64,000 nucleotides of DNA from Parvibaculum lavamentivorans DS-1. GTDB lineage: Bacteria > Pseudomonadota > Alphaproteobacteria > Parvibaculales > Parvibaculaceae. The stretch lies in the NCBI RefSeq assembly GCF_000017565.1, contig NC_009719.1, positions 2,773,001 through 2,837,000 of the forward strand, read 5' to 3'. Positions 1 through 64,000 of the stretch are shown in pieces. The notes beneath the pieces were generated by a model, which saw only the letters and a list, made by a program, of their open reading frames with translations, was not told the DNA's origin and did no database searches. Numbering within the stretch: the first letter of the stretch is position 1; each line of letters starts with the position of its first letter. Both the position numbers and the translations under genes were made by a program.

Positions 1-196
1 GACCGAATTTCAGCTCAAATACATGCCGGGCCATCCGGCCGCGGACGAGGCGGGCTACGTCAAAATGCCGAATGTCAACGGCATGGTGGAGGCGATGGAC
101 ATGCGCGAGGCGCAGCGTTCCTACGAGGCCAACCTCAATCTCATTCAGGCGTCGCGCCGCATGATCTCTCAGACAATCGACATTCTGCGGAAGTGA
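1..196 (+). CDS. flgC: Flagellar basal-body rod protein FlgC (C-terminal part)
   Basis: This is the last 64 codons of a gene that begins before the window. FlgC is a proximal rod subunit of the flagellar basal body, exported by the flagellar type III machinery. The fragment has the conserved C-terminal block of rod proteins: GYVKMPNVN, then a [16 protein letters not shown] helix and a closing coiled segment ending in TIDILRK. It ends 13 bases before fliE, and the next four genes are all flagellar, so it belongs to the same operon. The identification rests on this family signature and on context. Confidence 0.9.
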
Positions 197-209
197 CGGG
201 AGCTAGACC

Positions 210-533
210 ATGACCACCATACCGGCATCCACAGCTCTCAACGCCTATGCCCGCGCCGCGGGAATGGGCGGCGGCGCGCAGTCGCCGCAGACGGGCGGGC
301 TCAAGGAAGCAGGCGGCGGCTTCGGCGACATGCTGAAGCAGGCGCTCGACGAGACGGTTGAAACGTCGAAATCCGGCGAAATGAAAATGGCGGCCCTGAC
401 CGGCACCCGCGACGGCAACATCGTCGATGTGGTGACGGCGGTCGCGGAAGCGGAAACCACCTTGCAGACGGTCGTGACCGTTCGCGACAAGGTGATCGCC
501 GCCTATCAGGAAATCTTGAGGATGCCGATCTGA
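210..533 (+). CDS. fliE: Flagellar hook-basal body complex protein FliE
   Basis: FliE (107 aa) links the MS ring to the rod at the base of the flagellum. The N-terminal half is Ala/Gly-rich and low in complexity. The C-terminal half carries the family pattern: GDMLKQALDET, a central VVTAVAEAETTLQTVVTVRDKV helix seen here at roughly residues 73-95, and an end in AYQEILRMPI, which is typical of FliE. The start at ATG 210 is preceded by a GGGAG ribosome-binding site. It lies between flgC and fliQ with short gaps, consistent with one transcript. Confidence 0.93.
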   Translation: MTTIPASTALNAYARAAGMGGGAQSPQTGGLKEAGGGFGDMLKQALDETVETSKSGEMKMAALTGTRDGNIVDVVTAVAEAETTLQTVVTVRDKVIAAYQEILRMPI

Positions 534-566
534 AAAAGATCGCAGCTGGGCAGGGCAGAACAGAGT

Positions 567-830
567 ATGAGCGGACCTGAAGTTCTCGATCTCGCGCGAC
601 AGGCGATTTACGTGCAGTTGATCGTGTCGGCGCCGATGATGGCGGTAGCGTTGCTGGTGGGTCTTGCCATTGCGCTCTTGCAGGCGCTGACGCAGGTGCA
701 GGAAATGACGCTCGTTTTCGTGCCCAAGATCGTCGCGATCTTTCTTACCATGCTGATATCCCTGCCATTCATGGCGCAGGCTCTTTCCGGCTTCATGACC
801 CTGGTCGCCCAGAAGATCGTTACGGGCTGA
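567..830 (+). CDS. fliQ: Flagellar export protein FliQ
   Basis: FliQ (87 aa) is an inner-membrane component of the FliPQR export gate. The protein is two hydrophobic helices (about residues 17-40 and 52-75) joined by a short polar loop containing QVQEMTLVFVPK, a strongly conserved FliQ/SctS feature. Length and two-helix topology match the family (about 88-90 aa). It is followed 15 bases later by fliR, the usual order. fliP is not in the window. Confidence 0.95.
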   Translation: MSGPEVLDLARQAIYVQLIVSAPMMAVALLVGLAIALLQALTQVQEMTLVFVPKIVAIFLTMLISLPFMAQALSGFMTLVAQKIVTG

Positions 831-845
831 CGGGGCGGGGCCGTT

Positions 846-1607
846 ATGATCACCATAGATTTCCTGCCGCAAACGGCCTTCACCTTCATGCTGGTGTTCT
901 CGCGGCTTGCCGCGATGATCATGCTGATGCCCGCGCTTGGCGAGGCGAGCATTCCGGCGCAGGTGCGGCTCATGCTGGCGCTGCTGCTCTCCTTCGTGAT
1001 GATGCCGCTGGTCGCGGGCAGCTATGGCGCGATCCCGGCAACGGTGCCCGGTCTCGTCTTCATCGTCTGCTCGGAAATCGCCGTCGGCCTGTTTATCGGC
1101 ACGGCCGCGCGCCTCATCATGAGTGCGCTGCATGTGGCGGGCAACATCATCGCCGCGCAGATGAGCCTTTCCTTCGCGATGAACGTCGATCCCTCGCAGG
1201 GCCAGCAGGGCGTGCTGATCGCGAACTTCCTGTCGCTGCTCGGCGTGACGCTTATTTTCGCGACCAATCTCGATCACGTGCTGATCGCGGCGATGCGCGA
1301 CAGCTATGAACTGTTCAAGCCGGGCGAGCCGATCCCGGTCGGCGATTTCCTGGCGATGGCTGTGAAGATGGTGTCGGGCTCGTTCCGGCTCGGCCTTCAG
1401 CTTGCCGCGCCGTTCCTCGTCTTCGGCCTGATCTTCTATCTCGGCATCGGCATTCTTTCGAGGCTGATGCCGCAGATTCAGATTTTCTTCATTGCGATGC
1501 CCGCCAACATCGCGCTCGGTTTCATTCTGCTTCTGTTGCTGCTCGGCGCATTGATGACCTGGTTCCTGCAGGGCTTCGAGCAGTATATTTCGATGTTCGT
1601 CGGTTAG
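846..1607 (+). CDS. fliR: Flagellar biosynthesis protein FliR
   Basis: FliR (253 aa) is a polytopic membrane subunit of the flagellar export gate. Several hydrophobic stretches are visible across the length, consistent with about six membrane segments, including a C-terminal leucine-rich one before the tail FLQGFEQYISMFVG. Family hallmarks include the N-terminal FSRLAAMIMLMPALGE and a central AGNIIAAQMSLSFA segment. The gene is 15 bases upstream of flhB, and the order fliQ-fliR-flhB supports the call. Confidence 0.95.
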   Translation: MITIDFLPQTAFTFMLVFSRLAAMIMLMPALGEASIPAQVRLMLALLLSFVMMPLVAGSYGAIPATVPGLVFIVCSEIAVGLFIGTAARLIMSALHVAGNIIAAQMSLSFAMNVDPSQGQQGVLIANFLSLLGVTLIFATNLDHVLIAAMRDSYELFKPGEPIPVGDFLAMAVKMVSGSFRLGLQLAAPFLVFGLIFYLGIGILSRLMPQIQIFFIAMPANIALGFILLLLLLGALMTWFLQGFEQYISMFVG

Positions 1608-1622
1608 GCCGGAGAGAGACAG

Positions 1623-2702
1623 ATGGCCGACCAGGACGATTCGGAAAAAACAGAAGAACCAACCCACCGAAAACTAGAGGAAGCCCACAAGAAGGGCGAC
1701 CTCGTCAAAAGCCAGGAAGTCAGCACCTGGTTTGTGATGATCGGCGGCGCGACGGCGATCGCGCTGATGGCGCCGTCCACGGCATCGTCGCTGATGGGCT
1801 CGCTCACCGTTTTTCTCGCACAGCCGGAAACGATCCCGATGGATGCCGAGCATCTGCGGCGGATCTGGCTGAATGTCGGCAGCAGCGCCTTCATGTCGAT
1901 GATCGGGCCGCTGGCCGTTCTGGTCGGTGCCGCGCTGGTCGGCCACCTGATCCAGCATGCGCCGGTCTTCACCGCCGAAAACATGAAACCGAAACTTTCG
2001 AAGATTTCGCCGAAGGAAGGGCTGCAGCGGCTGTTCGGGCCGAAGAGCCTGATGAACCTCGCCAAGGGAATCCTGAAGCTCACCATCGTCGGATCCGTGT
2101 CGGTGCTCATCATCTGGCCGGAACGCGACCGGCTGGCATTGATGATGACCTGGGAGATTGCGCAACTTCTGCCGCTGGTGCAGATGCTGGCGCTGAAGAT
2201 GTTTGCCGGCGTGATCGCGGTCATGACTGTCGTTGCGGCGCTCGACTATCTCTTCGAGCGGATGCAGTGGATGAAGAAGCAGCGCATGTCGATCCAGGAA
2301 GTGAAGGACGAATACAAGCAGATGGAAGGCGACCCCACGGTGAAGGCGAAGCTCCGCCAGATCCGTGCAGAGCGCGGGCGCAAACGCATGATGGCTGCGG
2401 TGCCGACCGCGACCGTCATCATCACCAACCCGACGCATTATGCCGTGGCGCTCAAATACGAGCAGGGAATGGGCGCGCCGGTCGTCGTCGCCAAGGGTGT
2501 CGATGCCGTCGCGTTCCGCATCCGCGAGGTCGGTCAGGAGCACGAGGTGCCGATCATCGAAAATCCGCCGCTTGCCCGTGCCCTTCACGCGACCGTCGAC
2601 ATCGACCAGGAAATCCAGCCGGAGCACTACAAGGCGGTGGCCGAGGTTATTGGATATGTCATGCGTCTTAAGGCTAAGATCGGCGGGCGCGGCCGGAGAT
2701 GA
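1623..2702 (+). CDS. flhB: Flagellar export switch protein FlhB
   Basis: FlhB (359 aa) is the substrate-specificity switch of the flagellar type III secretion system. The N-terminus has the family motif SEKTEEPTHRKLEEAHKKG, followed by four hydrophobic segments and a cytoplasmic C-terminal domain. The autocleavage site N269-P-T-H272 is intact in the context VIITNPTHYAVALKY. A GGAGAGAG ribosome-binding site precedes ATG 1623. It closes the flagellar run; the next gene, cckA, starts 60 bases later. Confidence 0.97.
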   Translation: MADQDDSEKTEEPTHRKLEEAHKKGDLVKSQEVSTWFVMIGGATAIALMAPSTASSLMGSLTVFLAQPETIPMDAEHLRRIWLNVGSSAFMSMIGPLAVLVGAALVGHLIQHAPVFTAENMKPKLSKISPKEGLQRLFGPKSLMNLAKGILKLTIVGSVSVLIIWPERDRLALMMTWEIAQLLPLVQMLALKMFAGVIAVMTVVAALDYLFERMQWMKKQRMSIQEVKDEYKQMEGDPTVKAKLRQIRAERGRKRMMAAVPTATVIITNPTHYAVALKYEQGMGAPVVVAKGVDAVAFRIREVGQEHEVPIIENPPLARALHATVDIDQEIQPEHYKAVAEVIGYVMRLKAKIGGRGRR

Positions 2703-2762
2703 TTCGAGCCGGGGCGCGGGCTTCGGGGCTCGCGGGCTTCAGGACTATAGCGGGAGCGGCTC

Positions 2763-5285
2763 ATGGCCGAGACACCGGCCGATTACGCCGACACGATCGA
2801 TAATTTGGATGACAGCGACGAAGCCGCCGGCGAGAGCGGCTGGGCGCTGCCCGCGCGGCGCTGGATCGTCATCGGCGGGGTGGCCATCGGTATCGTGGCG
2901 ACGCTTCTCGATGCCCTGGGCGTCCATGCGTTCGGCGTGCCTGGCGGGCTCACCGTTTTCGGCCTCTTCTCCATCGCCACCGTGGTGCTTTACGGGCTTT
3001 CCGGCAGCAATGCCGATGCGTTGACCCGCTCGCCGCTTGCCGCGGCCGATGCGCTGACGGCGCTTCCAGATCCCTGTTATGTGACGGACCGGCGCGGTTC
3101 GGTGCTGTTTGCAAACGAGGCCTATCGCTCGCTGGCCGGCGATTTCGATGCCGGGCGGCCGGCGCCGCTCGAACGGTTGTTGGCGGGGCAGGGCGATGCG
3201 GCGGAGGTCGTGTTCCGGCTGGCGCAGGCGGCGCGAACGGGATTTGCCGCCGAGGAAGAAGTGCGGCTCGGGCCGCGCGGGGGGCCACGCATCTACCGTG
3301 TCGTCGTCCGGCCGCTCAGCGGGCGCGCGGGTGGCGCGGTCTGGCTTTTCCGCGACCTGACGGCGGAGCGCGAACGGGCGGAAGCGGCGGAAAACATACA
3401 CAAGCGTTCGCTCGCCTATGTCGAACATGCACCGTTCGGCTTTTTCGCGGCGGACAGCGACGGCACCCTCATTTTCATGAATGCCCGCCTCGGCGGCTGG
3501 CTCGGCATGGAACCTCTCAGCATCGTCCAACGGCGAATGAAGCTCGACGAGCTTGTGCAGGGCGAGGCGCCGGCGCTGGCGGAAGGTGAGGCGGAGGAAA
3601 GCGGACAATTGCCGCCGCTCGATGTCGACCTGCGGGGCGCGGAAGGCCGGATCATTCCGGTTCGCATCATGCGGACGCGCGTCAGGGCGGAGAATGGACG
3701 GCAGGGGCGCATTTTTGCGCTGGTGCTGAACCGGACGACGGGCGACAAGGCCGAAGAAACAGCGCGCGATGCCGAGATGCGTTTTGCGCGCTTCTTCAAC
3801 AATGCGCCGATCGGCATTGCAACCGTCGATGCGGATTGCCGGATCGACAACGCCAACAAGTCATTTGTTGCCTATGTCGGCGAAGGTGTGGAGCGCGGTA
3901 CGAAGCTCACCGATCTTGTGGTGGAAGAAGACCGTGCGGCCGTTGCGGAAACGATCGGGCAGGCGCTTTCGGGGCGGCTTTCGGCGGCGCCGGTGGATGT
4001 ACGCCTCGTGCGCAATGCCGAGCGGGTGGGGCAGCTCTATGCCGCGCGCGTCGATACCGGGGCGGGCGCTTCCCTCGTTGTCTACCTGATCGACGCGACG
4101 GAGCAGAAGTCGCTCGAATTGCAATTCGCGCAGTCGCAGAAGATGCAGGCGGTGGGCCAGCTCGCGGGCGGCGTCGCACATGACTTCAACAACCTGCTGA
4201 CGGCGATCATCGGTTTTTGCGACCTGCTGCTGGCGCGGCATCAGGCGGGCGATCCTTCCTTCGCGGATGTCGTGCAGATCAAGCAGAACGCCAATCGCGC
4301 CGCGAACCTGACGCGGCAATTGCTCGCCTTCTCGCGGCGGCAGACGCTCAGGCCGAAGGTTCTTTCGCTCACCGACGCGGTGGCGGAACTGCAGAACCTG
4401 CTGGCGCGGCTCCTCACCGAGAAAGTCGAACTCAAGATCGTGCATGGCCGCGATCTCGGCCTTGTGAAGGTCGACCAGAACCAGCTCGAACAGGTCATCA
4501 TCAATCTCGCCGTCAATGCGCGCGACGCGATGCCGGATGGCGGCAAGCTCACCATCCGCACCGCCAATGTGTCGGAGGCGGACAGCCGCGCGCTCGATCA
4601 CCCGCTGATGCCGCATGGCGAATATCTGCTGATCGAAGTGGCCGATACGGGGCACGGCATCCCGAAGGAAAATCTCGGCAAGATCTTCGAGCCCTTCTAC
4701 ACGACGAAAGATCCTTCCAAGGGCACGGGGCTCGGCCTGTCGACGGTCTATGGCATCGTGAAGCAGACCGGCGGCTTCATCTTCCCCTATTCGACGATCG
4801 GCAAGGGCACGACCTTCCGCATCTATCTGCCGCGCTATGTCGAGACCGCCGCCGACCGTGTGGCGGAGGAGGCGGCTGCGGCGGCGACGCGGGTGGAGCC
4901 GGCCGATCTCACCGGCAAGGGCACCATCCTTCTCGTCGAGGACGAGGATGCGGTGCGGACCTTCGCGGCGCGGGCGCTTCAGACGCGGGGCTATGACGTA
5001 TTGCAGGCGGAAAGCGGCGAGGTGGCGCTGGCCGTGGTCGAACAATATGAGGGCCGGATCGACCTCGTGGTGTCGGACGTCGTGATGCCGAACATGGACG
5101 GGCCCACCATGGCCAAGGCGCTCAAGGGCATGCTTCCCGACACGCCGATCATCTTCGTTTCGGGCTATGCGGAGGACGCCTTCGCCAAGAGCCTCGACCC
5201 GAGCCAGGAGTTTCATTTCCTGCCGAAACCCTTTTCGCTCAAGCAATTGGCCGCCGCCGTTAAGGAAGTCATGAGCGCGAAGTAG
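2763..5285 (+). CDS. cckA: Cell-cycle hybrid sensor histidine kinase CckA
   Basis: This 840-aa protein is a membrane hybrid histidine kinase. Two hydrophobic segments (about 33-52 and 62-80) are followed by about three PAS-like regions (about 100-200, 220-325, 340-450), a dimerisation domain with phospho-acceptor H473 in GGVAHDFNNLL, an HATPase domain (N box with NLAVNARDAM near 581-590; G boxes DTGHGI and GTGLGLS), and a C-terminal receiver with acidic residues at 726-729 and phospho-acceptor D772 in VVSDVVMPNMDG. This layout and the H-box sequence are those of CckA, which in alphaproteobacteria feeds phosphate through ChpT to CtrA and controls cell cycle and flagellar genes. The position next to flagellar genes is consistent with that role. 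Confidence 0.88.
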   Translation: MAETPADYADTIDNLDDSDEAAGESGWALPARRWIVIGGVAIGIVATLLDALGVHAFGVPGGLTVFGLFSIATVVLYGLSGSNADALTRSPLAAADALTALPDPCYVTDRRGSVLFANEAYRSLAGDFDAGRPAPLERLLAGQGDAAEVVFRLAQAARTGFAAEEEVRLGPRGGPRIYRVVVRPLSGRAGGAVWLFRDLTAERERAEAAENIHKRSLAYVEHAPFGFFAADSDGTLIFMNARLGGWLGMEPLSIVQRRMKLDELVQGEAPALAEGEAEESGQLPPLDVDLRGAEGRIIPVRIMRTRVRAENGRQGRIFALVLNRTTGDKAEETARDAEMRFARFFNNAPIGIATVDADCRIDNANKSFVAYVGEGVERGTKLTDLVVEEDRAAVAETIGQALSGRLSAAPVDVRLVRNAERVGQLYAARVDTGAGASLVVYLIDATEQKSLELQFAQSQKMQAVGQLAGGVAHDFNNLLTAIIGFCDLLLARHQAGDPSFADVVQIKQNANRAANLTRQLLAFSRRQTLRPKVLSLTDAVAELQNLLARLLTEKVELKIVHGRDLGLVKVDQNQLEQVIINLAVNARDAMPDGGKLTIRTANVSEADSRALDHPLMPHGEYLLIEVADTGHGIPKENLGKIFEPFYTTKDPSKGTGLGLSTVYGIVKQTGGFIFPYSTIGKGTTFRIYLPRYVETAADRVAEEAAAAATRVEPADLTGKGTILLVEDEDAVRTFAARALQTRGYDVLQAESGEVALAVVEQYEGRIDLVVSDVVMPNMDGPTMAKALKGMLPDTPIIFVSGYAEDAFAKSLDPSQEFHFLPKPFSLKQLAAAVKEVMSAK

Positions 5286-5359
5286 CGAATGCTGGTTTCA
5301 CCATGCGGGACCATGTATCCTGTGCCGGTATGAAACGACGGGGCAAGCGGTTTCGCCTG

Positions 5360-6418
5360 ATGTCCATTGATCTGAGTACCCTCCAGCCGGACAGCTCCCG
5401 GCCGGCGCGCACGAGCGCGGAGAACCACCGGGCCGCGCTCGCCGTGGCGCGGCGGCATACGGGGCATGTCGCCTGGCCGACGGTGTTCGTGTCGCTCGGC
5501 TCGCTGGTGGCGCTTGCCGTGTCGACGGCGGCGGGGCTCACGGGCACATGGCCGCTCTGGGTGTCGATGCTGGTGAATGGCTATCTGCTGCTGATGCAGT
5601 TCATGGCGGTTCACGACGGCATCCATGACGCGATCTCGGGCGACGACCGGCGCTACAAATGGCTGAACGATACGCTCGCCTGGATCGGCGGCATCGCCAC
5701 GCTCATTCCCTATCGCGGCTACGATGTGATGCATCTCGTCCATCACCGCTATACCAATGATTTCGAGCGCGACCCGGATACATGGTGCGCCTCCCGCAAC
5801 CCGCTGGTGCTGGTGTTCCGCTTCTTCACGCAGACGCCGCACTACGTCTTCATGATGACGCGGATGGGCATGTGGAAAGACCCGGCGCACCGGAAGCAGT
5901 ATTTCATCGCCGGCGCGCATCATTTGACGGCGTGGACGCTTGTTGCCGTCGGCTTCGTCTATGGATGGGGCTGGGAGATCCTGATGCTGTGGATCTTCCC
6001 GACCTTCCTCAACGTCGCGCTGATCGGGCTCGTCTTCAACTACCTGCCGCACCGGCCGCATCTCTCGCAGGAGCGTTACAAGGACAGCGGCGTCTTCCTG
6101 CTGCCGCGCGCCATTCACCGGCTGGTGACGGTGCTCGACATGTACCAGACCTATCACCTCATCCATCACCTCTTCCCGCGCATCCCCTTCTACCGGATCG
6201 GCGCCGCCTTCCATGAAATGCGGCCGATCCTCGAGGCGGAAGGGGCGGTCATCCATGACTGGACCCATGCCTGGGACCGGAAGCGCGGCGGGCTGGCGGC
6301 ACGGCCGCTGGCGGGCGTCGCGCCGGGCGCGCGCATGGCGCGGGCCGGCGTGGCGGCAGAGGCGCCGGGTCGTGCCGTCGCGGACAGCGAAGCGGAACGC
6401 CGCGCGAACATGTGCTGA
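5360..6418 (+). CDS. Membrane fatty acid desaturase / hydroxylase family protein
   Basis: This is a diiron membrane enzyme of the fatty acid desaturase superfamily. The three histidine boxes are visible as HDGIHD, HLVHHRYTND and HLIHHLFPR, with hydrophobic segments around them. The substrate (acyl lipid, acyl-CoA or carotenoid-type) cannot be told from sequence. The start is uncertain: in-frame ATGs lie at 5303, 5330 and 5360, and 5360 (MSIDLSTLQ) gives a sensible N-terminus of 352 aa. The last roughly 50 residues are Ala/Arg-rich and look like a lineage-specific tail. It stands alone between cckA and recA. Confidence 0.75.
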   Translation: MSIDLSTLQPDSSRPARTSAENHRAALAVARRHTGHVAWPTVFVSLGSLVALAVSTAAGLTGTWPLWVSMLVNGYLLLMQFMAVHDGIHDAISGDDRRYKWLNDTLAWIGGIATLIPYRGYDVMHLVHHRYTNDFERDPDTWCASRNPLVLVFRFFTQTPHYVFMMTRMGMWKDPAHRKQYFIAGAHHLTAWTLVAVGFVYGWGWEILMLWIFPTFLNVALIGLVFNYLPHRPHLSQERYKDSGVFLLPRAIHRLVTVLDMYQTYHLIHHLFPRIPFYRIGAAFHEMRPILEAEGAVIHDWTHAWDRKRGGLAARPLAGVAPGARMARAGVAAEAPGRAVADSEAERRANMC

Positions 6419-6462
6419 TTTTCCCTTTAATCTCAATGGCTTGAAAAATCCGTTGCCAATGA

Positions 6463-6477
6463 GAACAAAATAAGTAC
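6463..6477 (+). promoter_or_regulatory. Probable SOS (LexA) box upstream of recA
   Basis: GAAC, seven bases, then GTAC lies about 65 bases before the recA start. The alphaproteobacterial LexA site is a direct repeat GAAC-N7-GAAC (GTTC-N7-GTTC on the other strand), so this differs at one position. The location in the recA leader is what is expected for an SOS operator. Confidence 0.5.
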
Positions 6478-6541
6478 ATTGACCGTCAAGGAACGGCGCG
6501 TTGCGCGACTCGGCGGGTGATGGAATAAGGGGAAATCGGTC

Positions 6542-7639
<1,098 letters not shown>

Positions 7640-7673
7640 GGTTTTACTTCGGTTCTCTAGCCGAATGTGCAGG

Positions 7674-7709
7674 GCGGCGCCGGGTACCCTCCGGCGCCGC
7701 TTTCTTTTT
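7674..7709 (+). terminator. Rho-independent terminator of recA
   Basis: A perfect 10-bp stem (GCGGCGCCGG with CCGGCGCCGC) closes a 7-base loop and is followed by TTTCTTTTT. It lies 34 bases after the recA stop. Confidence 0.92.
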
Positions 7710-7867
7710 GCGCCCTTGTCCCGTCATTTCACCTTTCCGCGCCGCTCAGGGCCTTTCTGGACAGGGGACGGGGCGACAGGTAAAAGCTGACACCCTATAT
7801 ATCCTTGAGAAACGGGCGGATTGCGGGCCTCGTCCCTTCCGCCCCTTATCCCGAAAACGAGCGGAAA

Positions 7868-10546
7868 ATGGCCGGCGTCAACGAGATCAGAAGCAAGTAT
7901 CTGGAATTTTTCCGGGCGCAGGGCCATGAGGTCGTGGCCTCCGGTCCCCTTGTGCCGAATAACGACCCGACGCTGCTTTTCACCAATGCCGGCATGGTGC
8001 CGTTCAAGAATGTCTTCACCGGTCAGGAGACGCGGCCCTACAAGCGCGCGGCGAGCTCGCAGAAATGCGTGCGCGCGGGCGGCAAGCATAATGACCTCGA
8101 CAATGTCGGCTATACGGCGCGCCATCACACCTTCTTCGAGATGCTCGGCAACTTCTCCTTCGGCGACTACTACAAGGCCGAGGCGATCGAGTTCGCCTGG
8201 GATCTCATCACGAAGGAACTGGCGCTGCCCGAAAGCCGCCTCATGGTCACCATCTATGAGGATGATGACGAGGCGCACGGGCTCTGGAAGAAGATCACCG
8301 GCCTGAGCGACGACAAGATCGTCCGCCTCGGCGCCAAGTCGAATTTCTGGCAGATGGGCGATACCGGTCCCTGCGGCCCGAATTCGGAAATCTTCTACGA
8401 TCACGGCGACAAGATCCCCGGCGGCCCTCCCGGCAGCCCGGACGAGGATGGCGACCGCTTCATCGAAATCTGGAACCTCGTCTTCATGCAGTATGAGCAG
8501 CATGAAGACGGCTCGCGCACGCGGCTGCCCAAGCCCTCGATCGACACCGGCATGGGCCTCGAGCGCATCGCCGCCGTGTTGCAGGGCACGCATGACAATT
8601 ATTCGACCGACCTGATGCGCTCGCTCATCGTCGCCTCCGCCGAGGCCTCGAAAAGCGATCCGGACGGGCCGCACGCCGTCAGCCACCGCGTCATCGCGGA
8701 TCATCTCCGTTCAAGCTCGTTCCTCCTCGCCGACGGCGTGATGCCGTCGAACGAAGGCCGCGGCTATGTGCTTCGCCGCATCATGCGCCGCGCCATGCGC
8801 CACGCGCAGCTCGTCGGCGTTGCCGAGCCGCTGATGTGGCGGCTCGTTCCGGCGCTTGTCCGCCAGATGGGCGATGCCTATCCCGAATTGCGGCGCGCCG
8901 AGGCGCTCGTCACCGAAACGCTGCGGCTCGAAGAAACGCGCTTCCGCGAAACGCTGACGCGCGGGCTGAAGCTGCTCGACGAGGAAATCGAAAGCCTCGG
9001 CGGCAAGGGCGTGCTGGCGGGCGAGGTCGCCTTCAAGCTCTACGACACTTACGGTTTCCCCCTCGATCTCACGCAGGATGCGCTGCGCTCGCGCGGCATG
9101 AGCGTCGATCAGACCGGCTTCGACGAGGCAATGGCGAAGCAGCGGCAGGATGCGCGCGCCGCCTGGTCGGGTTCCGGCGAGAAGGCAACGGAAGCTGTCT
9201 GGTTCGAGCTCCGCGACAAGGTCGGCGCCACGGAATTCCTCGGCTATGAAAGCGAGATTGCGGAAGGCAAGGTCGTCGCGCTCCTCGTGGATGGCCAGCC
9301 TGTCGACAAGGTGGAGGCCGGCACGGACGCCGCCCTCATCACCAACCAGACACCGTTCTATGCGGAGTCCGGCGGCCAGGTCGGCGACACCGGCATCGTC
9401 TTCTCGGCCGATGGCGCGGAGTTCCCCGTCATCGACACGATGAAGAAGCTTGGTGCGCTGCATGTCCATATCGGCAAGCTCGCGCGCGGCACGCTGAAGC
9501 TCGGCGACATCGTCGAGATGAAGGTCGACAAATCCCTGCGCGATGCAACGCGCGCCAATCACTCCGCAACCCATCTGCTGCATGAGGCGCTGCGCCGCGT
9601 GCTCGGCGATCACGTGACGCAGAAGGGCTCGATGGTCGGGCCGGAGCGGCTGCGCTTCGACTTCAGCCATCCGAAGCCGATGACGCCGGAAGAAATTTCC
9701 GAGGTCGAGACCATCGTCAATCGCGTGATCCGCCAGAACGCGGAAGTGACGACGCGGCTGATGACGCCGGAAGATGCGATCGCGGCGGGCGCGCTGGCGC
9801 TTTTCGGCGAAAAATATGGCGAGGAAGTGCGTGTGCTGGCCATGGGGCTCGATGACGAAAACCCCAACGGCACCTATTCGGTCGAGCTTTGCGGCGGTAC
9901 GCATGTGCGCCGCGTCGGCGACATCGCGATCTTCAAGATCGTCAGCGAAAGTGCGGTCGCGTCAGGCATCCGCCGCATTGAGGCGCTGACGGGCGAGGGC
10001 GCTCGCGCCTATCTCGTCGCACAGGACAGGATCGCGAAGGAAGCGGCAAGCGCGCTTCGCATTTCGACGGAAGACCTGCCGGCCCGCGTCGTCTCGCTGA
10101 TGGAAGAGCGCAAAAGGCTGGAGCGCGAGCTGGCGCAGGCGAAGAAGCAGCTTGCCATGTCCGGCGGCGGCGGTTCCGGCGGGCAGGAATCACCAGTGCA
10201 GGAATTCGGCGGCGTGAAGCTCATTGCGCGCAAGCTTGAAGGCGTGAACCCGAAGGATCTGCGCGGCCTCATCGACGAGAGCAAAAAGCAGCTCGGCTCC
10301 GGCGTCGTGGTGCTTGTCGCAATTTCGGAAGACGGCAAGGGCGCCATCGCCGTCGGCGTCACCGACGATCTCACCTCGCGCTACAACGCGGTCGAACTCG
10401 TGAAGGCGGGTGCGGCGGCAATGGGCGGCAAGGGCGGCGGCGGAAGGCCCGACATGGCGCAGGCCGGCGGCCCGGAAGCCGAAAAGGCCGACGCCGCGCT
10501 CGACGCGGTGAAGGCGGCGGTCGGCGAACTTGCCGGTGCTGCGTAG
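7868..10546 (+). CDS. alaS: Alanyl-tRNA synthetase
   Basis: AlaRS (892 aa) charges tRNA-Ala. The class II core begins with [11 protein letters not shown] and continues with [16 protein letters not shown]. The editing domain has the zinc-ligand motifs HSATHLLH and CGGTHV. A Gly-rich linker (SGGGGSGG) precedes the C-terminal oligomerisation/C-Ala domain. I chose the ATG at 7868 (MAGVNEIRS) because the family begins just before NEIR; the frame stays open to 7805. The gene ends 11 bases before a palindromic repeat. Confidence 0.98.
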
Positions 10547-10556
10547 AGAAGCGCCT

Positions 10557-10748
10557 CGCTCTCTACCACCCTCTCCTTGGGGGAGGGTCGACAAAATTCA
10601 AGCGGAACGCGCCGAATTTTTCGGGGCGGGGGCTGTGCTTCCGCCCCGATGAACTTTCCCGCTCGTAATTGCAGTCAAGCCGCGACCCTGCCCCAAACCG
10701 CTTGCAGCGGTTTGACCCTCCCCCAAGGGGAGGGTGGTAGAGAGGAGC
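10557..10748. repeat. Palindromic repeat family A, copy 1
   Basis: A long inverted repeat begins about 10 bases after the alaS stop. Its arms (10557-10589 and 10714-10748) each contain the core CCTTGGGGGAGGGTC or its complement and match across roughly 31 bases with one or two differences. The interior has smaller inverted repeats, including ACCGCTTGCAGCGGT. Related copies are at 41898, 43604, 50137 and 53021, so this is a dispersed REP/BIME-like family. Confidence 0.85.
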
Positions 10749-10803
10749 GTCCGCGAAAATAAACTTGTCCCCCTCCATTCCTCCGTCCCCATATTAGTTT
10801 CAT

Positions 10804-11007
10804 CTCGCTCCGCGAAGGGCGCGTCCGGACGGCCGGTTGCGTGGAGAGGGAGCGGCGTCCTGCGGTGTGCGGAGTAACGTACCGTGCATCCCGGGAGGAT
10901 CTGATTGTGGAGCGGACACTACGATCCGCAAGCGGCCGGCCGATAAAAGCCGGAGCACCGTTGGGTTATGGGTGGCAGGTTCAAGAATCGCCGTGCGCGG
11001 AGCGTCG
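10804..11007 (+). ncRNA. Candidate structured RNA, possibly 6S-like
   Basis: No credible protein is encoded here. CGCTCCGCG at 10806-10814 is perfectly complementary to CGCGGAGCG at 10996-11004, so the whole 200-base stretch can close on itself. Internal hairpins include GCGGA/TCCGC near 10914-10932 and CCGGC/GCCGG near 10937-10956. By eye the order of elements (GGTGTGCGG, a CCCGGGAGG segment, TGTGGAGCG, ATAAAAGCC, then CAGGTTCAAGAATCGCC near the 3' end) parallels the E. coli 6S RNA, which inhibits sigma-70 RNA polymerase. A TATTAG box at 10792-10797 would fit a start near 10804. This is pattern matching only, and no covariance model was run. Confidence 0.35.
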
Positions 11008-11029
11008 GAGGAGGACGCATCCCGCCAAT

Positions 11030-11057
11030 ATAAACAAACAAAGGCGGCGTCGCCGCC
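11030..11057 (-). terminator. Second (distal) terminator of icd
   Basis: On the minus strand a GGCGGC/GCCGCC stem (11043-11057) is followed by TTTGTTTGTTTA. It lies behind the proximal icd terminator, making a tandem pair. Confidence 0.6.
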
Positions 11058-11090
11058 GCTCCGCGCAACCTTCTTTTCCTGAAGGCCGCA

Positions 11091-11128
11091 AACGAAAAGA
11101 AAACCCCGAAGGCGCGTGCCTTGCGGGG
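11091..11128 (-). terminator. Proximal terminator of icd
   Basis: Read on the minus strand, a CCCCG-AAGGC / GCCTT-CGGGG hairpin (11104-11128, one bulged base) is followed by TTTTCTTTTCGTTT. It is about 60 bases after the icd stop. Confidence 0.8.
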
Positions 11129-11188
11129 CTGTTCGTGCTGAGCGGTGATCCTGCCGTTCTTTCGCTGGCTGGTCTGTTCGTCTGCAGA

Positions 11189-12412
11189 TTACGCCTGTTT
11201 CGCGAGCGCCTTGTCGAGATTGGCGGCGACCTTGTCGAGGAAGCCTTCCGTCGACAGCCATGACTGTTCGGAGCCGACGAGCAGCGCCAGGTCCTTCGTC
11301 ATGTGGCCGCTTTCCACTGTCGAAACGCAGACCTTTTCGAGCGTCTGGGCGAACTTCGCCAATTCGTCATTGCCGTCCAGCTTGGCGCGATGCGTGAGCC
11401 CGCGCGTCCAGGCGAAGATCGAGGCGATCGAGTTGGTCGAGGTTTCCTCGCCGCGCTGATGGGCGCGGAAGTGGCGCGTCACCGTGCCATGCGCGGCTTC
11501 TGCTTCCATGATCTTGCCGTCCGGCGTCAGCAGCACGGATGTCATCAGGCCGAGCGAGCCGAAGCCCTGCGCCACCGAGTCCGACTGCACGTCGCCATCG
11601 TAGTTCTTGCACGCCCAGACATAGCCGCCGGACCACTTCATCGCCGAGGCCACCATGTCGTCGATCAGGCGGTGCTCATAGGTGATCTTCGCGGCCTCGA
11701 AATCGGCCTTGAATTCCTTCTCGTAGATTTCCTGGAAAAGGTTCTTGAAGCGGCCGTCATAGGTTTTCAGGATCGTGTTCTTGGTCGAGAGGTAGACCGG
11801 ATACTTCCTGGCGAGGCCGAACTTCATGCAGGCGCGGGCGAAGTCGCGGATGCTGTCGTCGAGATTGTACATCCCCATGGCGACGCCGGCGGAGGGGAAA
11901 TCGAAAATCTCTTCCTCGATCGTGTCCTTGCCGTCCTCGGACACCCACTTCATGGTGAGCTTGCCCTTGCCGGGGATCAGAATGTCGGTGGCGCGGTACT
12001 GGTCGCCGAAGGCATGACGGCCGATCACGATCGGCTCCGTCCAGCCGGGCACGAGGCGCGGAATGTTGCGGCAGATGATGGGCTCGCGGAAGACGGTGCC
12101 GCCGAGAATGTTGCGGATGGTGCCGTTGGGCGACTTCCACATCTTCTTCAGCTTGAATTCCTCGACGCGCGCCTCATCCGGCGTGATGGTCGCGCATTTG
12201 ACGCCGACGCCGTATTTCTTGATCGCTTCCGCGCTCTCCACCGTCACCTTGTCGTCGGTGGCGTCGCGGTGCTCCATGCCGAGGTCGTAATAGTCGATGT
12301 CGAGATCCAGATAGGGGAAGATCAGCTTGTCCTTGATCATCTGCCAGATGATCCGGGTCATCTCATCGCCATCGAGATCGACCACGGGGTTTGCGACTTT
12401 GATCTTCGGCAT
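11189..12412 (-). CDS. icd: NADP-dependent isocitrate dehydrogenase
   Basis: This 407-aa TCA-cycle enzyme oxidatively decarboxylates isocitrate to 2-oxoglutarate with NADP. The length and sequence ([23 protein letters not shown] at the start, [17 protein letters not shown], and the C-terminal [12 protein letters not shown] block) are those of the homodimeric class shared with eukaryotes rather than the E. coli class. The ATG at 12412 was chosen because it has an AAGGA site upstream and matches the family N-terminus; the frame is open for 36 more codons. Two terminators follow. Confidence 0.97.
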
Positions 12413-12579
12413 GGGGGATCCTTCGAACTTGTAACGGGCGGGATGCGCGGGCAGGCGCGCGGGGCCGGTAAAGGGCCCTCTTCCTATAACATTGCGGGCC
12501 GATTGATTAAAGGCGGGCAATCGCTTATTGAGCGCGGGCCGAGTTCCCCTAGGGAACAGAGAGAATATGGCGGAGCGGC

Positions 12580-13368
12580 ATGGCCGGCACGGATCAAACC
12601 AGGAAAGACGAGGCGCTCCGGGAAGCAGGGCCTGCGGTGATTCTCGTGGCGCCGCAGCTCGGCGAGAATATCGGTACGGCCGCGCGCGCCATGCTGAATT
12701 TCGGGCTCACCGACCTGCGCCTCGTGCGGCCGCGCGATGGCTGGCCGAACGAGCGTGCCCGCGCGGCGGCTTCGGGCGCGGACGAGGTGATAGACGGGGC
12801 GCGGCTTTTCGCCACCACGGCAGAGGCCATCGCGGATCTCGATTATGTCATTGCGACGACAGCCCGCTCCCGTGACATGGTGAAGCCGATCCTGACGCCG
12901 GAGACGGCGGCTACTCAGATGCGCGTGGCCTTCGGCGCGGGCGGGCGTGCCGGGCTCCTCTTCGGGCCGGAGCGCACGGGGCTCGAGAATGACGACATTG
13001 TCCTTGCCGATGCGCTGATGATGGTGCCTGTCAATCCCGCCTTCGCCTCGCTCAATCTCGCGCAATGCGTATTGCTGATGTCCTATGAGTGGCACAAGGC
13101 GGGTGACGCTACGGAAGCCGCGCGGATCGAATATCCGCAGACGCGGCCCGCCACCAAGGAGGAGCTTGTCGGCTTCTTCCATCACCTCGAGGGCGAGCTT
13201 GACCGCTTCGGTTTCCTGAAGCCGCCGGAGAAGCGGCCCTCGATGATCCGGAACCTGCGCAACATGTTCCAGCGCGCGGTCCTCACCGAGCAAGAGGTCC
13301 GCACCTTGCGCGGTGTCGTCGCGGCGCTGACGCGGCGCTATCCGAAAGGCGAGGGGCCGCCGGACTGA
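12580..13368 (+). CDS. trmJ: tRNA (cytidine/uridine-2'-O-)-methyltransferase TrmJ-like
   Basis: This is a 262-aa SPOUT-class RNA methyltransferase. It begins with [24 protein letters not shown], the TrmH/TrmJ N-terminal motif, and later has [16 protein letters not shown] and [20 protein letters not shown], the knotted SAM-binding motifs. TrmJ 2'-O-methylates position 32 in tRNA anticodon loops. The length and the C-terminal helical extension fit TrmJ better than other TrmH-family members. It is transcribed away from icd. Confidence 0.85.
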
Positions 13369-13409
13369 TATGCTGGCGGATGAGGGATTCGCCAAAGGGG
13401 GAGAAACAC

Positions 13410-14857
13410 ATGGAGCGCTATTCGGGTACGCTCGCGTCGCTGGGCGCGCGGCCGCTGCCGCAATGGTATGACGACGCCAAGTTCGGCATCTTCATTCACT
13501 GGGGCCTCTTTTCAATTCCCGCCTTCGCGCCCCGCCTCGGCAGCATCTCGGATGCCTTCAAGAAGGATTACGATCGCGCCGTCGCGATGACGCCTTACAC
13601 CGAGTGGTATGCGACCGCGATCAAGGTGCCCGGACGCCCTCGGCTGAGTTTCACGCCGAGCATTATGGCAACCGGCCCTATGGCGATTTCCGGGAAGCCT
13701 TCGCCGCGGGCCTGAAAAGCTGGGATCCGGACAGCTGGGCCGAAGCCTTCGCCCGCTCCGGCGCGAAATATTTCGTGCTGGTAACGAAGCATCATGACGG
13801 GTTCTGCCTCTGGCCGAGCGGCGTCGCGAACCGTCACGAACAAGGCTGGACGACGGAGCGCGACATTGTCGGCGAACTCGCGCGTGCCGTCCGCGCGCAG
13901 GGCTTGCGCTTCGGCGTCTATTATTCCGGCGGCATCGACTGGACCTTCAATCGCGAACCGCTGCGCACGCTGGTGGATTTCCTCGGGTCGATGCCGGCGG
14001 GCGATTATCCGGCCTATGCGCTGGCGCAGACGCGAGAACTGATCGAGCGGTATGAGCCGAGCGTGTTGTGGAACGACATATCCTGGCCGACGGGGCTCGA
14101 TGAATTGCTGACGCTCTTTGCGGATTACTACAATGCCGTGCCGGAAGGCGTGGTGAATGACCGCTGGCCGCATGCACGCTTCGCCTCGCGCCTGTTGCGG
14201 CAAAAGCCGGTACGCCGCCTCGTCGATTATTTCGCCAAACGCTACATCGCGAAGAATCCGCAAGCGGTCGAGGGCATCATTCCGCAGCCCATTCCGCACA
14301 GCGATTTCCGGACGCCCGAATACACGCGCTTCTCCACCATCCAGAAGAAGAAGTGGGAAGCGACGCGCGGCATGAGCTATTCCTTCGGCTTCAACCGCGA
14401 CGACAAGGACGAAGACTATGAGGCGGCGGACACGCTGCTCGGCGATTTCATCGACGGTGTTTCGAAGGGCGGCAATCTCCTGCTGAATATCGGGCCGCGC
14501 GGTGCGGATGCCGGCATTCCGGAGGCGCAGCTCTCGCGGCTCAGCGCCTTTGGCGACTGGCTCGGCGCCAATGGATCGGCGGTCTATGGCAGCAAGCCAT
14601 GGGGCAAGGCCGGCGAGACCTCGGACACGGAGACGGCGGACGGCCTCCCCGTCCGCTTCACGCAGCGGGACGGCATGGTCAATATTCTTATCCTCGGGCG
14701 ACCGGCAGGTGAGAGCCTGCGCCTGCGCAATGTGGCGCTGACGGGCGAGGGCAAGCTCCTCGCCGACGGCAGCCCCGTCGGCCAGGACCTCCTCCTCACC
14801 TTCCGCCGCCCGCTCGATGGCGGTTTTGGCCCTGTGGTCAGGGTGGCGGCTGTTTGA
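13410..14857 (+). pseudogene. GH29 alpha-L-fucosidase, interrupted by a frameshift
   Basis: Two overlapping reading frames together make one glycoside hydrolase family 29 alpha-L-fucosidase. The first part (from ATG 13410, good GGGGGAG site) has [19 protein letters not shown] and runs in frame to KVPG near 13634. The rest continues one frame over as [12 protein letters not shown], then KYFVLVTKHHDGFCLWPS, the nucleophile motif LWNDISWP and the GGNLLLNIGPRGADAG motif, to 14857. One base appears to be missing between 13632 and 13640; restoring it would give a continuous protein of about 480 aa. It may be a recent pseudogene or a sequencing error. Catalytic residues are otherwise intact. Confidence 0.85.
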
Positions 14858-15028
14858 CAGCAGGCACGGGCCGGGCTAAAACCCGCCTCGAAACGGGCTC
14901 CCGGATTTGGGGGCCTGTTTTATTTAACTACGCACCCGCGGGGAAGGCGACGCTTGTAGCCATCCCCTGTCGGCCCAAAAAGGGCAGAGGAGGGCGCGTT
15001 TCCGTCATTCTTGACCAAGGAAACCGCG

Positions 15029-15649
15029 ATGACAAAGCGCCAGGAGTCCAAGTACAAAATCGACCGCCGGATGGGCGAAAACATCTGGGGTCGTCCGAAG
15101 AGCCCGGTTAACCGCCGCGAATACGGCCCCGGCCAGCATGGCCAGCGCCGCAAGGGCAAGCTCTCGGATTACGGCGTGCAGCTGCGCGCCAAGCAGAAGC
15201 TCAAGGGCTTCTACGGCAACATTTCCGAAAAGCAGTTCCGCGGCATCTACAAGGAGGCGAACCGTCTCCGTGGCGATACCAGCGAAATCCTGATCGGCCT
15301 GCTGGAGCGCCGCCTCGATGCGGTCGTCTACCGCGCCAAATTCGTGATGACGCCTTTCGCCGCGCGCCAGTTCGTCGGCCATGGCCACATTCTGGTCAAC
15401 GGCAAGCGCGTCAACGTGCCGAGCTACCGCGTTCGTGAAGGCGATGTGATCGAGGTGCGCGAGAAGTCGAAGCAGCTCGCGATCGTTCTCGAAGCCTCGC
15501 AGTCGGCCGAGCGCGACACGCCGGACTACATCGAAGTCGATCACGACAAGATGGTTGCGAAGTTCGTCCGTATTCCGGCCTTCAGCGACGTTCCCTACGC
15601 CGCTCACATGGAACCGAACCTCGTTATCGAATTCTATTCGCGCAGCTAG
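15029..15649 (+). CDS. rpsD: 30S ribosomal protein S4
   Basis: S4 (206 aa) is a primary 16S rRNA-binding protein of the small subunit. The sequence starts [22 protein letters not shown], has [17 protein letters not shown], and contains the S4 RNA-binding domain ([32 protein letters not shown]). The start at 15029 is preceded by AAGGAAA and matches the alphaproteobacterial N-terminus; an in-frame start at 15011 is less likely. As in many alphaproteobacteria it stands alone, outside the alpha operon. A strong terminator follows. Confidence 0.98.
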
Positions 15650-15670
15650 TCTGCCGCGTCACGGCAAAAG

Positions 15671-15699
15671 AAAAGGCCGCGCACTGCGCGGCCTTTTTT
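15671..15699. terminator. Bidirectional terminator between rpsD and grxD
   Basis: An AAAA run, GGCCGCGC, a 3-base ACT loop, GCGCGGCC and six T residues form a perfect 8-bp stem. The flanking A and T runs let it work on both strands, for rpsD (plus) and for the purC-to-grxD operon (minus). Confidence 0.93.
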
Positions 15700-15721
15700 G
15701 TTGCCCGATGGCGGGGAGTTC

Positions 15722-16060
15722 TTACGCGGCTTCCGTCTGGACGCCCTTCTGCGCAAGGTAGTCGCGCAGTTCGCCCTGTTCGAACATTTCGCGGACGATG
15801 TCGCAGCCGCCGACAAATTCGCCCTTCACATAGAGCTGCGGAATGGTCGGCCATTCCGAGAATTCCTTGATGCCCTGGCGGATGTCGTCATCCTCCAGCA
15901 CGTTGATGCCCTTGAAGGGAACGCCAAGATAGGTCAGCACCTGCACGACGGCGTTGGAGAAGCCGCATTGCGGAAAGACCGGCGTGCCCTTCATGAACAG
16001 CACCACGTCCTGGCTCGCCACTTCGCCTTTGATGCGGTCGAAGACCGGATTTTCGCTCAT
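15722..16060 (-). CDS. grxD: Monothiol glutaredoxin GrxD
   Basis: This 112-aa monothiol glutaredoxin has the class-II active site CGFS (C32-S35) in [19 protein letters not shown]. Such proteins bind a [2Fe-2S] cluster with glutathione and work with BolA proteins in iron-sulfur delivery and iron signalling. It lies directly downstream of a bolA-family gene and at the end of the pur operon. Confidence 0.95.
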
Positions 16061-16099
16061 GTCGTTTCGTCCTTTCGCGGCTCGATGCCGGCGCTTGTG

Positions 16100-16336
16100 T
16101 CAGTCCTGCGGCGCGCTGGTTTGCAGCGCCAATGCGTGAAGCTCGTTGCCCATGCCGCCCTTCAGCGCGCTGTAGACCATCTGGTGCTGCTGCACGCGGG
16201 TCTTGCCCTTGAAGGCGGCGGAGACGACGTTCGCGGCGTAATGGTCGCCGTCGCCTGCCAGATCGCGAATGTCGATGATCGCATCGGGAAGGGCCTCCTT
16301 GATGAGACGTTCGATTTCCGAGGCGGTCATGGCCAT
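16100..16336 (-). CDS. BolA family protein
   Basis: This 78-aa protein is a small BolA/IbaG-type partner of monothiol glutaredoxins. It has the typical layout: an N-terminal helix (MTASEIERLIKEALPDA), the DLAGDGDHYAANVVSAAFKGK strand-helix region, and a KTRVQQHQMVYSAL segment. The start is ATG 16336 or the next-but-one codon. It is sandwiched between purL and grxD on the same strand, so co-expression with its glutaredoxin partner is likely. Confidence 0.9.
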   Translation of the reverse strand: MAMTASEIERLIKEALPDAIIDIRDLAGDGDHYAANVVSAAFKGKTRVQQHQMVYSALKGGMGNELHALALQTSAPQD

Positions 16337-16367
16337 GTCGTGCGGGTCTCCCGTTTGGCGTTGGCGT

Positions 16368-18587
16368 TCACAATTCGGCGCCTGCCGCCATATAGGCGGG
16401 CAGCCAGCCCTCATGGGCGGCTTTGATACCCGCCAATGATATGGGAACGCCCCCGTTGAGTGTCAATTCGTTACCGCCGGTCGTGCCGAGGCGGGTGGCG
16501 GGAATTCCTGCCTTTTCCGCCCGTGCGATGAAGGCTTTCGCCTCATTTTCCGGCATGGTTACCAGGTAGCGTGCCTGATCCTCGCCGAAAGCCCAGGCGT
16601 GGAGGGGAAGGGCGGTCTCCGGTTTGACGCTTGCGCCGATGCCGCCCGCCATCGCCATTTCGGCGAGCGCCACCAGAATTCCGCCATCCGAAATGTCGTG
16701 AACGGCGGTGGTTCTTCCGGCGCGGATTTCGGCGCGCACGAAGTCGCCATTGCGGCGTTCGACGGCAAGGTCGACAGGCGGCGGCGCGCTGCGGTCGTCG
16801 GTCTTTCCGGCGATGTCGCGCAGATAGATGCTCTGGCCGAGATGGCCCTTCGTCTCGCCGATCAGCACAATGGCTTCGCCTTCCGCCTTGAAGGCGATGG
16901 TGACGCGCTCTTCGAAATTGTCGAGCAGGCCGACCGCGCCGATGGCGGGCGTCGGCAGGATGCCCTTGCCGTTGGTCTCGTTGTAGAGCGACACATTGCC
17001 GGAGACGACAGGGAAGTCGAGCGCGCGGCAGGCATCGCCGATGCCTTCGATGCAGCCGACGAACTGGCCCATGATGTCCGGCTTCTCGGGATTGCCGAAA
17101 TTCAGATTGTCGGTAATGGCAAGCGGCTCGGCGCCGACAGCCGTCAGGTTGCGCCAGCATTCGGCGACTGCCTGCTTGCCGCCTTCGCGCGGATCGGCGG
17201 CGCAATAGCGCGGCGTCACGTCGAGCGTGAAGGCGAGGCCCTTTGGCCCGCGCTCCACGCGGATCACAGCGGCGTCGCCGCCCGGTCCGATTGCCGTGTT
17301 GCCCTGAATGAGGTGGTCATATTGCTCCCAGACCCAGCGGCGCGAGCACATGTCCGGCAGGCCAAGCATCCGCACAAGTATCTCGCCGATATTGTTCGGC
17401 GCGGGCACGCTGGAAGGGTCGAGAGGCTCCGGCTTCACAGGCGCTATCCATGGCCGGTCATATTCCGGCGCCTGATCGCCGAGGTCCTTGATCGGCAGAT
17501 CGGCCATGACCTGTCCGTGCCGCTTGATGCGGAAGCGCAGGTCGTCCGTCGTCTTGCCGATGATCGCGAAGTCGAGGCCCCATTTGACGAAGATCGCCTC
17601 GGCCTCTTTTTCCTTCGCCGGATCGAGCACCATGAGCATGCGCTCCTGGCTTTCCGACAGCATCATTTCATAGGCCGTCATGCCGTCTTCGCGACACGGC
17701 ACCTTGTCGAGGTCGAGTTCGACGCCGAGGTCGCCCTTGGCGCCCATCTCGACGGCGGAGCAGGTGAGGCCCGCCGCGCCCATGTCCTGAATGGCGATGA
17801 CGGCGCCCGATGCCATCAGTTCAAGGCAGGCTTCGAGCAGCAGCTTTTCGGAAAAGGGATCGCCGATCTGCACGGTCGGGCGCTTCTCTTCCGAGTTCTC
17901 ACCGAATTCGGCGGAGGCCATGGTCGCGCCGTGAATGCCGTCGCGTCCGGTCTTGGAGCCGAGATAGACGATCGGGAGGCCGACGCCCTTCGCTTCCGAA
18001 TAGAAAATCTTGTCGGCATCGGCGAGGCCCGCCGCGAAGGCGTTCACAAGGCAGTTGCCATTATAGCTCGGATCGAAATTCACCTCGCCGCCGATGGTCG
18101 GCACGCCGAAGCTGTTGCCGTAGCCGCCGATGCCCGCGACGACGCCCGACACGATGTGCCGCGTGCGCGGATGATCCGGCGCGCCGAAGCGCAGCGCGTT
18201 CAGCGCCGCGACGGGGCGCGCGCCCATCGTGAAGACGTCGCGCAGAATGCCGCCGACGCCCGTTGCCGCGCCTTCATGCGGTTCGATGTAGGAGGGGTGG
18301 TTGTGGCTTTCCATCTTGAAGATGATCGCCTGTCCGTCGCCGATATCGACGACGCCCGCATTTTCGCCGGGCCCGCAGATGACGCGCGGCCCCGTGGTCG
18401 GCAGCGTGCGCAGCCACTTCTTCGAGGATTTATACGAGCAGTGCTCGTTCCACATGGCGGAGAAGATGCCGAGTTCGGTCAGCGTCGGTTCGCGCCCGAT
18501 CAGGTCGAGAATGCGCTGGTACTCGTCGGGCTTCAGGCCGTGCTCGGCGATCAGCTCCGGGGTGATCCTGACATCGTTCGGTATCAC
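16368..18587 (-). CDS. purL: Phosphoribosylformylglycinamidine synthase subunit PurL
   Basis: PurL (739 aa) is the synthetase subunit that makes FGAM from FGAR, ATP and glutamine in purine biosynthesis. It is the small form that needs separate PurS and PurQ, both encoded just upstream. Recognisable segments include [28 protein letters not shown] near the start, [22 protein letters not shown], and GIRDVF-like and [14 protein letters not shown] motifs. The first codon overlaps the purQ stop by four bases, which implies translational coupling. Confidence 0.98.
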
Positions 18588-19252
18588 GCCACAGCCTCCA
18601 GCACGCTTTCAAAGAGAGCGCGTCCGTCGGTCGCGCCGTTCAACGGTTCGATCATGTTTTCAGGGTGGGGCATCAGGCCGAACACATTGCCGCGCTCGTT
18701 GAGAATGCCGGCAATGTCGTTCAGCGAACCGTTCGGGTTGGTGCCGCGCGCATAGCGCAGGCCGACGCGGCCTTCGCCTTCGAGGCGCTTCAGCGTCTCG
18801 CTATCCGCAAAGTAGTTGCCGTCGCCATGCGCGACCGGGCAGCGCCACACCTGACCGGCTTCGTATTTGCGCGTGAAGTCCGTATCGGCATTCGCAACTT
18901 CTAGATCGACATGCTTGCAGACGAATTTGAGAGCGGCATTGCGCATCAGCACGCCGGGCAGAAGTCCCGCTTCGCAGAGAATCTGGAAGCCGTTGCAGAC
19001 GCCGAGTATGCGTACGCCCCTGTCCGCTGCCTTCGCCACGGCGGGCATGATGTTGCCGCGTGCGGCAATGGCGCCGGTGCGCAGATAGTCGCCATAGGAA
19101 AAGCCGCCGCACAGGACCACGAGGTCCGTCTCGGGAAGTTCCCGGTCCGCATGCCAGACGGCGGTCGGTTTGCTGCCGGTGATGGTTTCAAGCGCGTACA
19201 TCATGTCGCGCTCGCGGTTCGAGCCGGGGAAGACGACGACGGAAGATTTCAT
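18584..19252 (-). CDS. purQ: Phosphoribosylformylglycinamidine synthase subunit PurQ
   Basis: PurQ (222 aa) is the class I glutamine amidotransferase subunit that supplies ammonia to PurL. The nucleophile elbow GVCNGFQIL and the C-terminal GLMPHPEN (catalytic His and Glu) are present, as is [15 protein letters not shown]. The start at 19252 ([12 protein letters not shown]) matches the family and lies two bases after purS ends; the frame is open for 22 further codons upstream. Confidence 0.97.
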
Positions 19253-19254
19253 GC

Positions 19255-19500
19255 TCACTTCTCGTCCAGCTCGATCGCGTAGTTTTCGATGACGGTATTG
19301 GCGAGAAGCTTCTTGCACATCTCGTCAATGGCGGCTTCGGCCTTCTTGCGGTCGGTCTCGGCCAGTTCGACCTCGATGTATTTTCCCTGCCGCACGCTTT
19401 CGACGCCGGAGAAACCGAGCGAGCCGAGCGCCCCCTCGATCGCCTTACCCTGCGGGTCGAGAACACCGTTCTTGAGCGTGACCTTGATACGCGCTTTCAT
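19255..19500 (-). CDS. purS: Phosphoribosylformylglycinamidine synthase subunit PurS
   Basis: PurS (81 aa) is the small bridging subunit that couples PurQ to PurL. The sequence [25 protein letters not shown] and the [17 protein letters not shown] strand are family hallmarks. It is transcribed between purC and purQ with gaps of only a few bases. Confidence 0.96.
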
Positions 19501-19511
19501 ACTTCCTCGTG

Positions 19512-20273
19512 TCACTTGACCAGTTTCGGGCCGCTACGCTTGGGTTCATTCTCGAACAGGATGCCGAGCCGCCTTGCGACTTCCGAATAGGCTTCGATCA
19601 GCCCGCCCATGTCGCGGCGGAAGCGGTCCTTGTCCATCTTGTCGTTGGTTCGGGTATCCCACAGCCGGCAGCAGTCCGGGCTGATCTCGTCCGCGAGAAC
19701 GACGCGCACCATCTCGCCTTCGTAGAGGCGGCCGAACTCGACCTTGAAGTCGACGAGGCGGATGCCGATGCCGAGAAAGAGGCCGGTCAGGAAGTCGTTG
19801 ATGCGCAAGGCGAGCGCCATCATGTCGTCGATTTCCTGCGGCGTTGCCCAGCCGAAGGCTGTGATGTGTTCTTCCGACACCATCGGGTCGTGCAGCTCGT
19901 CGTTCTTGTAATAGAACTCGATGATGGAGCGCGGCAGCACCGTGCCTTCGTCGATGCCGAGGCGCTTGGAGAGCGAGCCCGCCGCCACGTTCCGCACCAC
20001 CACCTCGCAAGGGATGATCTCGACTTCGCGGATGAGCTGTTCGCGCATGTTGAGCGCGCGGATGAAATGCGTCGGCACGCCGATCTCGTTCAGCCGCGTG
20101 AAGATGAATTCGGAGATGCGGTTGTTGAGAACGCCCTTGCCCTCGATGGTGGCGCGTTTCTGCGCGTCGAAGGCAGTCGCATCGTCCTTGAAATGCTGAA
20201 TGAGCGTGCCGGGTTCCGGGCCTTCGTAAAGTACCTTTGCCTTGCCTTCATAAACGCGTCTGCGCCGGCTCAT
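19512..20273 (-). CDS. purC: SAICAR synthase PurC
   Basis: PurC (253 aa) ligates aspartate to CAIR in purine biosynthesis. Motifs include [15 protein letters not shown] at the start, [30 protein letters not shown], and [34 protein letters not shown]. The start at 20273 was chosen because the family begins at this Tyr-Glu-Gly-Lys motif. It is the first gene of the minus-strand operon purC-purS-purQ-purL-bolA-grxD, so the promoter should lie in the 347-base gap upstream. Confidence 0.97.
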
Positions 20274-20620
20274 GTCATGATTCCAATCGGTTAGCCCGGA
20301 GGTGGGTGCGCGAGGTCCGCCCGCGCGAATTTTGGGGCCGCTCCAAAGCGGTAGGAGAGCCGGAAGAGGCAGCGGAATCGGCCCTCCGGCGTGCGCAAAG
20401 TACCCCAAGGCCAGAAGCGATACAACGAGCCTTTGGTGCGGCGCAACCCTTGCGAAAAACGGCTGGAAATCAGGGCTTTAGCTAATTCGTCGCAGGCCGC
20501 CGCGCCGCCTCCGATCACGGTTGATTTGGGGAGGCCGGGCGGCTATGCCTAGGGCAGAATTCAGGCTTGCCGCCATTTTCCGGTAGCAGGCTTTGCATCA
20601 TGTAACGGAGAGACCCGCTT
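20274..20620. other. Intergenic region between divergent purC and DUF1476 gene
   Basis: This 347-base gap between divergent genes must hold both promoters. I see no convincing gene, repeat-family copy or perfect operator. A short CCGCT/AGCGG hairpin lies near 20340. Small ORFs here lack ribosome-binding sites and family features. Confidence 0.5.
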
Positions 20621-20938
20621 ATGACCACCTTCGACAAGCGCGAGGAAGGCTTCGAGAAGAAGTTCGCACATGACGAGGAGCTGCGCTTCAAGGCCACGGC
20701 CCGCCGCAACAAGCTGCTCGGCCTGTGGGCGGCGGAGCTGCTCGGGCTGTCGGGCGATGCGGCCGCGGCTTATGCGCTCGAGGTGGTTTCGGCGGATTTC
20801 GAGGAAGCGGGCGAGGAAGATGTCTTCCGCAAGGTGCGCCGCGATTTCGACGCGAAGGGTGTGGCCCAGTCCGATGCCGACATCCGCGCCGCCATGGCCC
20901 GCCTGCTCGACGAAGCCGTCCGCCAGATTCAGGCCTGA
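20621..20938 (+). CDS. DUF1476 protein, F1Fo-ATPase inhibitor zeta subunit
   Basis: This 105-aa, mostly helical, charged protein matches the DUF1476 family. Members from Paracoccus and relatives are the zeta subunit that blocks ATP hydrolysis by the alphaproteobacterial F1Fo-ATPase. The N-terminus MTTFDKREEGFEKKFAHDEEL is the inhibitory region of the family, followed by RFKATARRNKLLGLWAAELLGLSG. The ATP synthase operon is not nearby. Family assignment is by recognition; the function is from known relatives. Confidence 0.88.
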   Translation: MTTFDKREEGFEKKFAHDEELRFKATARRNKLLGLWAAELLGLSGDAAAAYALEVVSADFEEAGEEDVFRKVRRDFDAKGVAQSDADIRAAMARLLDEAVRQIQA

Positions 20939-20947
20939 CGCACGGAA

Positions 20948-21454
20948 TTATTGGAAGATCGAGACGCAGCCAAGCAGCAGTATCTCGTCTTTCGACGCGC
21001 CTTCCATCGGCAGGTGGACGATTTCGAGTTCCAGGAAATCCCGTTTGACGCCGCAGAGGCGGCCCCGGGTGATGTGCGGCTCCTGCTGCGTCGTGACCTT
21101 TCGGTAGACGCCGGCATTATGGTCCACATGGTCCGGGTGGTAGAACTCTGAGATTGTCATGCCTGTCGGATCGAAGTCGAGCCAACGGGTCAGCGTTGTG
21201 CCGACGAGGCGCAGGCGCCAGTCCCGGGCCGAGGCGTCGGTCGGCTCCAGCACGAAAACATTGGGAAGCAAAGGGGCTGCCTCGCGGCAGGGGAGTTCGG
21301 CGCGGCTGAGCAGGCGGCCGTCCTTGCGATGCCGCTCCCAGAAGTCGATCAGCGCCAGCGAAAGAGGGTGGGATGCGGCCGGGATCGGCGCCACATTCGT
21401 CTCGATCCGTATCGCCGGATTTTCGTGATTTCTGGGTCGCGCATCGGCATACAT
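20948..21454 (-). CDS. PAS-domain (PAS_5 type) protein
   Basis: This is a 168-aa cytoplasmic protein with a single PAS-like domain of the kind common in alphaproteobacteria: a helix ending in FWERHRKDGRLLSRAEL, FVLEPTDASARDWRLRLVGTTLTRWLDFDPTG, then EFYHPDHVDHNAGVYRKV and a final strand DEILLLGCVSIF. There is no output domain, so it may sense a ligand or act through a partner. It converges with the zeta-subunit gene, separated by only 9 bases. Confidence 0.7.
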   Translation of the reverse strand: MYADARPRNHENPAIRIETNVAPIPAASHPLSLALIDFWERHRKDGRLLSRAELPCREAAPLLPNVFVLEPTDASARDWRLRLVGTTLTRWLDFDPTGMTISEFYHPDHVDHNAGVYRKVTTQQEPHITRGRLCGVKRDFLELEIVHLPMEGASKDEILLLGCVSIFQ

Positions 21455-21562
21455 CGCCGCTATCCCGGTTTTTATCGGGACCGCCTGCCGGCCCCTGCTT
21501 CGATGTGACCAGCAAAGCGATAAAATCCGCTTAAAACACGCCTTGTTGGGTCCAGATCGGCA

Positions 21563-22267
21563 TCATTCCGCCTCTGCCGCCGAGATCAGCATGGTGGCGA
21601 AGCTCCGGGCCGCCGTTTCCCTTGCGTCCGCCTCGCTCAAGCCGCGAATGAAATTGACGGGCGATTCCCGCAGCCGGTGCATCGCCGCCCAGGCCACGAC
21701 TTCGATGCCGAGCCGTGCCGCGAGGATGAGGGCGGGCGAGGGGGCGGCTTTCCGTCCGGCGGCTTTCACCGCCGCCTCCGCGAGCTGGTCGCGGTGCCGG
21801 GCGCGGAGATCGCGTGCATGCATCTGTTCGAACTCGGCTATCTCCGAAGAACACTGGTCGACCAGCCAGATGGCGCGGCGGGCCTCGCTCAGCATGTCGT
21901 AAAGCTCGCGTCCGATCTGGCGCAGCGTCTCCATGCCGGCCTTGGCGTTTGGCTTCAAGGCCTCGTCGAGCGCCGGCCAGTGGCGGACCTCAGCGATTCG
22001 TGCAGCGAAAATGGCGGCTGTCGCCTTCATGCCCGGGTCGGCGAGCGGGAAGGCGAGGTTTTCCAGCGGCCGCGCGCAGACCTTCAGGATCGCCAGATGG
22101 AAGAGCGCCTCCTTGCTCGTCACATAGAGATAAAGCGTACCTGCGGAGACGCCTGCAACCTTCGCCACGTCCGCCATCTGGGTCCGGCGGATGCCGAGGT
22201 CGGTAAAGCAGGCGATCGCGGCTTCCGCGATGTCGTCCACTTTCTGCGGCGTTTTCTTCCGGGCCAT
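21563..22267 (-). CDS. TetR family transcriptional regulator
   Basis: This 234-aa regulator has an N-terminal helix-turn-helix (IAEAAIACFTDLGIRRTQMADVAKVAGVSAGTLYLYVTSKEALF) and a variable helical ligand-binding domain. The start at 22267 fits the family, although the frame is open further. It is divergent from the quinoprotein gene, and a 15-bp perfect palindrome lies between them, so autoregulation and control of the quinoprotein are the natural inference. The ligand is unknown. Confidence 0.9.
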   Translation of the reverse strand: MARKKTPQKVDDIAEAAIACFTDLGIRRTQMADVAKVAGVSAGTLYLYVTSKEALFHLAILKVCARPLENLAFPLADPGMKATAAIFAARIAEVRHWPALDEALKPNAKAGMETLRQIGRELYDMLSEARRAIWLVDQCSSEIAEFEQMHARDLRARHRDQLAEAAVKAAGRKAAPSPALILAARLGIEVVAWAAMHRLRESPVNFIRGLSEADARETAARSFATMLISAAEAE

Positions 22268-22312
22268 TCCTCGCTCCTTTGTTGCCTCGACGCGAGTATC
22301 TCCCCGAATCGT

Positions 22313-22351
22313 CTTGACTCTTAGAATAAATGAATGAATCATTCAGTCAAG
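22313..22351. promoter_or_regulatory. TetR-type operator with overlapping minus-strand promoter
   Basis: TGAATGA-A-TCATTCA (22331-22345) is a perfect 15-bp palindrome. Outside it CTTGACT (22313-22319) and AGTCAAG (22345-22351) are also inverted repeats. On the minus strand TTGACT (22345-22350), a 16-bp spacer and TATTCT (22323-22328) form a good promoter for the TetR gene, with the palindrome inside the spacer. It ends 20 bases before the quinoprotein start. Confidence 0.75.
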
Positions 22352-22370
22352 ATAGCTTGGGAGAGAGATC

Positions 22371-24290
22371 ATGACCCGCTTCGCGTTTTTCCTGTTGTCC
22401 ATCCTGTTGATGTCGTTGCCCGCGCAGGCTGCGGGCTGGAGTCATTATGGCGGCGATGCGGGCGGGCAGCGCCATTCGGCCTCGGCGCAGATCACCCCGG
22501 CGAATGTGGGCAATCTCGCGCCCGCATGGACCTACTCCACGGGCGACCTGACGGCGCGCGCTGACGACATGAAGAGCAGCGCCTTCGAGGGCACGCCGGT
22601 TCTCGTCGCAGGCTCGCTCATCTTCTGCTCGCCCTTCAACGAGGTAATTGCGCTCGATCCCGGCACGGGTGCCGAGAAGTGGCGCTACGACCCGAAGGTT
22701 ACGACCGGCTACCGGCCGGGCAACCAGTTCATCTGCCGGGGCGTCACGCCCTGGGTGGATGCGGCGGCGGGGGAGGGCGACCTCTGCGCCACCAGGCTGT
22801 TCATGGGTACGGTCGACAGCCGCCTCATCGCGCTCGATGCGGGGACAGGCCAGCCCTGCCTTGGTTTCGGCATGGATGGCGAAGTCCGTATCGATCCCGG
22901 CATGGATCTCCAATGGCCCGGCGAATTCCAGATCACGTCGCCACCCGCCGTTGCGGATGGCGTCGTCGTCATCGGCTCCGCCATCAGCGACAATCGCCGC
23001 GTCGATGCGCCGAAGGGCACCGTCCGCGCCTTCGATGCGCGCACGGGCAAGCCGCTCTGGGATTTCAATCCGGTGACACGCGGCGCGAAGGATCATCCCG
23101 AGGATTGGCCGCGCGGCGTCGCGGAACATACAGGCCATGCCAATGTCTGGGCGCCGATGTCGGCGGACGAGACGCGCGGGCTTTTCTTCCTGCCGACATC
23201 ATCGCCGAGCCCCGATTTCTTCGGCGGCGAGCGTTCCGGCGACAACCGCTATGCGAATTCCGTCGTCGCGCTCGATGCGCGCACCGGCGATGTCCGCTGG
23301 CACTTCCAGACCGTGCATCACGATGTCTGGGATTACGATCTGCCGGCGCAGCCGAGCCTCGTCACGCTGACGCGCGAAGGCAAGCCACTCGATGCCGTGG
23401 TGCAGGTGACGAAGACGGGCTTCGTCTTCGTGCTCGACCGCGATACGGGCAAGCCGATCTTCGAAGTGGAAGAGCGTCCCGTGCCGCAGGGCGGCGCGGC
23501 GGGCGAGTTTCTCTCGCCGACGCAGCCTTTCCCCGTCGCGCCGCCGCCGCTGGTGCCGCAAACGCTGTCGCCGGACGATGCCTGGGGCCTCACTTACTGG
23601 GACCGCAAGGCCTGCCGCGAAAAGATCGCCGGCGCGCGCTCCGAAGGTCTCTACACGCCGCCGAGCCCTCAAGGCACGATCATGTATCCCTTCACCGGTG
23701 GTGGCGCTAACTGGGGCGGCATGGCGTTCGATCCGAAAAGCCAGCTCATGTACATCAACACGAGCCGCGCCGCGCATCTCATCACGCTGATCCCGTCGGA
23801 AGATTTCGCCGCCGCGAAGGCGGCCGAGCCGAACGAGGAAATCTCGCCGCAGGCGCCGACGCGCTGGGCGGTGAAGCGCGAGCTTGTGCTCTCGCCGCTC
23901 GATCTCCCCTGCAATCCGCCGCCCTGGGGCATGTTGACGGCGGTCGATCTTTCCGACGGCACCATCGCATGGGAAAGCGTGCTCGGCACTGTGCGCGACC
24001 TCGCGCCCGTGCCCCTGCCGTGGAAACTCGGCACGCCGAATTTCGGCGGACCCATCGTCACGGCGGGCGGCGTCGTCTTCATCGGCGCGGCGATGGACGA
24101 TTACCTGCGTGCCTTCGATGCGGCGTCAGGCGAGGAACTCTGGAAAGGTCGTCTCCCCGCGGGCGGGCAGGCCACGCCCATGACCTATGAATGGGAAGGC
24201 CGCCAATATGTCGTCATCGCCGCCGGCGGCCATGCTCGCGCGACGACGAGGCTCGGCGACTCCGTCGTCGCCTTCGCGCTGCCGGAGTGA
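22371..24290 (+). CDS. Periplasmic PQQ-dependent dehydrogenase (quinoprotein)
   Basis: This 639-aa protein has a clear signal peptide (hydrophobic residues 4-16, cleavage near AQA-AG) followed by an eight-bladed PQQ beta-propeller with repeated dehydrogenase motifs such as FSPFNEVIALDPGTGAEKW, DARTGDVRWHFQTVHHDVWDYDLPAQP and DAASGEELWKGRLPAGGQATPMTYE. These resemble the glucose/quinate-type membrane-linked quinoprotein family, but there is no N-terminal multi-helix membrane domain and no cytochrome c motif, so it is predicted soluble periplasmic. The substrate is not identifiable. It is divergent from a TetR gene across a palindromic operator. Confidence 0.85.
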   Translation: MTRFAFFLLSILLMSLPAQAAGWSHYGGDAGGQRHSASAQITPANVGNLAPAWTYSTGDLTARADDMKSSAFEGTPVLVAGSLIFCSPFNEVIALDPGTGAEKWRYDPKVTTGYRPGNQFICRGVTPWVDAAAGEGDLCATRLFMGTVDSRLIALDAGTGQPCLGFGMDGEVRIDPGMDLQWPGEFQITSPPAVADGVVVIGSAISDNRRVDAPKGTVRAFDARTGKPLWDFNPVTRGAKDHPEDWPRGVAEHTGHANVWAPMSADETRGLFFLPTSSPSPDFFGGERSGDNRYANSVVALDARTGDVRWHFQTVHHDVWDYDLPAQPSLVTLTREGKPLDAVVQVTKTGFVFVLDRDTGKPIFEVEERPVPQGGAAGEFLSPTQPFPVAPPPLVPQTLSPDDAWGLTYWDRKACREKIAGARSEGLYTPPSPQGTIMYPFTGGGANWGGMAFDPKSQLMYINTSRAAHLITLIPSEDFAAAKAAEPNEEISPQAPTRWAVKRELVLSPLDLPCNPPPWGMLTAVDLSDGTIAWESVLGTVRDLAPVPLPWKLGTPNFGGPIVTAGGVVFIGAAMDDYLRAFDAASGEELWKGRLPAGGQATPMTYEWEGRQYVVIAAGGHARATTRLGDSVVAFALPE

Positions 24291-24293
24291 GGA

Positions 24294-25016
24294 TCAGACG
24301 GCTTCCTTCACCTTCAGCCGTGCCGCGATCTGTTCGAGCGAGAAGAGGTGGTTGCCTTCTTTCACGACGTCATAGACCGTGACGTTCAGTGCCCGGAGCG
24401 TCTTGCGGACGATCTGTCTCGTCTCCGGGTGCTCGTCGAAGTCGATGACGTTGACGCAGCAGGTGTTCTGGTCGATCGCGGCAAAGGTCGAGAGGCCGGA
24501 GCCAAGCGCCCAGCCGATCACCAGGCGGTTGATGCCGCCATGCGCGACGAGGGCGAGCGTCTCCCATTCGGGTTCGGCGATCACCTCTTCAAGCGCGGAG
24601 ACGACGCGCGTATTCACTTCCTCGAAACTGTCACCGCCATTGTAGCGCGCGCCGGGCAGGTGCGCGTCGCGGAACGAATAGGCGATGTCGTTCAGGTCCT
24701 TGATCTGGTCTCGGAAGGAACTGTTGCTCTGGAACTCGACGAAGTGTTCCAGCGGCTCGATTTCGAGCCCGCGCCCTTCAAGGATGAGCTGCGCCGTTTC
24801 CACCGAACGCGGAAAGCTCGACGTCACCGCCCGGTCGAACGGAATTTTCTGAAGCGCCTTGCCGGTCAGCGTCGCCTGCTCGCGGCCCCAATCCGTCAGC
24901 GGCACGGCGGAGGCATCCGCCACCCGGTTCCCCTTGTCGTCGACATAGGAAACGTCGCCATGGCGGAACAGATAGATGCGGCGGCGGCGCGAGCCGTCGA
25001 AAGCGGTGCGAAGCAT
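24294..25016 (-). CDS. Histidine phosphatase family protein
   Basis: This 240-aa protein is a member of the phosphoglycerate mutase/acid phosphatase superfamily. The catalytic RHG motif is in RIYLFRHGDVSYVDD near residue 20, with the second conserved pair seen as VTSSFPRSVETAQLILEG and the catalytic His in LALVAHGGINRLVIGWAL. The specific substrate is unknown; the fold also covers cobalamin, sugar and protein phosphatases. It converges on the quinoprotein gene with a 3-base gap. Confidence 0.85.
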   Translation of the reverse strand: MLRTAFDGSRRRRIYLFRHGDVSYVDDKGNRVADASAVPLTDWGREQATLTGKALQKIPFDRAVTSSFPRSVETAQLILEGRGLEIEPLEHFVEFQSNSSFRDQIKDLNDIAYSFRDAHLPGARYNGGDSFEEVNTRVVSALEEVIAEPEWETLALVAHGGINRLVIGWALGSGLSTFAAIDQNTCCVNVIDFDEHPETRQIVRKTLRALNVTVYDVVKEGNHLFSLEQIAARLKVKEAV

Positions 25017-25088
25017 GAAAAGCCCTCCGGTAGCGGAATGTCGATGCCGCGCAGTATAGGGCGGAATGTGACGGAGAGGTGAAGCCTC

Positions 25089-25487
25089 TCAGGGCGCGAT
25101 CAGATCGACAGTGGGAAAATAGTTTTCGTAGCGGCCCTTGTCTCTCGTCAGCAAAGGCACCGCAGCAACGGCGGCATGTGCGCCGATGAAGAAATCGGGA
25201 AGCACGCCAGTGCGCGTTCCACCGCGCTTTTTGTATTCGCGGAAGGCCTTGCCGGCAAGGAAGAGAGCGGGGCGCGGAATGTCGAGCACAGTAATGCCTG
25301 CCGCATCGAGAAAGTTATCCGTTTCCTCGATGCGCGCAAAACCGACGGAAAGCTCGGCATATATGACGGTATTAATCGCGAGACGGTCGCGGGCGGCGGC
25401 AACTTCCAGCTGGTGTTGGGACCAGTCAGCCCAGTTGGGATCGTCCTGGACGAGGTCGAGCAGCACATTTGTGTCGACCAGAATCAA
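25089..25487 (-). CDS. vapC: Type II toxin VapC (PIN-domain ribonuclease)
   Basis: This 132-aa PIN-domain protein begins MILVDTNVLLDLV and carries the expected acidic residues: Asp5 in LVDTNV, Glu in IYAELSVGF, and Asp in GVLPDFFIGAHA. VapC toxins are Mg-dependent RNases that cut tRNA or rRNA. The start codon appears to be TTG, four bases after the antitoxin stop with no obvious ribosome-binding site, which suggests translational coupling to vapB. Confidence 0.88.
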   Translation of the reverse strand: MILVDTNVLLDLVQDDPNWADWSQHQLEVAAARDRLAINTVIYAELSVGFARIEETDNFLDAAGITVLDIPRPALFLAGKAFREYKKRGGTRTGVLPDFFIGAHAAVAAVPLLTRDKGRYENYFPTVDLIAP

Positions 25488-25491
25488 GGCT

Positions 25492-25731
25492 TCAACTTTC
25501 GCCCCGCGTGAGAGCCATGATCTCTTCCGTGCTCATCTTTACGGTCGCCGTTCCACGAAGGCGCGCGAAGGGACTTTTTTTCAGGCTGCGTTTGCGTCCT
25601 GCCGTCGTCAGCAGAAAGCGGCCGTCTTCCGTTGGCTCGAACTGTACCTCGGTGCCGGGCTTGATCCCGAGACGGTCGCGAACCGCCTTTGGAATGGTGA
25701 CCTGCCCCTTGCTTGTGACGATTGTGCCCAT
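25492..25731 (-). CDS. vapB: VapB-type antitoxin, SpoVT/AbrB family
   Basis: This 79-aa swapped-hairpin AbrB-type DNA-binding antitoxin begins MGTIVTSKGQVTIPKAVRDRLG, the classic family start. The C-terminal part (RGTATVKMSTEEIMALTRGE) would contact the VapC toxin. The real start is ATG 25731; an in-frame TTG precedes it. A perfect inverted repeat lies 14 bases upstream. Confidence 0.9.
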   Translation of the reverse strand: MGTIVTSKGQVTIPKAVRDRLGIKPGTEVQFEPTEDGRFLLTTAGRKRSLKKSPFARLRGTATVKMSTEEIMALTRGES

Positions 25732-25744
25732 CAACTTGCCTTGA

Positions 25745-25775
25745 AAGTATTACCTTTGAATTGATAGTAATACTT
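25745..25775. promoter_or_regulatory. Operator of the vapBC module
   Basis: AAGTATTAC (25745-25753) and GTAATACTT (25767-25775) form a perfect 9-bp inverted repeat with a 13-bp spacer just upstream of vapB. This is the expected place for VapB autoregulation. Confidence 0.8.
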
Positions 25776-25803
25776 CTCTCGGCGTCAGGCAAGGGGAGGA
25801 AGC

Positions 25804-27141
25804 CTATTCCGCCGCCTTGCCCTGTTTGGCCATCGCCTCTTTCCCGAACACCCGCGCGAAGATCGTGTCGACATGCTTGGTGTGGTAGCCGAGGTCGAAC
25901 AGGTCTTCGAGTTCGGCATCGGAAAGCTTCGCCGAGACGTCCTTGTCCGCCTTCAGCAGTTCGAGAAAATTGCCTTCGCCGCGCCAGACCGGCATGGCGT
26001 TCCGCTGCACGAGGCGGTAAGCGTCCTCGCGGGAGGCACCCTTCTGCGTCAGCGCCAGCAGCACGCGCTGCGAATGGACGAGCCCGCCGAGCCGGTCGAG
26101 GTTCTTCTGCATCTGCTCGGGATAGACCAGCAGCTTGTCGATGACGCCGGTTAGCCGCGCCAGCGCGAAGTCGAGCGTCACTGTCGCGTCCGGGCCGATC
26201 ATGCGTTCGACGGAGGAGTGCGAAATATCGCGCTCATGCCAGAGCGCCACGTTCTCCATCGCGGGCAACGCCATGCCGCGTACGAGCCGGGCGAGGCCGG
26301 TCAGGTTTTCCGTCAGCACGGGGTTCCGCTTGTGCGGCATCGCCGACGAGCCCTTCTGGCCTTCGGAGAAGAACTCTTCCGCTTCCAGAACCTCGGTGCG
26401 CTGCAGGTGGCGGATTTCCGTCGCCACTCGCTCGATGGAGGAGGCGATGACGCCGAGCGTCGCGAAATACATCGCGTGCCGGTCGCGCGGGATTACCTGT
26501 GTCGACACGGGCTCCGGCTCGAGGCCGAGCGCCTTCGCGACATGTTCTTCCACGCGCGGGTCGATATTGGCGAAGGTGCCGACCGCGCCCGAGATCGCGC
26601 AGGTCGCGACTTCCTTGCGCGCGTTCACCAGCCGCTCGCGGCAGCGCGTGAACTCGGCATAGGCTTCCGCCATCTTCAGGCCGAAGGTCACGGGCTCGGC
26701 ATGGATGCCGTGGCTGCGGCCGATGGAAACCGTGTCCTTGTGCTCGAAGGCGCGGCGCTTGATGGCGGCCAGCAGCTCGTCGATATCCTTCAGCATGATG
26801 TCGGCGGCGCGGACAAGCTGCACATTGAAGCAAGTGTCCAGAACATCGGAAGACGTCATTCCCTGATGGACGAAGCGGGAATCCTCGCCGATGAATTCGG
26901 CGAGATGCGTCAGAAACGCGATGACGTCGTGCTTCACCTCGCGTTCGATCTCGTCGATCTTCGCGACGTCGAAGACCGCCTTGTCGCCGCGTTCGCGAAT
27001 GTTCTTCGCGGCCTCCTTCGGGATCACGCCCAGTTCCGCCAGCGCCTCGCAGGCATGCGCCTCGATTTCGAACCAGATGCGGAACTTCGTATCGGGTTCC
27101 CAGATGGCGACCATTTCGGGCCGCGAATAGCGCGGAATCAT
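25804..27141 (-). CDS. purB: Adenylosuccinate lyase
   Basis: PurB (445 aa) releases fumarate from SAICAR and from adenylosuccinate. It begins MIPRYSRPEMVAIWEPDTKFRIW and has HVEAFLTHLAEF-like helices, the GRSHGIHAEPVTFGLK block, and the fumarase/lyase superfamily signature as GSSAMPHKRNPVLTENL. It lies apart from the purC-L operon, separated by the vapBC module and other genes, but on the same strand. Confidence 0.97.
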   Translation of the reverse strand: MIPRYSRPEMVAIWEPDTKFRIWFEIEAHACEALAELGVIPKEAAKNIRERGDKAVFDVAKIDEIEREVKHDVIAFLTHLAEFIGEDSRFVHQGMTSSDVLDTCFNVQLVRAADIMLKDIDELLAAIKRRAFEHKDTVSIGRSHGIHAEPVTFGLKMAEAYAEFTRCRERLVNARKEVATCAISGAVGTFANIDPRVEEHVAKALGLEPEPVSTQVIPRDRHAMYFATLGVIASSIERVATEIRHLQRTEVLEAEEFFSEGQKGSSAMPHKRNPVLTENLTGLARLVRGMALPAMENVALWHERDISHSSVERMIGPDATVTLDFALARLTGVIDKLLVYPEQMQKNLDRLGGLVHSQRVLLALTQKGASREDAYRLVQRNAMPVWRGEGNFLELLKADKDVSAKLSDAELEDLFDLGYHTKHVDTIFARVFGKEAMAKQGKAAE

Positions 27142-27307
27142 CAGGCGCCTCTCAAGGTTGGCGGGGCAGGGGGAAGGAATGGGCAGGGTTTAGCACTTGG
27201 GCACCTCTCCCTCAACACTCATGGTGGAAACCCTTTCTTTCGGGGCCTTCCCGGCGTTACCCTTGGGTTAAACCGCACGAGCGGAAACAAAAACGAGGGA
27301 GGGGCTC

Positions 27308-28732
27308 ATGGACAGCAATCTGAAGGGCGCGAAGCCGGTCATGCCGGAACTCGCAAAGCTCGACGCGACCGCGCAGGCCGAACTGGTGCGCAAGGGCGAG
27401 TTGACGGCGCTGGAGCTGGTGGAAGCCGGCATTTCGCGCATCGAACAGGTCAATCCGCAGGTCAACGCCGTGGTGGAGACATTCTACGACCGGGCGCGCG
27501 AAGCGGCCAAGGGCAAGCTGCCCGAGGGGCCTTTCACCGGCGTCCCGAACCTCGTGAAGGATCTCGACAATCTGAAAGGCACGCGCGCCACCTCCGGTTC
27601 GCGCTTTCTCGCGCAGAATATCTCGCCGGAAACCGATCCCATCATCGCGGGCAAGGAGAAGTCCGGCTTCGTCATGGTCGGCAAGAGCAACACGCCGGAA
27701 TTCGGCCTGCTCGGCACGACGGAATCGCTGCTGCTCGGCGCCTGCAACAATCCATGGAACCTCGCGCATTCGCCGGGCGGTTCGTCGGGCGGCGCGGCGG
27801 CGGCGGTCGCTTCCGGCATGGTGCCTGTCGCCCATGCAACGGATGGCGGCGGTTCGATCCGCATTCCCGCCTCCTGTTGCGGCGTTTTCGGGCTGAAGCC
27901 GAGCCGTGGCCGCATCTATCTCGGCGAGCGCCAATTGCCGGGCGATATCGGTTTCCAGCATTGCGTCAGCCGTTCGGTTCGCGACAGTGCGACGCTGCTC
28001 TCGCTCACCGAGCTCACGGGCAAGGATGCCGTGCTGCCGCCGGTCGGCCGTGTCGAAGGTCCGGGCAAGAAGCGCCTCAGGATCGCTTTCGGCACCATGG
28101 ACTACAAGGGCCGGGAGCCCGCGCCGGATGTGAAGGCGGCACTCGAAGATGTCGCGCAGCTTTGCGCCGATCTCGGTCACGAGATTGTCCCCGCCCAGAA
28201 CCGGATCGACGGTCCTGCCTTCGAAGATGCCTTCCTCGCGGCCTGGGCGTCGGGCCCGGCGGAGCTTGTCGCGCTCGTGAAGCAGATGGGCCTCGATCCT
28301 GAAGCCGTGCTTGAGCCCTGGACCCTCGGCCTTGCCGAACTCTTCAACAGCAAGCCCGCCGGCACGCTGGAAAAGTCGCTCGCCCATTTTGCGAAAGTCA
28401 CGGCGCAGACCGAAGCCTTCATGGCGGATTACGATGTCTGGCTGACACCGGTGCTGGCCACGGTGCCGCCGAAGACCGGCGAGCAGGCGCCCACCGTGCC
28501 TTTCGACACGCTTTATGAGCGCGTCTTCAACTACGTCACCTACACGCCGCTCCACAATGTGGTGGGCACGCCCGCCATGTCCGTGCCGCTGTCGTGGAAC
28601 AAGGCCGGCCTTCCCATCGGCTCGCAATTCGCTGCGCTGCCCGGGCAGGAAAAAGTCCTCCTCGAACTCGCCTTCGAACTGGAGCAAGCCCGTCCGTGGG
28701 CGGACAAAATGCCGCCGGTCTTCGCCGGGTAG
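27308..28732 (+). CDS. Amidase signature family hydrolase (NylA-like)
   Basis: This is a 474-aa amidase with an intact Ser-cisSer-Lys triad: K84 in NLVKDLDN, S159 in the GGSSGG motif and nucleophile S183 in [12 protein letters not shown]. The K-to-Ser spacings (75 and 24) equal those of characterised family members. Its N-terminus ([21 protein letters not shown]) and the [20 protein letters not shown] block resemble 6-aminohexanoate cyclic dimer hydrolases (NylA) more than GatA. The natural substrate is unknown. It is divergent from purB. Confidence 0.82.
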
Positions 28733-28778
28733 CTATCGCTCTTCCGACGGCGGCCTTCCAGAAGGTTGTCCAAATAAT

Positions 28779-28928
28779 AAATGTCATCCCGGCGAAAGCC
28801 GGGACCCATTGGTTCCCTTGGCAAGGGATGTCGAAGGAGGCATTCGTCGCAGCCACGGTCCGATACAAGCCAGTGGCTGCGGCAAGTTGATCTGCGAGTG
28901 GGTCCCGGCTTTCGCCGGGATGACATTT
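28779..28928. repeat. 150-bp inverted repeat, family B
   Basis: Two perfectly complementary 30-base arms (28779-28808 and 28899-28928) each contain a nested hairpin, CCCGGC-GAAA-GCCGGG. The interior holds another inverted pair, GCAGCCAC with GTGGCTGC. The element begins 46 bases after the amidase stop and could extrude as a cruciform or fold as RNA. Confidence 0.9.
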
Positions 28929-29044
28929 CTTTTTCAGGGTGCCCGCTTCCAAAAACCGGGGACAAGAATCTTTTCCCCATCTGTGGCAATCGCGTCAAAA
29001 CCGGAATGTCACAGTGTGCAAACCGGACACAGGGCCGAGATTTC

Positions 29045-29160
29045 TTATCCCCGGTTTCAGGCGCTTTGCCATTGCCACCGATGGTCCGTCTTCCATGCAG
29101 AGGCCGTCGAAATCACCCCGGGGATTAGTGCGCGCAAACTGCGTCGGGAGACGGGGATAA
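29045..29160. repeat. Inverted 9-mer pair in the amidase-radC gap
   Basis: TTATCCCCG (29045-29053) and CGGGGATAA (29152-29160) are perfectly complementary, 98 bases apart. The same pair occurs at 37979-38057. The rest of the 28733-29318 gap holds the family B repeat, this pair and a Pho-box-like array; I see no credible gene. Confidence 0.5.
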
Positions 29161-29178
29161 CAAGCCGAACGCCCCTTC

Positions 29179-29207
29179 ATGACAGTCTGATGACAGTTCG
29201 ATGACGG
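29179..29207 (-). promoter_or_regulatory. Triple PhoB-box-like direct repeat (minus strand)
   Basis: ATGACAG, ATGACAG and ATGACGG occur at exact 11-base intervals (29179, 29190, 29201). On the minus strand this reads CCGTCAT-CGAA-CTGTCAT-CAGA-CTGTCAT, a close match to the tandem PhoB box (CTGTCAT repeats with 4-base spacers). Transcription would run left into the gap before the amidase stop, where no gene is apparent. Confidence 0.6.
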
Positions 29208-29318
29208 TCGGACCGGGGGCAAGCCGGAAAGACGTGATCTTTCAACAGGTTGATGGGCATTTTCGCCATTCGACAGTTTTCGCGCGAAAACCGCGTTTTT
29301 CAGCCTGATCGTCCGTAC

Positions 29319-30011
29319 TCAGATCAGTCCCAAAGTCCTGAAACTCGCGTGCCGTCCCTTGCCGACGACGAGGTGGTCATGCACCTCGATGCCGAGCGGC
29401 TTTGCCGTATTGACGATCTGTCGCGTCATCTCGACATCGGCGGTGGAGGGCGTCGGGTCGCCTGAGGGATGGTTGTGCACAAGGATGAGGGCGGAGGCGT
29501 TGAGTTCGAGTGCGCGTTTGACGACTTCGCGCGGATAGACCGGTGTGTGATCGACCGTTCCCTTCTGCTGCACTTCGTCCGCGATCAGAACATTCTTGCG
29601 GTCGAGAAAGAGGATGCGGAATTGTTCGGTCGGGTTGTGCGCCATGGACGCGGAGCAATAATCCAGAAGTGCCGCCCATGAGCCGAGCACTTCCTTCTTC
29701 ATCACCTTCGCCTGCGCGAGCCGCAAACCAGTTTCGCGCGCGATACGGAATTCCGTCACGATGGCGTCGGACACACCTTTCGTTTCGCGCAGACGCGAAG
29801 GTTCCGCATTGATCACCTCGGAGAAGCCGCCGAAGCGTGCGATCAGTTCCTTGGCGAGCGGCTTCACATCGCGGCGCGGCACGGCGCGGAAGAGGACGAG
29901 TTCGAGGAGTTCGTAATCGGGCAGCGTTTCCGGCGATTTCAGGAAGCGCTCGCGGAGTCTTTCGCGATGTCCGGCATAATGCGGCTTGGCGTCGGCGGCG
30001 CCGCTATCCAT
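29319..30011 (-). CDS. radC: RadC family JAB/MPN-domain protein
   Basis: This 230-aa protein has an N-terminal helix-hairpin-helix region ([27 protein letters not shown]) and a C-terminal JAB metalloprotease-like domain with the zinc motif [14 protein letters not shown] and the upstream catalytic Glu region. The historical DNA-repair assignment of RadC is doubtful and its biochemical role remains uncertain. It lies 9 bases downstream of map on the same strand, probably in one transcript. Confidence 0.93.
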
Positions 30012-30020
30012 TCGTCGGGC

Positions 30021-30842
30021 TCAGGCGTAGGGCGGGCAGTCGAGGCCCGCCGGCGATTTCGTGAAAATTTCCGCGCCGTCCGCCGTGATGCCGATCGAAT
30101 GTTCGAACTGCGCGGAGAGCGAGCGGTCGCGCGTGACCGCCGTCCAGCCGTCGGACAGGATCTTCACGCCCGGCTTGCCGAGATTGATCATCGGCTCGAT
30201 GGTGAAGAACATGCCCTGCTTCAGCACCGCGCCCTGGCCCTTGCGGCCGTAGTGGAGGATGTTCGGCGCATCGTGGAAGACGCGGCCGAGGCCATGGCCG
30301 CAGAATTCGCGCACCACCGAGCAGCGCTGGCTTTCGGCGAATTCCTGGATCGCCCAGCCGATGTCGCCGAGCGTCGCGCCGGGCTTTGCCGCTGCGATGC
30401 CGCGCATCATGGATTCATATGTTACATCGACAAGCCGCTGCGCCTTGCGCGGCGCTTCGCCGGCGAAATACATGCGGTTGGTGTCGCCGTGCCAGCCATC
30501 GAGGATGTAGGTCACGTCGATATTGACCGCGTCGCCGTCGCGCAGCACGCGGTCGCCGGGAATGCCGTGGCAGACGACATGGTTGATCGAGGTGCAGCAG
30601 GATTTGCGGAAGCCGCGATAATTGAGCGGCGCGGGGTAGGCGCCGTGGTCCATCGCATAGTCGAAGACGAGCTTGTCGAGCGCGTCCGTCGTCACGCCGG
30701 GCCGCACTTCGGCGACCAGCATGTCGAGCGCGCTCGCGGCAAGCCGGCCGACGCGGCGCATGCCTTCAAAGGCTTCGGCGTCGTGGAGCTTGATCCGGCC
30801 GATATTGATGTCCGGGGCTTCGGCTGCGTCGGTAAAACTCAT
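30021..30842 (-). CDS. map: Methionine aminopeptidase, type I
   Basis: This 273-aa enzyme removes N-terminal methionine from nascent proteins. The metal ligands are visible in order: DGDAVNIDVTYILDGWHGDTNR (two Asp), HGLGRVFHDAP (His), and FTIEPMINLG and the final EHSIGITADG (two Glu). CTSINHVVCHGIP is the substrate-pocket His region. The ATG at 30842 was preferred to an in-frame TTG at 30854. Confidence 0.97.
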   Translation of the reverse strand: MSFTDAAEAPDINIGRIKLHDAEAFEGMRRVGRLAASALDMLVAEVRPGVTTDALDKLVFDYAMDHGAYPAPLNYRGFRKSCCTSINHVVCHGIPGDRVLRDGDAVNIDVTYILDGWHGDTNRMYFAGEAPRKAQRLVDVTYESMMRGIAAAKPGATLGDIGWAIQEFAESQRCSVVREFCGHGLGRVFHDAPNILHYGRKGQGAVLKQGMFFTIEPMINLGKPGVKILSDGWTAVTRDRSLSAQFEHSIGITADGAEIFTKSPAGLDCPPYA

Positions 30843-31022
30843 CTCGTCTCGCAAATAGAAAGAACCGTGTTTTCCGACCCTAACATAGTATCGGCCGCGC
30901 GCCGGGCCTAGCCCCCGATTTTCCGCCTTTTTTCGGGGCTTCCCTGCGCATTTGAAAGGGCGATGCGCGGGGCGCTATCCTGTATAAATAGCGGCCGGCC
31001 CGCCGAGCAGAGGATGCGACCC

Positions 31023-31790
31023 ATGTCTGATACGAAACTCGTCACCGCCTGTGTGCTGCTGATCGGCGACGAGATCCTGTCCGGCCGGACCAGGGATTCG
31101 AACCTTGGCTATATCGCGACGCATCTGAACAGGATCGGCGTGCAGGTGCGCGAGGCGCGCGTCATTCCCGATATAGAGGAGACGATTGTCGCGACGCTGA
31201 ACGAAGTCCGCGCCCGCTACGACTATGTCTTCACGACCGGCGGCATCGGTCCGACGCATGACGACATCACGGCGGATGCGGTCGCCAAGGCGTTCGGCGT
31301 CGGCATCGACTATCATCCCGAAGCCGTGAAGCTGCTCGGCGATCATTACGCGGCGACCGGCGGCGAGTTCACCAAGGCGCGGATGCGGATGGCGCGGCTG
31401 CCGGAAGGCGCCACCATGATCGAGAACCCCTTGAGCAAGGCGCCCGGTTTCCAGATCGGCAATGTCTTCGTGATGGCCGGCGTGCCCATGGTCATGCAGG
31501 TCATGCTGGACAGTCTGACCGGCCGCCTCAAGGGCGGCGCAGCCATGCAAAGCCGCACCGTCACCGCCCAGATCGGCGAAGGCACCATCGCGGAAAAACT
31601 AGGCGACCTGCAAGCCCGCCACCCGGATGTCGGCATTGGCAGCTATCCCTACTACAAGGGCAAGGTTTTCGGCACCAGCATCGTCATGCGCGCCGTCGAT
31701 TCGACGGAGCTCGATATCGTCGCCGGTGAGGTGGCGGAAATGATGCGTGGCTTCGGTGTGGAGCCCGCTATTGGCGATCCTACCTCGTAA
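31023..31790 (+). CDS. CinA-type molybdopterin-binding (MoaB/Mog domain) protein
   Basis: This 255-aa protein has an N-terminal MoCF-biosynthesis fold: LIGDEILSGRTRDSNLGYIATHL and TTGGIGPTHDDITADAVAKAF are the pterin-binding motifs. It lacks the C-terminal PncC amidase domain of full CinA. Such stand-alone proteins are widespread, and their role (nicotinamide nucleotide recycling, ADP-ribose hydrolysis or cofactor binding) is not settled. The ATG at 31023 was chosen over an in-frame start 20 codons upstream. Confidence 0.85.
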   Translation: MSDTKLVTACVLLIGDEILSGRTRDSNLGYIATHLNRIGVQVREARVIPDIEETIVATLNEVRARYDYVFTTGGIGPTHDDITADAVAKAFGVGIDYHPEAVKLLGDHYAATGGEFTKARMRMARLPEGATMIENPLSKAPGFQIGNVFVMAGVPMVMQVMLDSLTGRLKGGAAMQSRTVTAQIGEGTIAEKLGDLQARHPDVGIGSYPYYKGKVFGTSIVMRAVDSTELDIVAGEVAEMMRGFGVEPAIGDPTS

Positions 31791-32043
31791 ATGGCGGAAA
31801 AGCTGGGTTTTCTGTCGCATATCTGCAACAGCGGCAGCAACATTACGAAAGTTTCAGCATCCCGGCCGGTTCAGGCGCGATACAATTTCCAGCGAACCGA
31901 CTAGAGTTCTGGGCTTGAAGGGTCTGTCGGTCGCGATCTGCGGCTTGTTTCGCACGAGAGGCTGGCAGAGGGGAAACAGGCTTCGACCTAAAAAAATAGC
32001 CTGGGAACGATTTAGGGTCACGGTACCCGGAGGGAGATACGAC

Positions 32044-32295
32044 ATGAAGAAGACCATCGGAATTTTGGGCCTGGTTGCCGGCGCTGCGATGATGCTTTCG
32101 AGCGCTGCCTCGGCCCTTGACTCGAGCTTCGACGCGCAGTCGAAGTCGGGCACTCACAAGTTCTATGTCTGGTGCACCGGCGGTGCGGACAGCGAACAAA
32201 CCGCGCAGGGCTCCAACGCCGCAGAAGCTCAGGCTTCGCTCGCCGCGAGCGCCGGCGCGAATTGCTGGCCGGTATGGCAGGGCCTTGAGGGCTAA
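32044..32295 (+). CDS. Small exported protein of unknown function
   Basis: This 83-aa protein starts with a clear signal peptide (MKKTIGILGLVAGAAMMLSS, cleavage near ASA-LD). The mature part is about 60 residues, with two cysteines (in WCTGG and NCWPVW) that could form a disulfide. A GGAGGG ribosome-binding site precedes the ATG and a strong terminator follows, so it is a real gene, probably its own transcript. I do not recognise the family. Confidence 0.75.
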   Translation: MKKTIGILGLVAGAAMMLSSAASALDSSFDAQSKSGTHKFYVWCTGGADSEQTAQGSNAAEAQASLAASAGANCWPVWQGLEG

Positions 32296-32321
32296 GCTCT
32301 CGTCGCTTCGACGGAATGACA

Positions 32322-32350
32322 AACGGCGGTCCTTCGGGACCGCCGTTTTT
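32322..32350 (+). terminator. Terminator after the small exported protein
   Basis: AACGGCGGTCC, a TTCG tetraloop, GGACCGCCGTT and a T run form a perfect 11-bp stem 26 bases after the stop codon. Confidence 0.93.
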
Positions 32351-32409
32351 CTTTGCTTTTGCGCAGAAGCCCGCGAGCGGGCATACCTAGTGTCGCGCAC
32401 ACAGCGGCA

Positions 32410-32496
32410 GGCCCCTTGGCGAAACTGGTATACGCAGCAGACTTAAAATCTGCTTCTCGTAAGGGAGTGCGGGTTCGAGTCCCGCAGGGGCCACCA
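32410..32496 (+). tRNA. tRNA-Leu (anticodon UAA)
   Basis: The 7-bp acceptor stem GGCCCCT pairs with AGGGGCC. The anticodon arm GCAGA-CTTAAAA-TCTGC gives anticodon TAA, which reads UUA/UUG. A long variable arm, as in class II tRNAs, and the T arm GCGGGTTCGAGTCCCGC follow. The CCA end is encoded. Confidence 0.96.
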
Positions 32497-32648
32497 TTTA
32501 CTCCAGTCACACAGCTGGCTCAGCATCGTGCGGGATACCGAGTCTGCGACCAAGCAAATTTCAGGTTCGCGTAGAAAACCGTTTCTATGGAACCTTTTAT
32601 CAAGCCTGAAGTTATTCCCCTGAAATCTCCATAAGAATCGAGGGGCGG

Positions 32649-33416
32649 ATGACCGATTGGCACCGACTGAGCGTTGCTGCACTCGTCGCAATCAGTGTTA
32701 CTCAACCGGGGAACGCGCTGGCGCAAGATGAAGGGGAGCTTGCGCTGGAGGATGAAAGCAGCGGCTACGGATCGATCAGCGGCAATCTCCGTCTCGCGAC
32801 CAACTACATGTTCCGTGGAATTTCCCAAACGGATGACGGTCCGCAGCTACAAGGCGATGTGACGTGGACTCATGACAGCGGGCTCTATGTGGGTATGTGG
32901 GCCTCGAATACCGACGCTGGCGGGCCCGGCAATTCGGTGGAAATCGACCCGTTCATCGGCTTTTCGAACCCGATCGGCGACAGCGGTTTTACCTACGATC
33001 TGGGCTTCTGGTACTACGCCTATCCAGGCTCCGATTTCGATTACGACTACTGGGAAGTCTACGGAATCCTGACCTACGACTTCGAGACGACGAGCGTCGC
33101 GGGCGCCGTCTGGTATGCCGACAATTATTTCGGCGAGGACTTTTTCAATGACGTTTCGGCTACCGCCGTCGACGTGACGGTCACACAGGCGTTGCCGTGG
33201 GACCTGTCTGTGTCCGGCACGCTTGGCCGCCAGACTTTCGATGAGACGGGCGGGATCGGCGATCAGGATTACACCTATTACGACTTCGGCGTGTCCAAGG
33301 ACTGGAACGACATCACGCTCGATTTGCGTTGGCACGATGCTGTCGGCGTCACATCGGCGCTGGCAAGCAGCGACAATGTCGGTGCCGTGGTGGGCAGCGT
33401 CTCATTTGCTTTTTAG
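32649..33416 (+). CDS. TorF family putative outer-membrane porin
   Basis: This 255-aa protein has a signal peptide (cleavage near ALA-QD) and alternating aromatic/hydrophobic beta-strands, ending in a C-terminal phenylalanine (GSVSFAF), the outer-membrane barrel signature. The block GNLRLATNYMFRGISQTDDGPQLQGDVTW is characteristic of the TorF/gcw_chp family of putative porins. Its position just before a choline/betaine carrier suggests, without proof, that it may serve uptake of the same solutes. Confidence 0.82.
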   Translation: MTDWHRLSVAALVAISVTQPGNALAQDEGELALEDESSGYGSISGNLRLATNYMFRGISQTDDGPQLQGDVTWTHDSGLYVGMWASNTDAGGPGNSVEIDPFIGFSNPIGDSGFTYDLGFWYYAYPGSDFDYDYWEVYGILTYDFETTSVAGAVWYADNYFGEDFFNDVSATAVDVTVTQALPWDLSVSGTLGRQTFDETGGIGDQDYTYYDFGVSKDWNDITLDLRWHDAVGVTSALASSDNVGAVVGSVSFAF

Positions 33417-33468
33417 GGAACACTGAAACCGGCCTGGCGCGGAGCATCGCGGCCGAAGGAGACATGCA

Positions 33469-35526
33469 ATGAGCGATGTTACGGACGGCGCCGGAACGAA
33501 GGACAGAGAAGACCGGATCAATCCGGCCGTCTTCTACACATCCGCCGTCGGCATCGCGCTTTTTGCCATCTGGACGATGTTTTTCATCGATTCCGCGAAT
33601 TTCGTCATCAATTCAGTGCTGGCGTGGATTTCCGATGTGTTCGGCTGGTTCTACTTCGTTGCCGTGGTTCTCTATCTGGTTTTTGTGATCGGCATCGGAC
33701 TATCCCGCTTCGGCAAGGTACGTCTCGGTCCCGACCATGCCAGGCCGGAATTCAACGCGATCACCTGGGCGGCAATGCTTTTCGCGGCGGGTATCGGTAT
33801 TGATCTCCTCTTCTTCTGCGTCTCCGAACCTGTCACGCAGTTCCTTGCGCCTCCCGAGGGCGAGGGCAGCACGGTCGAGGCGGCGCGGCACGCGATGCAG
33901 CTCACCTTTCTCCATTGGGGCTTGTCCGGGTGGGGCGTTTACACGCTGGTCGGGATGTCGCTTGCCTATTTCAGCTATCGGCACGGCCTGCCGCTGACCA
34001 TTCGTTCAGCGCTCTTTCCCATTTTCGGCCAGCGCATCTATGGCGTGATCGGCCATACGGTCGATATCGCCGCCGTTATCGGGACCGTGTTCGGCATCGC
34101 GACGAGCCTCGGCATCGGCATCATCCAGCTCAACTACGGGCTGGAGCATATGTTCGGTATTCCGCAGAGCACCCTTACCCAAGGCGCCCTGGTGATCCTG
34201 ATCATCGTTTTCGCCGCGCTTTCGGCCGCGACGGGTGTGGAGCGGGGTATTCGCCGCCTTTCGGAATTCAACATGGCGCTGGCGCTGCTCCTGTTGCTTT
34301 TCGTGCTGTTCGTGGGCGAGACGACCTTCCTGCTCAATGCGCTGGTGATGAATATCGGGGATTATCTTTCCGACTTCGTCAGCCTTTCCTTCAACACCTA
34401 TGCGTTTGACCCGCCTGTCGACTGGCTGAATGCGTGGACGGTCTTTTTCTGGGCGTGGTGGATTGCATGGGGACCCTTTGTCGGGCTCTTTCTTGCCCGC
34501 ATTTCGCGCGGCCGCACCATTCGCCAATTTGTGGCCGGCACGCTGATCCTGCCGCTCGTCTTCATGATGGGGTGGATGTCGATCATGGGGAACAGCGCCA
34601 TCGAACTTGTGATGTCCGGTGCGACAGAGTTCGGTGATGAGGCGATGGCCAATCCAGGTTCCGCGATCTACCTGTTCATGCAGAGCCTGCCATTAGCCAC
34701 GGTTACGACCATCGTCGTTACGCTTCTCGGCATCGTCTTTTTCATCACTTCGGGTGACTCAGGCTCGCTGGTGCTTTCGAACTTCACGTCGACCCTCAAG
34801 GACGTCAATTCCGATGCGCCGGTCTGGATGCGGGTTCTGTGGGCGACCATTATCGGCGTGCTGACGCTGGCGCTGCTCCTTGCAGGGGGGCTTGAGGCGC
34901 TGCAGAGCACGGTCGTCATCATGGGGCTGCCATTCTCCATCGTGCTGTTCTTGATGATGCTGGGCCTCTTCAGGGCGCTCAGGGTCGAGGGCATGAAGGA
35001 AGACAGCCATCGCGCCAGTCTTTCCGGCTACCTCTCCGGCAGGATCGGCGCGCCTGCGTCCAACTGGCGGCAGCGGATTGCGCGGGCGACGAGCTTCCCG
35101 ACGTTGGCGCAGGTACGGCGCTTCATGCGGGACGCCGTGAGGCCGGCGATGGAAGAGATCCGGGAAACGCTTGAAAAGCGGGGATTTCCGGCCCGGATCG
35201 TCGAGGGCGAGGGGGACGATGGCTGCCTGTCGCTCAATGTCGCAATGGCCGACGACCAGGACTTCACCTACGAGGTCTGGCCGGTATGCGGCACGATGCC
35301 TGCCTTCGCGGTACGGCCGCAACAGACGGCTTCGGAGTATTACCGCGCCGAGGTGCATCTCTTCGAGGGCAGCCAGGGCTACGACCTGATGGGCTACACG
35401 AAGGAGCAAGTGATCGAGGACATCCTCGATCAGTTCGAGCGGCACATGCATTTCCTTCATACGCAGCGCGAGGCGCCGGGCGGGGCAACCCGGATGCCGG
35501 ACGACAGCACCAAGGGGCCGGACTGA
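33469..35526 (+). CDS. betT: BCCT family choline/betaine transporter (BetT-like)
   Basis: This 685-aa carrier has about twelve hydrophobic segments between residues 18 and 510 and a long cytoplasmic tail of about 170 residues, as in E. coli BetT. The BCCT signature is visible in FFWAWWIAWGPFVGLFLARISRGRTIRQF, and SFNTYAFDPPVDWLNAWTVFFWAW precedes it. GAAGGAG lies upstream of the ATG. The adjacent choline dehydrogenase points to choline as substrate and to glycine-betaine osmoprotection. Confidence 0.88.
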   Translation: MSDVTDGAGTKDREDRINPAVFYTSAVGIALFAIWTMFFIDSANFVINSVLAWISDVFGWFYFVAVVLYLVFVIGIGLSRFGKVRLGPDHARPEFNAITWAAMLFAAGIGIDLLFFCVSEPVTQFLAPPEGEGSTVEAARHAMQLTFLHWGLSGWGVYTLVGMSLAYFSYRHGLPLTIRSALFPIFGQRIYGVIGHTVDIAAVIGTVFGIATSLGIGIIQLNYGLEHMFGIPQSTLTQGALVILIIVFAALSAATGVERGIRRLSEFNMALALLLLLFVLFVGETTFLLNALVMNIGDYLSDFVSLSFNTYAFDPPVDWLNAWTVFFWAWWIAWGPFVGLFLARISRGRTIRQFVAGTLILPLVFMMGWMSIMGNSAIELVMSGATEFGDEAMANPGSAIYLFMQSLPLATVTTIVVTLLGIVFFITSGDSGSLVLSNFTSTLKDVNSDAPVWMRVLWATIIGVLTLALLLAGGLEALQSTVVIMGLPFSIVLFLMMLGLFRALRVEGMKEDSHRASLSGYLSGRIGAPASNWRQRIARATSFPTLAQVRRFMRDAVRPAMEEIRETLEKRGFPARIVEGEGDDGCLSLNVAMADDQDFTYEVWPVCGTMPAFAVRPQQTASEYYRAEVHLFEGSQGYDLMGYTKEQVIEDILDQFERHMHFLHTQREAPGGATRMPDDSTKGPD

Positions 35527-35568
35527 AGGCAGCACACCTTCATGGAGAGCAAGCAAGGAGAGTGAACG

Positions 35569-37257
35569 ATGAGGGACCAATCCTTCGAACGCGAGGCCGA
35601 TTATGTGATTGTCGGCGCCGGATCAGCGGGTTGCGTCCTGGCGGACCGTCTCACCGCGGAGGGCAGGCACAAGGTGCTGGTGCTTGAGACGGGCGGAAGG
35701 GACAACTCCGTCTATATCAAGATGCCGACTGCATTTTCCATCCCGCTTGGCATGAAGAAATACGACTGGGGCATGCATGCCGAACCGGAGCCGGGGCTCA
35801 ATGGGCGGCGGCTGCACCAGGCGCGGGGCAAGGTGATCGGCGGATCGTCGTCGATCAACGGGCTTGCCTATGTGCGCGGCTGCGCGGGCGACTTCGAGGA
35901 ATGGGCGGAGCTGGGCGCGGCGGGATGGGACTATGCGAGCGTGCTGCCCTATTTCCGGCGTTCCGAGGACTGCCTCTATGGCGAGGATGCCTATCGCGGC
36001 ACAGGCGGGCCGGTCGGCATCACCAATGGCAACAACATGAAAAACCCCCTTTACCGCGCCTTTATCGAGGCGGGGCGGCAGGCCGGCTATGGCATGACGG
36101 AGGATTATAACGGCTACCGGCAGGAGGGCTTCGGCCGCATGGACATGACCGTGCGGGACGGGATTCGTTGTTCTACGGCAGTGGCTTACCTGAAACCGGC
36201 GATGAAGCGCGACAACCTCGAAGTGGAGATGCACGCGCTGGCGACGCGCATTCTGATGGAGGGCAAGCGCGCGGTCGGCGTCGAATACAGGCGGCGCGGC
36301 AAGCTCCATCGCGTAAAGGCGCGGCGCGAGGTCATCGTCTCGGCGAGCTCCTTCAACTCGCCGAAACTGCTGATGCTGTCCGGCATCGGCCCGGCGGCGC
36401 ATCTGAAGGAACACGGAATTCCGGTCATCCACGATCTTCCGGGGGTTGGGGATAACTTGCAGGACCATCTGGAGGTCTGGGTGCAGCAAACCTGCACGCA
36501 GCCGATCACGCTGAACGGGACGCTGGGGCCCATTTCGAAGCTGCTGATCGGCATGGAATGGTTCTTCCTCAAGCGCGGCCTCGGCATTTCCAACCAGTTC
36601 GAGTCGAACGGCTATATCAGGAGCCGCGCGGGCCTCAAGTATCCGGATTTGCAGTATCATTTCCTTGCCGGCGCCATCGCTTATGACGGCTCCAGCGCGG
36701 CGGAGGGACATGGATTCCAGGTCCATCTGGGCGCCAACAAGCCGAAAAGCCGCGGCCGGGTGAGCCTCAACTCGGCCGACCCCGAAGCACCGCCAAAGCT
36801 CGTTTTCAACTACCTGACGGAAGAGGCGGACAAGCAGGCCTATCGCGACGGATTGCGGCTGACGCGCGAGATTTTCGCGCAAAAGGCCTTCGATCCCTAT
36901 CGGGGGGACGAGATATCCCCGGGGCCGAAAGTGCGGACCGATGCGGAAATCGACCAGTGGGTGGCGGAAACGGCGGAGACCGCCTATCACCCCGCGGGCA
37001 CCTGCCGGATGGGCGCGGACGGCATGGCGGTGGTGGACAGCGAGTGCCGGGTGCATGGCATCGAGGCGCTGAGGGTGGTCGACTCATCCATCATGCCGAC
37101 GCTGCCGAACGGCAACATCAATGCCCCGACGATCATGATCGGCGAGAAGGCGGCGGACCATATTCTCGGAAAGCCGCTCCTGCCGGCTTCGACGGCGGAC
37201 GCTTATCACGCGCCGAATTGGCAGGAAAATCAAAGGGTTGGCAAGCCGGAGCGATAG
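35569..37257 (+). CDS. betA: Choline dehydrogenase-like GMC oxidoreductase
   Basis: This is a 562-aa FAD enzyme of the GMC family. The Rossmann motif is VIVGAGSAGCVLADRLT at the N-terminus. ARGKVIGGSSSINGLAYVRG is the first GMC signature and SSFNSPKLLMLSGIGPAAHL the second. The active-site His is in AYHPAGTCRMG, and the C-terminus has PTLPNGNINAPTIMIGEKAAD. Length and context (43 bases behind the BCCT gene) fit BetA, which oxidises choline to betaine aldehyde. No betB or betI is adjacent, so another GMC substrate is possible. Confidence 0.85.
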   Translation: MRDQSFEREADYVIVGAGSAGCVLADRLTAEGRHKVLVLETGGRDNSVYIKMPTAFSIPLGMKKYDWGMHAEPEPGLNGRRLHQARGKVIGGSSSINGLAYVRGCAGDFEEWAELGAAGWDYASVLPYFRRSEDCLYGEDAYRGTGGPVGITNGNNMKNPLYRAFIEAGRQAGYGMTEDYNGYRQEGFGRMDMTVRDGIRCSTAVAYLKPAMKRDNLEVEMHALATRILMEGKRAVGVEYRRRGKLHRVKARREVIVSASSFNSPKLLMLSGIGPAAHLKEHGIPVIHDLPGVGDNLQDHLEVWVQQTCTQPITLNGTLGPISKLLIGMEWFFLKRGLGISNQFESNGYIRSRAGLKYPDLQYHFLAGAIAYDGSSAAEGHGFQVHLGANKPKSRGRVSLNSADPEAPPKLVFNYLTEEADKQAYRDGLRLTREIFAQKAFDPYRGDEISPGPKVRTDAEIDQWVAETAETAYHPAGTCRMGADGMAVVDSECRVHGIEALRVVDSSIMPTLPNGNINAPTIMIGEKAADHILGKPLLPASTADAYHAPNWQENQRVGKPER

Positions 37258-37258
37258 G

Positions 37259-37522
37259 CTAGCGGTGGCCTTTGGTGGCGTAGGTGGGCTCGTGGTAGCG
37301 GGCCTCGGGCGGCAGGCTGGCATCGGCACTGAGGGCCGGATCGAATCTGTAGAGCGTCGAGCAATAGCCGCAGACGATCTCGTTCTCGCGGCCCATGTCG
37401 AGAAAGACATGCGGATGGTCGAAGGGCGGCAAGGCGCCGATGCACTCGAACTCCTTGACGCCAGTACGGATTTCCCGGACGCCGGCCTGGTTGCTGAATT
37501 TCGGGGTGGCTCCGCCGCTCAT
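37259..37522 (-). CDS. Zinc-finger (zf-CHCC) domain protein
   Basis: This 87-aa protein contains a CHCC zinc site (Cys in FECIGALPP, His in DHPHVFLD, then CGYC). It resembles the NDUFS6/NuoS-like accessory family of respiratory complex I that alphaproteobacteria share with mitochondria. The ATG at 37522 (MSGGATPKFSN) fits the domain; the open frame extends 33 codons upstream. It converges with betA. Function by family only. Confidence 0.8.
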   Translation of the reverse strand: MSGGATPKFSNQAGVREIRTGVKEFECIGALPPFDHPHVFLDMGRENEIVCGYCSTLYRFDPALSADASLPPEARYHEPTYATKGHR

Positions 37523-37614
37523 CTTCCGCTGCTCCGTTTCCGCGTGAAATCGAGGCCAAACTAGAGCCGCCGGGGGGCATCCGCAAGGGCGATCCGGGGG
37601 CTCTTTCGGGCCGA

Positions 37615-37643
37615 TTGTCATCGAACTGTAACGAGACTGTCAC
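37615..37643 (+). promoter_or_regulatory. Triple PhoB-box-like direct repeat (plus strand)
   Basis: TTGTCAT, CTGTAAC and CTGTCAC occur at exact 11-base steps (37615, 37626, 37637) with 4-base spacers CGAA and GAGA. The site resembles the array at 29179-29207 read on the other strand, sharing the CGAACTGT block. Transcription would run right into a 600-base gap without an obvious gene. Confidence 0.55.
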
Positions 37644-37700
37644 AAAGCGTTTTCCGGGGTCTCCGGCGGGGTGCGGGAGGCCGGAAAAGGGCCCGAGATT

Positions 37701-37859
37701 TCCCCACTTGAACACCGGATCGCCCGGCGCGGCGGGGCGGGGACAAGCCCGCGCGCGGGCGGCGGAAAAGCGGTATATGTTCCGTAGGCGGATGACTGTC
37801 GCGCCCCGGCGAGGGCGGCGGGAGGCAGGCGGGCGGCTTTCGGGATATCCCCACTTGAA
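37701..37859 (+). repeat. Direct repeat of a 12-mer in the 37.6-38.2 kb gap
   Basis: TCCCCACTTGAA occurs at 37701-37712 and 37848-37859, 147 bases apart, each preceded by a similar purine/AT stretch (GAGATT and GGATA). No coding potential is evident between them; the region is G-rich and may be RNA or spacer. Confidence 0.5.
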
Positions 37860-37978
37860 ACGGGGAATTGCCGGGTGGGGGGAGGGTGGCACGTCCACGG
37901 GTCCGCGCTCGCTCGCGGGCCGAGGAGAGGCGCAAAGAGAGAGGAGGGGATGAAGCGCGGCGGACGCAGGCGCATGCT

Positions 37979-38057
37979 TTATCCCCGGGGAGGCGAGGAG
38001 CGAAGGGGGACCGCTGCGAATGGAAAATGCGTGGCGATGGGGTCACAGCGGGGATAA
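37979..38057. repeat. Inverted 9-mer pair before the orphan gene
   Basis: TTATCCCCG (37979-37987) and CGGGGATAA (38049-38057) are perfectly complementary with 61 bases between. The same pair occurs at 29045-29160. The remainder of 37644-38253 shows no credible gene. Confidence 0.5.
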
Positions 38058-38253
38058 GGGGAGGGAAATCAGATGCCAGCGAAGGCGGCTTCGCGACTTC
38101 GATTTTCTCGGCGGCTCCAACGCGAGTGGGACGTCGGCGGTAAGATTTAGAGACAGTAATCGAATGGTGCTTTTAGCTGGGTTAGCGTTGAGAGGTTCGT
38201 GTACATACTAAGAAGAAATTTTAGGGCAGGGAAAACCAAGGGGTTGGCGGGGA

Positions 38254-38937
38254 ATGTTAAAAGAAAAATGGAAGATAGCAGGATTTGTCTCCGCGTCTTT
38301 TCTCGTTTTATTGACGGCAGTGTGGAGTATCGGTCGTTCAAATGAGACAGCAGGCTGGAAAGAGGATAAGGCCAATTGGCATATGTCTGAATCCACGGAT
38401 ACTTTTACCGGGGAGTATTCTTGTTATGTAAGGGATGCTGCAGCTCGAGCGGTATTGGCTCATTATTCAGAAGGCACCCCGAAACCTTACTATTATTACA
38501 TCTTCCCTGCACCAGACAGTTTTTATACAGAAATAAATTATGCTCAAAGTCGTGCACGGCGGGCGTGCTTGCTCGACGAACAGGGATGGAGAGACTGCAA
38601 TTCGAGCCATCTCGTCGATCTCGTGCAAACAAATGTGCTTAGCGTCTATTCCAGCACAGAAGACGCTTCTGAGGTGCGCTCGGAAGAGATGCAATTTCTG
38701 TCAGAGGAGAGGCTCTCCCGCCGCCGCATCTCTTTGACGGCACGTATTACAGATTCGATAGACGCAGGGAATCTGACGACCAGTTTTGCGTACAGATTGG
38801 AAGCGCGATATCACACCGCCAGAGGTGAGCGTCGAGATCAACTTGTTGATGGACATGAGCTTGTCCACGATTTAGTTCGCGGAGCAGAAATGGCGCGCGA
38901 GTGCACCAGACGAGAGCTAGAAAGCAGGAAGAATTGA
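38254..38937 (+). CDS. Orphan membrane-anchored protein in a low-G+C patch
   Basis: This 227-aa protein has one N-terminal hydrophobic segment (about residues 8-26) and a polar remainder, so it is probably anchored with the bulk outside the cytoplasm. Composition is unlike the neighbours: 27 of 60 bases are G or C at 38221-38280 and 26 of 60 at 38461-38520, against 37 of 60 in a sampled core line (47701-47760). I do not recognise the family. The low G+C content and the adjacent restriction-modification gene suggest recent acquisition. Confidence 0.6.
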   Translation: MLKEKWKIAGFVSASFLVLLTAVWSIGRSNETAGWKEDKANWHMSESTDTFTGEYSCYVRDAAARAVLAHYSEGTPKPYYYYIFPAPDSFYTEINYAQSRARRACLLDEQGWRDCNSSHLVDLVQTNVLSVYSSTEDASEVRSEEMQFLSEERLSRRRISLTARITDSIDAGNLTTSFAYRLEARYHTARGERRDQLVDGHELVHDLVRGAEMARECTRRELESRKN

Positions 38938-39000
38938 CAGCTTTTTCCAGACAAGCACCGATGCGCACGCACTATCGGTCCGCCTTTCCATCTAGCGTTG

Positions 39001-41787
39001 CTACTCTTTCTTTCGTTTCCGCTTAATGGGCTTCGGTGCTGCTGTCAGCGGGGAGGAGAGTTTTTCGTATAGGCCGAAGAGGTGTTCGACACGCTCGCGG
39101 TCATTTGCGAAGGCTTGGCCGCGATAGAGTTTGTCGACGGCGGCATCGAGGGCTCGGTGAGCCTGACGGAGTTCGCGTTTCATCAGGTCGGGATCGTAGA
39201 GATCGGCCAGCGTTGCACCGGGATAAAGCGCGCGGGCGTCGAGCACAGCTTGCGCTAGCGCACGGATTTTCTGTTTCTGAGCTTCGGTAATATCCGGCCA
39301 AGGGAAAGTGTTGTAGACGACGCCGACAGAATACATGTAGTCGCTTTTCATGCGACCGGTGATTGCGCGCATCCAAGCCATGTGCATGCCGCTTGTCAGC
39401 AAACCGAATATCCACGGATCTGCGTCAGGAAGAATGCGCAATTTCTGATTGGCTACTACCTCGGGAGTCAGCCAGCCGATCGGTACGTAGTCGCGTCGCT
39501 CCGAGCTTGTATTGGGTATCACCAAATAGGGTCCGCTCAATCGCTCGTCCACACCAACCTGCGTTGGATAGTCCGCCATTCTCACCGTGCTGGGCCGAGA
39601 ACTCGATAACCGGTATTGACGTACCTGCCGTATTCTTTCTTGAACAAGCGGAAGCTGTCGAAGAAAACTCGGCTCGGCATCTGCGAGATAGAGTATCCAT
39701 CGGAAAAATCCATTTATATACTCATCGCCACCGATGTATTTGCGGAACAGCGGTTCCGCTTCCGGCTCCTGACGAAGAAATTCCTCCTTTTCCATTGTCG
39801 TGAAAGTGAGGATGCCGTTGTCGATCATCTGAACGCCAGTTTTGAGTTTCGGCGCTTCGCACAAAGGAGTGTTTCGTTCTTCGACTACTAGATGTCTGTC
39901 AGCTACATTGACGGCATCAAAAAGATAAGCCGTCAGAGCCTTGTGGCGTGTCTCGACCGGATCGCCCTTGATGTCGGCGTAAGAGAAGAGGCGCTTCTCG
40001 GGCCATTCGCGGTCGCGCCTTGTGAGGCCGATGATGACGACATGAACATGGGCGACGCCGCGCGCGTCCGAGCCCCAGGCGAAGGTACGGTGGGCGAAGG
40101 CGATTTCGAGCTTGCAGCGCTGAAAGAGGAGCGGCCAGAGCTGGGCGACCTGTTCGCCCTGCGTGATTGAGTTGGTGGCGACGAAGGCGATGTCCGCTTT
40201 TCCATGCTGCACATATTCGCCGGCCTTCAGGAACCATGCGGTGACGAAATCAAGCGTGCCGCCGGAGCCGCCGAGCTTTGCGATGTCACGCACTTGCCGA
40301 CGCTGTTCCGCCGTCTGGAATTTTGAGCCGATGAAAGGCGGATTGCCGAAGACATAGGAGCATTTTTCCGGCGGGAGGAGAGCGGCCCAATCGGCTTCCA
40401 GCGCGTCGGCATGGAGGATGTGCGGTGAGGTCCGAAGGGGGATGCGCGCATAGTTGGAGCCGAAGGAGAGGCCGAGCCTGTTATTCATGATGTGGTCCAT
40501 CATCCACATCGCGACTTCGGCTATGCGGGCGGGAAACTCGCCTATTTCGATGCCGTAAAACTGATCGACATTGACTTTCGACAATTGCGCCACGTCGAAA
40601 ATGCGCTGGTCTTTGCCGTCGTGCAGGACGCGCAGAATTTCCTGTTCCAGCGCGCGTAGCTCGCGATAGGCGATGACGAGGAAGTTACCGCAGCCGCAGG
40701 CGGGATCGAAGAAGGTGAGCTGGCCGAGTTTCTCGTGCAAGGCTTCCAGCGCCTGCTGGCGGCCGCGCTTCAGCGCCTTTGCGCGCGCGAACTCTTCATG
40801 CAGGCCGTCGAGGAAAAGCGGCTGAATGAGTTTCAGGATGTTTTTCTCGGTCGTGTAATGCGCGCCGAGGGCGCGGCGCTCTGTCTTGTTCATGACGGAC
40901 TGGAACAGAGCACCGAAAATGGCAGGCGAGATTGCCTCCCATTTGAACTCGCAGGCTTCGATAAGGATCAGCCGCATGGCGGCGTTGAAGGCAGGCGTGC
41001 GCAGACGCTCGGCGAAAAGCGCGCCATTCACATAAGGGAAATTTCCGAGGTCTTCATCAAGGGTTTTCTGGCGCTTGTCTTCCGGCGTGTTCAACACCTC
41101 GAACAATTCATTGAGGCGGGAGCCGAGATCGCTGCCATCCGCGCTTGTGCGGTTCTGGATGAAATCGAGAAGGATGTCCTTGGGCTCGAAAATGCCGGTG
41201 TCGTCGGCAAAGAGGCAGAAGAGAAGCCGGACCAGATATTGCTCAAGGTCGTGGCCGTCGTAACCCGATTCCTTCAGTGCATCGTGGAGCTTGCCCATCA
41301 GCTCCGAGGCTTCGATGTTGACGGGGTCCTGATCCTTGAAGGTGCGCTTCTGGACGCCGATCATGAAGCCGAAGGCTTCCACATGATCTTTCAGATCGGC
41401 GAGGCGGAAACGGACCTCGGTGTCTTCGTCCAGATCGTAAAGCTCGAAGCTCTGGAAATCGCAGAGGAGGAGGTAGCGTGGGAGTTCCTTGTCCTTCAGG
41501 CCCGGGAAATAATCGAGCGCCTGAATCTTTGCCTTTTTGAGGTCGCGGCCCGTGGTCTTGTGCTCGACAAGAAGCGTGCCTTTCCAGAAAAGGTCGATAT
41601 AGCCGCGCTTGTCGCCAAGGCCCTTTACCGGCTCTTCGTAAGAGGCGACGCGACGGCGCGGGATGTCGAAAATCTGGAAGAACTCATTATAGAAGGTCTG
41701 CGTCTCGGCGCGTTCGCGCGTGACACCTTTCCATTCCTCGGAAAAACGCGCTGCGCGGGCGCGAATCTCGTTCCAGCTCAGCCGCAT
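39001..41787 (-). CDS. MmeI-like single-chain restriction-modification enzyme (Type IIG/IIL)
   Basis: This 928-aa protein combines nuclease and methyltransferase. The N-terminal PD-ExK site is D65-X9-E75-x-K77 (IDLFWKGTLLVEHK), with the spacing I recall for MmeI. A helical linker follows, with GAHYTT at 308-313. The adenine-methyltransferase motifs are FDPACGCGNF at 360-369 and NPPF at 482-485. A target-recognition region (about 630-810) precedes the C-terminal segment with GMHMAWMRAITGRMKSDYMYS and NTFPWP, typical of MmeI relatives. Such enzymes methylate one strand for protection and cleave at a fixed distance. The recognition site is unknown. G+C falls in the recognition region (29 of 60 at 39601-39660). 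Confidence 0.88.
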   Translation of the reverse strand: MRLSWNEIRARAARFSEEWKGVTRERAETQTFYNEFFQIFDIPRRRVASYEEPVKGLGDKRGYIDLFWKGTLLVEHKTTGRDLKKAKIQALDYFPGLKDKELPRYLLLCDFQSFELYDLDEDTEVRFRLADLKDHVEAFGFMIGVQKRTFKDQDPVNIEASELMGKLHDALKESGYDGHDLEQYLVRLLFCLFADDTGIFEPKDILLDFIQNRTSADGSDLGSRLNELFEVLNTPEDKRQKTLDEDLGNFPYVNGALFAERLRTPAFNAAMRLILIEACEFKWEAISPAIFGALFQSVMNKTERRALGAHYTTEKNILKLIQPLFLDGLHEEFARAKALKRGRQQALEALHEKLGQLTFFDPACGCGNFLVIAYRELRALEQEILRVLHDGKDQRIFDVAQLSKVNVDQFYGIEIGEFPARIAEVAMWMMDHIMNNRLGLSFGSNYARIPLRTSPHILHADALEADWAALLPPEKCSYVFGNPPFIGSKFQTAEQRRQVRDIAKLGGSGGTLDFVTAWFLKAGEYVQHGKADIAFVATNSITQGEQVAQLWPLLFQRCKLEIAFAHRTFAWGSDARGVAHVHVVIIGLTRRDREWPEKRLFSYADIKGDPVETRHKALTAYLFDAVNVADRHLVVEERNTPLCEAPKLKTGVQMIDNGILTFTTMEKEEFLRQEPEAEPLFRKYIGGDEYINGFFRWILYLADAEPSFLRQLPLVQERIRQVRQYRLSSSRPSTVRMADYPTQVGVDERLSGPYLVIPNTSSERRDYVPIGWLTPEVVANQKLRILPDADPWIFGLLTSGMHMAWMRAITGRMKSDYMYSVGVVYNTFPWPDITEAQKQKIRALAQAVLDARALYPGATLADLYDPDLMKRELRQAHRALDAAVDKLYRGQAFANDRERVEHLFGLYEKLSSPLTAAPKPIKRKRKKE

Positions 41788-41897
41788 ACGTTCCCCCGAT
41801 TTGCCTTGGGGGAGAGCATGCCTTTCGCGGGGGCGGGGTCAAGCTTTTGTGTCGGAGGGGCGGGGATGCGCTCTCGCTTTGCCGGTGTGTGAGGCTT

Positions 41898-41970
41898 ACC
41901 CCTCCCCAAAATTCGCGAGAGCGAATTTTGACCCTCCCGCAGGGGGAGGGTGGGAAGTAGGAGAGGAGCG
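41898..41970. repeat. Palindromic repeat family A, copy 2
   Basis: A half-length copy: CCCCTCCCC, a hairpin AAAATTCGC-GAGA-GCGAATTTT, GACCCTCCC and GGGGGAGGGTGGGAAG. It abuts the stop of the Crp/Fnr gene on the opposite strand. Confidence 0.8.
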
Positions 41971-41973
41971 CCC

Positions 41974-42693
41974 TCAGCTTCCGCCTGGTGGTAGTTGCTC
42001 CGGCTCTCTTCTGGCGAGGCGTTGCAGGGCGGCGGGTTTTTTCAGGGTGATTTTGGCGTAGCCGGTTTCGATGAGGCCTTGCGATTCCAGTTGCTTGAGG
42101 AGGCCGTTCAGCGTCTGGCGGGAGATGCCGACCGTTGTGGCGAGGTTCTGCTGGGAGAGGCGGAATTCGACGGCGCGGCGGCCGGGGAGGGATTTTCCTT
42201 CTTCCTCGGCGAAATAAAGGAGGCGCTGGGCGAGGCGGGTCATGGCGGGGAGCGTGGCCGTGCTCACGATATGGGCGATGGCGAGACGGTAGTGCTCGCA
42301 GAGCAGCCGGGTGAAGGCGGCGTAATGCGCCGCGCTTCCCTCCGTGAGCTTGCGGAAGGCGGCGGGGGTGAGCTGGAGCACGCTTGCCTCGCCGATGGCA
42401 ACGGCGTCCGAGAAGCGGGGGCGGCCATCCAGCATGGAGGATTCGCCGAACCATGTGCCGGGATTGGTGGCGCCGAGAAGGGCGGGGCTGCCGTCGCTCG
42501 CGTGGTGGACGATGCGGACCTCGCCCGCGAGCAGGAGGAAGAGGCCGTTCGGTGCGTCGCCCGTGAGATAGATCGGCCGGTTGCGGAAGCGGCGGATGCG
42601 GGCTTCCGCGACGATGCCTTCCGCCAGCGCCGGCGGCAGGGAGGCGAACCATTCGGAGCGCGCGAGGATATGGCGCAGGGCTTTCCCGTTCAT
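41974..42693 (-). CDS. Crp/Fnr family transcriptional regulator
   Basis: This 239-aa regulator has an N-terminal cyclic-nucleotide-binding-type domain (RPIYLTGDAPNGLFLLLAGEVRIVH, then LLGATNPGTWFGESSMLDGRPR) and a C-terminal winged helix (EFRLSQQNLATTVGISRQTLNGLLKQLESQGLIE). There are no N-terminal cysteines, so it is not an Fnr-type iron-sulfur sensor; the effector is unknown. ATG 42693 gives a normal N-terminus. A perfect palindrome lies upstream, between it and the aldolase gene. Confidence 0.9.
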   Translation of the reverse strand: MNGKALRHILARSEWFASLPPALAEGIVAEARIRRFRNRPIYLTGDAPNGLFLLLAGEVRIVHHASDGSPALLGATNPGTWFGESSMLDGRPRFSDAVAIGEASVLQLTPAAFRKLTEGSAAHYAAFTRLLCEHYRLAIAHIVSTATLPAMTRLAQRLLYFAEEEGKSLPGRRAVEFRLSQQNLATTVGISRQTLNGLLKQLESQGLIETGYAKITLKKPAALQRLARREPEQLPPGGS

Positions 42694-42740
42694 TCGGCAC
42701 CTATACATCCGGCAGACCGGCATTGGCGGGAAAAGCGCGC

Positions 42741-42764
42741 GAATTGTCAAGTACCTGACAATTC
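42741..42764. promoter_or_regulatory. Crp/Fnr-type operator between the regulator and the aldolase
   Basis: GAATTGTCA (42741-42749), a 6-base spacer, and TGACAATTC (42756-42764) form a perfect 9-bp inverted repeat in the 122-base divergent intergenic region. The half-site TTGTCA/TGACAA and the 6-base spacer fit a Crp/Fnr-family dimer site. Confidence 0.8.
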
Positions 42765-42815
42765 GATTTGACGAAGGGGCCTAGCCTCGGCCGCATCAAC
42801 AAGAGGAGATGCGGA

Positions 42816-43589
42816 ATGGCCATGAGCGCTTTGGCGGAAACGCCGGTGAGGGAGCTGGTGAGCGAGGCGGAATGGGCGCTCCGGGTGGAGCTTGCGGCCT
42901 GCTACCGGATGATCGCGCATCTCGGCTGGGACGATCTCGTCTTCACGCATATTTCGGCGCGGGTGCCGGGGGAGGCGGGGCATTTCCTGCTCAATCCCTA
43001 TGGGCTGATGTTCGAAGAGGTGACAGCGTCTTCGCTTGTGAAGCTCGATATCGAGGGCAACAAGGTTCTGCCGTCGTCTTATGATGTGATACCTGCTGGC
43101 TTCACCATCCACAGCGCGGTGCATGATGCGCGGCCAGATGCGCATTGCGTCATCCATCTGCACACGCCAGAGGGGGTTGCCGTGTCGTGCCGGAAGGGCG
43201 GGCTGAGGCCCGTGTCGCAGACGGCGCTCTACGCGCTGGCGTCGATTTCCTATCACCCTTACGAGGGCGTGGCGCTGGAGGCGGATGAGAAGCCGCGGCT
43301 GCAAGCCGATCTCGGGCGAGCGAAAATGATGATCCTCGAAAATCACGGGCTGCTCACATGCGGGCGGAGTGTCGGCGACGCCTTTCTCGCCATGTTCACG
43401 CTGCAGCGCGCCTGCGAAGTGCAGGTGATGGCGGAGGCGGGCGGGGCCGAGTTGATCGAGATACCGCGCGCGATCCTCGACGGCATCGGCGCCCAGGTGA
43501 AGCAGACGCTCGGCAACAGCGGCTCGAACCGTGTGTGGCCGGCGGTAATGCGGAAGATGGAGCGGCTCGATTCTTCGTTCCGGGAGTGA
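42816..43589 (+). CDS. Class II aldolase/adducin family protein
   Basis: This 257-aa protein is a zinc-dependent aldolase-like enzyme. The metal ligands are seen in HLHTPEGVAVS and NHGLLTCGRSVGDAF, and TASSLVKLDIEGNKV is the family core. ATG 42816 was chosen over earlier in-frame codons. Members act on sugar phosphates or are non-catalytic relatives; the substrate here is not known. It is the likely target of the divergent Crp/Fnr regulator. Confidence 0.85.
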   Translation: MAMSALAETPVRELVSEAEWALRVELAACYRMIAHLGWDDLVFTHISARVPGEAGHFLLNPYGLMFEEVTASSLVKLDIEGNKVLPSSYDVIPAGFTIHSAVHDARPDAHCVIHLHTPEGVAVSCRKGGLRPVSQTALYALASISYHPYEGVALEADEKPRLQADLGRAKMMILENHGLLTCGRSVGDAFLAMFTLQRACEVQVMAEAGGAELIEIPRAILDGIGAQVKQTLGNSGSNRVWPAVMRKMERLDSSFRE

Positions 43590-43603
43590 GCGCCCGGAGC
43601 CTT

Positions 43604-43687
43604 AACCCTCCCCAAACCGCTGCAAGCGGTATGACCCCCGGGGCGAGCCCGGGGGCAGGCTCCTCCCGCAGGGGGAGGGTGGGAGAA
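43604..43687. repeat. Palindromic repeat family A, copy 3
   Basis: The copy begins 14 bases after the aldolase stop: CCCTCCCC, ACCGC-TGCAA-GCGGT hairpin, CCCCCGG/CCGGGGG hairpin, then CTCCCGCAGGGGGAGGGTGG. It matches the right half of copy 1 with an inserted hairpin. Confidence 0.8.
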
Positions 43688-43715
43688 GAACAACGCAATT
43701 GAAGGAGATATGTCC

Positions 43716-44288
43716 ATGAACAAGCGCGCGACATTTACCGATATGGCGGAGGGGACGCAGGAGGACTGGAGCCGGATCGCCGATGAGTTTCTGCCTTTCG
43801 CAGCGAAGCTGCCGCTGCGGGTGCTCGATCATCTGAGGCTGCTGGACGGGGATTATGGCGGGTTCATCGTCGACCGACTGACGCACAGCATGCAGACGGC
43901 GACGCGGGCGCATCACGACGGGCGGGACGAGGAATATGTCGTCTGCGCGCTGCTGCACGACATTGGCGACACGTTGGGCAGCTACAACCACCCGGACATC
44001 GCCGCGGCGATCCTGAAGCCTTTCGTAAGCCCGGAGAACCACTGGATGGTGGCGCATCACGGAATTTTCCAGGGTTATTATTTTTTCCATTATCTCGGCA
44101 TGGACCGGAACGGGCGGGACCGTTTCAAGGACAATCCGCTTTACGAGCGGACGGCCGAGTTCTGCGCGAAGTATGATGCGCCGGCCTTCGATCCCGAATA
44201 CCGCTCGCTTCCGCTGGAATTTTTCGAGCCGATGCTGCACCGCATTCTTGGCGCGCCGCGTCGGGAGCGGGTGCCCACCGACGGATAA
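43716..44288 (+). CDS. HD-domain protein, PhnZ/MIOX-like oxygenase candidate
   Basis: This 190-aa HD-fold protein has a His in LTHSMQTATRA, the HD pair in CALLHDIGDTLGSYNH, a further His in MVAHHGIFQGYYF and a downstream acidic residue. The pattern resembles mixed-valence diiron oxygenases such as PhnZ, though it could be a phosphohydrolase. The start at 43716 is used because AAGGAG then has proper spacing; the ATG at 43710 is too close. It stands between the aldolase and the first GPH transporter. Confidence 0.7.
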   Translation: MNKRATFTDMAEGTQEDWSRIADEFLPFAAKLPLRVLDHLRLLDGDYGGFIVDRLTHSMQTATRAHHDGRDEEYVVCALLHDIGDTLGSYNHPDIAAAILKPFVSPENHWMVAHHGIFQGYYFFHYLGMDRNGRDRFKDNPLYERTAEFCAKYDAPAFDPEYRSLPLEFFEPMLHRILGAPRRERVPTDG

Positions 44289-44435
44289 TGCCCCCACCTC
44301 CGTATGAGCATACGAAAATGTGAGGGTCGGGGGATCGAAGGTGCTTGGTTGGGCGGGGTTCCATCGGCATAATCGCGGCGCGGCGAGACGGGCCTCCAAG
44401 AGCCCGCGGCCACTCATATGGGAGGAACCCTCACG

Positions 44436-45878
44436 ATGACGAACGCGGCCTCGAAGGGCCCTGCCGATGCGCGCGGCGCACAGGGGCCCCTTTCGCGCTG
44501 GACGCTGTTTGCCTTTGCGCTGCCGGCGGCGCCGATTTCGGCCATGGGGCTGCCGCTGGTGGTTCACCTGCCGCCCTTCTATGCGGGTTCGCTGGGGCTG
44601 GGGCTGACGGTTGTCGGCACCATCTTCATGCTGGCGCGCTTCTGGGACGTGTTCACCGACCCGGTGCTCGGCATTCTTTCCGACAAGTTCGAGACGCGCT
44701 GGGGCAGGCGGCGGCACTGGATCGTGCTGTCGGTGCCGATCATGCTGCTCTCCGTCTACATGATCTTCATGCCGCCCGTCGCGGTGACGGCCTTCTATCT
44801 CATCTTCTGGCTCTTCGTTCTTTATGTCGGCTGGACGCTGCTCACCATCTCGCACATGAGCTGGGGCGCGGAGCTGACGCCGGACTATCACGAACGCTCG
44901 CGCGTGCAGGGCGCACGCGAAGTGGCGCTTGTTCTCGGCATGGTGCTGGTGCTGACGCTGCCTGTGCTGATCGAGCAGACGAACCCGGAAAACCTGGCGG
45001 CGGCGCGCGTCGCCTCCATGGGCTGGTTTGTGCTGATATTGCTGCCGATCGCTGTCGGCCTTGCCGTGTGGAAGGTGCCGGAGCGGCCGACGACGGCGCC
45101 GGCGCATGTGCCGATGCGGCAGGCGATCCGCGCGCTGGTGCAGAGCCGGCCTCTGCAGGTGGTGCTGGCGGCCGATCTTCTCGGCGGCGTGTCGGGCGGG
45201 CTTGTGGCGTCGATGTTCCTCTTCCTTGCGGAGGACGCGCTGAAGCTCGGGCAATATTCGAGCCTGATGCTGCTCGGCTATTTCATTTCCGGCGTCTGCT
45301 TCATTCCGCTCATCCTGGCGGTGAGCCGGCGGCTCGGCAAACACAAGACGGCGGCCGCATCGGCGGTGTTCAACGCGCTGACCGTGCCGCTCATCCTGCT
45401 GGTGCCGCAGGGCAATGCGATGATGGCGCTTGGCGTCTGGGTGCTGTGCGGCGTCAACATGGCGGCGGGGCCGTTCCTGTTCCGCTCGCTGATGGCGGAT
45501 GTGGCGGATCATGACACGGTGATCACGCGGCAGCAGCGGACGGGGCTGTTCTATTCGCTGCTGACCTCGACCAGCAAGGTGGGCGCGGCCTTCGCGATCT
45601 TCATCGCCTATTCGCTGCTCGACTCAATCGGCTTTCAGGCGGGCGGCGAGAACTCGCAATCCGTGCTCGACAGCCTGCGGGCGGTTTACGTCTGGCCGGC
45701 CTGCATCATCAGCGCGGCGGTGGCGGGCATTCTCTGGTTCTATCCGATCGACGAGAAGCAGCAGGTGGAGAACCGCCGCATCCTCGAAATGCGCGGCATC
45801 GAAGCGGCGGCGACCGCCGTTGCCATGCGGACGGGGCATCCCTCCGACGCGCAATCCTCCGGCATTCCGGCGGACTGA
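44436..45878 (+). CDS. GPH family (Na+/sugar-type) MFS transporter 1
   Basis: This 480-aa protein has about twelve membrane segments and the GPH signature near the second helix (FWDVFTDPVLGILSDKFETRWGRRRHWIVLSVP). The GPH family moves glycosides, pentosides, hexuronides and related compounds with Na+ or H+. The start at 44436 has GGGAGGAA upstream. It resembles the transporter at 46661 closely at the signature and in GWTLLTISHMSWGAELTPDYHERSR, so they are paralogs. The hydrolase gene follows after 2 bases. Confidence 0.85.
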   Translation: MTNAASKGPADARGAQGPLSRWTLFAFALPAAPISAMGLPLVVHLPPFYAGSLGLGLTVVGTIFMLARFWDVFTDPVLGILSDKFETRWGRRRHWIVLSVPIMLLSVYMIFMPPVAVTAFYLIFWLFVLYVGWTLLTISHMSWGAELTPDYHERSRVQGAREVALVLGMVLVLTLPVLIEQTNPENLAAARVASMGWFVLILLPIAVGLAVWKVPERPTTAPAHVPMRQAIRALVQSRPLQVVLAADLLGGVSGGLVASMFLFLAEDALKLGQYSSLMLLGYFISGVCFIPLILAVSRRLGKHKTAAASAVFNALTVPLILLVPQGNAMMALGVWVLCGVNMAAGPFLFRSLMADVADHDTVITRQQRTGLFYSLLTSTSKVGAAFAIFIAYSLLDSIGFQAGGENSQSVLDSLRAVYVWPACIISAAVAGILWFYPIDEKQQVENRRILEMRGIEAAATAVAMRTGHPSDAQSSGIPAD

Positions 45879-45880
45879 AG

Positions 45881-46633
45881 ATGGCGGTGTTTTCGTCAGG
45901 CGGCGCCGACATTGCCTATGAAGTCGCGGGGGAGGGCTATCCGATCCTGCTGGTGCATGGCTTCGCGGGCACGGCCGAGGATAATTGGGGCCGCACCGGA
46001 TGGGTGCAGGCGCTGACGCGGGCGAAGCGGCAGGTCGTGACGTTCGACCTGCGCGGACACGGCAAGAGCGGCAAGCTTTACGAGCCCACCGATTACACGA
46101 TGGAAAAGATGGCGGGGGACGCGGTGGCGCTGCTCGACCATCTGGGGATCGAGCGGGCGGACTTGATCGGCTATTCGATGGGCGCGGGGATCGCCATGCG
46201 GCTTGCGGCGCGGCACGGCGCGCGGTTCCGCTTCGTGGTGCTGGGCGGCGTGGGCGGGCGGATGCTGGAGCCGTCCTCCTTCGGCGCGGCGACGGCCGAG
46301 GCGCTCGAAGCCGCAGACCCCGAAACGATCAGCGACCGGACGGCGCGGGGCTTCCGACTCTATGCCGAGGGGCTCGGCCAGGACCTCCGCGCGATTGCCG
46401 CCTGCGCGCGGGCGCCGCGCGAGGGGGCGGCAACGGATTTTCTCGGCGAGATACGCAACGAGACGCTGGTGATCGCAGGCGCGCGGGACGACATGGCGGG
46501 CGACCCGGCGGTGCTGGCGGCGCGCATTCCAGGCGCGAAGGCGGAAACCATTCCGGGTACGGACCATATGTTCGCGCTGCCGAACCCGATGTTCAAGGGC
46601 GCGGTGATGGATTTTCTCACCGGCTATGTTTGA
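45881..46633 (+). CDS. Alpha/beta hydrolase 1 of the transporter cluster
   Basis: This 250-aa alpha/beta hydrolase has an oxyanion-hole region LLVHGFAG, the nucleophile elbow GYSMGAG and a C-terminal His in GTDHMFALP. It is close in sequence to the hydrolase at 49375 (both with DLRGHGKS/DMRGHGES, VALLDHLG and GYSMGA). It lies 2 bases behind the first transporter and 27 before the second, so they are probably one operon. An ester or lactone substrate imported by the transporters is plausible but unproven. Confidence 0.85.
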   Translation: MAVFSSGGADIAYEVAGEGYPILLVHGFAGTAEDNWGRTGWVQALTRAKRQVVTFDLRGHGKSGKLYEPTDYTMEKMAGDAVALLDHLGIERADLIGYSMGAGIAMRLAARHGARFRFVVLGGVGGRMLEPSSFGAATAEALEAADPETISDRTARGFRLYAEGLGQDLRAIAACARAPREGAATDFLGEIRNETLVIAGARDDMAGDPAVLAARIPGAKAETIPGTDHMFALPNPMFKGAVMDFLTGYV

Positions 46634-46660
46634 GTTCGAACTGTCGAGGCACAACCGTAA

Positions 46661-48022
46661 ATGACCCGCTTGTCGTCGTGGCGTCTGGCCGCGTTCTCTG
46701 GGCCCGCTATTCCCATCGGCGCGCTTGGCCTTCCGATCGGCGTCTACCTGCCGCATTTCTATGCCGGGCCGATGGGGCTCGGACTTGCGGCGGTCGGCAC
46801 GATCTTCATGCTGGCGCGGTTCTGGGACGTCTTCACCGATCCGGCGATGGGGGTGCTCTCCGACAAGTTTCCCTCGCGCTGGGGCAGGCGGCGGCACTGG
46901 ATCGTGCTGTCGGTGCCGATCCTCATGCTCTCGGCCTATATGGTCTTCGTACCGACGGCGCCGGTGTCGAGCTTCTATCTGCTGGCATGGATGTTCTTTC
47001 TCTATATCGGCTGGACGCTGCTGACGCTGTCGCATATGGCGTGGGCGGCGGAGCTTTCCGACGATTATAACGAACGCTCGCGCATTCAGGGTTTCCGCGA
47101 GGCGTTCCAGTTGCTCGGTGTGCCGCTGGTGCTGCTGCTGCCGGCGATGATCGAACGGATGGGGCCGGAGAACATGGAGGCGGCGCGCGTCGCCTCGATG
47201 GGCTGGTTCATCATCATCGTGCTGCCCATCGCGATCGGCCTCAACCTCTGGCTGGTGCCGGAGAAGAAGGCGAAGCCAGAGCGGCATGTGAGCTTCATCG
47301 CGTCGGTCGTGCCGCTGTTCCGGAACAGCCCGCTCAGGCGGCTGCTGGCGGCGGATTTCCTTTCGGGCTTCGCTGGCACGGCGCTGGCGTCGATGTATAT
47401 GTATGAGGCGACGCTGGTCTGGGGCGTCGGTTCGTCGGCGAGCTTGTTGCTGCTGCTCTATTTCTTCGGCGGCATCGGCTTCATCCCGCTGGTGCTGAAG
47501 CTCAGCTATTATCTCGGCAAGCACCGGACGGTGGTGGTGGCGGGACTGTTCAACGTCTGCTTTCCGCCGGTCATTTTCCTCATTCCCTTCGGCAATGTCT
47601 GGGTGGCGGCGGCGGTGCTGTTCTTCCTCGGCGTCAATGTCGGTACGACGACGACGCTTTATCGCTCGATGATGGCGGATGTGGCCGATCTCGACGAGCT
47701 GGAGACGGGGCAGAAGCGGACGGGGCTTTTCTATGCGCTGCTGACGCTGACGCAGAAGATCGGCGGGGCGGTGGCGGTCGGCGTCGTGTTCTGGACGCTG
47801 GCGCTGATCGGCTTCAACCCGGAAGGGGAGAATGCGCCGGGCGCGGTGCAAGGGCTGTCCTATGTGTTCGTCGCCGTGCCGATGATCTGCAACGCGCTGG
47901 TGGCGGCGATCATCTGGTTCTATCCGATCGGGCTCAAGGAGCAGGCGGAGTTGCGCCGCAAGCTCGACGAGCGTTTCGTCGAGGAAGTGGAGCAGACGGA
48001 GCGGGTGCCGAACCTGCCGTGA
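46661..48022 (+). CDS. GPH family MFS transporter 2
   Basis: This 453-aa protein is a paralog of the carrier at 44436. It has the same signature (FWDVFTDPAMGVLSDKFPSRWGRRRHWI), GWTLLTLSHMAWAAELSDDYNERSR, and the late motif RSMMADVADLDELETGQKRTGLFYALLTLTQKIG. About twelve hydrophobic segments are visible. It probably differs in substrate range. It converges with the M20 amidohydrolase. Confidence 0.85.
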   Translation: MTRLSSWRLAAFSGPAIPIGALGLPIGVYLPHFYAGPMGLGLAAVGTIFMLARFWDVFTDPAMGVLSDKFPSRWGRRRHWIVLSVPILMLSAYMVFVPTAPVSSFYLLAWMFFLYIGWTLLTLSHMAWAAELSDDYNERSRIQGFREAFQLLGVPLVLLLPAMIERMGPENMEAARVASMGWFIIIVLPIAIGLNLWLVPEKKAKPERHVSFIASVVPLFRNSPLRRLLAADFLSGFAGTALASMYMYEATLVWGVGSSASLLLLLYFFGGIGFIPLVLKLSYYLGKHRTVVVAGLFNVCFPPVIFLIPFGNVWVAAAVLFFLGVNVGTTTTLYRSMMADVADLDELETGQKRTGLFYALLTLTQKIGGAVAVGVVFWTLALIGFNPEGENAPGAVQGLSYVFVAVPMICNALVAAIIWFYPIGLKEQAELRRKLDERFVEEVEQTERVPNLP

Positions 48023-48026
48023 GGCG

Positions 48027-49283
48027 TTACATGCAGCCGCAGCCGCCGATATGGGCGGCGCCGTCCGGATCGTAGGCGGCGGCGACGGAGCGGGCGGAGC
48101 TTTCGGCCGTTACCGCGAAATCCGCCTTCGCCTTTTCGCGCATCGCGGCGTCCGTCATGAAGTCGATGGCGGTCATGGCGAGCGCCTTGGCGCCGTCGAG
48201 GCAGGCCTTGTCGCCGAGTTCGGAGGCGGCCCATTTCGCGAATTCCGGATTGTGGATCACGACATGGGGCGGGGCGCAGGCGATCATCGGATGGATCGAC
48301 GGCACGCGGTGGCTGACATTGCCCATGTCGGTGCTGCCGGCGGAGCCGGAGGGCATTTTCGACAGGGGGAAAAAGTCACGGCCAAGCGAGCGGGCATTGG
48401 CTTCGTATGAATCCGCAATCGCCATGCTGGTCTTCAGGTCGAGATAGTCGGCCTTGGCCCACATGATTTCCGCGGTGCAGCCGGTCGCCAGCGCGCCGGC
48501 TTCAAAGCAGGCCTGTACGCGCTTTTTCAGCGGCGCGAGCTCTTCGGCGGAGGCGGCGCGGACATAGAAGAGGCCGGAGGTTTCATCCGGCACGATGTTG
48601 GGCGCGCTGCCGCCCTTCTTGATGATGCCGTGGATGCGCTCGGTCGGCCTGATGTGCTGGCGGAGCTGCGCGATTGCCTGATAGGCGGTGATGAGCGCAT
48701 CAAGCGCGTTGAGGCCCATATGCGGCATGGCGGAGGCATGCGCCGAACGGCCGCGATAGGTGACGGCGACTTCGGAGACGCAGATGCAGGGCATGGTGAC
48801 GAGATCGACGCCGGCCGGATGCACCATCATGGCGGCGTCGAGCCTGTCGAAGGCGCCTTCGCGCGCCATCAACTCCTTGCCGCCGCCCATTTCCTCGGCC
48901 GGGGTGCCGAGATAGCGGACGCGGCCAGGAAGTTTCGCGCCGAGCTTTGCAAGCGCGAGCGAAGCGCCGAGGCCTGTCGTCGCGATGATGTTGTGACCGC
49001 AGGCATGGCCGATGCCGGGAAGGGCGTCATATTCGGAGAGGATCGCGACTTCGGGGCCGCGCTCGCCGAAGCGCGAGGCATAGGCGGTGGGGAGGCCGAA
49101 GGCGCCGCGGGTGACGGGAAGGCCCGCCGCGTCGAGGCGGGCGGTGAGGATGCGCGCGGCCTCGTGCTCATGGAAGGCGAGTTCGGGCTTGCCGTGGATT
49201 TCATGGCTGACGCCGAGGAGCTCGGCGGACATGGCGTCGATGGCATCGCAGACTTCGCGCTTGAGGGCGGCGGCTTCGGTCAT
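48027..49283 (-). CDS. M20 family amidohydrolase
   Basis: This 418-aa metal-dependent amidohydrolase has the motif GIGHACGHNIIATTG, EMGGGKELM (acidic residues) and NVSHRVPSIHPM, with an insert lid domain in the middle. M20D members cleave N-acyl amino acids, indole-acetyl conjugates or p-aminobenzoyl-glutamate. The start at 49283 (MTEAAALKRE) fits; the frame is open upstream. Its divergent neighbour is a second alpha/beta hydrolase. Confidence 0.85.
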   Translation of the reverse strand: MTEAAALKREVCDAIDAMSAELLGVSHEIHGKPELAFHEHEAARILTARLDAAGLPVTRGAFGLPTAYASRFGERGPEVAILSEYDALPGIGHACGHNIIATTGLGASLALAKLGAKLPGRVRYLGTPAEEMGGGKELMAREGAFDRLDAAMMVHPAGVDLVTMPCICVSEVAVTYRGRSAHASAMPHMGLNALDALITAYQAIAQLRQHIRPTERIHGIIKKGGSAPNIVPDETSGLFYVRAASAEELAPLKKRVQACFEAGALATGCTAEIMWAKADYLDLKTSMAIADSYEANARSLGRDFFPLSKMPSGSAGSTDMGNVSHRVPSIHPMIACAPPHVVIHNPEFAKWAASELGDKACLDGAKALAMTAIDFMTDAAMREKAKADFAVTAESSARSVAAAYDPDGAAHIGGCGCM

Positions 49284-49374
49284 TTTTCTTCTCCCCGTTT
49301 TGACGAAGCGTAGACTGTTGCGGCATGGTTTTCCAGCCATGCGGCGGCGCTGGAATTCATGCGGGAAGGGCGAC

Positions 49375-50121
49375 ATGGACTATTTCGAATCCGACGGGTT
49401 GAGGCTGGCCTATTTCGCGGAGGGCGAGGGGACGCCGATCGTGCTGGCGCACGGGTTTGCCTCGACGCATCGGGTGAACTGGATCGCGACGGGGTGGAGC
49501 CGGGCGCTGATGGAGGCGGGGTTTCGCGTCATCATGCCGGACATGCGGGGACATGGGGAGAGCGACAAGCCGCATGATGCGGAGGACTACACACTCTCCG
49601 CGATGGCGGCGGATCTTGTGGCGCTGCTCGATCATCTGGGCGAGCCGGGCGCGGACCTTATGGGCTATTCGATGGGGGCGATGGTGGCGCTGGTCGCGGC
49701 GACGGAATGGCCGGACCGGTTCGACCGGGTGATCGCGGCGGGCGTGGGCGCGCGGCTGCTCGCGGCGGACCGCGACCCGAGGCCGGTGATCGAGGCGCTG
49801 CTGGCGGACGACCCCGCAAGCGTGGAGGACGCGGGCGCGCGGATGTTCCGTGTGTTCGCGGATCAGAACGGGCAGGACCGCGCGGCGCTTGCGGCCTGTT
49901 TCGAGGCGGTGCGGGCACCCTTTCCGGCGGAGGGGCTTTCGCGGATTTCGCGGCCGGTGCTGGTGGTGGCGGGGGAGACGGACAGCCAAGCAGGCGCGGC
50001 GGGGGTGCTTGCGGCGCGGATACCGAATGCGCGCGGCTTCACGGTGCCCAAGCGCGACCACATGAAGACGGTGGGCGACCGCGCCTACAAAGAAGCGGTG
50101 CTGAAGTTTCTGGAGGGGTGA
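49375..50121 (+). CDS. Alpha/beta hydrolase 2 of the transporter cluster
   Basis: This 248-aa alpha/beta hydrolase has VLAHGFAST, MPDMRGHGESDKPHDAEDYTLSAMAADLVALLDHLG, GYSMGAM with the nucleophile Ser, and a C-terminal His in KRDHMKTVG. It is a paralog of the gene at 45881 by motif and length. GGGAAGGG precedes the ATG at 49375. It is transcribed divergently from the M20 gene and its stop is followed by a family A repeat. Confidence 0.85.
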   Translation: MDYFESDGLRLAYFAEGEGTPIVLAHGFASTHRVNWIATGWSRALMEAGFRVIMPDMRGHGESDKPHDAEDYTLSAMAADLVALLDHLGEPGADLMGYSMGAMVALVAATEWPDRFDRVIAAGVGARLLAADRDPRPVIEALLADDPASVEDAGARMFRVFADQNGQDRAALAACFEAVRAPFPAEGLSRISRPVLVVAGETDSQAGAAGVLAARIPNARGFTVPKRDHMKTVGDRAYKEAVLKFLEG

Positions 50122-50136
50122 GACGGCGCGCTAAAT

Positions 50137-50317
50137 CTTCCCACCCTCCCCTTGGGGAGGGTCAAACGGCTGAAAGCCGTTTGGGGCGGGGGCTCGGCTT
50201 GCAAGTGGAGTGAACGCTGCCGATTGTATGTGTGGGTTCTTCGGCGACCCCGCCCCGAAAAATTCTTCGCGTGCCGCTCGAATTTTGTCGACCCTCCCCC
50301 AAGGGGAGGGTGGGAAG
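50137..50317. repeat. Palindromic repeat family A, copy 4
   Basis: A full-length copy starts 16 bases after the hydrolase stop. The arms (50137-50163 and 50290-50317) are near-perfect inverses around CCTTGGGGAGGGTC. Inside are an AAACGGCTGAAAGCCGTTT hairpin and a CCCCGAAAAATTCTTCGCG segment shared with copy 5. Confidence 0.87.
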
Positions 50318-50335
50318 AAAAGGCGCGGCGTCTTC

Positions 50336-51127
50336 TTACCGCGCCGTCAGCGGAGCGAAGCCGAGGTGCATTCCGGCGTCGGTGATCAATGTTTCGCCGG
50401 TGATGTGGTCGGAGCCTTCGCCGCAGAAGAAGACGACGGCAGTGGCGATGTCTTCCGGTGTGCCGGCGCGCTGGAGGGGGGTGGATTCTTCCTGCTGGCG
50501 CTTGATGCCTTCAAAGGTCTGGCTACCGAAGCGATCCGAGAACCAGCGCGTGCCGATGAAGCCGGGGCAGACCGCGTTGACGCGGATCTTCGGAGCGAGC
50601 GAGCGGGCGAGCGAGAGCGTCATGGTGTTGAGCGCGCCCTTCGATGCGGCATAGGCGACGGAAGAGCCGATGCCTGTGACGCCCGCGATGGACGAGACGT
50701 TCACCACCGAGCCCTTGCCCGCCTCTTTCATATGCGGCGCGCAGGCGCGGATCATCTGATAGGCGCCGACGACGTTCACCTTGTAGATCCAGAGGAAGTC
50801 TTCGGCGTTCAGTTCGTCGAGCTCGGCATGGTTGGCGAATTTCGTGCCGCCCGCATTGTTGACCAGCACATCGACGCGGCCCCATTTCTTCACGGTTTCA
50901 TCCACGATGCGGCGGCAATCGGCATCCTCGCCGACATCGCCTTGCGCGAGGATCGCCTCGACGCCCTTTTCCTGACAGGCGGCAAGCGTTTCCTTCGCTT
51001 CGGTTTCGCTTTTTGTGTAGTTGATGACGACATTGCAGCCCTTGTCCGCGAGCTGCAGCGCGACGGCGGCGCCGAGGCCGGTGGCCGAGCCTGTGACGAT
51101 GGCAACCTTGTTCTTGAGCGCCGACAT
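50336..51127 (-). CDS. SDR family NAD(P)-dependent oxidoreductase
   Basis: This is a 263-aa classical short-chain dehydrogenase. The cofactor motif is TGSATGLGAA (TGxxxGxG), NNAGG follows, and the catalytic tetrad includes S in SSIAGV and YAASK. The substrate is unknown; 3-oxoacyl-ACP reductase-like and alcohol dehydrogenases share this profile. GGGAGAA precedes the ATG. Confidence 0.88.
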   Translation of the reverse strand: MSALKNKVAIVTGSATGLGAAVALQLADKGCNVVINYTKSETEAKETLAACQEKGVEAILAQGDVGEDADCRRIVDETVKKWGRVDVLVNNAGGTKFANHAELDELNAEDFLWIYKVNVVGAYQMIRACAPHMKEAGKGSVVNVSSIAGVTGIGSSVAYAASKGALNTMTLSLARSLAPKIRVNAVCPGFIGTRWFSDRFGSQTFEGIKRQQEESTPLQRAGTPEDIATAVVFFCGEGSDHITGETLITDAGMHLGFAPLTAR

Positions 51128-51216
51128 GATGTTCTCCCTGCGTTTTGATTTGCGGGGAGTGTAGCGAGGGCAGCGGCCGGGCCCAACAGGAGATCGCGCG
51201 AAGGGCCGGATTACGA

Positions 51217-51579
51217 CTATTCGTCAGCCGGATCGTGCAGGGGCGGGTTTCGGAAGGCGGCGAGGATCAGCCGGTCGGTCAGCTTGTCCTGACGGTCTTC
51301 GGGGACGGCGAGGTCTATTCCGACGAGACCATCGGCCGGATAGCGCGTGGCGCGGCCGCGTGCGAAGCCGACGCCAGGAACATCGAGAGCGATTTCGGCG
51401 CCGAGGGCGGGCAGCGGCGCGACTTCCACAACGGCGCCGGTGGCAGACATTTCATGGATGAGGCATTCGGCATCGACCCCGGCAAAGACGATGCGGCCTT
51501 CGACACGCGTGGCGATGCGACGAAACCGGCGGCGGTCTTCGAGCGTTGTGGATTGCGGATGGTGCAGCGGTTCGGCCAT
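51217..51579 (-). CDS. PilZ-domain protein
   Basis: This 120-aa single-domain protein has the c-di-GMP-binding start DRRRFRRIATRVEG (RxxxR) and a second motif MSATGAVVEVAPLPALGAEI, where the usual D/N-x-S-x-x-G reads E-M-S-A-T-G. Thus the acidic position is Glu rather than Asp/Asn, and binding strength is uncertain. ATG 51579 has GGAG upstream. It may link c-di-GMP to motility or surface traits. Confidence 0.78.
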   Translation of the reverse strand: MAEPLHHPQSTTLEDRRRFRRIATRVEGRIVFAGVDAECLIHEMSATGAVVEVAPLPALGAEIALDVPGVGFARGRATRYPADGLVGIDLAVPEDRQDKLTDRLILAAFRNPPLHDPADE

Positions 51580-51690
51580 GAGACACTCCTGCCCCGAAGC
51601 TAAGGCAGGCAGGTTGCCAAATGATTGCCGGGCCCCCATTTCCAGGGCGCAGCGGAAAACAGGTTTCGACAGGAAGCAGGAGCTTTACCC

Positions 51691-52083
51691 ATGGGTCAAT
51701 TGATGTCCGGCAAGGAACATAAATCTGGCTATGAAAGTCATCCCGGCCATCTGTTGCGCCTGATGCCCGCCGGACGGCGCGTCCGTGTCCGCTTCAACGG
51801 CGAATTGCTGGCCGACAGCACGAGGGCGCTGGAGCTTTTCGAGGGGGAGTATGCGCCGGTCTTCTACCTGCCGCGCGAGGACGTGAAAATGGAGCTGCTG
51901 ACGCCGACCAAAAGCGTGACCTGGTGCCCGTTCAAGGGGGAGGCGAGCTACTGGTCGCTCGAAGGCGAGGGCGGGCAGGACGCGGTCTGGTCCTACGAAG
52001 ACCCGTTTGTCGAGATGGCCGAGATAAAAGATTATCTGGCGTTCTATCCCAACAAGGTCGAGTTCGAGGTGGAGCCGGCCTGA
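51691..52083 (+). CDS. DUF427 domain protein
   Basis: This 130-aa protein matches DUF427: VRFNGELLADSTRALELFEGEYAPVFYLPREDVKMELL, TWCPFKGEASYWSL and the final DYLAFYPNKVEFEV. The family has a beta-rich fold, and its function is not established. The start at 51691 (MGQLMSG) is preceded by AGGAGC. It converges with an SDR gene. Confidence 0.85.
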   Translation: MGQLMSGKEHKSGYESHPGHLLRLMPAGRRVRVRFNGELLADSTRALELFEGEYAPVFYLPREDVKMELLTPTKSVTWCPFKGEASYWSLEGEGGQDAVWSYEDPFVEMAEIKDYLAFYPNKVEFEVEPA

Positions 52084-52106
52084 GGCTTGCTCAGGCCGGC
52101 AATATG

Positions 52107-52970
52107 TCAGGCCGGTTTGCGCTGGTCTTCCGGCAGGCTCGACAGGAAATCGCCGATCACCTTTTCGAAGTCGATGCGCTTGCCGAGCGTGGCCATGGGG
52201 CCCGCCGTCAGCGCGCCGTCGACGGCGATGGTCTGGCCGTTGACGAAGGTGGATTCGTCGCTGGCGAGGAAGAGCGCGGCGTTCGCGATGTCTTCCGGCA
52301 GGCCGGAGCGGGGCGTCGGCTGGATTTTCGCGAGATGCGTTTTCATGACTTCGGCGAACTGGTCGGCCACCTGCGTGCCGAGACCGAGGCCCGAGCCGAA
52401 GATCGAGGTGGCGATGCCGCCGGGGCAGATCGCGTTCGAGCGCACGAAATGTGGCGCGAGTTCGAGGGCGGCGCAGCGCGAGAAGTGATGCACGGCGGCC
52501 TTGCAGGCGGAGTAGACCAAGGGACCGTAGCCTGCCTGCAACCCGGCGACGGAAGCCGTTGAGATGATGGAGCCGGATTTCTGCGCCTTCATGTGCGGCA
52601 CGGCATATTTGTAGCCGAGCACGACACCTTTCAGCAGGACGCCGACGGTTTCATCGAAACCGTTCATGTCGATTTCCTGAAGCTCGCCGCCGACGCCGCC
52701 ATAGCCGGCATTGTTGAAGAGGATGTCGAGCTTGCCGAATTTCTTCACCGTGTGATCGACGAGGTTTTTCACTTCGTCTTCATGGGCGACATTGGCGCGG
52801 CAATAGGAGAAGTTCTCTCCCAGTTCGCGCTCCATCGCCTCGCCCTTGTGATCCTGCAAGTCGGCGGCGACGACTTTCGCGCCTTCCTTCAGGAAGAGAT
52901 CGACCGTGCCGCGGCCAATGCCGCTTGTGCCGCCGGTGATGATGGCGACCTTGCCGTCGAGACGTCCCAT
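52107..52970 (-). CDS. SDR family oxidoreductase (second in this region)
   Basis: This is a 287-aa short-chain dehydrogenase: TGGTSGIGRGT cofactor motif, NNAGYGG, Ser in STASVAGL and YSACKAA catalytic residues. The C-terminal FVNGQTIAVDGALTAGPMATLG and the length are typical of the classical family. The start ATG follows GGGAGAAA. It lies between DUF427 and a family A repeat; the neighbouring enoyl-CoA hydratase hints at a role in CoA-ester or alcohol metabolism. Confidence 0.87.
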   Translation of the reverse strand: MGRLDGKVAIITGGTSGIGRGTVDLFLKEGAKVVAADLQDHKGEAMERELGENFSYCRANVAHEDEVKNLVDHTVKKFGKLDILFNNAGYGGVGGELQEIDMNGFDETVGVLLKGVVLGYKYAVPHMKAQKSGSIISTASVAGLQAGYGPLVYSACKAAVHHFSRCAALELAPHFVRSNAICPGGIATSIFGSGLGLGTQVADQFAEVMKTHLAKIQPTPRSGLPEDIANAALFLASDESTFVNGQTIAVDGALTAGPMATLGKRIDFEKVIGDFLSSLPEDQRKPA

Positions 52971-53020
52971 GATGTTTCTCCCTGTTTTGTTGTGATTGTT
53001 TTGAAGAGCATATTAACGGC

Positions 53021-53168
53021 CACCCTCCCCTTGGGGGAGGGTCGAAATTTGTGAAGCATTAGCGGAACAAATTTCGGGGCGGGGTGAGCTGCGAGGCCGT
53101 GCCCCCGCCCCGAAAAATCCTTCGCGTTCCGCTCGGATTTTTCGACCCGCCCCCCAGGGCGGGTGGGA
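53021..53168. repeat. Palindromic repeat family A, copy 5
   Basis: Arms at 53021-53043 (CACCCTCCCC TTGGGGGAGG) and 53144-53166 are inverted, with drifted bases in the right arm. The interior shares GCGGAACAAATTTCGGGGCG and CCCCGAAAAATCCTTCGCG with copies 1 and 4. It sits between the SDR start and the end of the enoyl-CoA hydratase gene. Confidence 0.85.
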
Positions 53169-53183
53169 AGATGTACGGCCGCG

Positions 53184-53984
53184 CTACCGGCCCTTGAACA
53201 CCGGCTTTCTTTTTTCCATGAAGGCGGCGCGGCCTTCCTTGTAGTCGTCGCTGGCGAAGCAGCGGGCGATGAGGGCGTCGCATTTCGCGGCGTCGAAATT
53301 GCCGGGTGCTTTCGTGAATTCGTCCACGACCTGTTTGGCGGTGCCGACGGTGAGCGGCGCGTTTTCGGCGATGAGGGCGCAGTAATCCCGGACGAAATTT
53401 TCCAATGCGTCCTTTGTCGTCACGCGGTTGACGAGGCCCATGGCGAGGGCTTCCTCATGCGTGAAACGGCGGGCGGTGTAGAAGATTTCCTTGGCGAAGG
53501 AGGGGCCGACGACATGCACCAGGCGGCCGGTGCCGCCGGCGCCATAGGCGAGGCCAAGCTTTGCGGCGGGAATGCCGAAGGTGGAGCCTTCGGCGGCGAT
53601 GCGCATGTCGCAAGAGAGCGCGATGCCGAGGCCGCCGCCGATGCAGTAGCCGTCGATCATGGCGATGGTGGGCTTTGCAGTATCGGCGATGGCGTTGAAG
53701 GCCACTTCGGTTGCCGTTTCGTAGGCGAGGATGCCTTCCGCCGTGGAGCGGCTTTCGCCGAATTGCGAAATGTCGGCGCCGGCGACGAAGGCCTTGCCGC
53801 CCGCGCCCTTCAGCACGATGACGCGGATCTCCGGATCGCTCTCGAAATCCGCGAGGATTTGCGGCACGGCCTGCCACATCTCGAGGCCGACGGCGTTCAG
53901 GCGTTCGGGATTGTTGAAGATCATCCAGCCGATCGCGCCGGTTTTCTCGGCGATCATTTTCGAGGTGGGGGAGGAGATGGACAA
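53184..53984 (-). CDS. Enoyl-CoA hydratase/isomerase family protein
   Basis: This 266-aa crotonase-fold protein has GKAFVAGADISQF (oxyanion hole) and MIDGYCIGGGLGIALSCDMRIA, with the catalytic Glu position in PAAKLGLAYGAGG. It probably hydrates or isomerises an acyl-CoA. The long form starts at TTG 53984; an in-frame ATG at 53957 (MIAEKTGAIGW) is equally possible. The gene is near SDR and sulfatase genes of the catabolic region. Confidence 0.87.
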   Translation of the reverse strand: MSISSPTSKMIAEKTGAIGWMIFNNPERLNAVGLEMWQAVPQILADFESDPEIRVIVLKGAGGKAFVAGADISQFGESRSTAEGILAYETATEVAFNAIADTAKPTIAMIDGYCIGGGLGIALSCDMRIAAEGSTFGIPAAKLGLAYGAGGTGRLVHVVGPSFAKEIFYTARRFTHEEALAMGLVNRVTTKDALENFVRDYCALIAENAPLTVGTAKQVVDEFTKAPGNFDAAKCDALIARCFASDDYKEGRAAFMEKRKPVFKGR

Positions 53985-54063
53985 GAGGCTGTTCCCGGAT
54001 CAGATGTTTCGCTGCCGTCTGGGATACAGGCGGGGCGGGATGCTGGCAACAGGCTACCCAATC

Positions 54064-54152
54064 TGTCATGCCCGGGCTTGACCCGGGCATCCAGGAGTCT
54101 CTTGCACCGAGCCGTGCCGCCCTGGATTGCCGGGTCAAGCCCGGCAATGACA
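54064..54152. repeat. 89-bp inverted repeat with compensatory hairpins, family C
   Basis: Arms at 54064-54095 and 54121-54152 are inverted (TGTCAT...CCAGG and CCTGG...ATGACA). Each arm is itself a hairpin: GCCCGGG/CCCGGGC in the left and TTGCCGGG/CCCGGCAA in the right, so the differences between arms are compensated within each hairpin. It lies next to the sulfatase stop. Confidence 0.88.
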
Positions 54153-54160
54153 TTCTTGTT

Positions 54161-55699
54161 TTAAACAGGGGCGACGTATTCGAGCTGGGGGTCGCGGACG
54201 GGGGGGAGGTTGTCTTTCAGATCGGCGAGAAGATCGGATTTCAGCTTGGCGTAGGCCGGGTCGTTCCAGAGGTTGCGGAACTGCCGCGGATCGTTGGCGT
54301 GGTCGTAAAGCTCGCCTTCGCTGCCGTCGTAGATGGTGCCGGGGAGATAGGCGGTGATGGTGTAGCCGTCGCGATAGATGGTGCGGAGGCCGACGGTGGT
54401 GCCGTCGACATGTTTGCAGTCCCATTCGGTGAAGACGCGCTCGCGGCCCTGGGCGTCGCCTTCGGCATCGGTTTTCGGCATCGGCTTTCCCTGCATCCAT
54501 TCGGGCACGGGGAGGCCGGCGATTTCGCAGAAGGTGGGCGCGAGGTCGACCTGGCCGACGGGTTTTTCGACGGCGGCGGGCGCGACCTTCGCGGATTTCG
54601 CGGGGCGCCAGATCATGGGGAGGCGCATCAGCGCATCGACGTGATAGGGGCCCTTGAAGAGCAGGCCGAATTCGCCCTGGAATTCGCCGTGGTCGGTGGT
54701 GAAGACGACATCGACATCATCGCCCCAGCCGCGCTTTTCGACATAGGCCATGACTTTCGCGATGGCTTCGTCGATCAATTCGTTTTCGACATGGGTGAAG
54801 GCGTTGATCTCCTGCACCTGATCGGCGGTCATGTCCTGCGCGCGGAATTCGGGCGGGGCTTCGAAGTTCGTCACGCGCTCGCCGGTGTACCATTCCATCC
54901 AGTGGCGCGGCTTGTCCGCGAGGACGGCTTCGATCTTTTCCTTCGAGCCCGGATAGAATTCCGGCAGCGGCGTATCGCGCCAGGGATGACGGTGAAGTTC
55001 GGATTGCGGCGGGTCCCACGGGTGGTGCGGATCGGGGAAGCTCATCCAGCAGAACCAGTCGTCGCCTGCGCCGACGGAGGCGAGCCAGTCGATGGTGCGG
55101 TCGGCGACCCAGTCGGTGTGGTAGTGCTCGCGCGCGATCTTGTTGAAATGGAGCTGGCAGCCGCCGGTCTCGCCGCCGCCGGCAGCGTTCACCTGAAACT
55201 TGTCGTTGAGGTTCTGGTAGAAATAATTGAGCGCCTCGGGTTCGTTCTTCTTCATCCATTCATTGTAGTGAAGGATGAGCGGCGAATGCGTGGCGAGCTC
55301 CATGTAGTCGAAGCCGCGATGCGGACCGTTTTCGCCTCGCCGCGCCATCTGGCTTTCGTAGAATTGCTGATGGAGATCGAGGAAGGGCTCGAAATGCGCC
55401 TTGCCGATCAGCGCCGTCTTGTAGCCGCCTTTTTCGTTGAGATATTGCGCGACGGAGGGCGCATCGACGGGAAGCGGCACGCCGTTCATCCAGACGCCAT
55501 GCGTCGACACATATTGCCCGGTGATCATGGTGGAGCGGGCGGGCATGCAGACGACGTTCTGATTATGCGCGCGGGTGTAGTTGATGCCGGCTTTTGCCAG
55601 CGCGTCGATGGCGGGTGTGCGCGCGACCTTCTGACCATTCGCGCCGATGGCATCGAAGCGCATCTGATCGGTGGTGATGAAAAGAATTTTCCGGCCCAT
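54161..55699 (-). CDS. Type I sulfatase (formylglycine-dependent)
   Basis: This 512-aa sulfatase has D11 of the metal site in ITTDQMRFD and the CxPxR modification motif C51-M-P-A-R55, where Cys is converted to formylglycine, followed by GQYVSTHG. Later metal ligands appear in DVVFTTDHGEFQGEFG. No signal peptide is visible, so it is predicted cytoplasmic. The substrate is an alkyl, aryl or choline-type sulfate ester; sequence alone does not say. Direct repeats upstream (55828 and 55849) may be regulatory. Confidence 0.87.
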   Translation of the reverse strand: MGRKILFITTDQMRFDAIGANGQKVARTPAIDALAKAGINYTRAHNQNVVCMPARSTMITGQYVSTHGVWMNGVPLPVDAPSVAQYLNEKGGYKTALIGKAHFEPFLDLHQQFYESQMARRGENGPHRGFDYMELATHSPLILHYNEWMKKNEPEALNYFYQNLNDKFQVNAAGGGETGGCQLHFNKIAREHYHTDWVADRTIDWLASVGAGDDWFCWMSFPDPHHPWDPPQSELHRHPWRDTPLPEFYPGSKEKIEAVLADKPRHWMEWYTGERVTNFEAPPEFRAQDMTADQVQEINAFTHVENELIDEAIAKVMAYVEKRGWGDDVDVVFTTDHGEFQGEFGLLFKGPYHVDALMRLPMIWRPAKSAKVAPAAVEKPVGQVDLAPTFCEIAGLPVPEWMQGKPMPKTDAEGDAQGRERVFTEWDCKHVDGTTVGLRTIYRDGYTITAYLPGTIYDGSEGELYDHANDPRQFRNLWNDPAYAKLKSDLLADLKDNLPPVRDPQLEYVAPV

Positions 55700-55827
55700 G
55701 GGTTTCTCCAGCGCCGGCTTCGCTCGCCCGCGTCGCATTAATGTTATTCATTATGTTAGAGGGCGAGGCGGCTATACGGCAAGAGGGATGCCGATTTTTC
55801 AGCGTTTATATCTTACCGAGGCGCGGC

Positions 55828-55857
55828 GAATAGTTTTATCACCGGCGTGAATAGTTT
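55828..55857. promoter_or_regulatory. Direct repeat upstream of the sulfatase
   Basis: GAATAGTTT occurs at 55828-55836 and 55849-55857, exactly 21 bases apart, two helical turns, so a regulator could bind both on one face. It is 129 bases upstream of the sulfatase start. Confidence 0.4.
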
Positions 55858-55880
55858 CGTTGCAGCAGCGGTTATTCCGG

Positions 55881-56072
55881 CTATAGCGGAAAGACTGGAT
55901 AGCGTTGGAGGGTAAGGGCAAGCATGGCCGCAAGGAGGAAAGGGAGAGCGACGAAGCCTGCGTAGCGCGGCACGAGGGAGAGAAGCCGCCGCAGCGTTGC
56001 GCCGCGTCCGATGTTTCCTTGCCGGAAGTGCCTCCGGCGCGCAGGTGGGGAGAAGGGGAGGATCTGCGCCAT
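55881..56072 (-). CDS. Small membrane protein, uncertain
   Basis: This 63-aa open frame has a basic N-terminus (PARRRHFRQG) and one hydrophobic segment (about residues 38-54). It lies 15 bases downstream of the motility-type small protein on the same strand. No family recognised; real coding status is uncertain. Confidence 0.4.
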   Translation of the reverse strand: MAQILPFSPPARRRHFRQGNIGRGATLRRLLSLVPRYAGFVALPFLLAAMLALTLQRYPVFPL

Positions 56073-56087
56073 GGCGGCAGCCCGGGG

Positions 56088-56291
56088 TCAGACTTTGATG
56101 TCGAGTTGCGTTCCCGTGCCGGGCGGGGCGCTGGCGTTGAGTTTGGCGGCGGTCTCGGCGGATTCCGCGATCATCTCGACCAGTGCCATGTCCTGATTGT
56201 GACCGGCTTTCAGCATGGCCGTCTGCATGGCCAGTTGAAGCTGGCTCTGCTGACTGGCGGCGGCTGCGGCGGCGAGGTTCGATACGGACAT
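56088..56291 (-). CDS. Putative motility protein, YjfB family
   Basis: This 67-aa protein (MSVSNLAAAAAASQQSQLQLAMQTAMLKAGHNQDMALVEMIAESAETA...) resembles the short YjfB 'putative motility protein' family: an Ala/Ser/Gln-rich helix, a central MLKAG-like turn and a second helix ending near NASAPPGTG. The function is not known. The start at 56291 omits five uncertain codons. It is far from the flagellar cluster at the left end of the window. Confidence 0.6.
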   Translation of the reverse strand: MSVSNLAAAAAASQQSQLQLAMQTAMLKAGHNQDMALVEMIAESAETAAKLNASAPPGTGTQLDIKV

Positions 56292-56375
56292 GAGGCCCCG
56301 GGACATGAAGCGGATTTCATGCCGAGGTTAGACTTCGGGCCTTAATGCTTTCTTTGCGCGCTGTACCGTTTCGGA

Positions 56376-57185
56376 TCAGTTCGCGTCTTCGCCCTTCAAA
56401 AAACGCGTCATGGCGGGGAGCGCCTCGCGATCCTGCAGCATGAAGAGGTGGCCGCCTTCGAAGAAGCGGAGTTCGGCACCCTTGATGCGCGAGGCCATTT
56501 TCTCCTGCGTTTCGGGGAGGGCGATGCCATCGTATTTTCCGGCGCAGATGAGGGTGGGGCAGCGGATTTCGCCGAGCCTGTCCCATGTGTCGTGGGCGGC
56601 GCGGGCTTCGAGCTGGCGGCGCTGACCCATTTCGTGGCCGGGTTCATCCGTATACGGATCGGCGGCGGCCATGGCGACGAGCGTTTCGTATGTCTCGGGA
56701 TAGGCTTTTGCCCATCCGGCGTCGTGGCGGGTGTCTGAAATCGGGATCATGTGGCGGGCGCGCTCTTCGCGGCTCATATGGAGGAGTGTGTGGAGCGGGT
56801 ATGACGCGCCGCCCGCGCCGCCGGGAGAGGTGCAGGCGAGGACGAGGCCTTCCACGACATGGGGATGATTGATCGCCAGCTCCTGCGCGACCATGCCGCC
56901 GAAGGAGACGCCGATGACGAGGGCAGAGCCCCAGCCGATGGCGGACATGAGGCCGACGGCGTCTTCGGCATATTCCGCCATGCTGTAGGGGGTGTCCGGC
57001 TTCGAGGTCCGGCCGAGGCCGCGCTGGTCATAGGCCAGCATGTCGAAGCTCTTCGGGAAGGGCCCATCCAGCACGTTCGGCCGATTACGGAGATCGCCGC
57101 CCGTGCCGGAAATGAACAGGAGGCGGGGGCCGGAGCCCATGCGCTCGTAAAAAATGTCGATGCCGCCCGATTTGGCGAATGGCAT
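56376..57185 (-). CDS. Alpha/beta hydrolase 3
   Basis: This 269-aa alpha/beta hydrolase has LLFISGTGGDLRN as oxyanion region, GVSFGGM with the nucleophile Ser and GGHLFMLQD with the catalytic His. It is less similar to the two hydrolases at 45.9 and 49.4 kb than these are to each other. The start at 57185 (MPFAKSGGIDIFYE) fits. Substrate unknown. Confidence 0.83.
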   Translation of the reverse strand: MPFAKSGGIDIFYERMGSGPRLLFISGTGGDLRNRPNVLDGPFPKSFDMLAYDQRGLGRTSKPDTPYSMAEYAEDAVGLMSAIGWGSALVIGVSFGGMVAQELAINHPHVVEGLVLACTSPGGAGGASYPLHTLLHMSREERARHMIPISDTRHDAGWAKAYPETYETLVAMAAADPYTDEPGHEMGQRRQLEARAAHDTWDRLGEIRCPTLICAGKYDGIALPETQEKMASRIKGAELRFFEGGHLFMLQDREALPAMTRFLKGEDAN

Positions 57186-57377
57186 GGTGCGCTCCCTGTT
57201 GCTTTTGAAAAGATTAACACAAGGGGCGTGAGGGTTCCGCCATTGAACTCGCATGGGGCGGTTCTATGTATTAAGCTCTTATAAGGTGGCCCATGCTCTT
57301 TTATGGGCTGTCCGCTGTTGCGGCCTTGTCTCACGTCCCTTGCGGGCGGGCGGGCCCGGTAGGGAAGGAGCGGGGTC

Positions 57378-58205
57378 ATGTCGAAGCCGGTCGAGAAGAA
57401 TCAGGGGCTGTCCGTGTGCGATCCCGTGTGGGAGCGCGTGCGCGCCGAGGCCGACGAAATGGCACTCGGCGAGCCGATCCTTGCCAGCTTCCTCTATTCC
57501 ACCATTCTCAATCATCGCAGTTTCAACGATGCGGTCGCGTATCACCTGGCGCAGAAGCTCGGCAATGCCGAAGTGCATTCGATGCAGCTTCGCGAGTTGT
57601 TCGACGAGGCGCTGACGGAGGCGCCCGATATCGGCGAGGCGACGCGGGCGGATATCGTCGCCTATTTCGACCGTGACCCGGCCTGCCACTCCTATATCCA
57701 GCCGCTGCTTTATTTCAAAGGCTTCCACGCGCTGCAGGGCTACCGCGTGGCGCACTGGCTGTGGAGCAATGGCCGCCGGGCGATGGCGCTTTATCTGCAG
57801 AGCCGCATTTCCGAACTTTTCGCCGTGGATATTCATCCCGCCGCGAAGCTCGGGCGCGGCATCTTCATCGACCATGCGACCGGCATCGTGATCGGCGAGA
57901 CGGCGGTGGTGGAAGACGATGTGTCGATGCTGCATGGCGTGACGCTTGGCGGGACGGGCAAGGAAACCGGCGACCGCCATCCGAAGGTGCGGCGCGGTGT
58001 ACTGATTTCCGTCGGCTCGAAGGTGCTCGGCAATATCGAGGTGGGCGAGTTCAGCCGCATCGGGGCAGGCAGCGTGGTGCTTCACGAGGTGCCGCCGCAT
58101 TGCACGGCTGTCGGCGTGCCGGCCAAGATCGTCGGCTGCGCGGGCTGCGACAAGCCGAGCCATTCCATGGATCAGATGATCCGGGAAGAGGGCGACGGCA
58201 TCTAA
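57378..58205 (+). CDS. cysE: Serine O-acetyltransferase CysE
   Basis: CysE (275 aa) acetylates L-serine in cysteine synthesis. The N-terminal helical domain (WERVRAEADEMALGEPILASFLYSTILNH) precedes a left-handed beta-helix with hexapeptide repeats and the motifs DIHPAAKLGRGIFIDHATGIVIGETA and LHGVTLGGTGK. Active-site His and Asp are inside these motifs. AAGGAG precedes the ATG. The 192-base gap upstream holds its promoter and a weak GCCCAT/ATGGGC hairpin. Confidence 0.96.
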   Translation: MSKPVEKNQGLSVCDPVWERVRAEADEMALGEPILASFLYSTILNHRSFNDAVAYHLAQKLGNAEVHSMQLRELFDEALTEAPDIGEATRADIVAYFDRDPACHSYIQPLLYFKGFHALQGYRVAHWLWSNGRRAMALYLQSRISELFAVDIHPAAKLGRGIFIDHATGIVIGETAVVEDDVSMLHGVTLGGTGKETGDRHPKVRRGVLISVGSKVLGNIEVGEFSRIGAGSVVLHEVPPHCTAVGVPAKIVGCAGCDKPSHSMDQMIREEGDGI

Positions 58206-58212
58206 GGTTGCC

Positions 58213-59484
58213 TCAAGGCAACCTGTCCTTCATTGCATAGAAGATCATGCCGGCGACGAGCGCCGGATAGCGCAGCCATGTGCCGCCGGGGAATTTCGGC
58301 GTCTTGAGGTTTGCCATCCAGTCGAAGCGTTCGGCCTGTCCGGCGATCGCTTCCGCGATCAGCTTGCCGCCCAGCGTGGCGATGTTGATGCCCTGGCCGG
58401 AATAGCCATGCGCGAATACCACATTGGGCGCGAGGCGGCCGAAATGCGGCATGCGCTTCAGCGTGATGGCGACGGCGCCCGACCATGCGTAGTCGATGCG
58501 CTTGCCTTCAAGTTGCGGGAAGACGCGCAGCATGGGTTTTTCCACGAAGGCGGCGAGGTCGGCGGGAAGCGAGGGCGAATAGCTCTCGCCGCCGCCGAAA
58601 AGGAGACGGCCATCCGCCGTTAGCCGGTAGTAGTCGATGACGAATTTCGTGTCCTGCACGCAGACATCGTCGCGGATGAGCCGGCGCGCCTCATTGCCGA
58701 GAGGTTCGGTGGTCGCGACGAAATTGTTGATCGGCATCATGTAGCCGGCGACACGCGGCTCCAGCTTGCCGAGATAGGCATTGCAGGCGAGGACGACGTG
58801 GCGCGCGCGGACCTTGCCGACGGCCGTTTTCACATCCGCGGGATCGGTATGCGTTATGTCGAGGACGCGCGATTCCTCATAGATACGCACGCCTTTTTCG
58901 CGGGCGGCGCGGGCGAGGCCGAGGGCGTAATTCAGCGGGTGAAGATGGGCGCCGTTGCTGTCGAGAAGGCCGCCATGATAGCGATCCGTCGCGAGCATCT
59001 CGTGCATTTCCGCGCGCGGCACATAGCGCACCGCGTCATAGCCGTAATGCGTATTGAGGTAGTCGACTTCTGACCGGAGCCATGTGGCGCAGCTTCTCTT
59101 CCAGCCCGCCTGAAGGAGACCGGGCTTCAGATCGCAGTCTATCTCGTGACGTGCGATCAGGTCCTTCACCAGCGCGTTGCTTTCGAGGCCGAGATCCCAG
59201 AGCCGGCGCGCCCATTCCTTGCCGAGGGCTTCTTCCAGCGAACGCTGATCCTTGCGCTGGCTCGCTCCGAGCTGACCACCATTGCGGCCCGATGCACCCC
59301 AGCCGACACGTTCCGCCTCCAGCACCACCACCGAATAGCCGCGCTCCGCGAGGTGAAGCGCGGCGGAGAGGCCGGTGTAGCCCGCGCCAACAATGCAGAC
59401 ATCCGCCGTCTCGTCGCCGCTCAGGGAGACGAGGGGAGGCGTGTCGTTCGCTGTTGCAGCGTAGTAGGAGGAGGGATAAGCCAT
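58213..59484 (-). CDS. FAD-dependent amine oxidase (PuuB-like)
   Basis: This is a 423-aa DAO-family flavoprotein. The FAD motif is VCIVGAGYTGLSAALHLAERGYSVVVLEAE, followed by GWGASGRNGGQLGASQ, and near the C-terminus HGYSGQGINIATLGGKLIAEAI. It resembles gamma-glutamylputrescine oxidases; amine oxidation is likely, though the substrate is not proven. The small gene immediately upstream shares the strand with a 6-base gap. Confidence 0.82.
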   Translation of the reverse strand: MAYPSSYYAATANDTPPLVSLSGDETADVCIVGAGYTGLSAALHLAERGYSVVVLEAERVGWGASGRNGGQLGASQRKDQRSLEEALGKEWARRLWDLGLESNALVKDLIARHEIDCDLKPGLLQAGWKRSCATWLRSEVDYLNTHYGYDAVRYVPRAEMHEMLATDRYHGGLLDSNGAHLHPLNYALGLARAAREKGVRIYEESRVLDITHTDPADVKTAVGKVRARHVVLACNAYLGKLEPRVAGYMMPINNFVATTEPLGNEARRLIRDDVCVQDTKFVIDYYRLTADGRLLFGGGESYSPSLPADLAAFVEKPMLRVFPQLEGKRIDYAWSGAVAITLKRMPHFGRLAPNVVFAHGYSGQGINIATLGGKLIAEAIAGQAERFDWMANLKTPKFPGGTWLRYPALVAGMIFYAMKDRLP

Positions 59485-59490
59485 GCGCTT

Positions 59491-59766
59491 TTATATCTCG
59501 ATTTTCTCGTCCTTGCGGTCATCGGCATAGATGTCGCAAAGGTCGAGGCAGGCCTCGAAGGGGGCGCTGTCGCGGACATATTCGAGCGCGTCGTCGTTTT
59601 CCCATTCGCTGCGGAAGACAACCTTGCCTGCGCTTTCCTCGACGCTGGACCGCAGGAAGCCGCGGGGCGGATTCCGATCGAACTCGCGCTCCTTGTAAGC
59701 GCGGAGCTGTGTGAGGATGTGGTCAGCTTGCGAGGTTTCAAAGGTAATCAGCAGGGCGACGGGCAT
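59491..59766 (-). CDS. Small ABM-like protein of unknown function
   Basis: This 91-aa protein begins MPVALLITFETSQADHILTQLRAYKEREFD and has a VVFRSEWENDDALEYVRDSAPFEA segment. The strand-helix layout resembles a ferredoxin-like antibiotic-biosynthesis-monooxygenase (ABM) domain, but the match is weak and function unknown. It lies six bases upstream of the amine oxidase, so co-expression is likely. Confidence 0.55.
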   Translation of the reverse strand: MPVALLITFETSQADHILTQLRAYKEREFDRNPPRGFLRSSVEESAGKVVFRSEWENDDALEYVRDSAPFEACLDLCDIYADDRKDEKIEI

Positions 59767-59917
59767 CGGTATTCCTCTTTGTTGCCCGTTCGAGCGGGCG
59801 GTTCCTTGGCGGTGCCGTTCTATAACATATGGGTGCGGCGCTTTCGCGCTTTGCGGGTGGGAAAGAGCGCGGCAGAATGGCGCTCAACAAACATAAATAA
59901 TGGGGAGACAGCCGAAA

Positions 59918-60724
59918 ATGGCTCGTATGCAGGGCAAGGTAGCGATCGTCACGGGCGCGGCAAAGGGGATCGGGGCGGCGACCGCCAAGGCGCTGGCACG
60001 CGAGGGGGCGAAGGTCGTGTGCAGCGATTTCGACGCGGAGAACGGCCAGGTTGTCGCCGACGAAATCGCGGGCGAGGGTGGGACGGCAACCTTCTTCCGG
60101 CATGACGTGACCGACGAGGCGCAATGGGAAGCCGTGGTGAAGCTGGCGGAGGAGAAATTCGGCGGGCTTCATGTGGTTGTGAACAATGCAGGCATCGCGC
60201 CGGAGGCCGGCCCCATCGAGGAGAAGACGCTGGCCGACTGGCGGCACACGATCGAGGTCGATCTCGACAGCGTGTTTCTTGGCTGCAAACACGGCATCCG
60301 CACGATCAAGAAATATACGTCGAAGGGCGGCGCGGGCGGTGCAATCGTCAACATTTCCTCGATCCTCGGACTTGTCGGGCAGTCCGGCGCCAGCGACTAC
60401 AATGCGGCGAAGGGGGGCGTCAGGCTTCTTACCAAATCGGCTGCGCTGGAATGCGCCGATGCGGGCTACAATATTCGCGTGAACTCCGTGCATCCCGGCT
60501 ACATAGATACGCCGATGGTGAAGAACGTCATCAATCGCGGCGTGATGGGCGGTGCGACCGTAGGCGCGAACGAGATGCGCGAAATGCTGATCATGCAGCA
60601 TCCGATCGGAAGGCTCGGTATTGCGGAGGAAATTGCAAACGCGATCCTGTTCCTGTCGAGCGACGAATCCACCTTCATGACCGGATCGGAAGTCGTGGTG
60701 GATGGGGGATATACGACCCGCTAG
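59918..60724 (+). CDS. SDR family oxidoreductase (third in this region)
   Basis: This is a 268-aa short-chain dehydrogenase with TGAAKGIGAAT, NNAGIAPEAG, S in NISSILGLVG, and YNAAKGG catalytic residues. VNSVHPGYIDTPMV and a final GSEVVVDGGYTTR are typical of the glucose-dehydrogenase/cyclopentanol-dehydrogenase-like branch. ATG 59918 has GGGGAGA upstream. The substrate is unknown. Confidence 0.87.
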   Translation: MARMQGKVAIVTGAAKGIGAATAKALAREGAKVVCSDFDAENGQVVADEIAGEGGTATFFRHDVTDEAQWEAVVKLAEEKFGGLHVVVNNAGIAPEAGPIEEKTLADWRHTIEVDLDSVFLGCKHGIRTIKKYTSKGGAGGAIVNISSILGLVGQSGASDYNAAKGGVRLLTKSAALECADAGYNIRVNSVHPGYIDTPMVKNVINRGVMGGATVGANEMREMLIMQHPIGRLGIAEEIANAILFLSSDESTFMTGSEVVVDGGYTTR

Positions 60725-60870
60725 CGCGGTGCCCATACCACCTTGCCGGATGGTTCGGCGATGATGTGAGCCTCTTGCGCGCCCTCGCCCCTTTGCGACA
60801 GGGCCACGAGGGCGCCGACGGTCAAGGCGACCGCGAAAATTGTCAGCCATTTTCGAGTGCGCTGCGACAT
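60721..60870 (-). CDS. 49-aa small membrane protein
   Basis: A 49-codon frame reads MSQRTRKWLTIFAVALTVGA, continues with a short hydrophobic stretch and ends in VVWAPR. A ribosome-binding site (GGGAGAAG) lies upstream of the ATG. The stop overlaps the SDR stop by three bases in a convergent arrangement. One N-terminal membrane segment (about residues 8-25) and a polar tail are seen. I do not recognise the family; short length makes coding status less sure. Confidence 0.6.
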   Translation of the reverse strand: MSQRTRKWLTIFAVALTVGALVALSQRGEGAQEAHIIAEPSGKVVWAPR

Positions 60871-61064
60871 TCCGCTTCTCCCGGGGCCCCCACGGCAAGT
60901 GAGAACCGTGGCACGGACCGGAAAACCCCGCTATTGGACGAACCGCCGCAGGCGCGGGTTTACATGACACGGGCCAAATGGTTACAACCTCAGGCGCGGC
61001 CGGAGGGGCCGCCTCCACGCCATTCAGGCCTGACTTTTCAATTACGCGGTGACGGGAGACCTTC

Positions 61065-61277
61065 TTGGACAAGACCGAAATCAAACGTATCGAGGCCTAT
61101 CTTCGCCGCAAATTCCAGCTGCCCGCGATTTCGGTGCGGCAGCGGCCGCAGAAAGACGACTCGGCCGAGGTGAATATCGGCGACGAATTCATCGGCGTCA
61201 TTTTCAAGGATGTGGATGAGGGTGAGACATCCTACGCCTTCAACATGGCGATCCTCGATATCGATCTGGAAGAGTAG
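61065..61277 (+). CDS. DUF3126 family protein
   Basis: This 70-aa acidic protein matches the alphaproteobacterial DUF3126 family: EIKRIEAYLRRKFQLPAISVRQRPQKDDSAEVNIGDEFIGVIFKDVDEGE and an acidic end. The function is unknown. The start is TTG 61065, with GGGAG 10 bases upstream, and no ATG gives a better protein. It converges with an orphan membrane-protein gene. Confidence 0.85.
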   Translation: MDKTEIKRIEAYLRRKFQLPAISVRQRPQKDDSAEVNIGDEFIGVIFKDVDEGETSYAFNMAILDIDLEE

Positions 61278-61279
61278 TT

Positions 61280-62062
61280 TCAGTCCAGGATCGTTCCCTG
61301 CAGGTCGTCCGTCGGCTCGACCGTCTCGAAGCTTGCGACGAGGGAAGTCAGGGCCTCGTCTATTTCGTACCAGTCACTCAGATGGTCGCGCTTGTAGCGG
61401 TAGACGAGTTCAAGCTCGCTGCCGAGCAGGAGAGAGCGTGAGCAATTGGGACTGTCGACGAGGGCACCGGTCCGGTCGCACACAATGAGCACCATCCGCG
61501 CCTCCTTGTCCTTGCCGACGAGAAGGTCCTGATTGGCATATCCGCTGTCGGAGCGGAAGGTGAAGAGCTGAAGACCCGCCGGGCCCGGCCGCGGCTCCGA
61601 GCTTTCCAGATATTTCGAATAGATGTCCTTCAGGCGCCGCGTGGCGTTCAACGGTGTCGAGGTTTCACTCAGCGAGAAGAACACGACGTCGGATTCGGCG
61701 GAGTGGTCGCCGAATTCTTCCTGCAGCCCGGTTTGGTAGGGGGTCATGTCCGGCAGCAGCGCCTGCATGTCCACCCGCATCTGGCGGCCGCCGCCTCGCT
61801 GACTGGGGTAGCGCGTATAATGTTCCGGGATAAGGAAACGCGTATCTCCGACGATTGCCTCGACGCGGCTGCTGCGGGTGCTGGCGCGAGGGTCGAGGCC
61901 GAGGAGTTCCGCAGGTGTCGGGCCGAAATAATAATAGAGGAAGACACCGGAAAAGGTCAGTACGCCGATAAAGACGAGGACAGGGATAATCCAGGCCGGG
62001 CGCTCGCGAACGAGTTCGTCGCCCGATCCTCTCCTGTTCCTATCGCCCCGCGCCACCTTCAT
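61280..62062 (-). CDS. Membrane-anchored protein of unknown function
   Basis: This 260-aa protein has a basic N-terminus, one strong hydrophobic segment (about residues 25-44: PVLVFIGVLTFSGVFLYYYF), and a soluble remainder that would be extracytoplasmic. A conserved-looking stretch is LIPEHYTRYP. No enzyme motifs found. It is convergent with DUF3126 and no operon partner is evident. Start ATG 62062; earlier in-frame codons are possible. Confidence 0.6.
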   Translation of the reverse strand: MKVARGDRNRRGSGDELVRERPAWIIPVLVFIGVLTFSGVFLYYYFGPTPAELLGLDPRASTRSSRVEAIVGDTRFLIPEHYTRYPSQRGGGRQMRVDMQALLPDMTPYQTGLQEEFGDHSAESDVVFFSLSETSTPLNATRRLKDIYSKYLESSEPRPGPAGLQLFTFRSDSGYANQDLLVGKDKEARMVLIVCDRTGALVDSPNCSRSLLLGSELELVYRYKRDHLSDWYEIDEALTSLVASFETVEPTDDLQGTILD

Positions 62063-62270
62063 TCTCCCTGACCATGGCCTGCGGCCTGTCTCCAATTGGT
62101 ACAGGTTGCGGCGCAATCCGGTACGGCCCGGCCCACAGGGCACATTCCCAGTGCCCGCCTTTCGGGCCGTCCTCTTCTTATAACCCGCTGAAATTAAAAG
62201 ATCATTTCAAATTCTCGCGCCTTGGACGCTCCCCCGAGGCGGCTGGTATGGCGCTTGCGGACAAGGGGGC

Positions 62271-62636
62271 ATGACAAAGTTCGTTTTCAAATCGCTGATG
62301 ATTGCCGGGGCCTTCCTGTTTTTCGGGGGACATCTGCCGCTGCCGGGAGATGCAGAGCTGGCGGTGCCGCAATTTGCCTGTGAGGCCGATCTCGGTTCCT
62401 GCCGGCTTGGCGAGACGGAAGTCGCGCTCGGCGACCGTTCGCCGCTCATGGCGGCGCTGGCCGCGCGGGCACACGGCAACCCTGCCGAAGATTTCAGGCG
62501 GTCGCTTGCCGATCCGCGCCTCGCCAGCCTGCTCGACGAACAGGTCATTCCGGATTTCGCGGTGGAGGCGGCACACACCCGCCTTGCGGCCGTTGCAACT
62601 CAACTTATTGCGGGGATCGAAACCGGCGCCCGCTGA
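62271..62636 (+). CDS. Small exported protein of unknown function
   Basis: This 121-aa protein has an N-terminal hydrophobic segment (about residues 6-20) that looks like a signal peptide or anchor. A CEADLGSC motif with two cysteines (about residues 37-44) could form a disulfide. The rest is helical and Ala-rich. Not recognised. The membrane-protein gene on the same strand follows 38 bases later. Confidence 0.55.
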   Translation: MTKFVFKSLMIAGAFLFFGGHLPLPGDAELAVPQFACEADLGSCRLGETEVALGDRSPLMAALAARAHGNPAEDFRRSLADPRLASLLDEQVIPDFAVEAAHTRLAAVATQLIAGIETGAR

Positions 62637-62674
62637 GGCGGCCGGATCGAACGATACAGGGCGGACAGGGGCAC

Positions 62675-62986
62675 ATGCATCAGTTTTCGGCACTATTCTT
62701 CTCGGTCGCGACGGGCTTCATCGCGGCGGGTCTGGTCAGCAGCTTTTACAGACTGGTGACGAACAAGCCGCCGAGCTTCCAGCTCGCATCTGAGACGATG
62801 CTTTGGCAGGTCGTTGGCATCGTCACGCTGATCTTCGCCGGGCCGACGGTCATCCTTCGCAATGCGCTGCGCGCGCAGGTGTTCGAGAACCGCCCGCCAT
62901 TCTGGATGGTGCTTTCCGGCTGCATCGCGATGATGTGGAGCTTTCTCTCCGGCGTCTTCCTGCTCGGCGTGATGCTTTCAGCCTAA
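62675..62986 (+). CDS. Small integral membrane protein of unknown function
   Basis: This 103-aa protein has three hydrophobic segments (about residues 6-24, 45-62 and 78-100) separated by polar loops (TNKPPSF and RAQVFENRPPF). It begins with ATG 62675. The layout suggests a three-span inner-membrane protein. No recognised family, and no catalytic motif is seen. It converges with the partial gene at 62983. Confidence 0.6.
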   Translation: MHQFSALFFSVATGFIAAGLVSSFYRLVTNKPPSFQLASETMLWQVVGIVTLIFAGPTVILRNALRAQVFENRPPFWMVLSGCIAMMWSFLSGVFLLGVMLSA

Positions 62987-64000
62987 GCTCTTTGCCGGCG
63001 GCCGCGCACCACGCGGCGGCCAAGCGCAGTCGCGAAGAGGGCGCCGATGCCCGCGACGATTGCCCAGACGAATTCAAGTGCGACCAGCAACAGATTCCAA
63101 GCGGTCTTGAAGGCCCGCAGGCTGGTCTTGCCGGTGATCTCGATGATACCGCGCGTCTTGGTGCCGAGTGTGCCGCTCATCTTCGTGACGCGGGCGAGAT
63201 CGTCGGCGCTATCCACATATCTCATGACACGCACGGTTTCGGCCGGGCCGACACTCTTTTCCAGCACCGCCACATCGTCGAGGATGGGGGTGATGCGGGC
63301 CATCGAAATGCCATCGGCATATTCGGTCACGGCGCGTCGCGTCGCCTGCGGATTGGTGAGATCCACTGCGCGGAGGGTGCCGCCGAGTTTCTCGAAATTG
63401 ACGGCTTCCTGGAGCGCCCGCGTCACGTCGCGCGTCAGGCCGGCGGTAATGGTGCCCGTCTTGCGGGCGATCTTGAGCAGGGAGACGCCGATGCGGGCGG
63501 GAAGGCCGCCGCCGCCGGTTGCGACTGTTGCCGTCGTCGCGGCGAGGCCGACGACCGACAGGCCGAGGATCATTTTTGAGTATTCCTCGCCCCGCGCGAG
63601 TTTCGCGCCTTCGGAGCCGATGTCGCGGACGTCGCCGATGACGGTGAGGTCCGATGCCACGGCGCCCATGAAGGCGGGCGTGTCGTTGCCCTCGCCAGTG
63701 ACGAAGCCTTGAGCGAAGCTCGTTGTATTGCGGGTGAGGCGGCGGGCATAGGCGTCTTCTGCTTCGAGGCGCATGGCCGTGTCGGCGTTGAGCGGCTCCT
63801 CGATATAGTTCGCGATTTCGGCATACATCACGGCATCGTCATAGGCGTTTTCGTCGAGCGCCTTGTCGATGCGGCGGCTCAGATCCGCGCCGCTGGTCTC
63901 CTGCCGCAGCTCCGCAATGATGAAGGGTTCGGCGGGAATTTCATCATCCGCCACATAGTCATCAAGCAGGCCTTGCTGAAAGGCGAACAAGAATACAAGC
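62983..64000 (-). CDS. Partial membrane-associated protein of unknown function
   Basis: This open frame of 339 visible codons runs through the right edge, so the start may lie outside the window; a TTG at 63990 is an alternative start. A hydrophobic LVFLFAF stretch at the edge may be part of a signal peptide. The rest contains a Gly/Ala-rich hydrophobic stretch (GLSVVGLAATTATVATGGGGLPARIG) and a C-terminal hydrophobic segment (AWNLLLVALEFVWAIVAGIGALF) followed by a basic tail. No enzyme family recognised. It may sit in the membrane at both ends. Confidence 0.55.
   Translation of the reverse strand, partial: LVFLFAFQQGLLDDYVADDEIPAEPFIIAELRQETSGADLSRRIDKALDENAYDDAVMYAEIANYIEEPLNADTAMRLEAEDAYARRLTRNTTSFAQGFVTGEGNDTPAFMGAVASDLTVIGDVRDIGSEGAKLARGEEYSKMILGLSVVGLAATTATVATGGGGLPARIGVSLLKIARKTGTITAGLTRDVTRALQEAVNFEKLGGTLRAVDLTNPQATRRAVTEYADGISMARITPILDDVAVLEKSVGPAETVRVMRYVDSADDLARVTKMSGTLGTKTRGIIEITGKTSLRAFKTAWNLLLVALEFVWAIVAGIGALFATALGRRVVRGRRQRA

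Follow-up and report, generated by a model that had tools for sequence, protein, structure and literature searches.

Similar carriers and hydrolases around an M20 amidohydrolase in Parvibaculum lavamentivorans DS-1 point to an old neighbourhood rather than a recent local duplication

We analysed a window of 64,000 nucleotides from the Parvibaculum lavamentivorans DS-1 genome (NC_009719.1, positions 2,773,001 to 2,837,000), and all coordinates given here are those of the window. Five genes reported in an earlier note are all present in the window sequence, and their positions, order and families were confirmed: two GPH-type carriers (starting at 44436 and 46661) and two alpha/beta hydrolases (starting at 45881 and 49375), with an M20 amidohydrolase between. 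The gene order is carrier A (+), hydrolase A (+), carrier B (+), M20 (-) and hydrolase B (+), the last two being divergent. The spacing described earlier is exact, with hydrolase A 2 bases from carrier A (45878/45881) and 27 bases from carrier B (46633/46661). The features of the locus, with counts for conserved neighbours among 33 loci from the same bacterial family (family loci), are as follows.

44436..45878, + strand: carrier A, MFS_2/GPH-type symporter (PF13347, 258 bits); another in-frame start is possible at 44418
45881..46633, + strand: hydrolase A, alpha/beta hydrolase (PF00561)
46661..48022, + strand: carrier B, MFS_2/GPH-type symporter (PF13347, 263 bits)
48027..49283, - strand: M20 amidohydrolase, 418 aa from an internal ATG (TIGR01891, 213 bits); the longest ORF extends to 49376
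49284..49374, no strand: divergent intergenic region common to M20 and hydrolase B (from sequence)
49375..50121, + strand: hydrolase B, alpha/beta hydrolase (PF00561)
50336..51127, - strand: SDR1, short-chain dehydrogenase, conserved neighbour (PF13561; 31/33)
52107..52970, - strand: SDR2, short-chain dehydrogenase, conserved neighbour (PF13561; 27/33)
53184..53984, - strand: enoyl-CoA hydratase-like protein, conserved neighbour (PF00378; NF004781, 416 bits, cut-off 291; 26/33)
54161..55738, - strand: sulfatase-superfamily enzyme, conserved neighbour within the family (PF00884; 23/33)
56376..57254, - strand: ABHc, third alpha/beta hydrolase (PF00561; 20/33)
57378..58205, + strand: cysE, serine O-acetyltransferase (PF06426, 141 bits; 17/33)

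The M20 gene more likely starts at 49283 than at 49376, because a Shine-Dalgarno-like GGGGAG precedes the internal ATG, and the divergent intergenic region ahead of hydrolase B would therefore be 91 bases long. M20 is convergent to the carriers and not part of their operon. The sulfatase-superfamily sequence contains C-M-P-A-R, which we take to be a formylglycine-type motif. Two ORFs on the minus strand (57279-58163 and 59738-61084) were discarded because they merely shadow, on the opposite strand, cysE and an SDR, respectively. The GC content of the five genes (0.64-0.69) is similar to that of their neighbours (0.61-0.67); on this composition, together with retention of the block across the family, a laterally acquired cassette was rejected. 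Among the publications listed for P. lavamentivorans covering the DS-1 genome, M20 amidohydrolase/transporter/proteomics, and linear alkylbenzenesulfonate transcription/gene clusters, no title or abstract opening dealt with this cluster.

The carriers, M20, hydrolase B, an SDR and the enoyl-CoA hydratase form a conserved alphaproteobacterial neighbourhood, which within the family also includes the sulfatase. Matches to carrier A were found in 28 of the 33 family loci (L075 has only a fragment), to carrier B in 29 and to M20 in 31. The divergent M20/hydrolase-B pair occurs in 31/33 family loci and in 14 of 43 loci from outside the family, where three of the 14 pairs have gaps of 0.8-1.1 kb. As judged by sequence matches, this pair is the most widespread part of the neighbourhood, and carrier B and hydrolase A are its lineage-variable parts. 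The upstream HD-domain gene (43710-44288) and class II aldolase were rejected as core parts, as they are present in only three and two of the 33 family loci, respectively.

The genes could be conserved neighbours with no common pathway, the hydrolase-cysE linkage, for example, being inherited order only. A hydrolase of this family adjoins cysE in 16 of the 43 outside loci, with a carrier match in none of the 16 and no M20 match in 15 of them, and lineages differ in the genes that lie between hydrolase B and cysE. Furthermore, SDR2, the sulfatase and cysE belong to general-purpose families and M20 runs towards the carriers instead of sharing their operon, so a conserved neighbourhood is no proof of a common pathway. 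However, the divergence of M20 and hydrolase B is retained both within and outside the family, and carriers are again linked to M20 in another family (L197 and L198). We consider the absence of any common pathway unlikely.

The two carriers share 53.7% amino acid identity over 438 aligned positions (69% at the DNA level over 1245 bases) and the two hydrolases share 46.4% over 248 positions (72% at the DNA level, over only 165 bases). The best genomic paralogue of carrier A is carrier B (53%), barely ahead of a third carrier (51%) that lies at a distance of 0.5 Mb. For hydrolase A, the 3.9 Mb genome yielded a single close paralogue, hydrolase B (46%); the next best reaches 35%, and such matches are mostly partial. 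Thus the pairing noted earlier goes beyond chance, as the paralogue rankings indicate, but "closely related" was too strong a description at these identities. The rows closest to each gene are genes of the same type in other genomes, at 90-96% identity, which is not the pattern of a recent tandem duplication. Identity between paralogues within the cluster (hydrolases 46%, carriers 54%) is far below that between genomes.

To place the paralogues we constructed carrier and hydrolase phylogenies, all drawn midpoint-rooted. In a quick carrier tree of 92 rows including outgroups, carriers A and B formed a group with carriers from other families that left the third paralogue outside (SH-aLRT 95). 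A second, careful tree was built from 57 rows once distant outgroups, long-branched rows and near-identical rows had been removed; lacking an outgroup, it cannot tell which two among A, B and the third paralogue are nearest to each other. In the carrier trees A and B each form a family-wide clade, and in both trees the A side takes in carriers from other families (SH-aLRT 90 in the quick tree). Carriers A and B may therefore be an old duplicate pair whose duplication predates the family. The two hydrolases, in contrast, were placed in separate clades of a 92-row tree. Hydrolase A types are present in 24 of 40 family genomes and hydrolase B types in 38 of 40. Constraining all hydrolases of the family to a single clade cost 38.9 log-likelihood units and was rejected by an AU test (p = 0.027, for a constrained group chosen post hoc with the tree already known), which argues against a duplication of the hydrolases confined to the family. 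Taken together, sequence comparisons identify carrier A, carrier B, hydrolase A and hydrolase B as four separate orthologous groups.

In-place duplication of a carrier-hydrolase unit, with carrier A and hydrolase A as one copy and carrier B and hydrolase B, separated by M20, as the other, would account for the repeated carrier-hydrolase order, for the mutual best-paralogue ranking of the hydrolases and that of carrier B relative to A, and for the union of A and B in the quick tree. The hydrolase tree and AU test argue against it, as do nine other alphaproteobacterial loci that have the M20/hydrolase-B pair with no carrier detected within the stretch examined at each locus (L141, L146, L148, L150, L151, L153, L155, L159 and L161). 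In six further loci carriers A and B are adjacent with hydrolase A missing between them (L067, L070, L086, L087, L088 and L090), and in L112, L114 and L115 hydrolase A occurs together with M20-hydrolase B and carrier B was not found. We regard duplication in place as improbable. The earlier note had suggested local duplication of the module, to be refuted if the pairs proved to come from separate lineages rather than being sisters; this is the case for the hydrolases but not for the carriers, and the suggestion lacks support for the module as a whole, surviving only as a probable old carrier pair that predates the family.

Both carriers are members of MFS_2 (PF13347; 258.4 and 262.9 bits against a gathering cut-off of 27) and score below the curated cut-off for GPH sugar symporters (TIGR00792 gph; 149.7 and 178.4 bits against 231.35). 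They resemble Salmonella MelB in their MFS fold and in retaining equivalents of Asp55, Asp59 and Lys377 (Asp77, Asp81 and Lys387; 92/92 aligned carriers) and of Thr121 (Thr140; 89/92), and the available part of PMC8329300 describes cation-site roles for MelB Asp55, Asp59 and Lys377. Ordinary glycoside/sugar symport, with the hydrolases acting on sugar esters, would fit the PF13347 membership and the intact MelB-type cation site, but it is at odds with the scores below the gph cut-off, with the Thr in carrier B that aligns to the MelB galactoside-binding Asp124, and with the lack of any glycosidase family among the window neighbours scanned for domains. In addition, DS-1 does not grow on six named sugars and sugar derivatives: glucose, fructose, maltose, mannitol, mannose and N-acetylglucosamine (PMC3368416). 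Galactoside residues are reportedly kept in MelB orthologues only, according to the same part of PMC8329300, which means that lacking them does not by itself argue against other sugars. We consider sugar symport quite improbable here, and "glycoside carrier" annotations of these MFS_2 proteins are probably wrong.

The nearest solved structure to the predicted structure of carrier A (MFS fold, pLDDT 84) is the sodium-lysophosphatidylcholine symporter MFSD2A (Z 42; 436 residues, 2.1 A), ahead of MelB (Z 36), and the carrier profile likewise favours MFSD2A (E 1.7e-36) over MelB (1e-27). In helix II the carriers also retain the arginine and the aspartates that belong to the Trp-Asp motif of MFSD2A, at about 20% identity. 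This lean is not a hallmark of the cluster: a same-genome carrier outside it (G000:C1:1176427) matches MFSD2A much better (1.9e-29) than MelB (1.9e-11), carrier B on its own and the third close paralogue slightly favour MelB, and the control L001 matches MelB and weakly SUC1 with no MFSD2A match at E 0.001. Despite the profile and structural matches, it is very improbable that the carriers import lysolipids as MFSD2A does and that the cluster serves to scavenge lysophospholipids or similar zwitterionic lipids, since carrier B leans towards MelB and MFSD2A Glu312, which coordinates Na+ and the headgroup and is called absolutely conserved and essential in the available part of PMC10250862, corresponds to Ala in carrier A and mostly to Ala or Gly across 92 carriers (four commonest letters Ala 53, Gly 32, Thr 3 and Ser 2).

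M20 exceeds the curated cut-off of TIGR01891 (213.4 bits against 153.75), and its His93, Glu130, Glu131, His155 and His325, presumably ligand positions, are invariant in 16 rows. Its best solved relative is the Xaa-Arg dipeptidase 7yh4 (E 5.9e-80), which we take to be PM20D2; HmrA also matches (E 1.6e-70), and both matches cover most of the protein. Unlike these, M20 is a bacterial protein with a C-terminal CGC tail. A role as a bile-salt amidase is unsupported, and M20 goes unmentioned in the available part of PMC8399759. The hydrolases share their fold family and Ser-Asp-His positions with PcaD-like/arylesterase alpha/beta hydrolases; Ser99, Asp203 and His229 are invariant in 24 rows and presumably form the catalytic triad. 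They fall far below the equivalog cut-off for PcaD, 3-oxoadipate enol-lactonase (87.9 and 78.8 bits against 255.85), and no NCBIfam profile reaches its cut-off for either hydrolase among the best 25 rows for each.

On balance we lean towards an old alphaproteobacterial neighbourhood, not a recent local duplication, in which cation-coupled uptake would be followed by cytoplasmic hydrolysis. Carriers A and B would be Na+- or H+-coupled symporters importing related small amphiphilic molecules, which would then be cleaved in the cytoplasm, by the amidohydrolase at an amide bond and by the hydrolases at an ester or lactone. The released acyl or alcohol parts could pass through the nearby dehydrogenases and enoyl-CoA hydratase to beta-oxidation, in a bacterium that feeds on alkyl chains and fails to grow on the tested sugars. 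The uptake-and-hydrolysis idea of the earlier note thus fits the anatomy of the locus, in which two cation-coupled MFS_2 carriers are interspersed among enzymes lacking an obvious signal peptide, though not as a locally duplicated module. A small amphiphilic ester or amide is the best reading of the substrate, the evidence for "amphiphilic" being weak. Finding the substrate would assign a role to MFS_2 carriers in a bacterium that degrades surfactants and alkanes and shows no growth on the tested sugars.

It is possible, although doubtful, that Parvibaculaceae and their relatives have a dedicated system in which two MFSD2A-like carriers of differing substrate preference feed M20 and the two hydrolases, with the fatty parts going to beta-oxidation. 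Candidate substrates would be natural amphiphilic amides or esters, such as an amino acid with an acyl group or a lipid with a head group. If true, this would be a bacterial import system for lipid conjugates built on the MFS_2 scaffold. The analysis corrects the attractive reading of a freshly duplicated module and shows that genes which look alike and sit side by side can belong to distinct orthologous groups of long standing. In four relatives, Gcw_chp/TorF putative-porin genes lie between hydrolase B and SDR1, in line with a role in uptake.

The two MFS_2/GPH-type carriers (A and B), the two alpha/beta hydrolases (A and B) and the M20 amidohydrolase are encoded on a single 3,914,745-bp contig, of which the window spans 2773001-2837000. 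Re-examination of the sequence confirmed the genes, coordinates and spacings described in the earlier note, and with them the two-pair observation itself:

44436-45878, +, carrier A (Pfam MFS_2; alternative start 44418)
45881-46633, +, hydrolase A (Pfam Abhydrolase_1), 2 bases after carrier A
46661-48022, +, carrier B (Pfam MFS_2), 27 bases after hydrolase A
48027-49283, -, M20 amidohydrolase (Pfam M20), convergent with carrier B
49375-50121, +, hydrolase B (Pfam Abhydrolase_1), divergent from M20

The M20 gene probably starts at 49283, because a Shine-Dalgarno-like GGGGAG stands before that ATG. Its product ends in GGCGCM; the CGC tail is visible in 9 of 16 aligned rows, although match ends may truncate the remainder.

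The paralogy of both pairs is real but not close. Hydrolases A and B share 46.4% identity over 248 positions, and hydrolase B is the sole close relative of hydrolase A genome-wide (next best 35%, mostly partial). Carriers A and B share 53.7% identity over 438 positions, and a third relative of carrier A (51% identity) lies 0.5 Mb away in the same genome; the carrier pairing is therefore not exclusive.

The earlier note had proposed local duplication of an uptake-and-hydrolysis module, which our phylogenetic analyses (all trees midpoint-rooted) do not support. In a 92-row hydrolase tree, the A and B sequences of the family (Parvibaculaceae) fall in separate supported clades: the A clade includes loci L112-L115 (support 100/98), and B forms a family clade (98/89) amid other alphaproteobacterial hydrolases. 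Forcing all 55 family hydrolase rows together, a group defined after tree inspection, cost 38.9 log units (AU p = 0.027). For the hydrolases, this is the outcome that the earlier note named as refuting its proposal. For the carriers, a quick 92-row tree with outgroups left the third paralogue outside a group formed by A, B and other-family carriers (SH-aLRT 95), with the other-family carriers nested on the carrier A side (SH-aLRT 90). In a careful 57-row tree, with distant outgroups left out, carrier B formed a clade of its own (100/100), and carrier A formed a second that includes L114 and L115 (99/92); the placement of the L197 carrier pair close to carrier A was weakly supported (90/71, 87/40). 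Carriers A and B may thus descend from an old duplication, but the two were already distinct when the family arose.

What is real here is a gene neighbourhood, old and conserved, made up of familiar kinds of gene. We surveyed 40 genomes of the order, all belonging to the one family and DS-1 among them, sorting hydrolases by identity to hydrolase A (53-100%, A type; 42-49%, B type; a partial 53% match in genome G010 was counted as B type on its gene neighbourhood mapping). The A type occurs in 24 of the 40 and the B type in 38; one genome, 57% complete, has neither. Across 33 stretches from 32 family genomes besides DS-1, matches were found for carrier A (28), carrier B (29), hydrolase A (22), hydrolase B (32), M20 (31) and the neighbouring genes SDR1 (31), SDR2 (27), enoyl-CoA hydratase (26) and sulfatase (23), some absences being contig ends or stretch edges. 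Other absences are more informative: six loci have adjacent carriers without hydrolase A (L067, L070, L086, L087, L088 and L090), L084 has adjoining hydrolases without carrier B and M20, and L075 retains carrier A as a fragment only.

Scanning named genomes with the hydrolase alignment returned 341 relatives, the best 80 of which were retained (74 loci). Our set from outside the family comprises 43 loci, including a few near-duplicates: 39 of the 74, two plasmid matches and two other-family loci from a carrier search. The divergent M20/hydrolase pair is present in 14 of the 43; in three of these the two genes are 0.8-1.1 kb apart. In 16 (L092 and 15 others) a hydrolase of this kind adjoins cysE, on the same strand and 137-335 bases apart in 15 of them; this neighbour is annotated as cysE in the S. 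meliloti pSymB record. No carrier was detected beside the M20/hydrolase B pair in the stretches examined of nine loci (L141, L146, L148, L150, L151, L153, L155, L159 and L161). L112, L114 and L115 each combine hydrolase A with M20, hydrolase B and SDR1; L114 and L115 also have carrier A (L112 starts at a contig end), and carrier B was not found by neighbourhood mapping in any of the three. In two loci of another family, L197 and L198, a tandem pair of carriers accompanies M20, hydrolase B and SDR1, joined in L198 by ABHc (a third alpha/beta hydrolase) and the hydratase. Putative-porin genes (Gcw_chp/TorF) stand between hydrolase B and SDR1, two each in L112, L115 and L146 and one in L197.

Ser99, Asp203 and His229 of the hydrolases do not vary across 24 aligned rows, and the nearest relatives of M20 are Xaa-Arg dipeptidase and HmrA. 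The bonds cleaved are presumably amide, ester or lactone, given the chemistry of these enzyme families. N-termini judged by eye reveal no evident signal peptide in these enzymes, which suggests that the carriers are most likely importers, whose substrate would then be hydrolysed in the cytoplasm by M20 and the hydrolases. Both the substrate and a link with the hydratase and dehydrogenases are inferred.

Among solved structures, MFSD2A (5.7e-22) matched carrier A better than MelB did (3e-14), carrier B placed MelB slightly ahead, and a joint profile of both favoured MFSD2A. The controls cut both ways: another DS-1 carrier favours MFSD2A far more strongly, one lacks an MFSD2A match but matches MelB and, with weak significance, the sucrose carrier SUC1, and the third paralogue slightly favours MelB. 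A predicted model of carrier A (pLDDT 84, pTM 0.79) aligned with MFSD2A at Z 42.0 (436 residues, 2.1 Å) and with inward-facing MelB at Z 36.1. At the cation site, residues are conserved throughout, or almost throughout, the 92 aligned carriers. MelB Asp124 is replaced by Thr in carrier B and MFSD2A Glu312 by Ala in carrier A, so the carriers show the substrate signature of neither MelB nor MFSD2A. Six sugars or sugar derivatives do not support growth of DS-1 (PMC3368416). The control carrier that favours MFSD2A far more strongly is the MFS_2 carrier G000:C1:1176427-1177791 of DS-1 (L002, L211), the closest to MFSD2A among five carriers tested (1.9e-29); a Glu312 equivalent is absent from it in the printed alignment.

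Two long open reading frames without a Pfam match were rejected as antisense shadows: 57279-58163 (-), opposite cysE (57378-58205, +), and 59738-61084 (-), opposite an SDR gene (59900-60724, +). Directly upstream of carrier A, 43710-44288 (+) encodes an HD-domain protein weakly resembling the phosphonate oxygenases PhnZ and TmpB (best PDB match 1.2e-5); in L085 its counterpart lies directly upstream of carrier B. The region 32649-37257 holds the genome's only Gcw_chp/TorF match, followed on the same strand by the choline transporter BetT (1154 bits against a cut-off of 695) and the choline dehydrogenase BetA (777 bits against 732); in relatives, TorF genes are located within the M20/hydrolase cluster. 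Between the bet genes and the carriers, 39001-41787 (-) encodes a restriction-modification protein of the MmeI type that carries each of the five MmeI Pfam domains; relatives of this protein also adjoin the cluster in L059 and L078.
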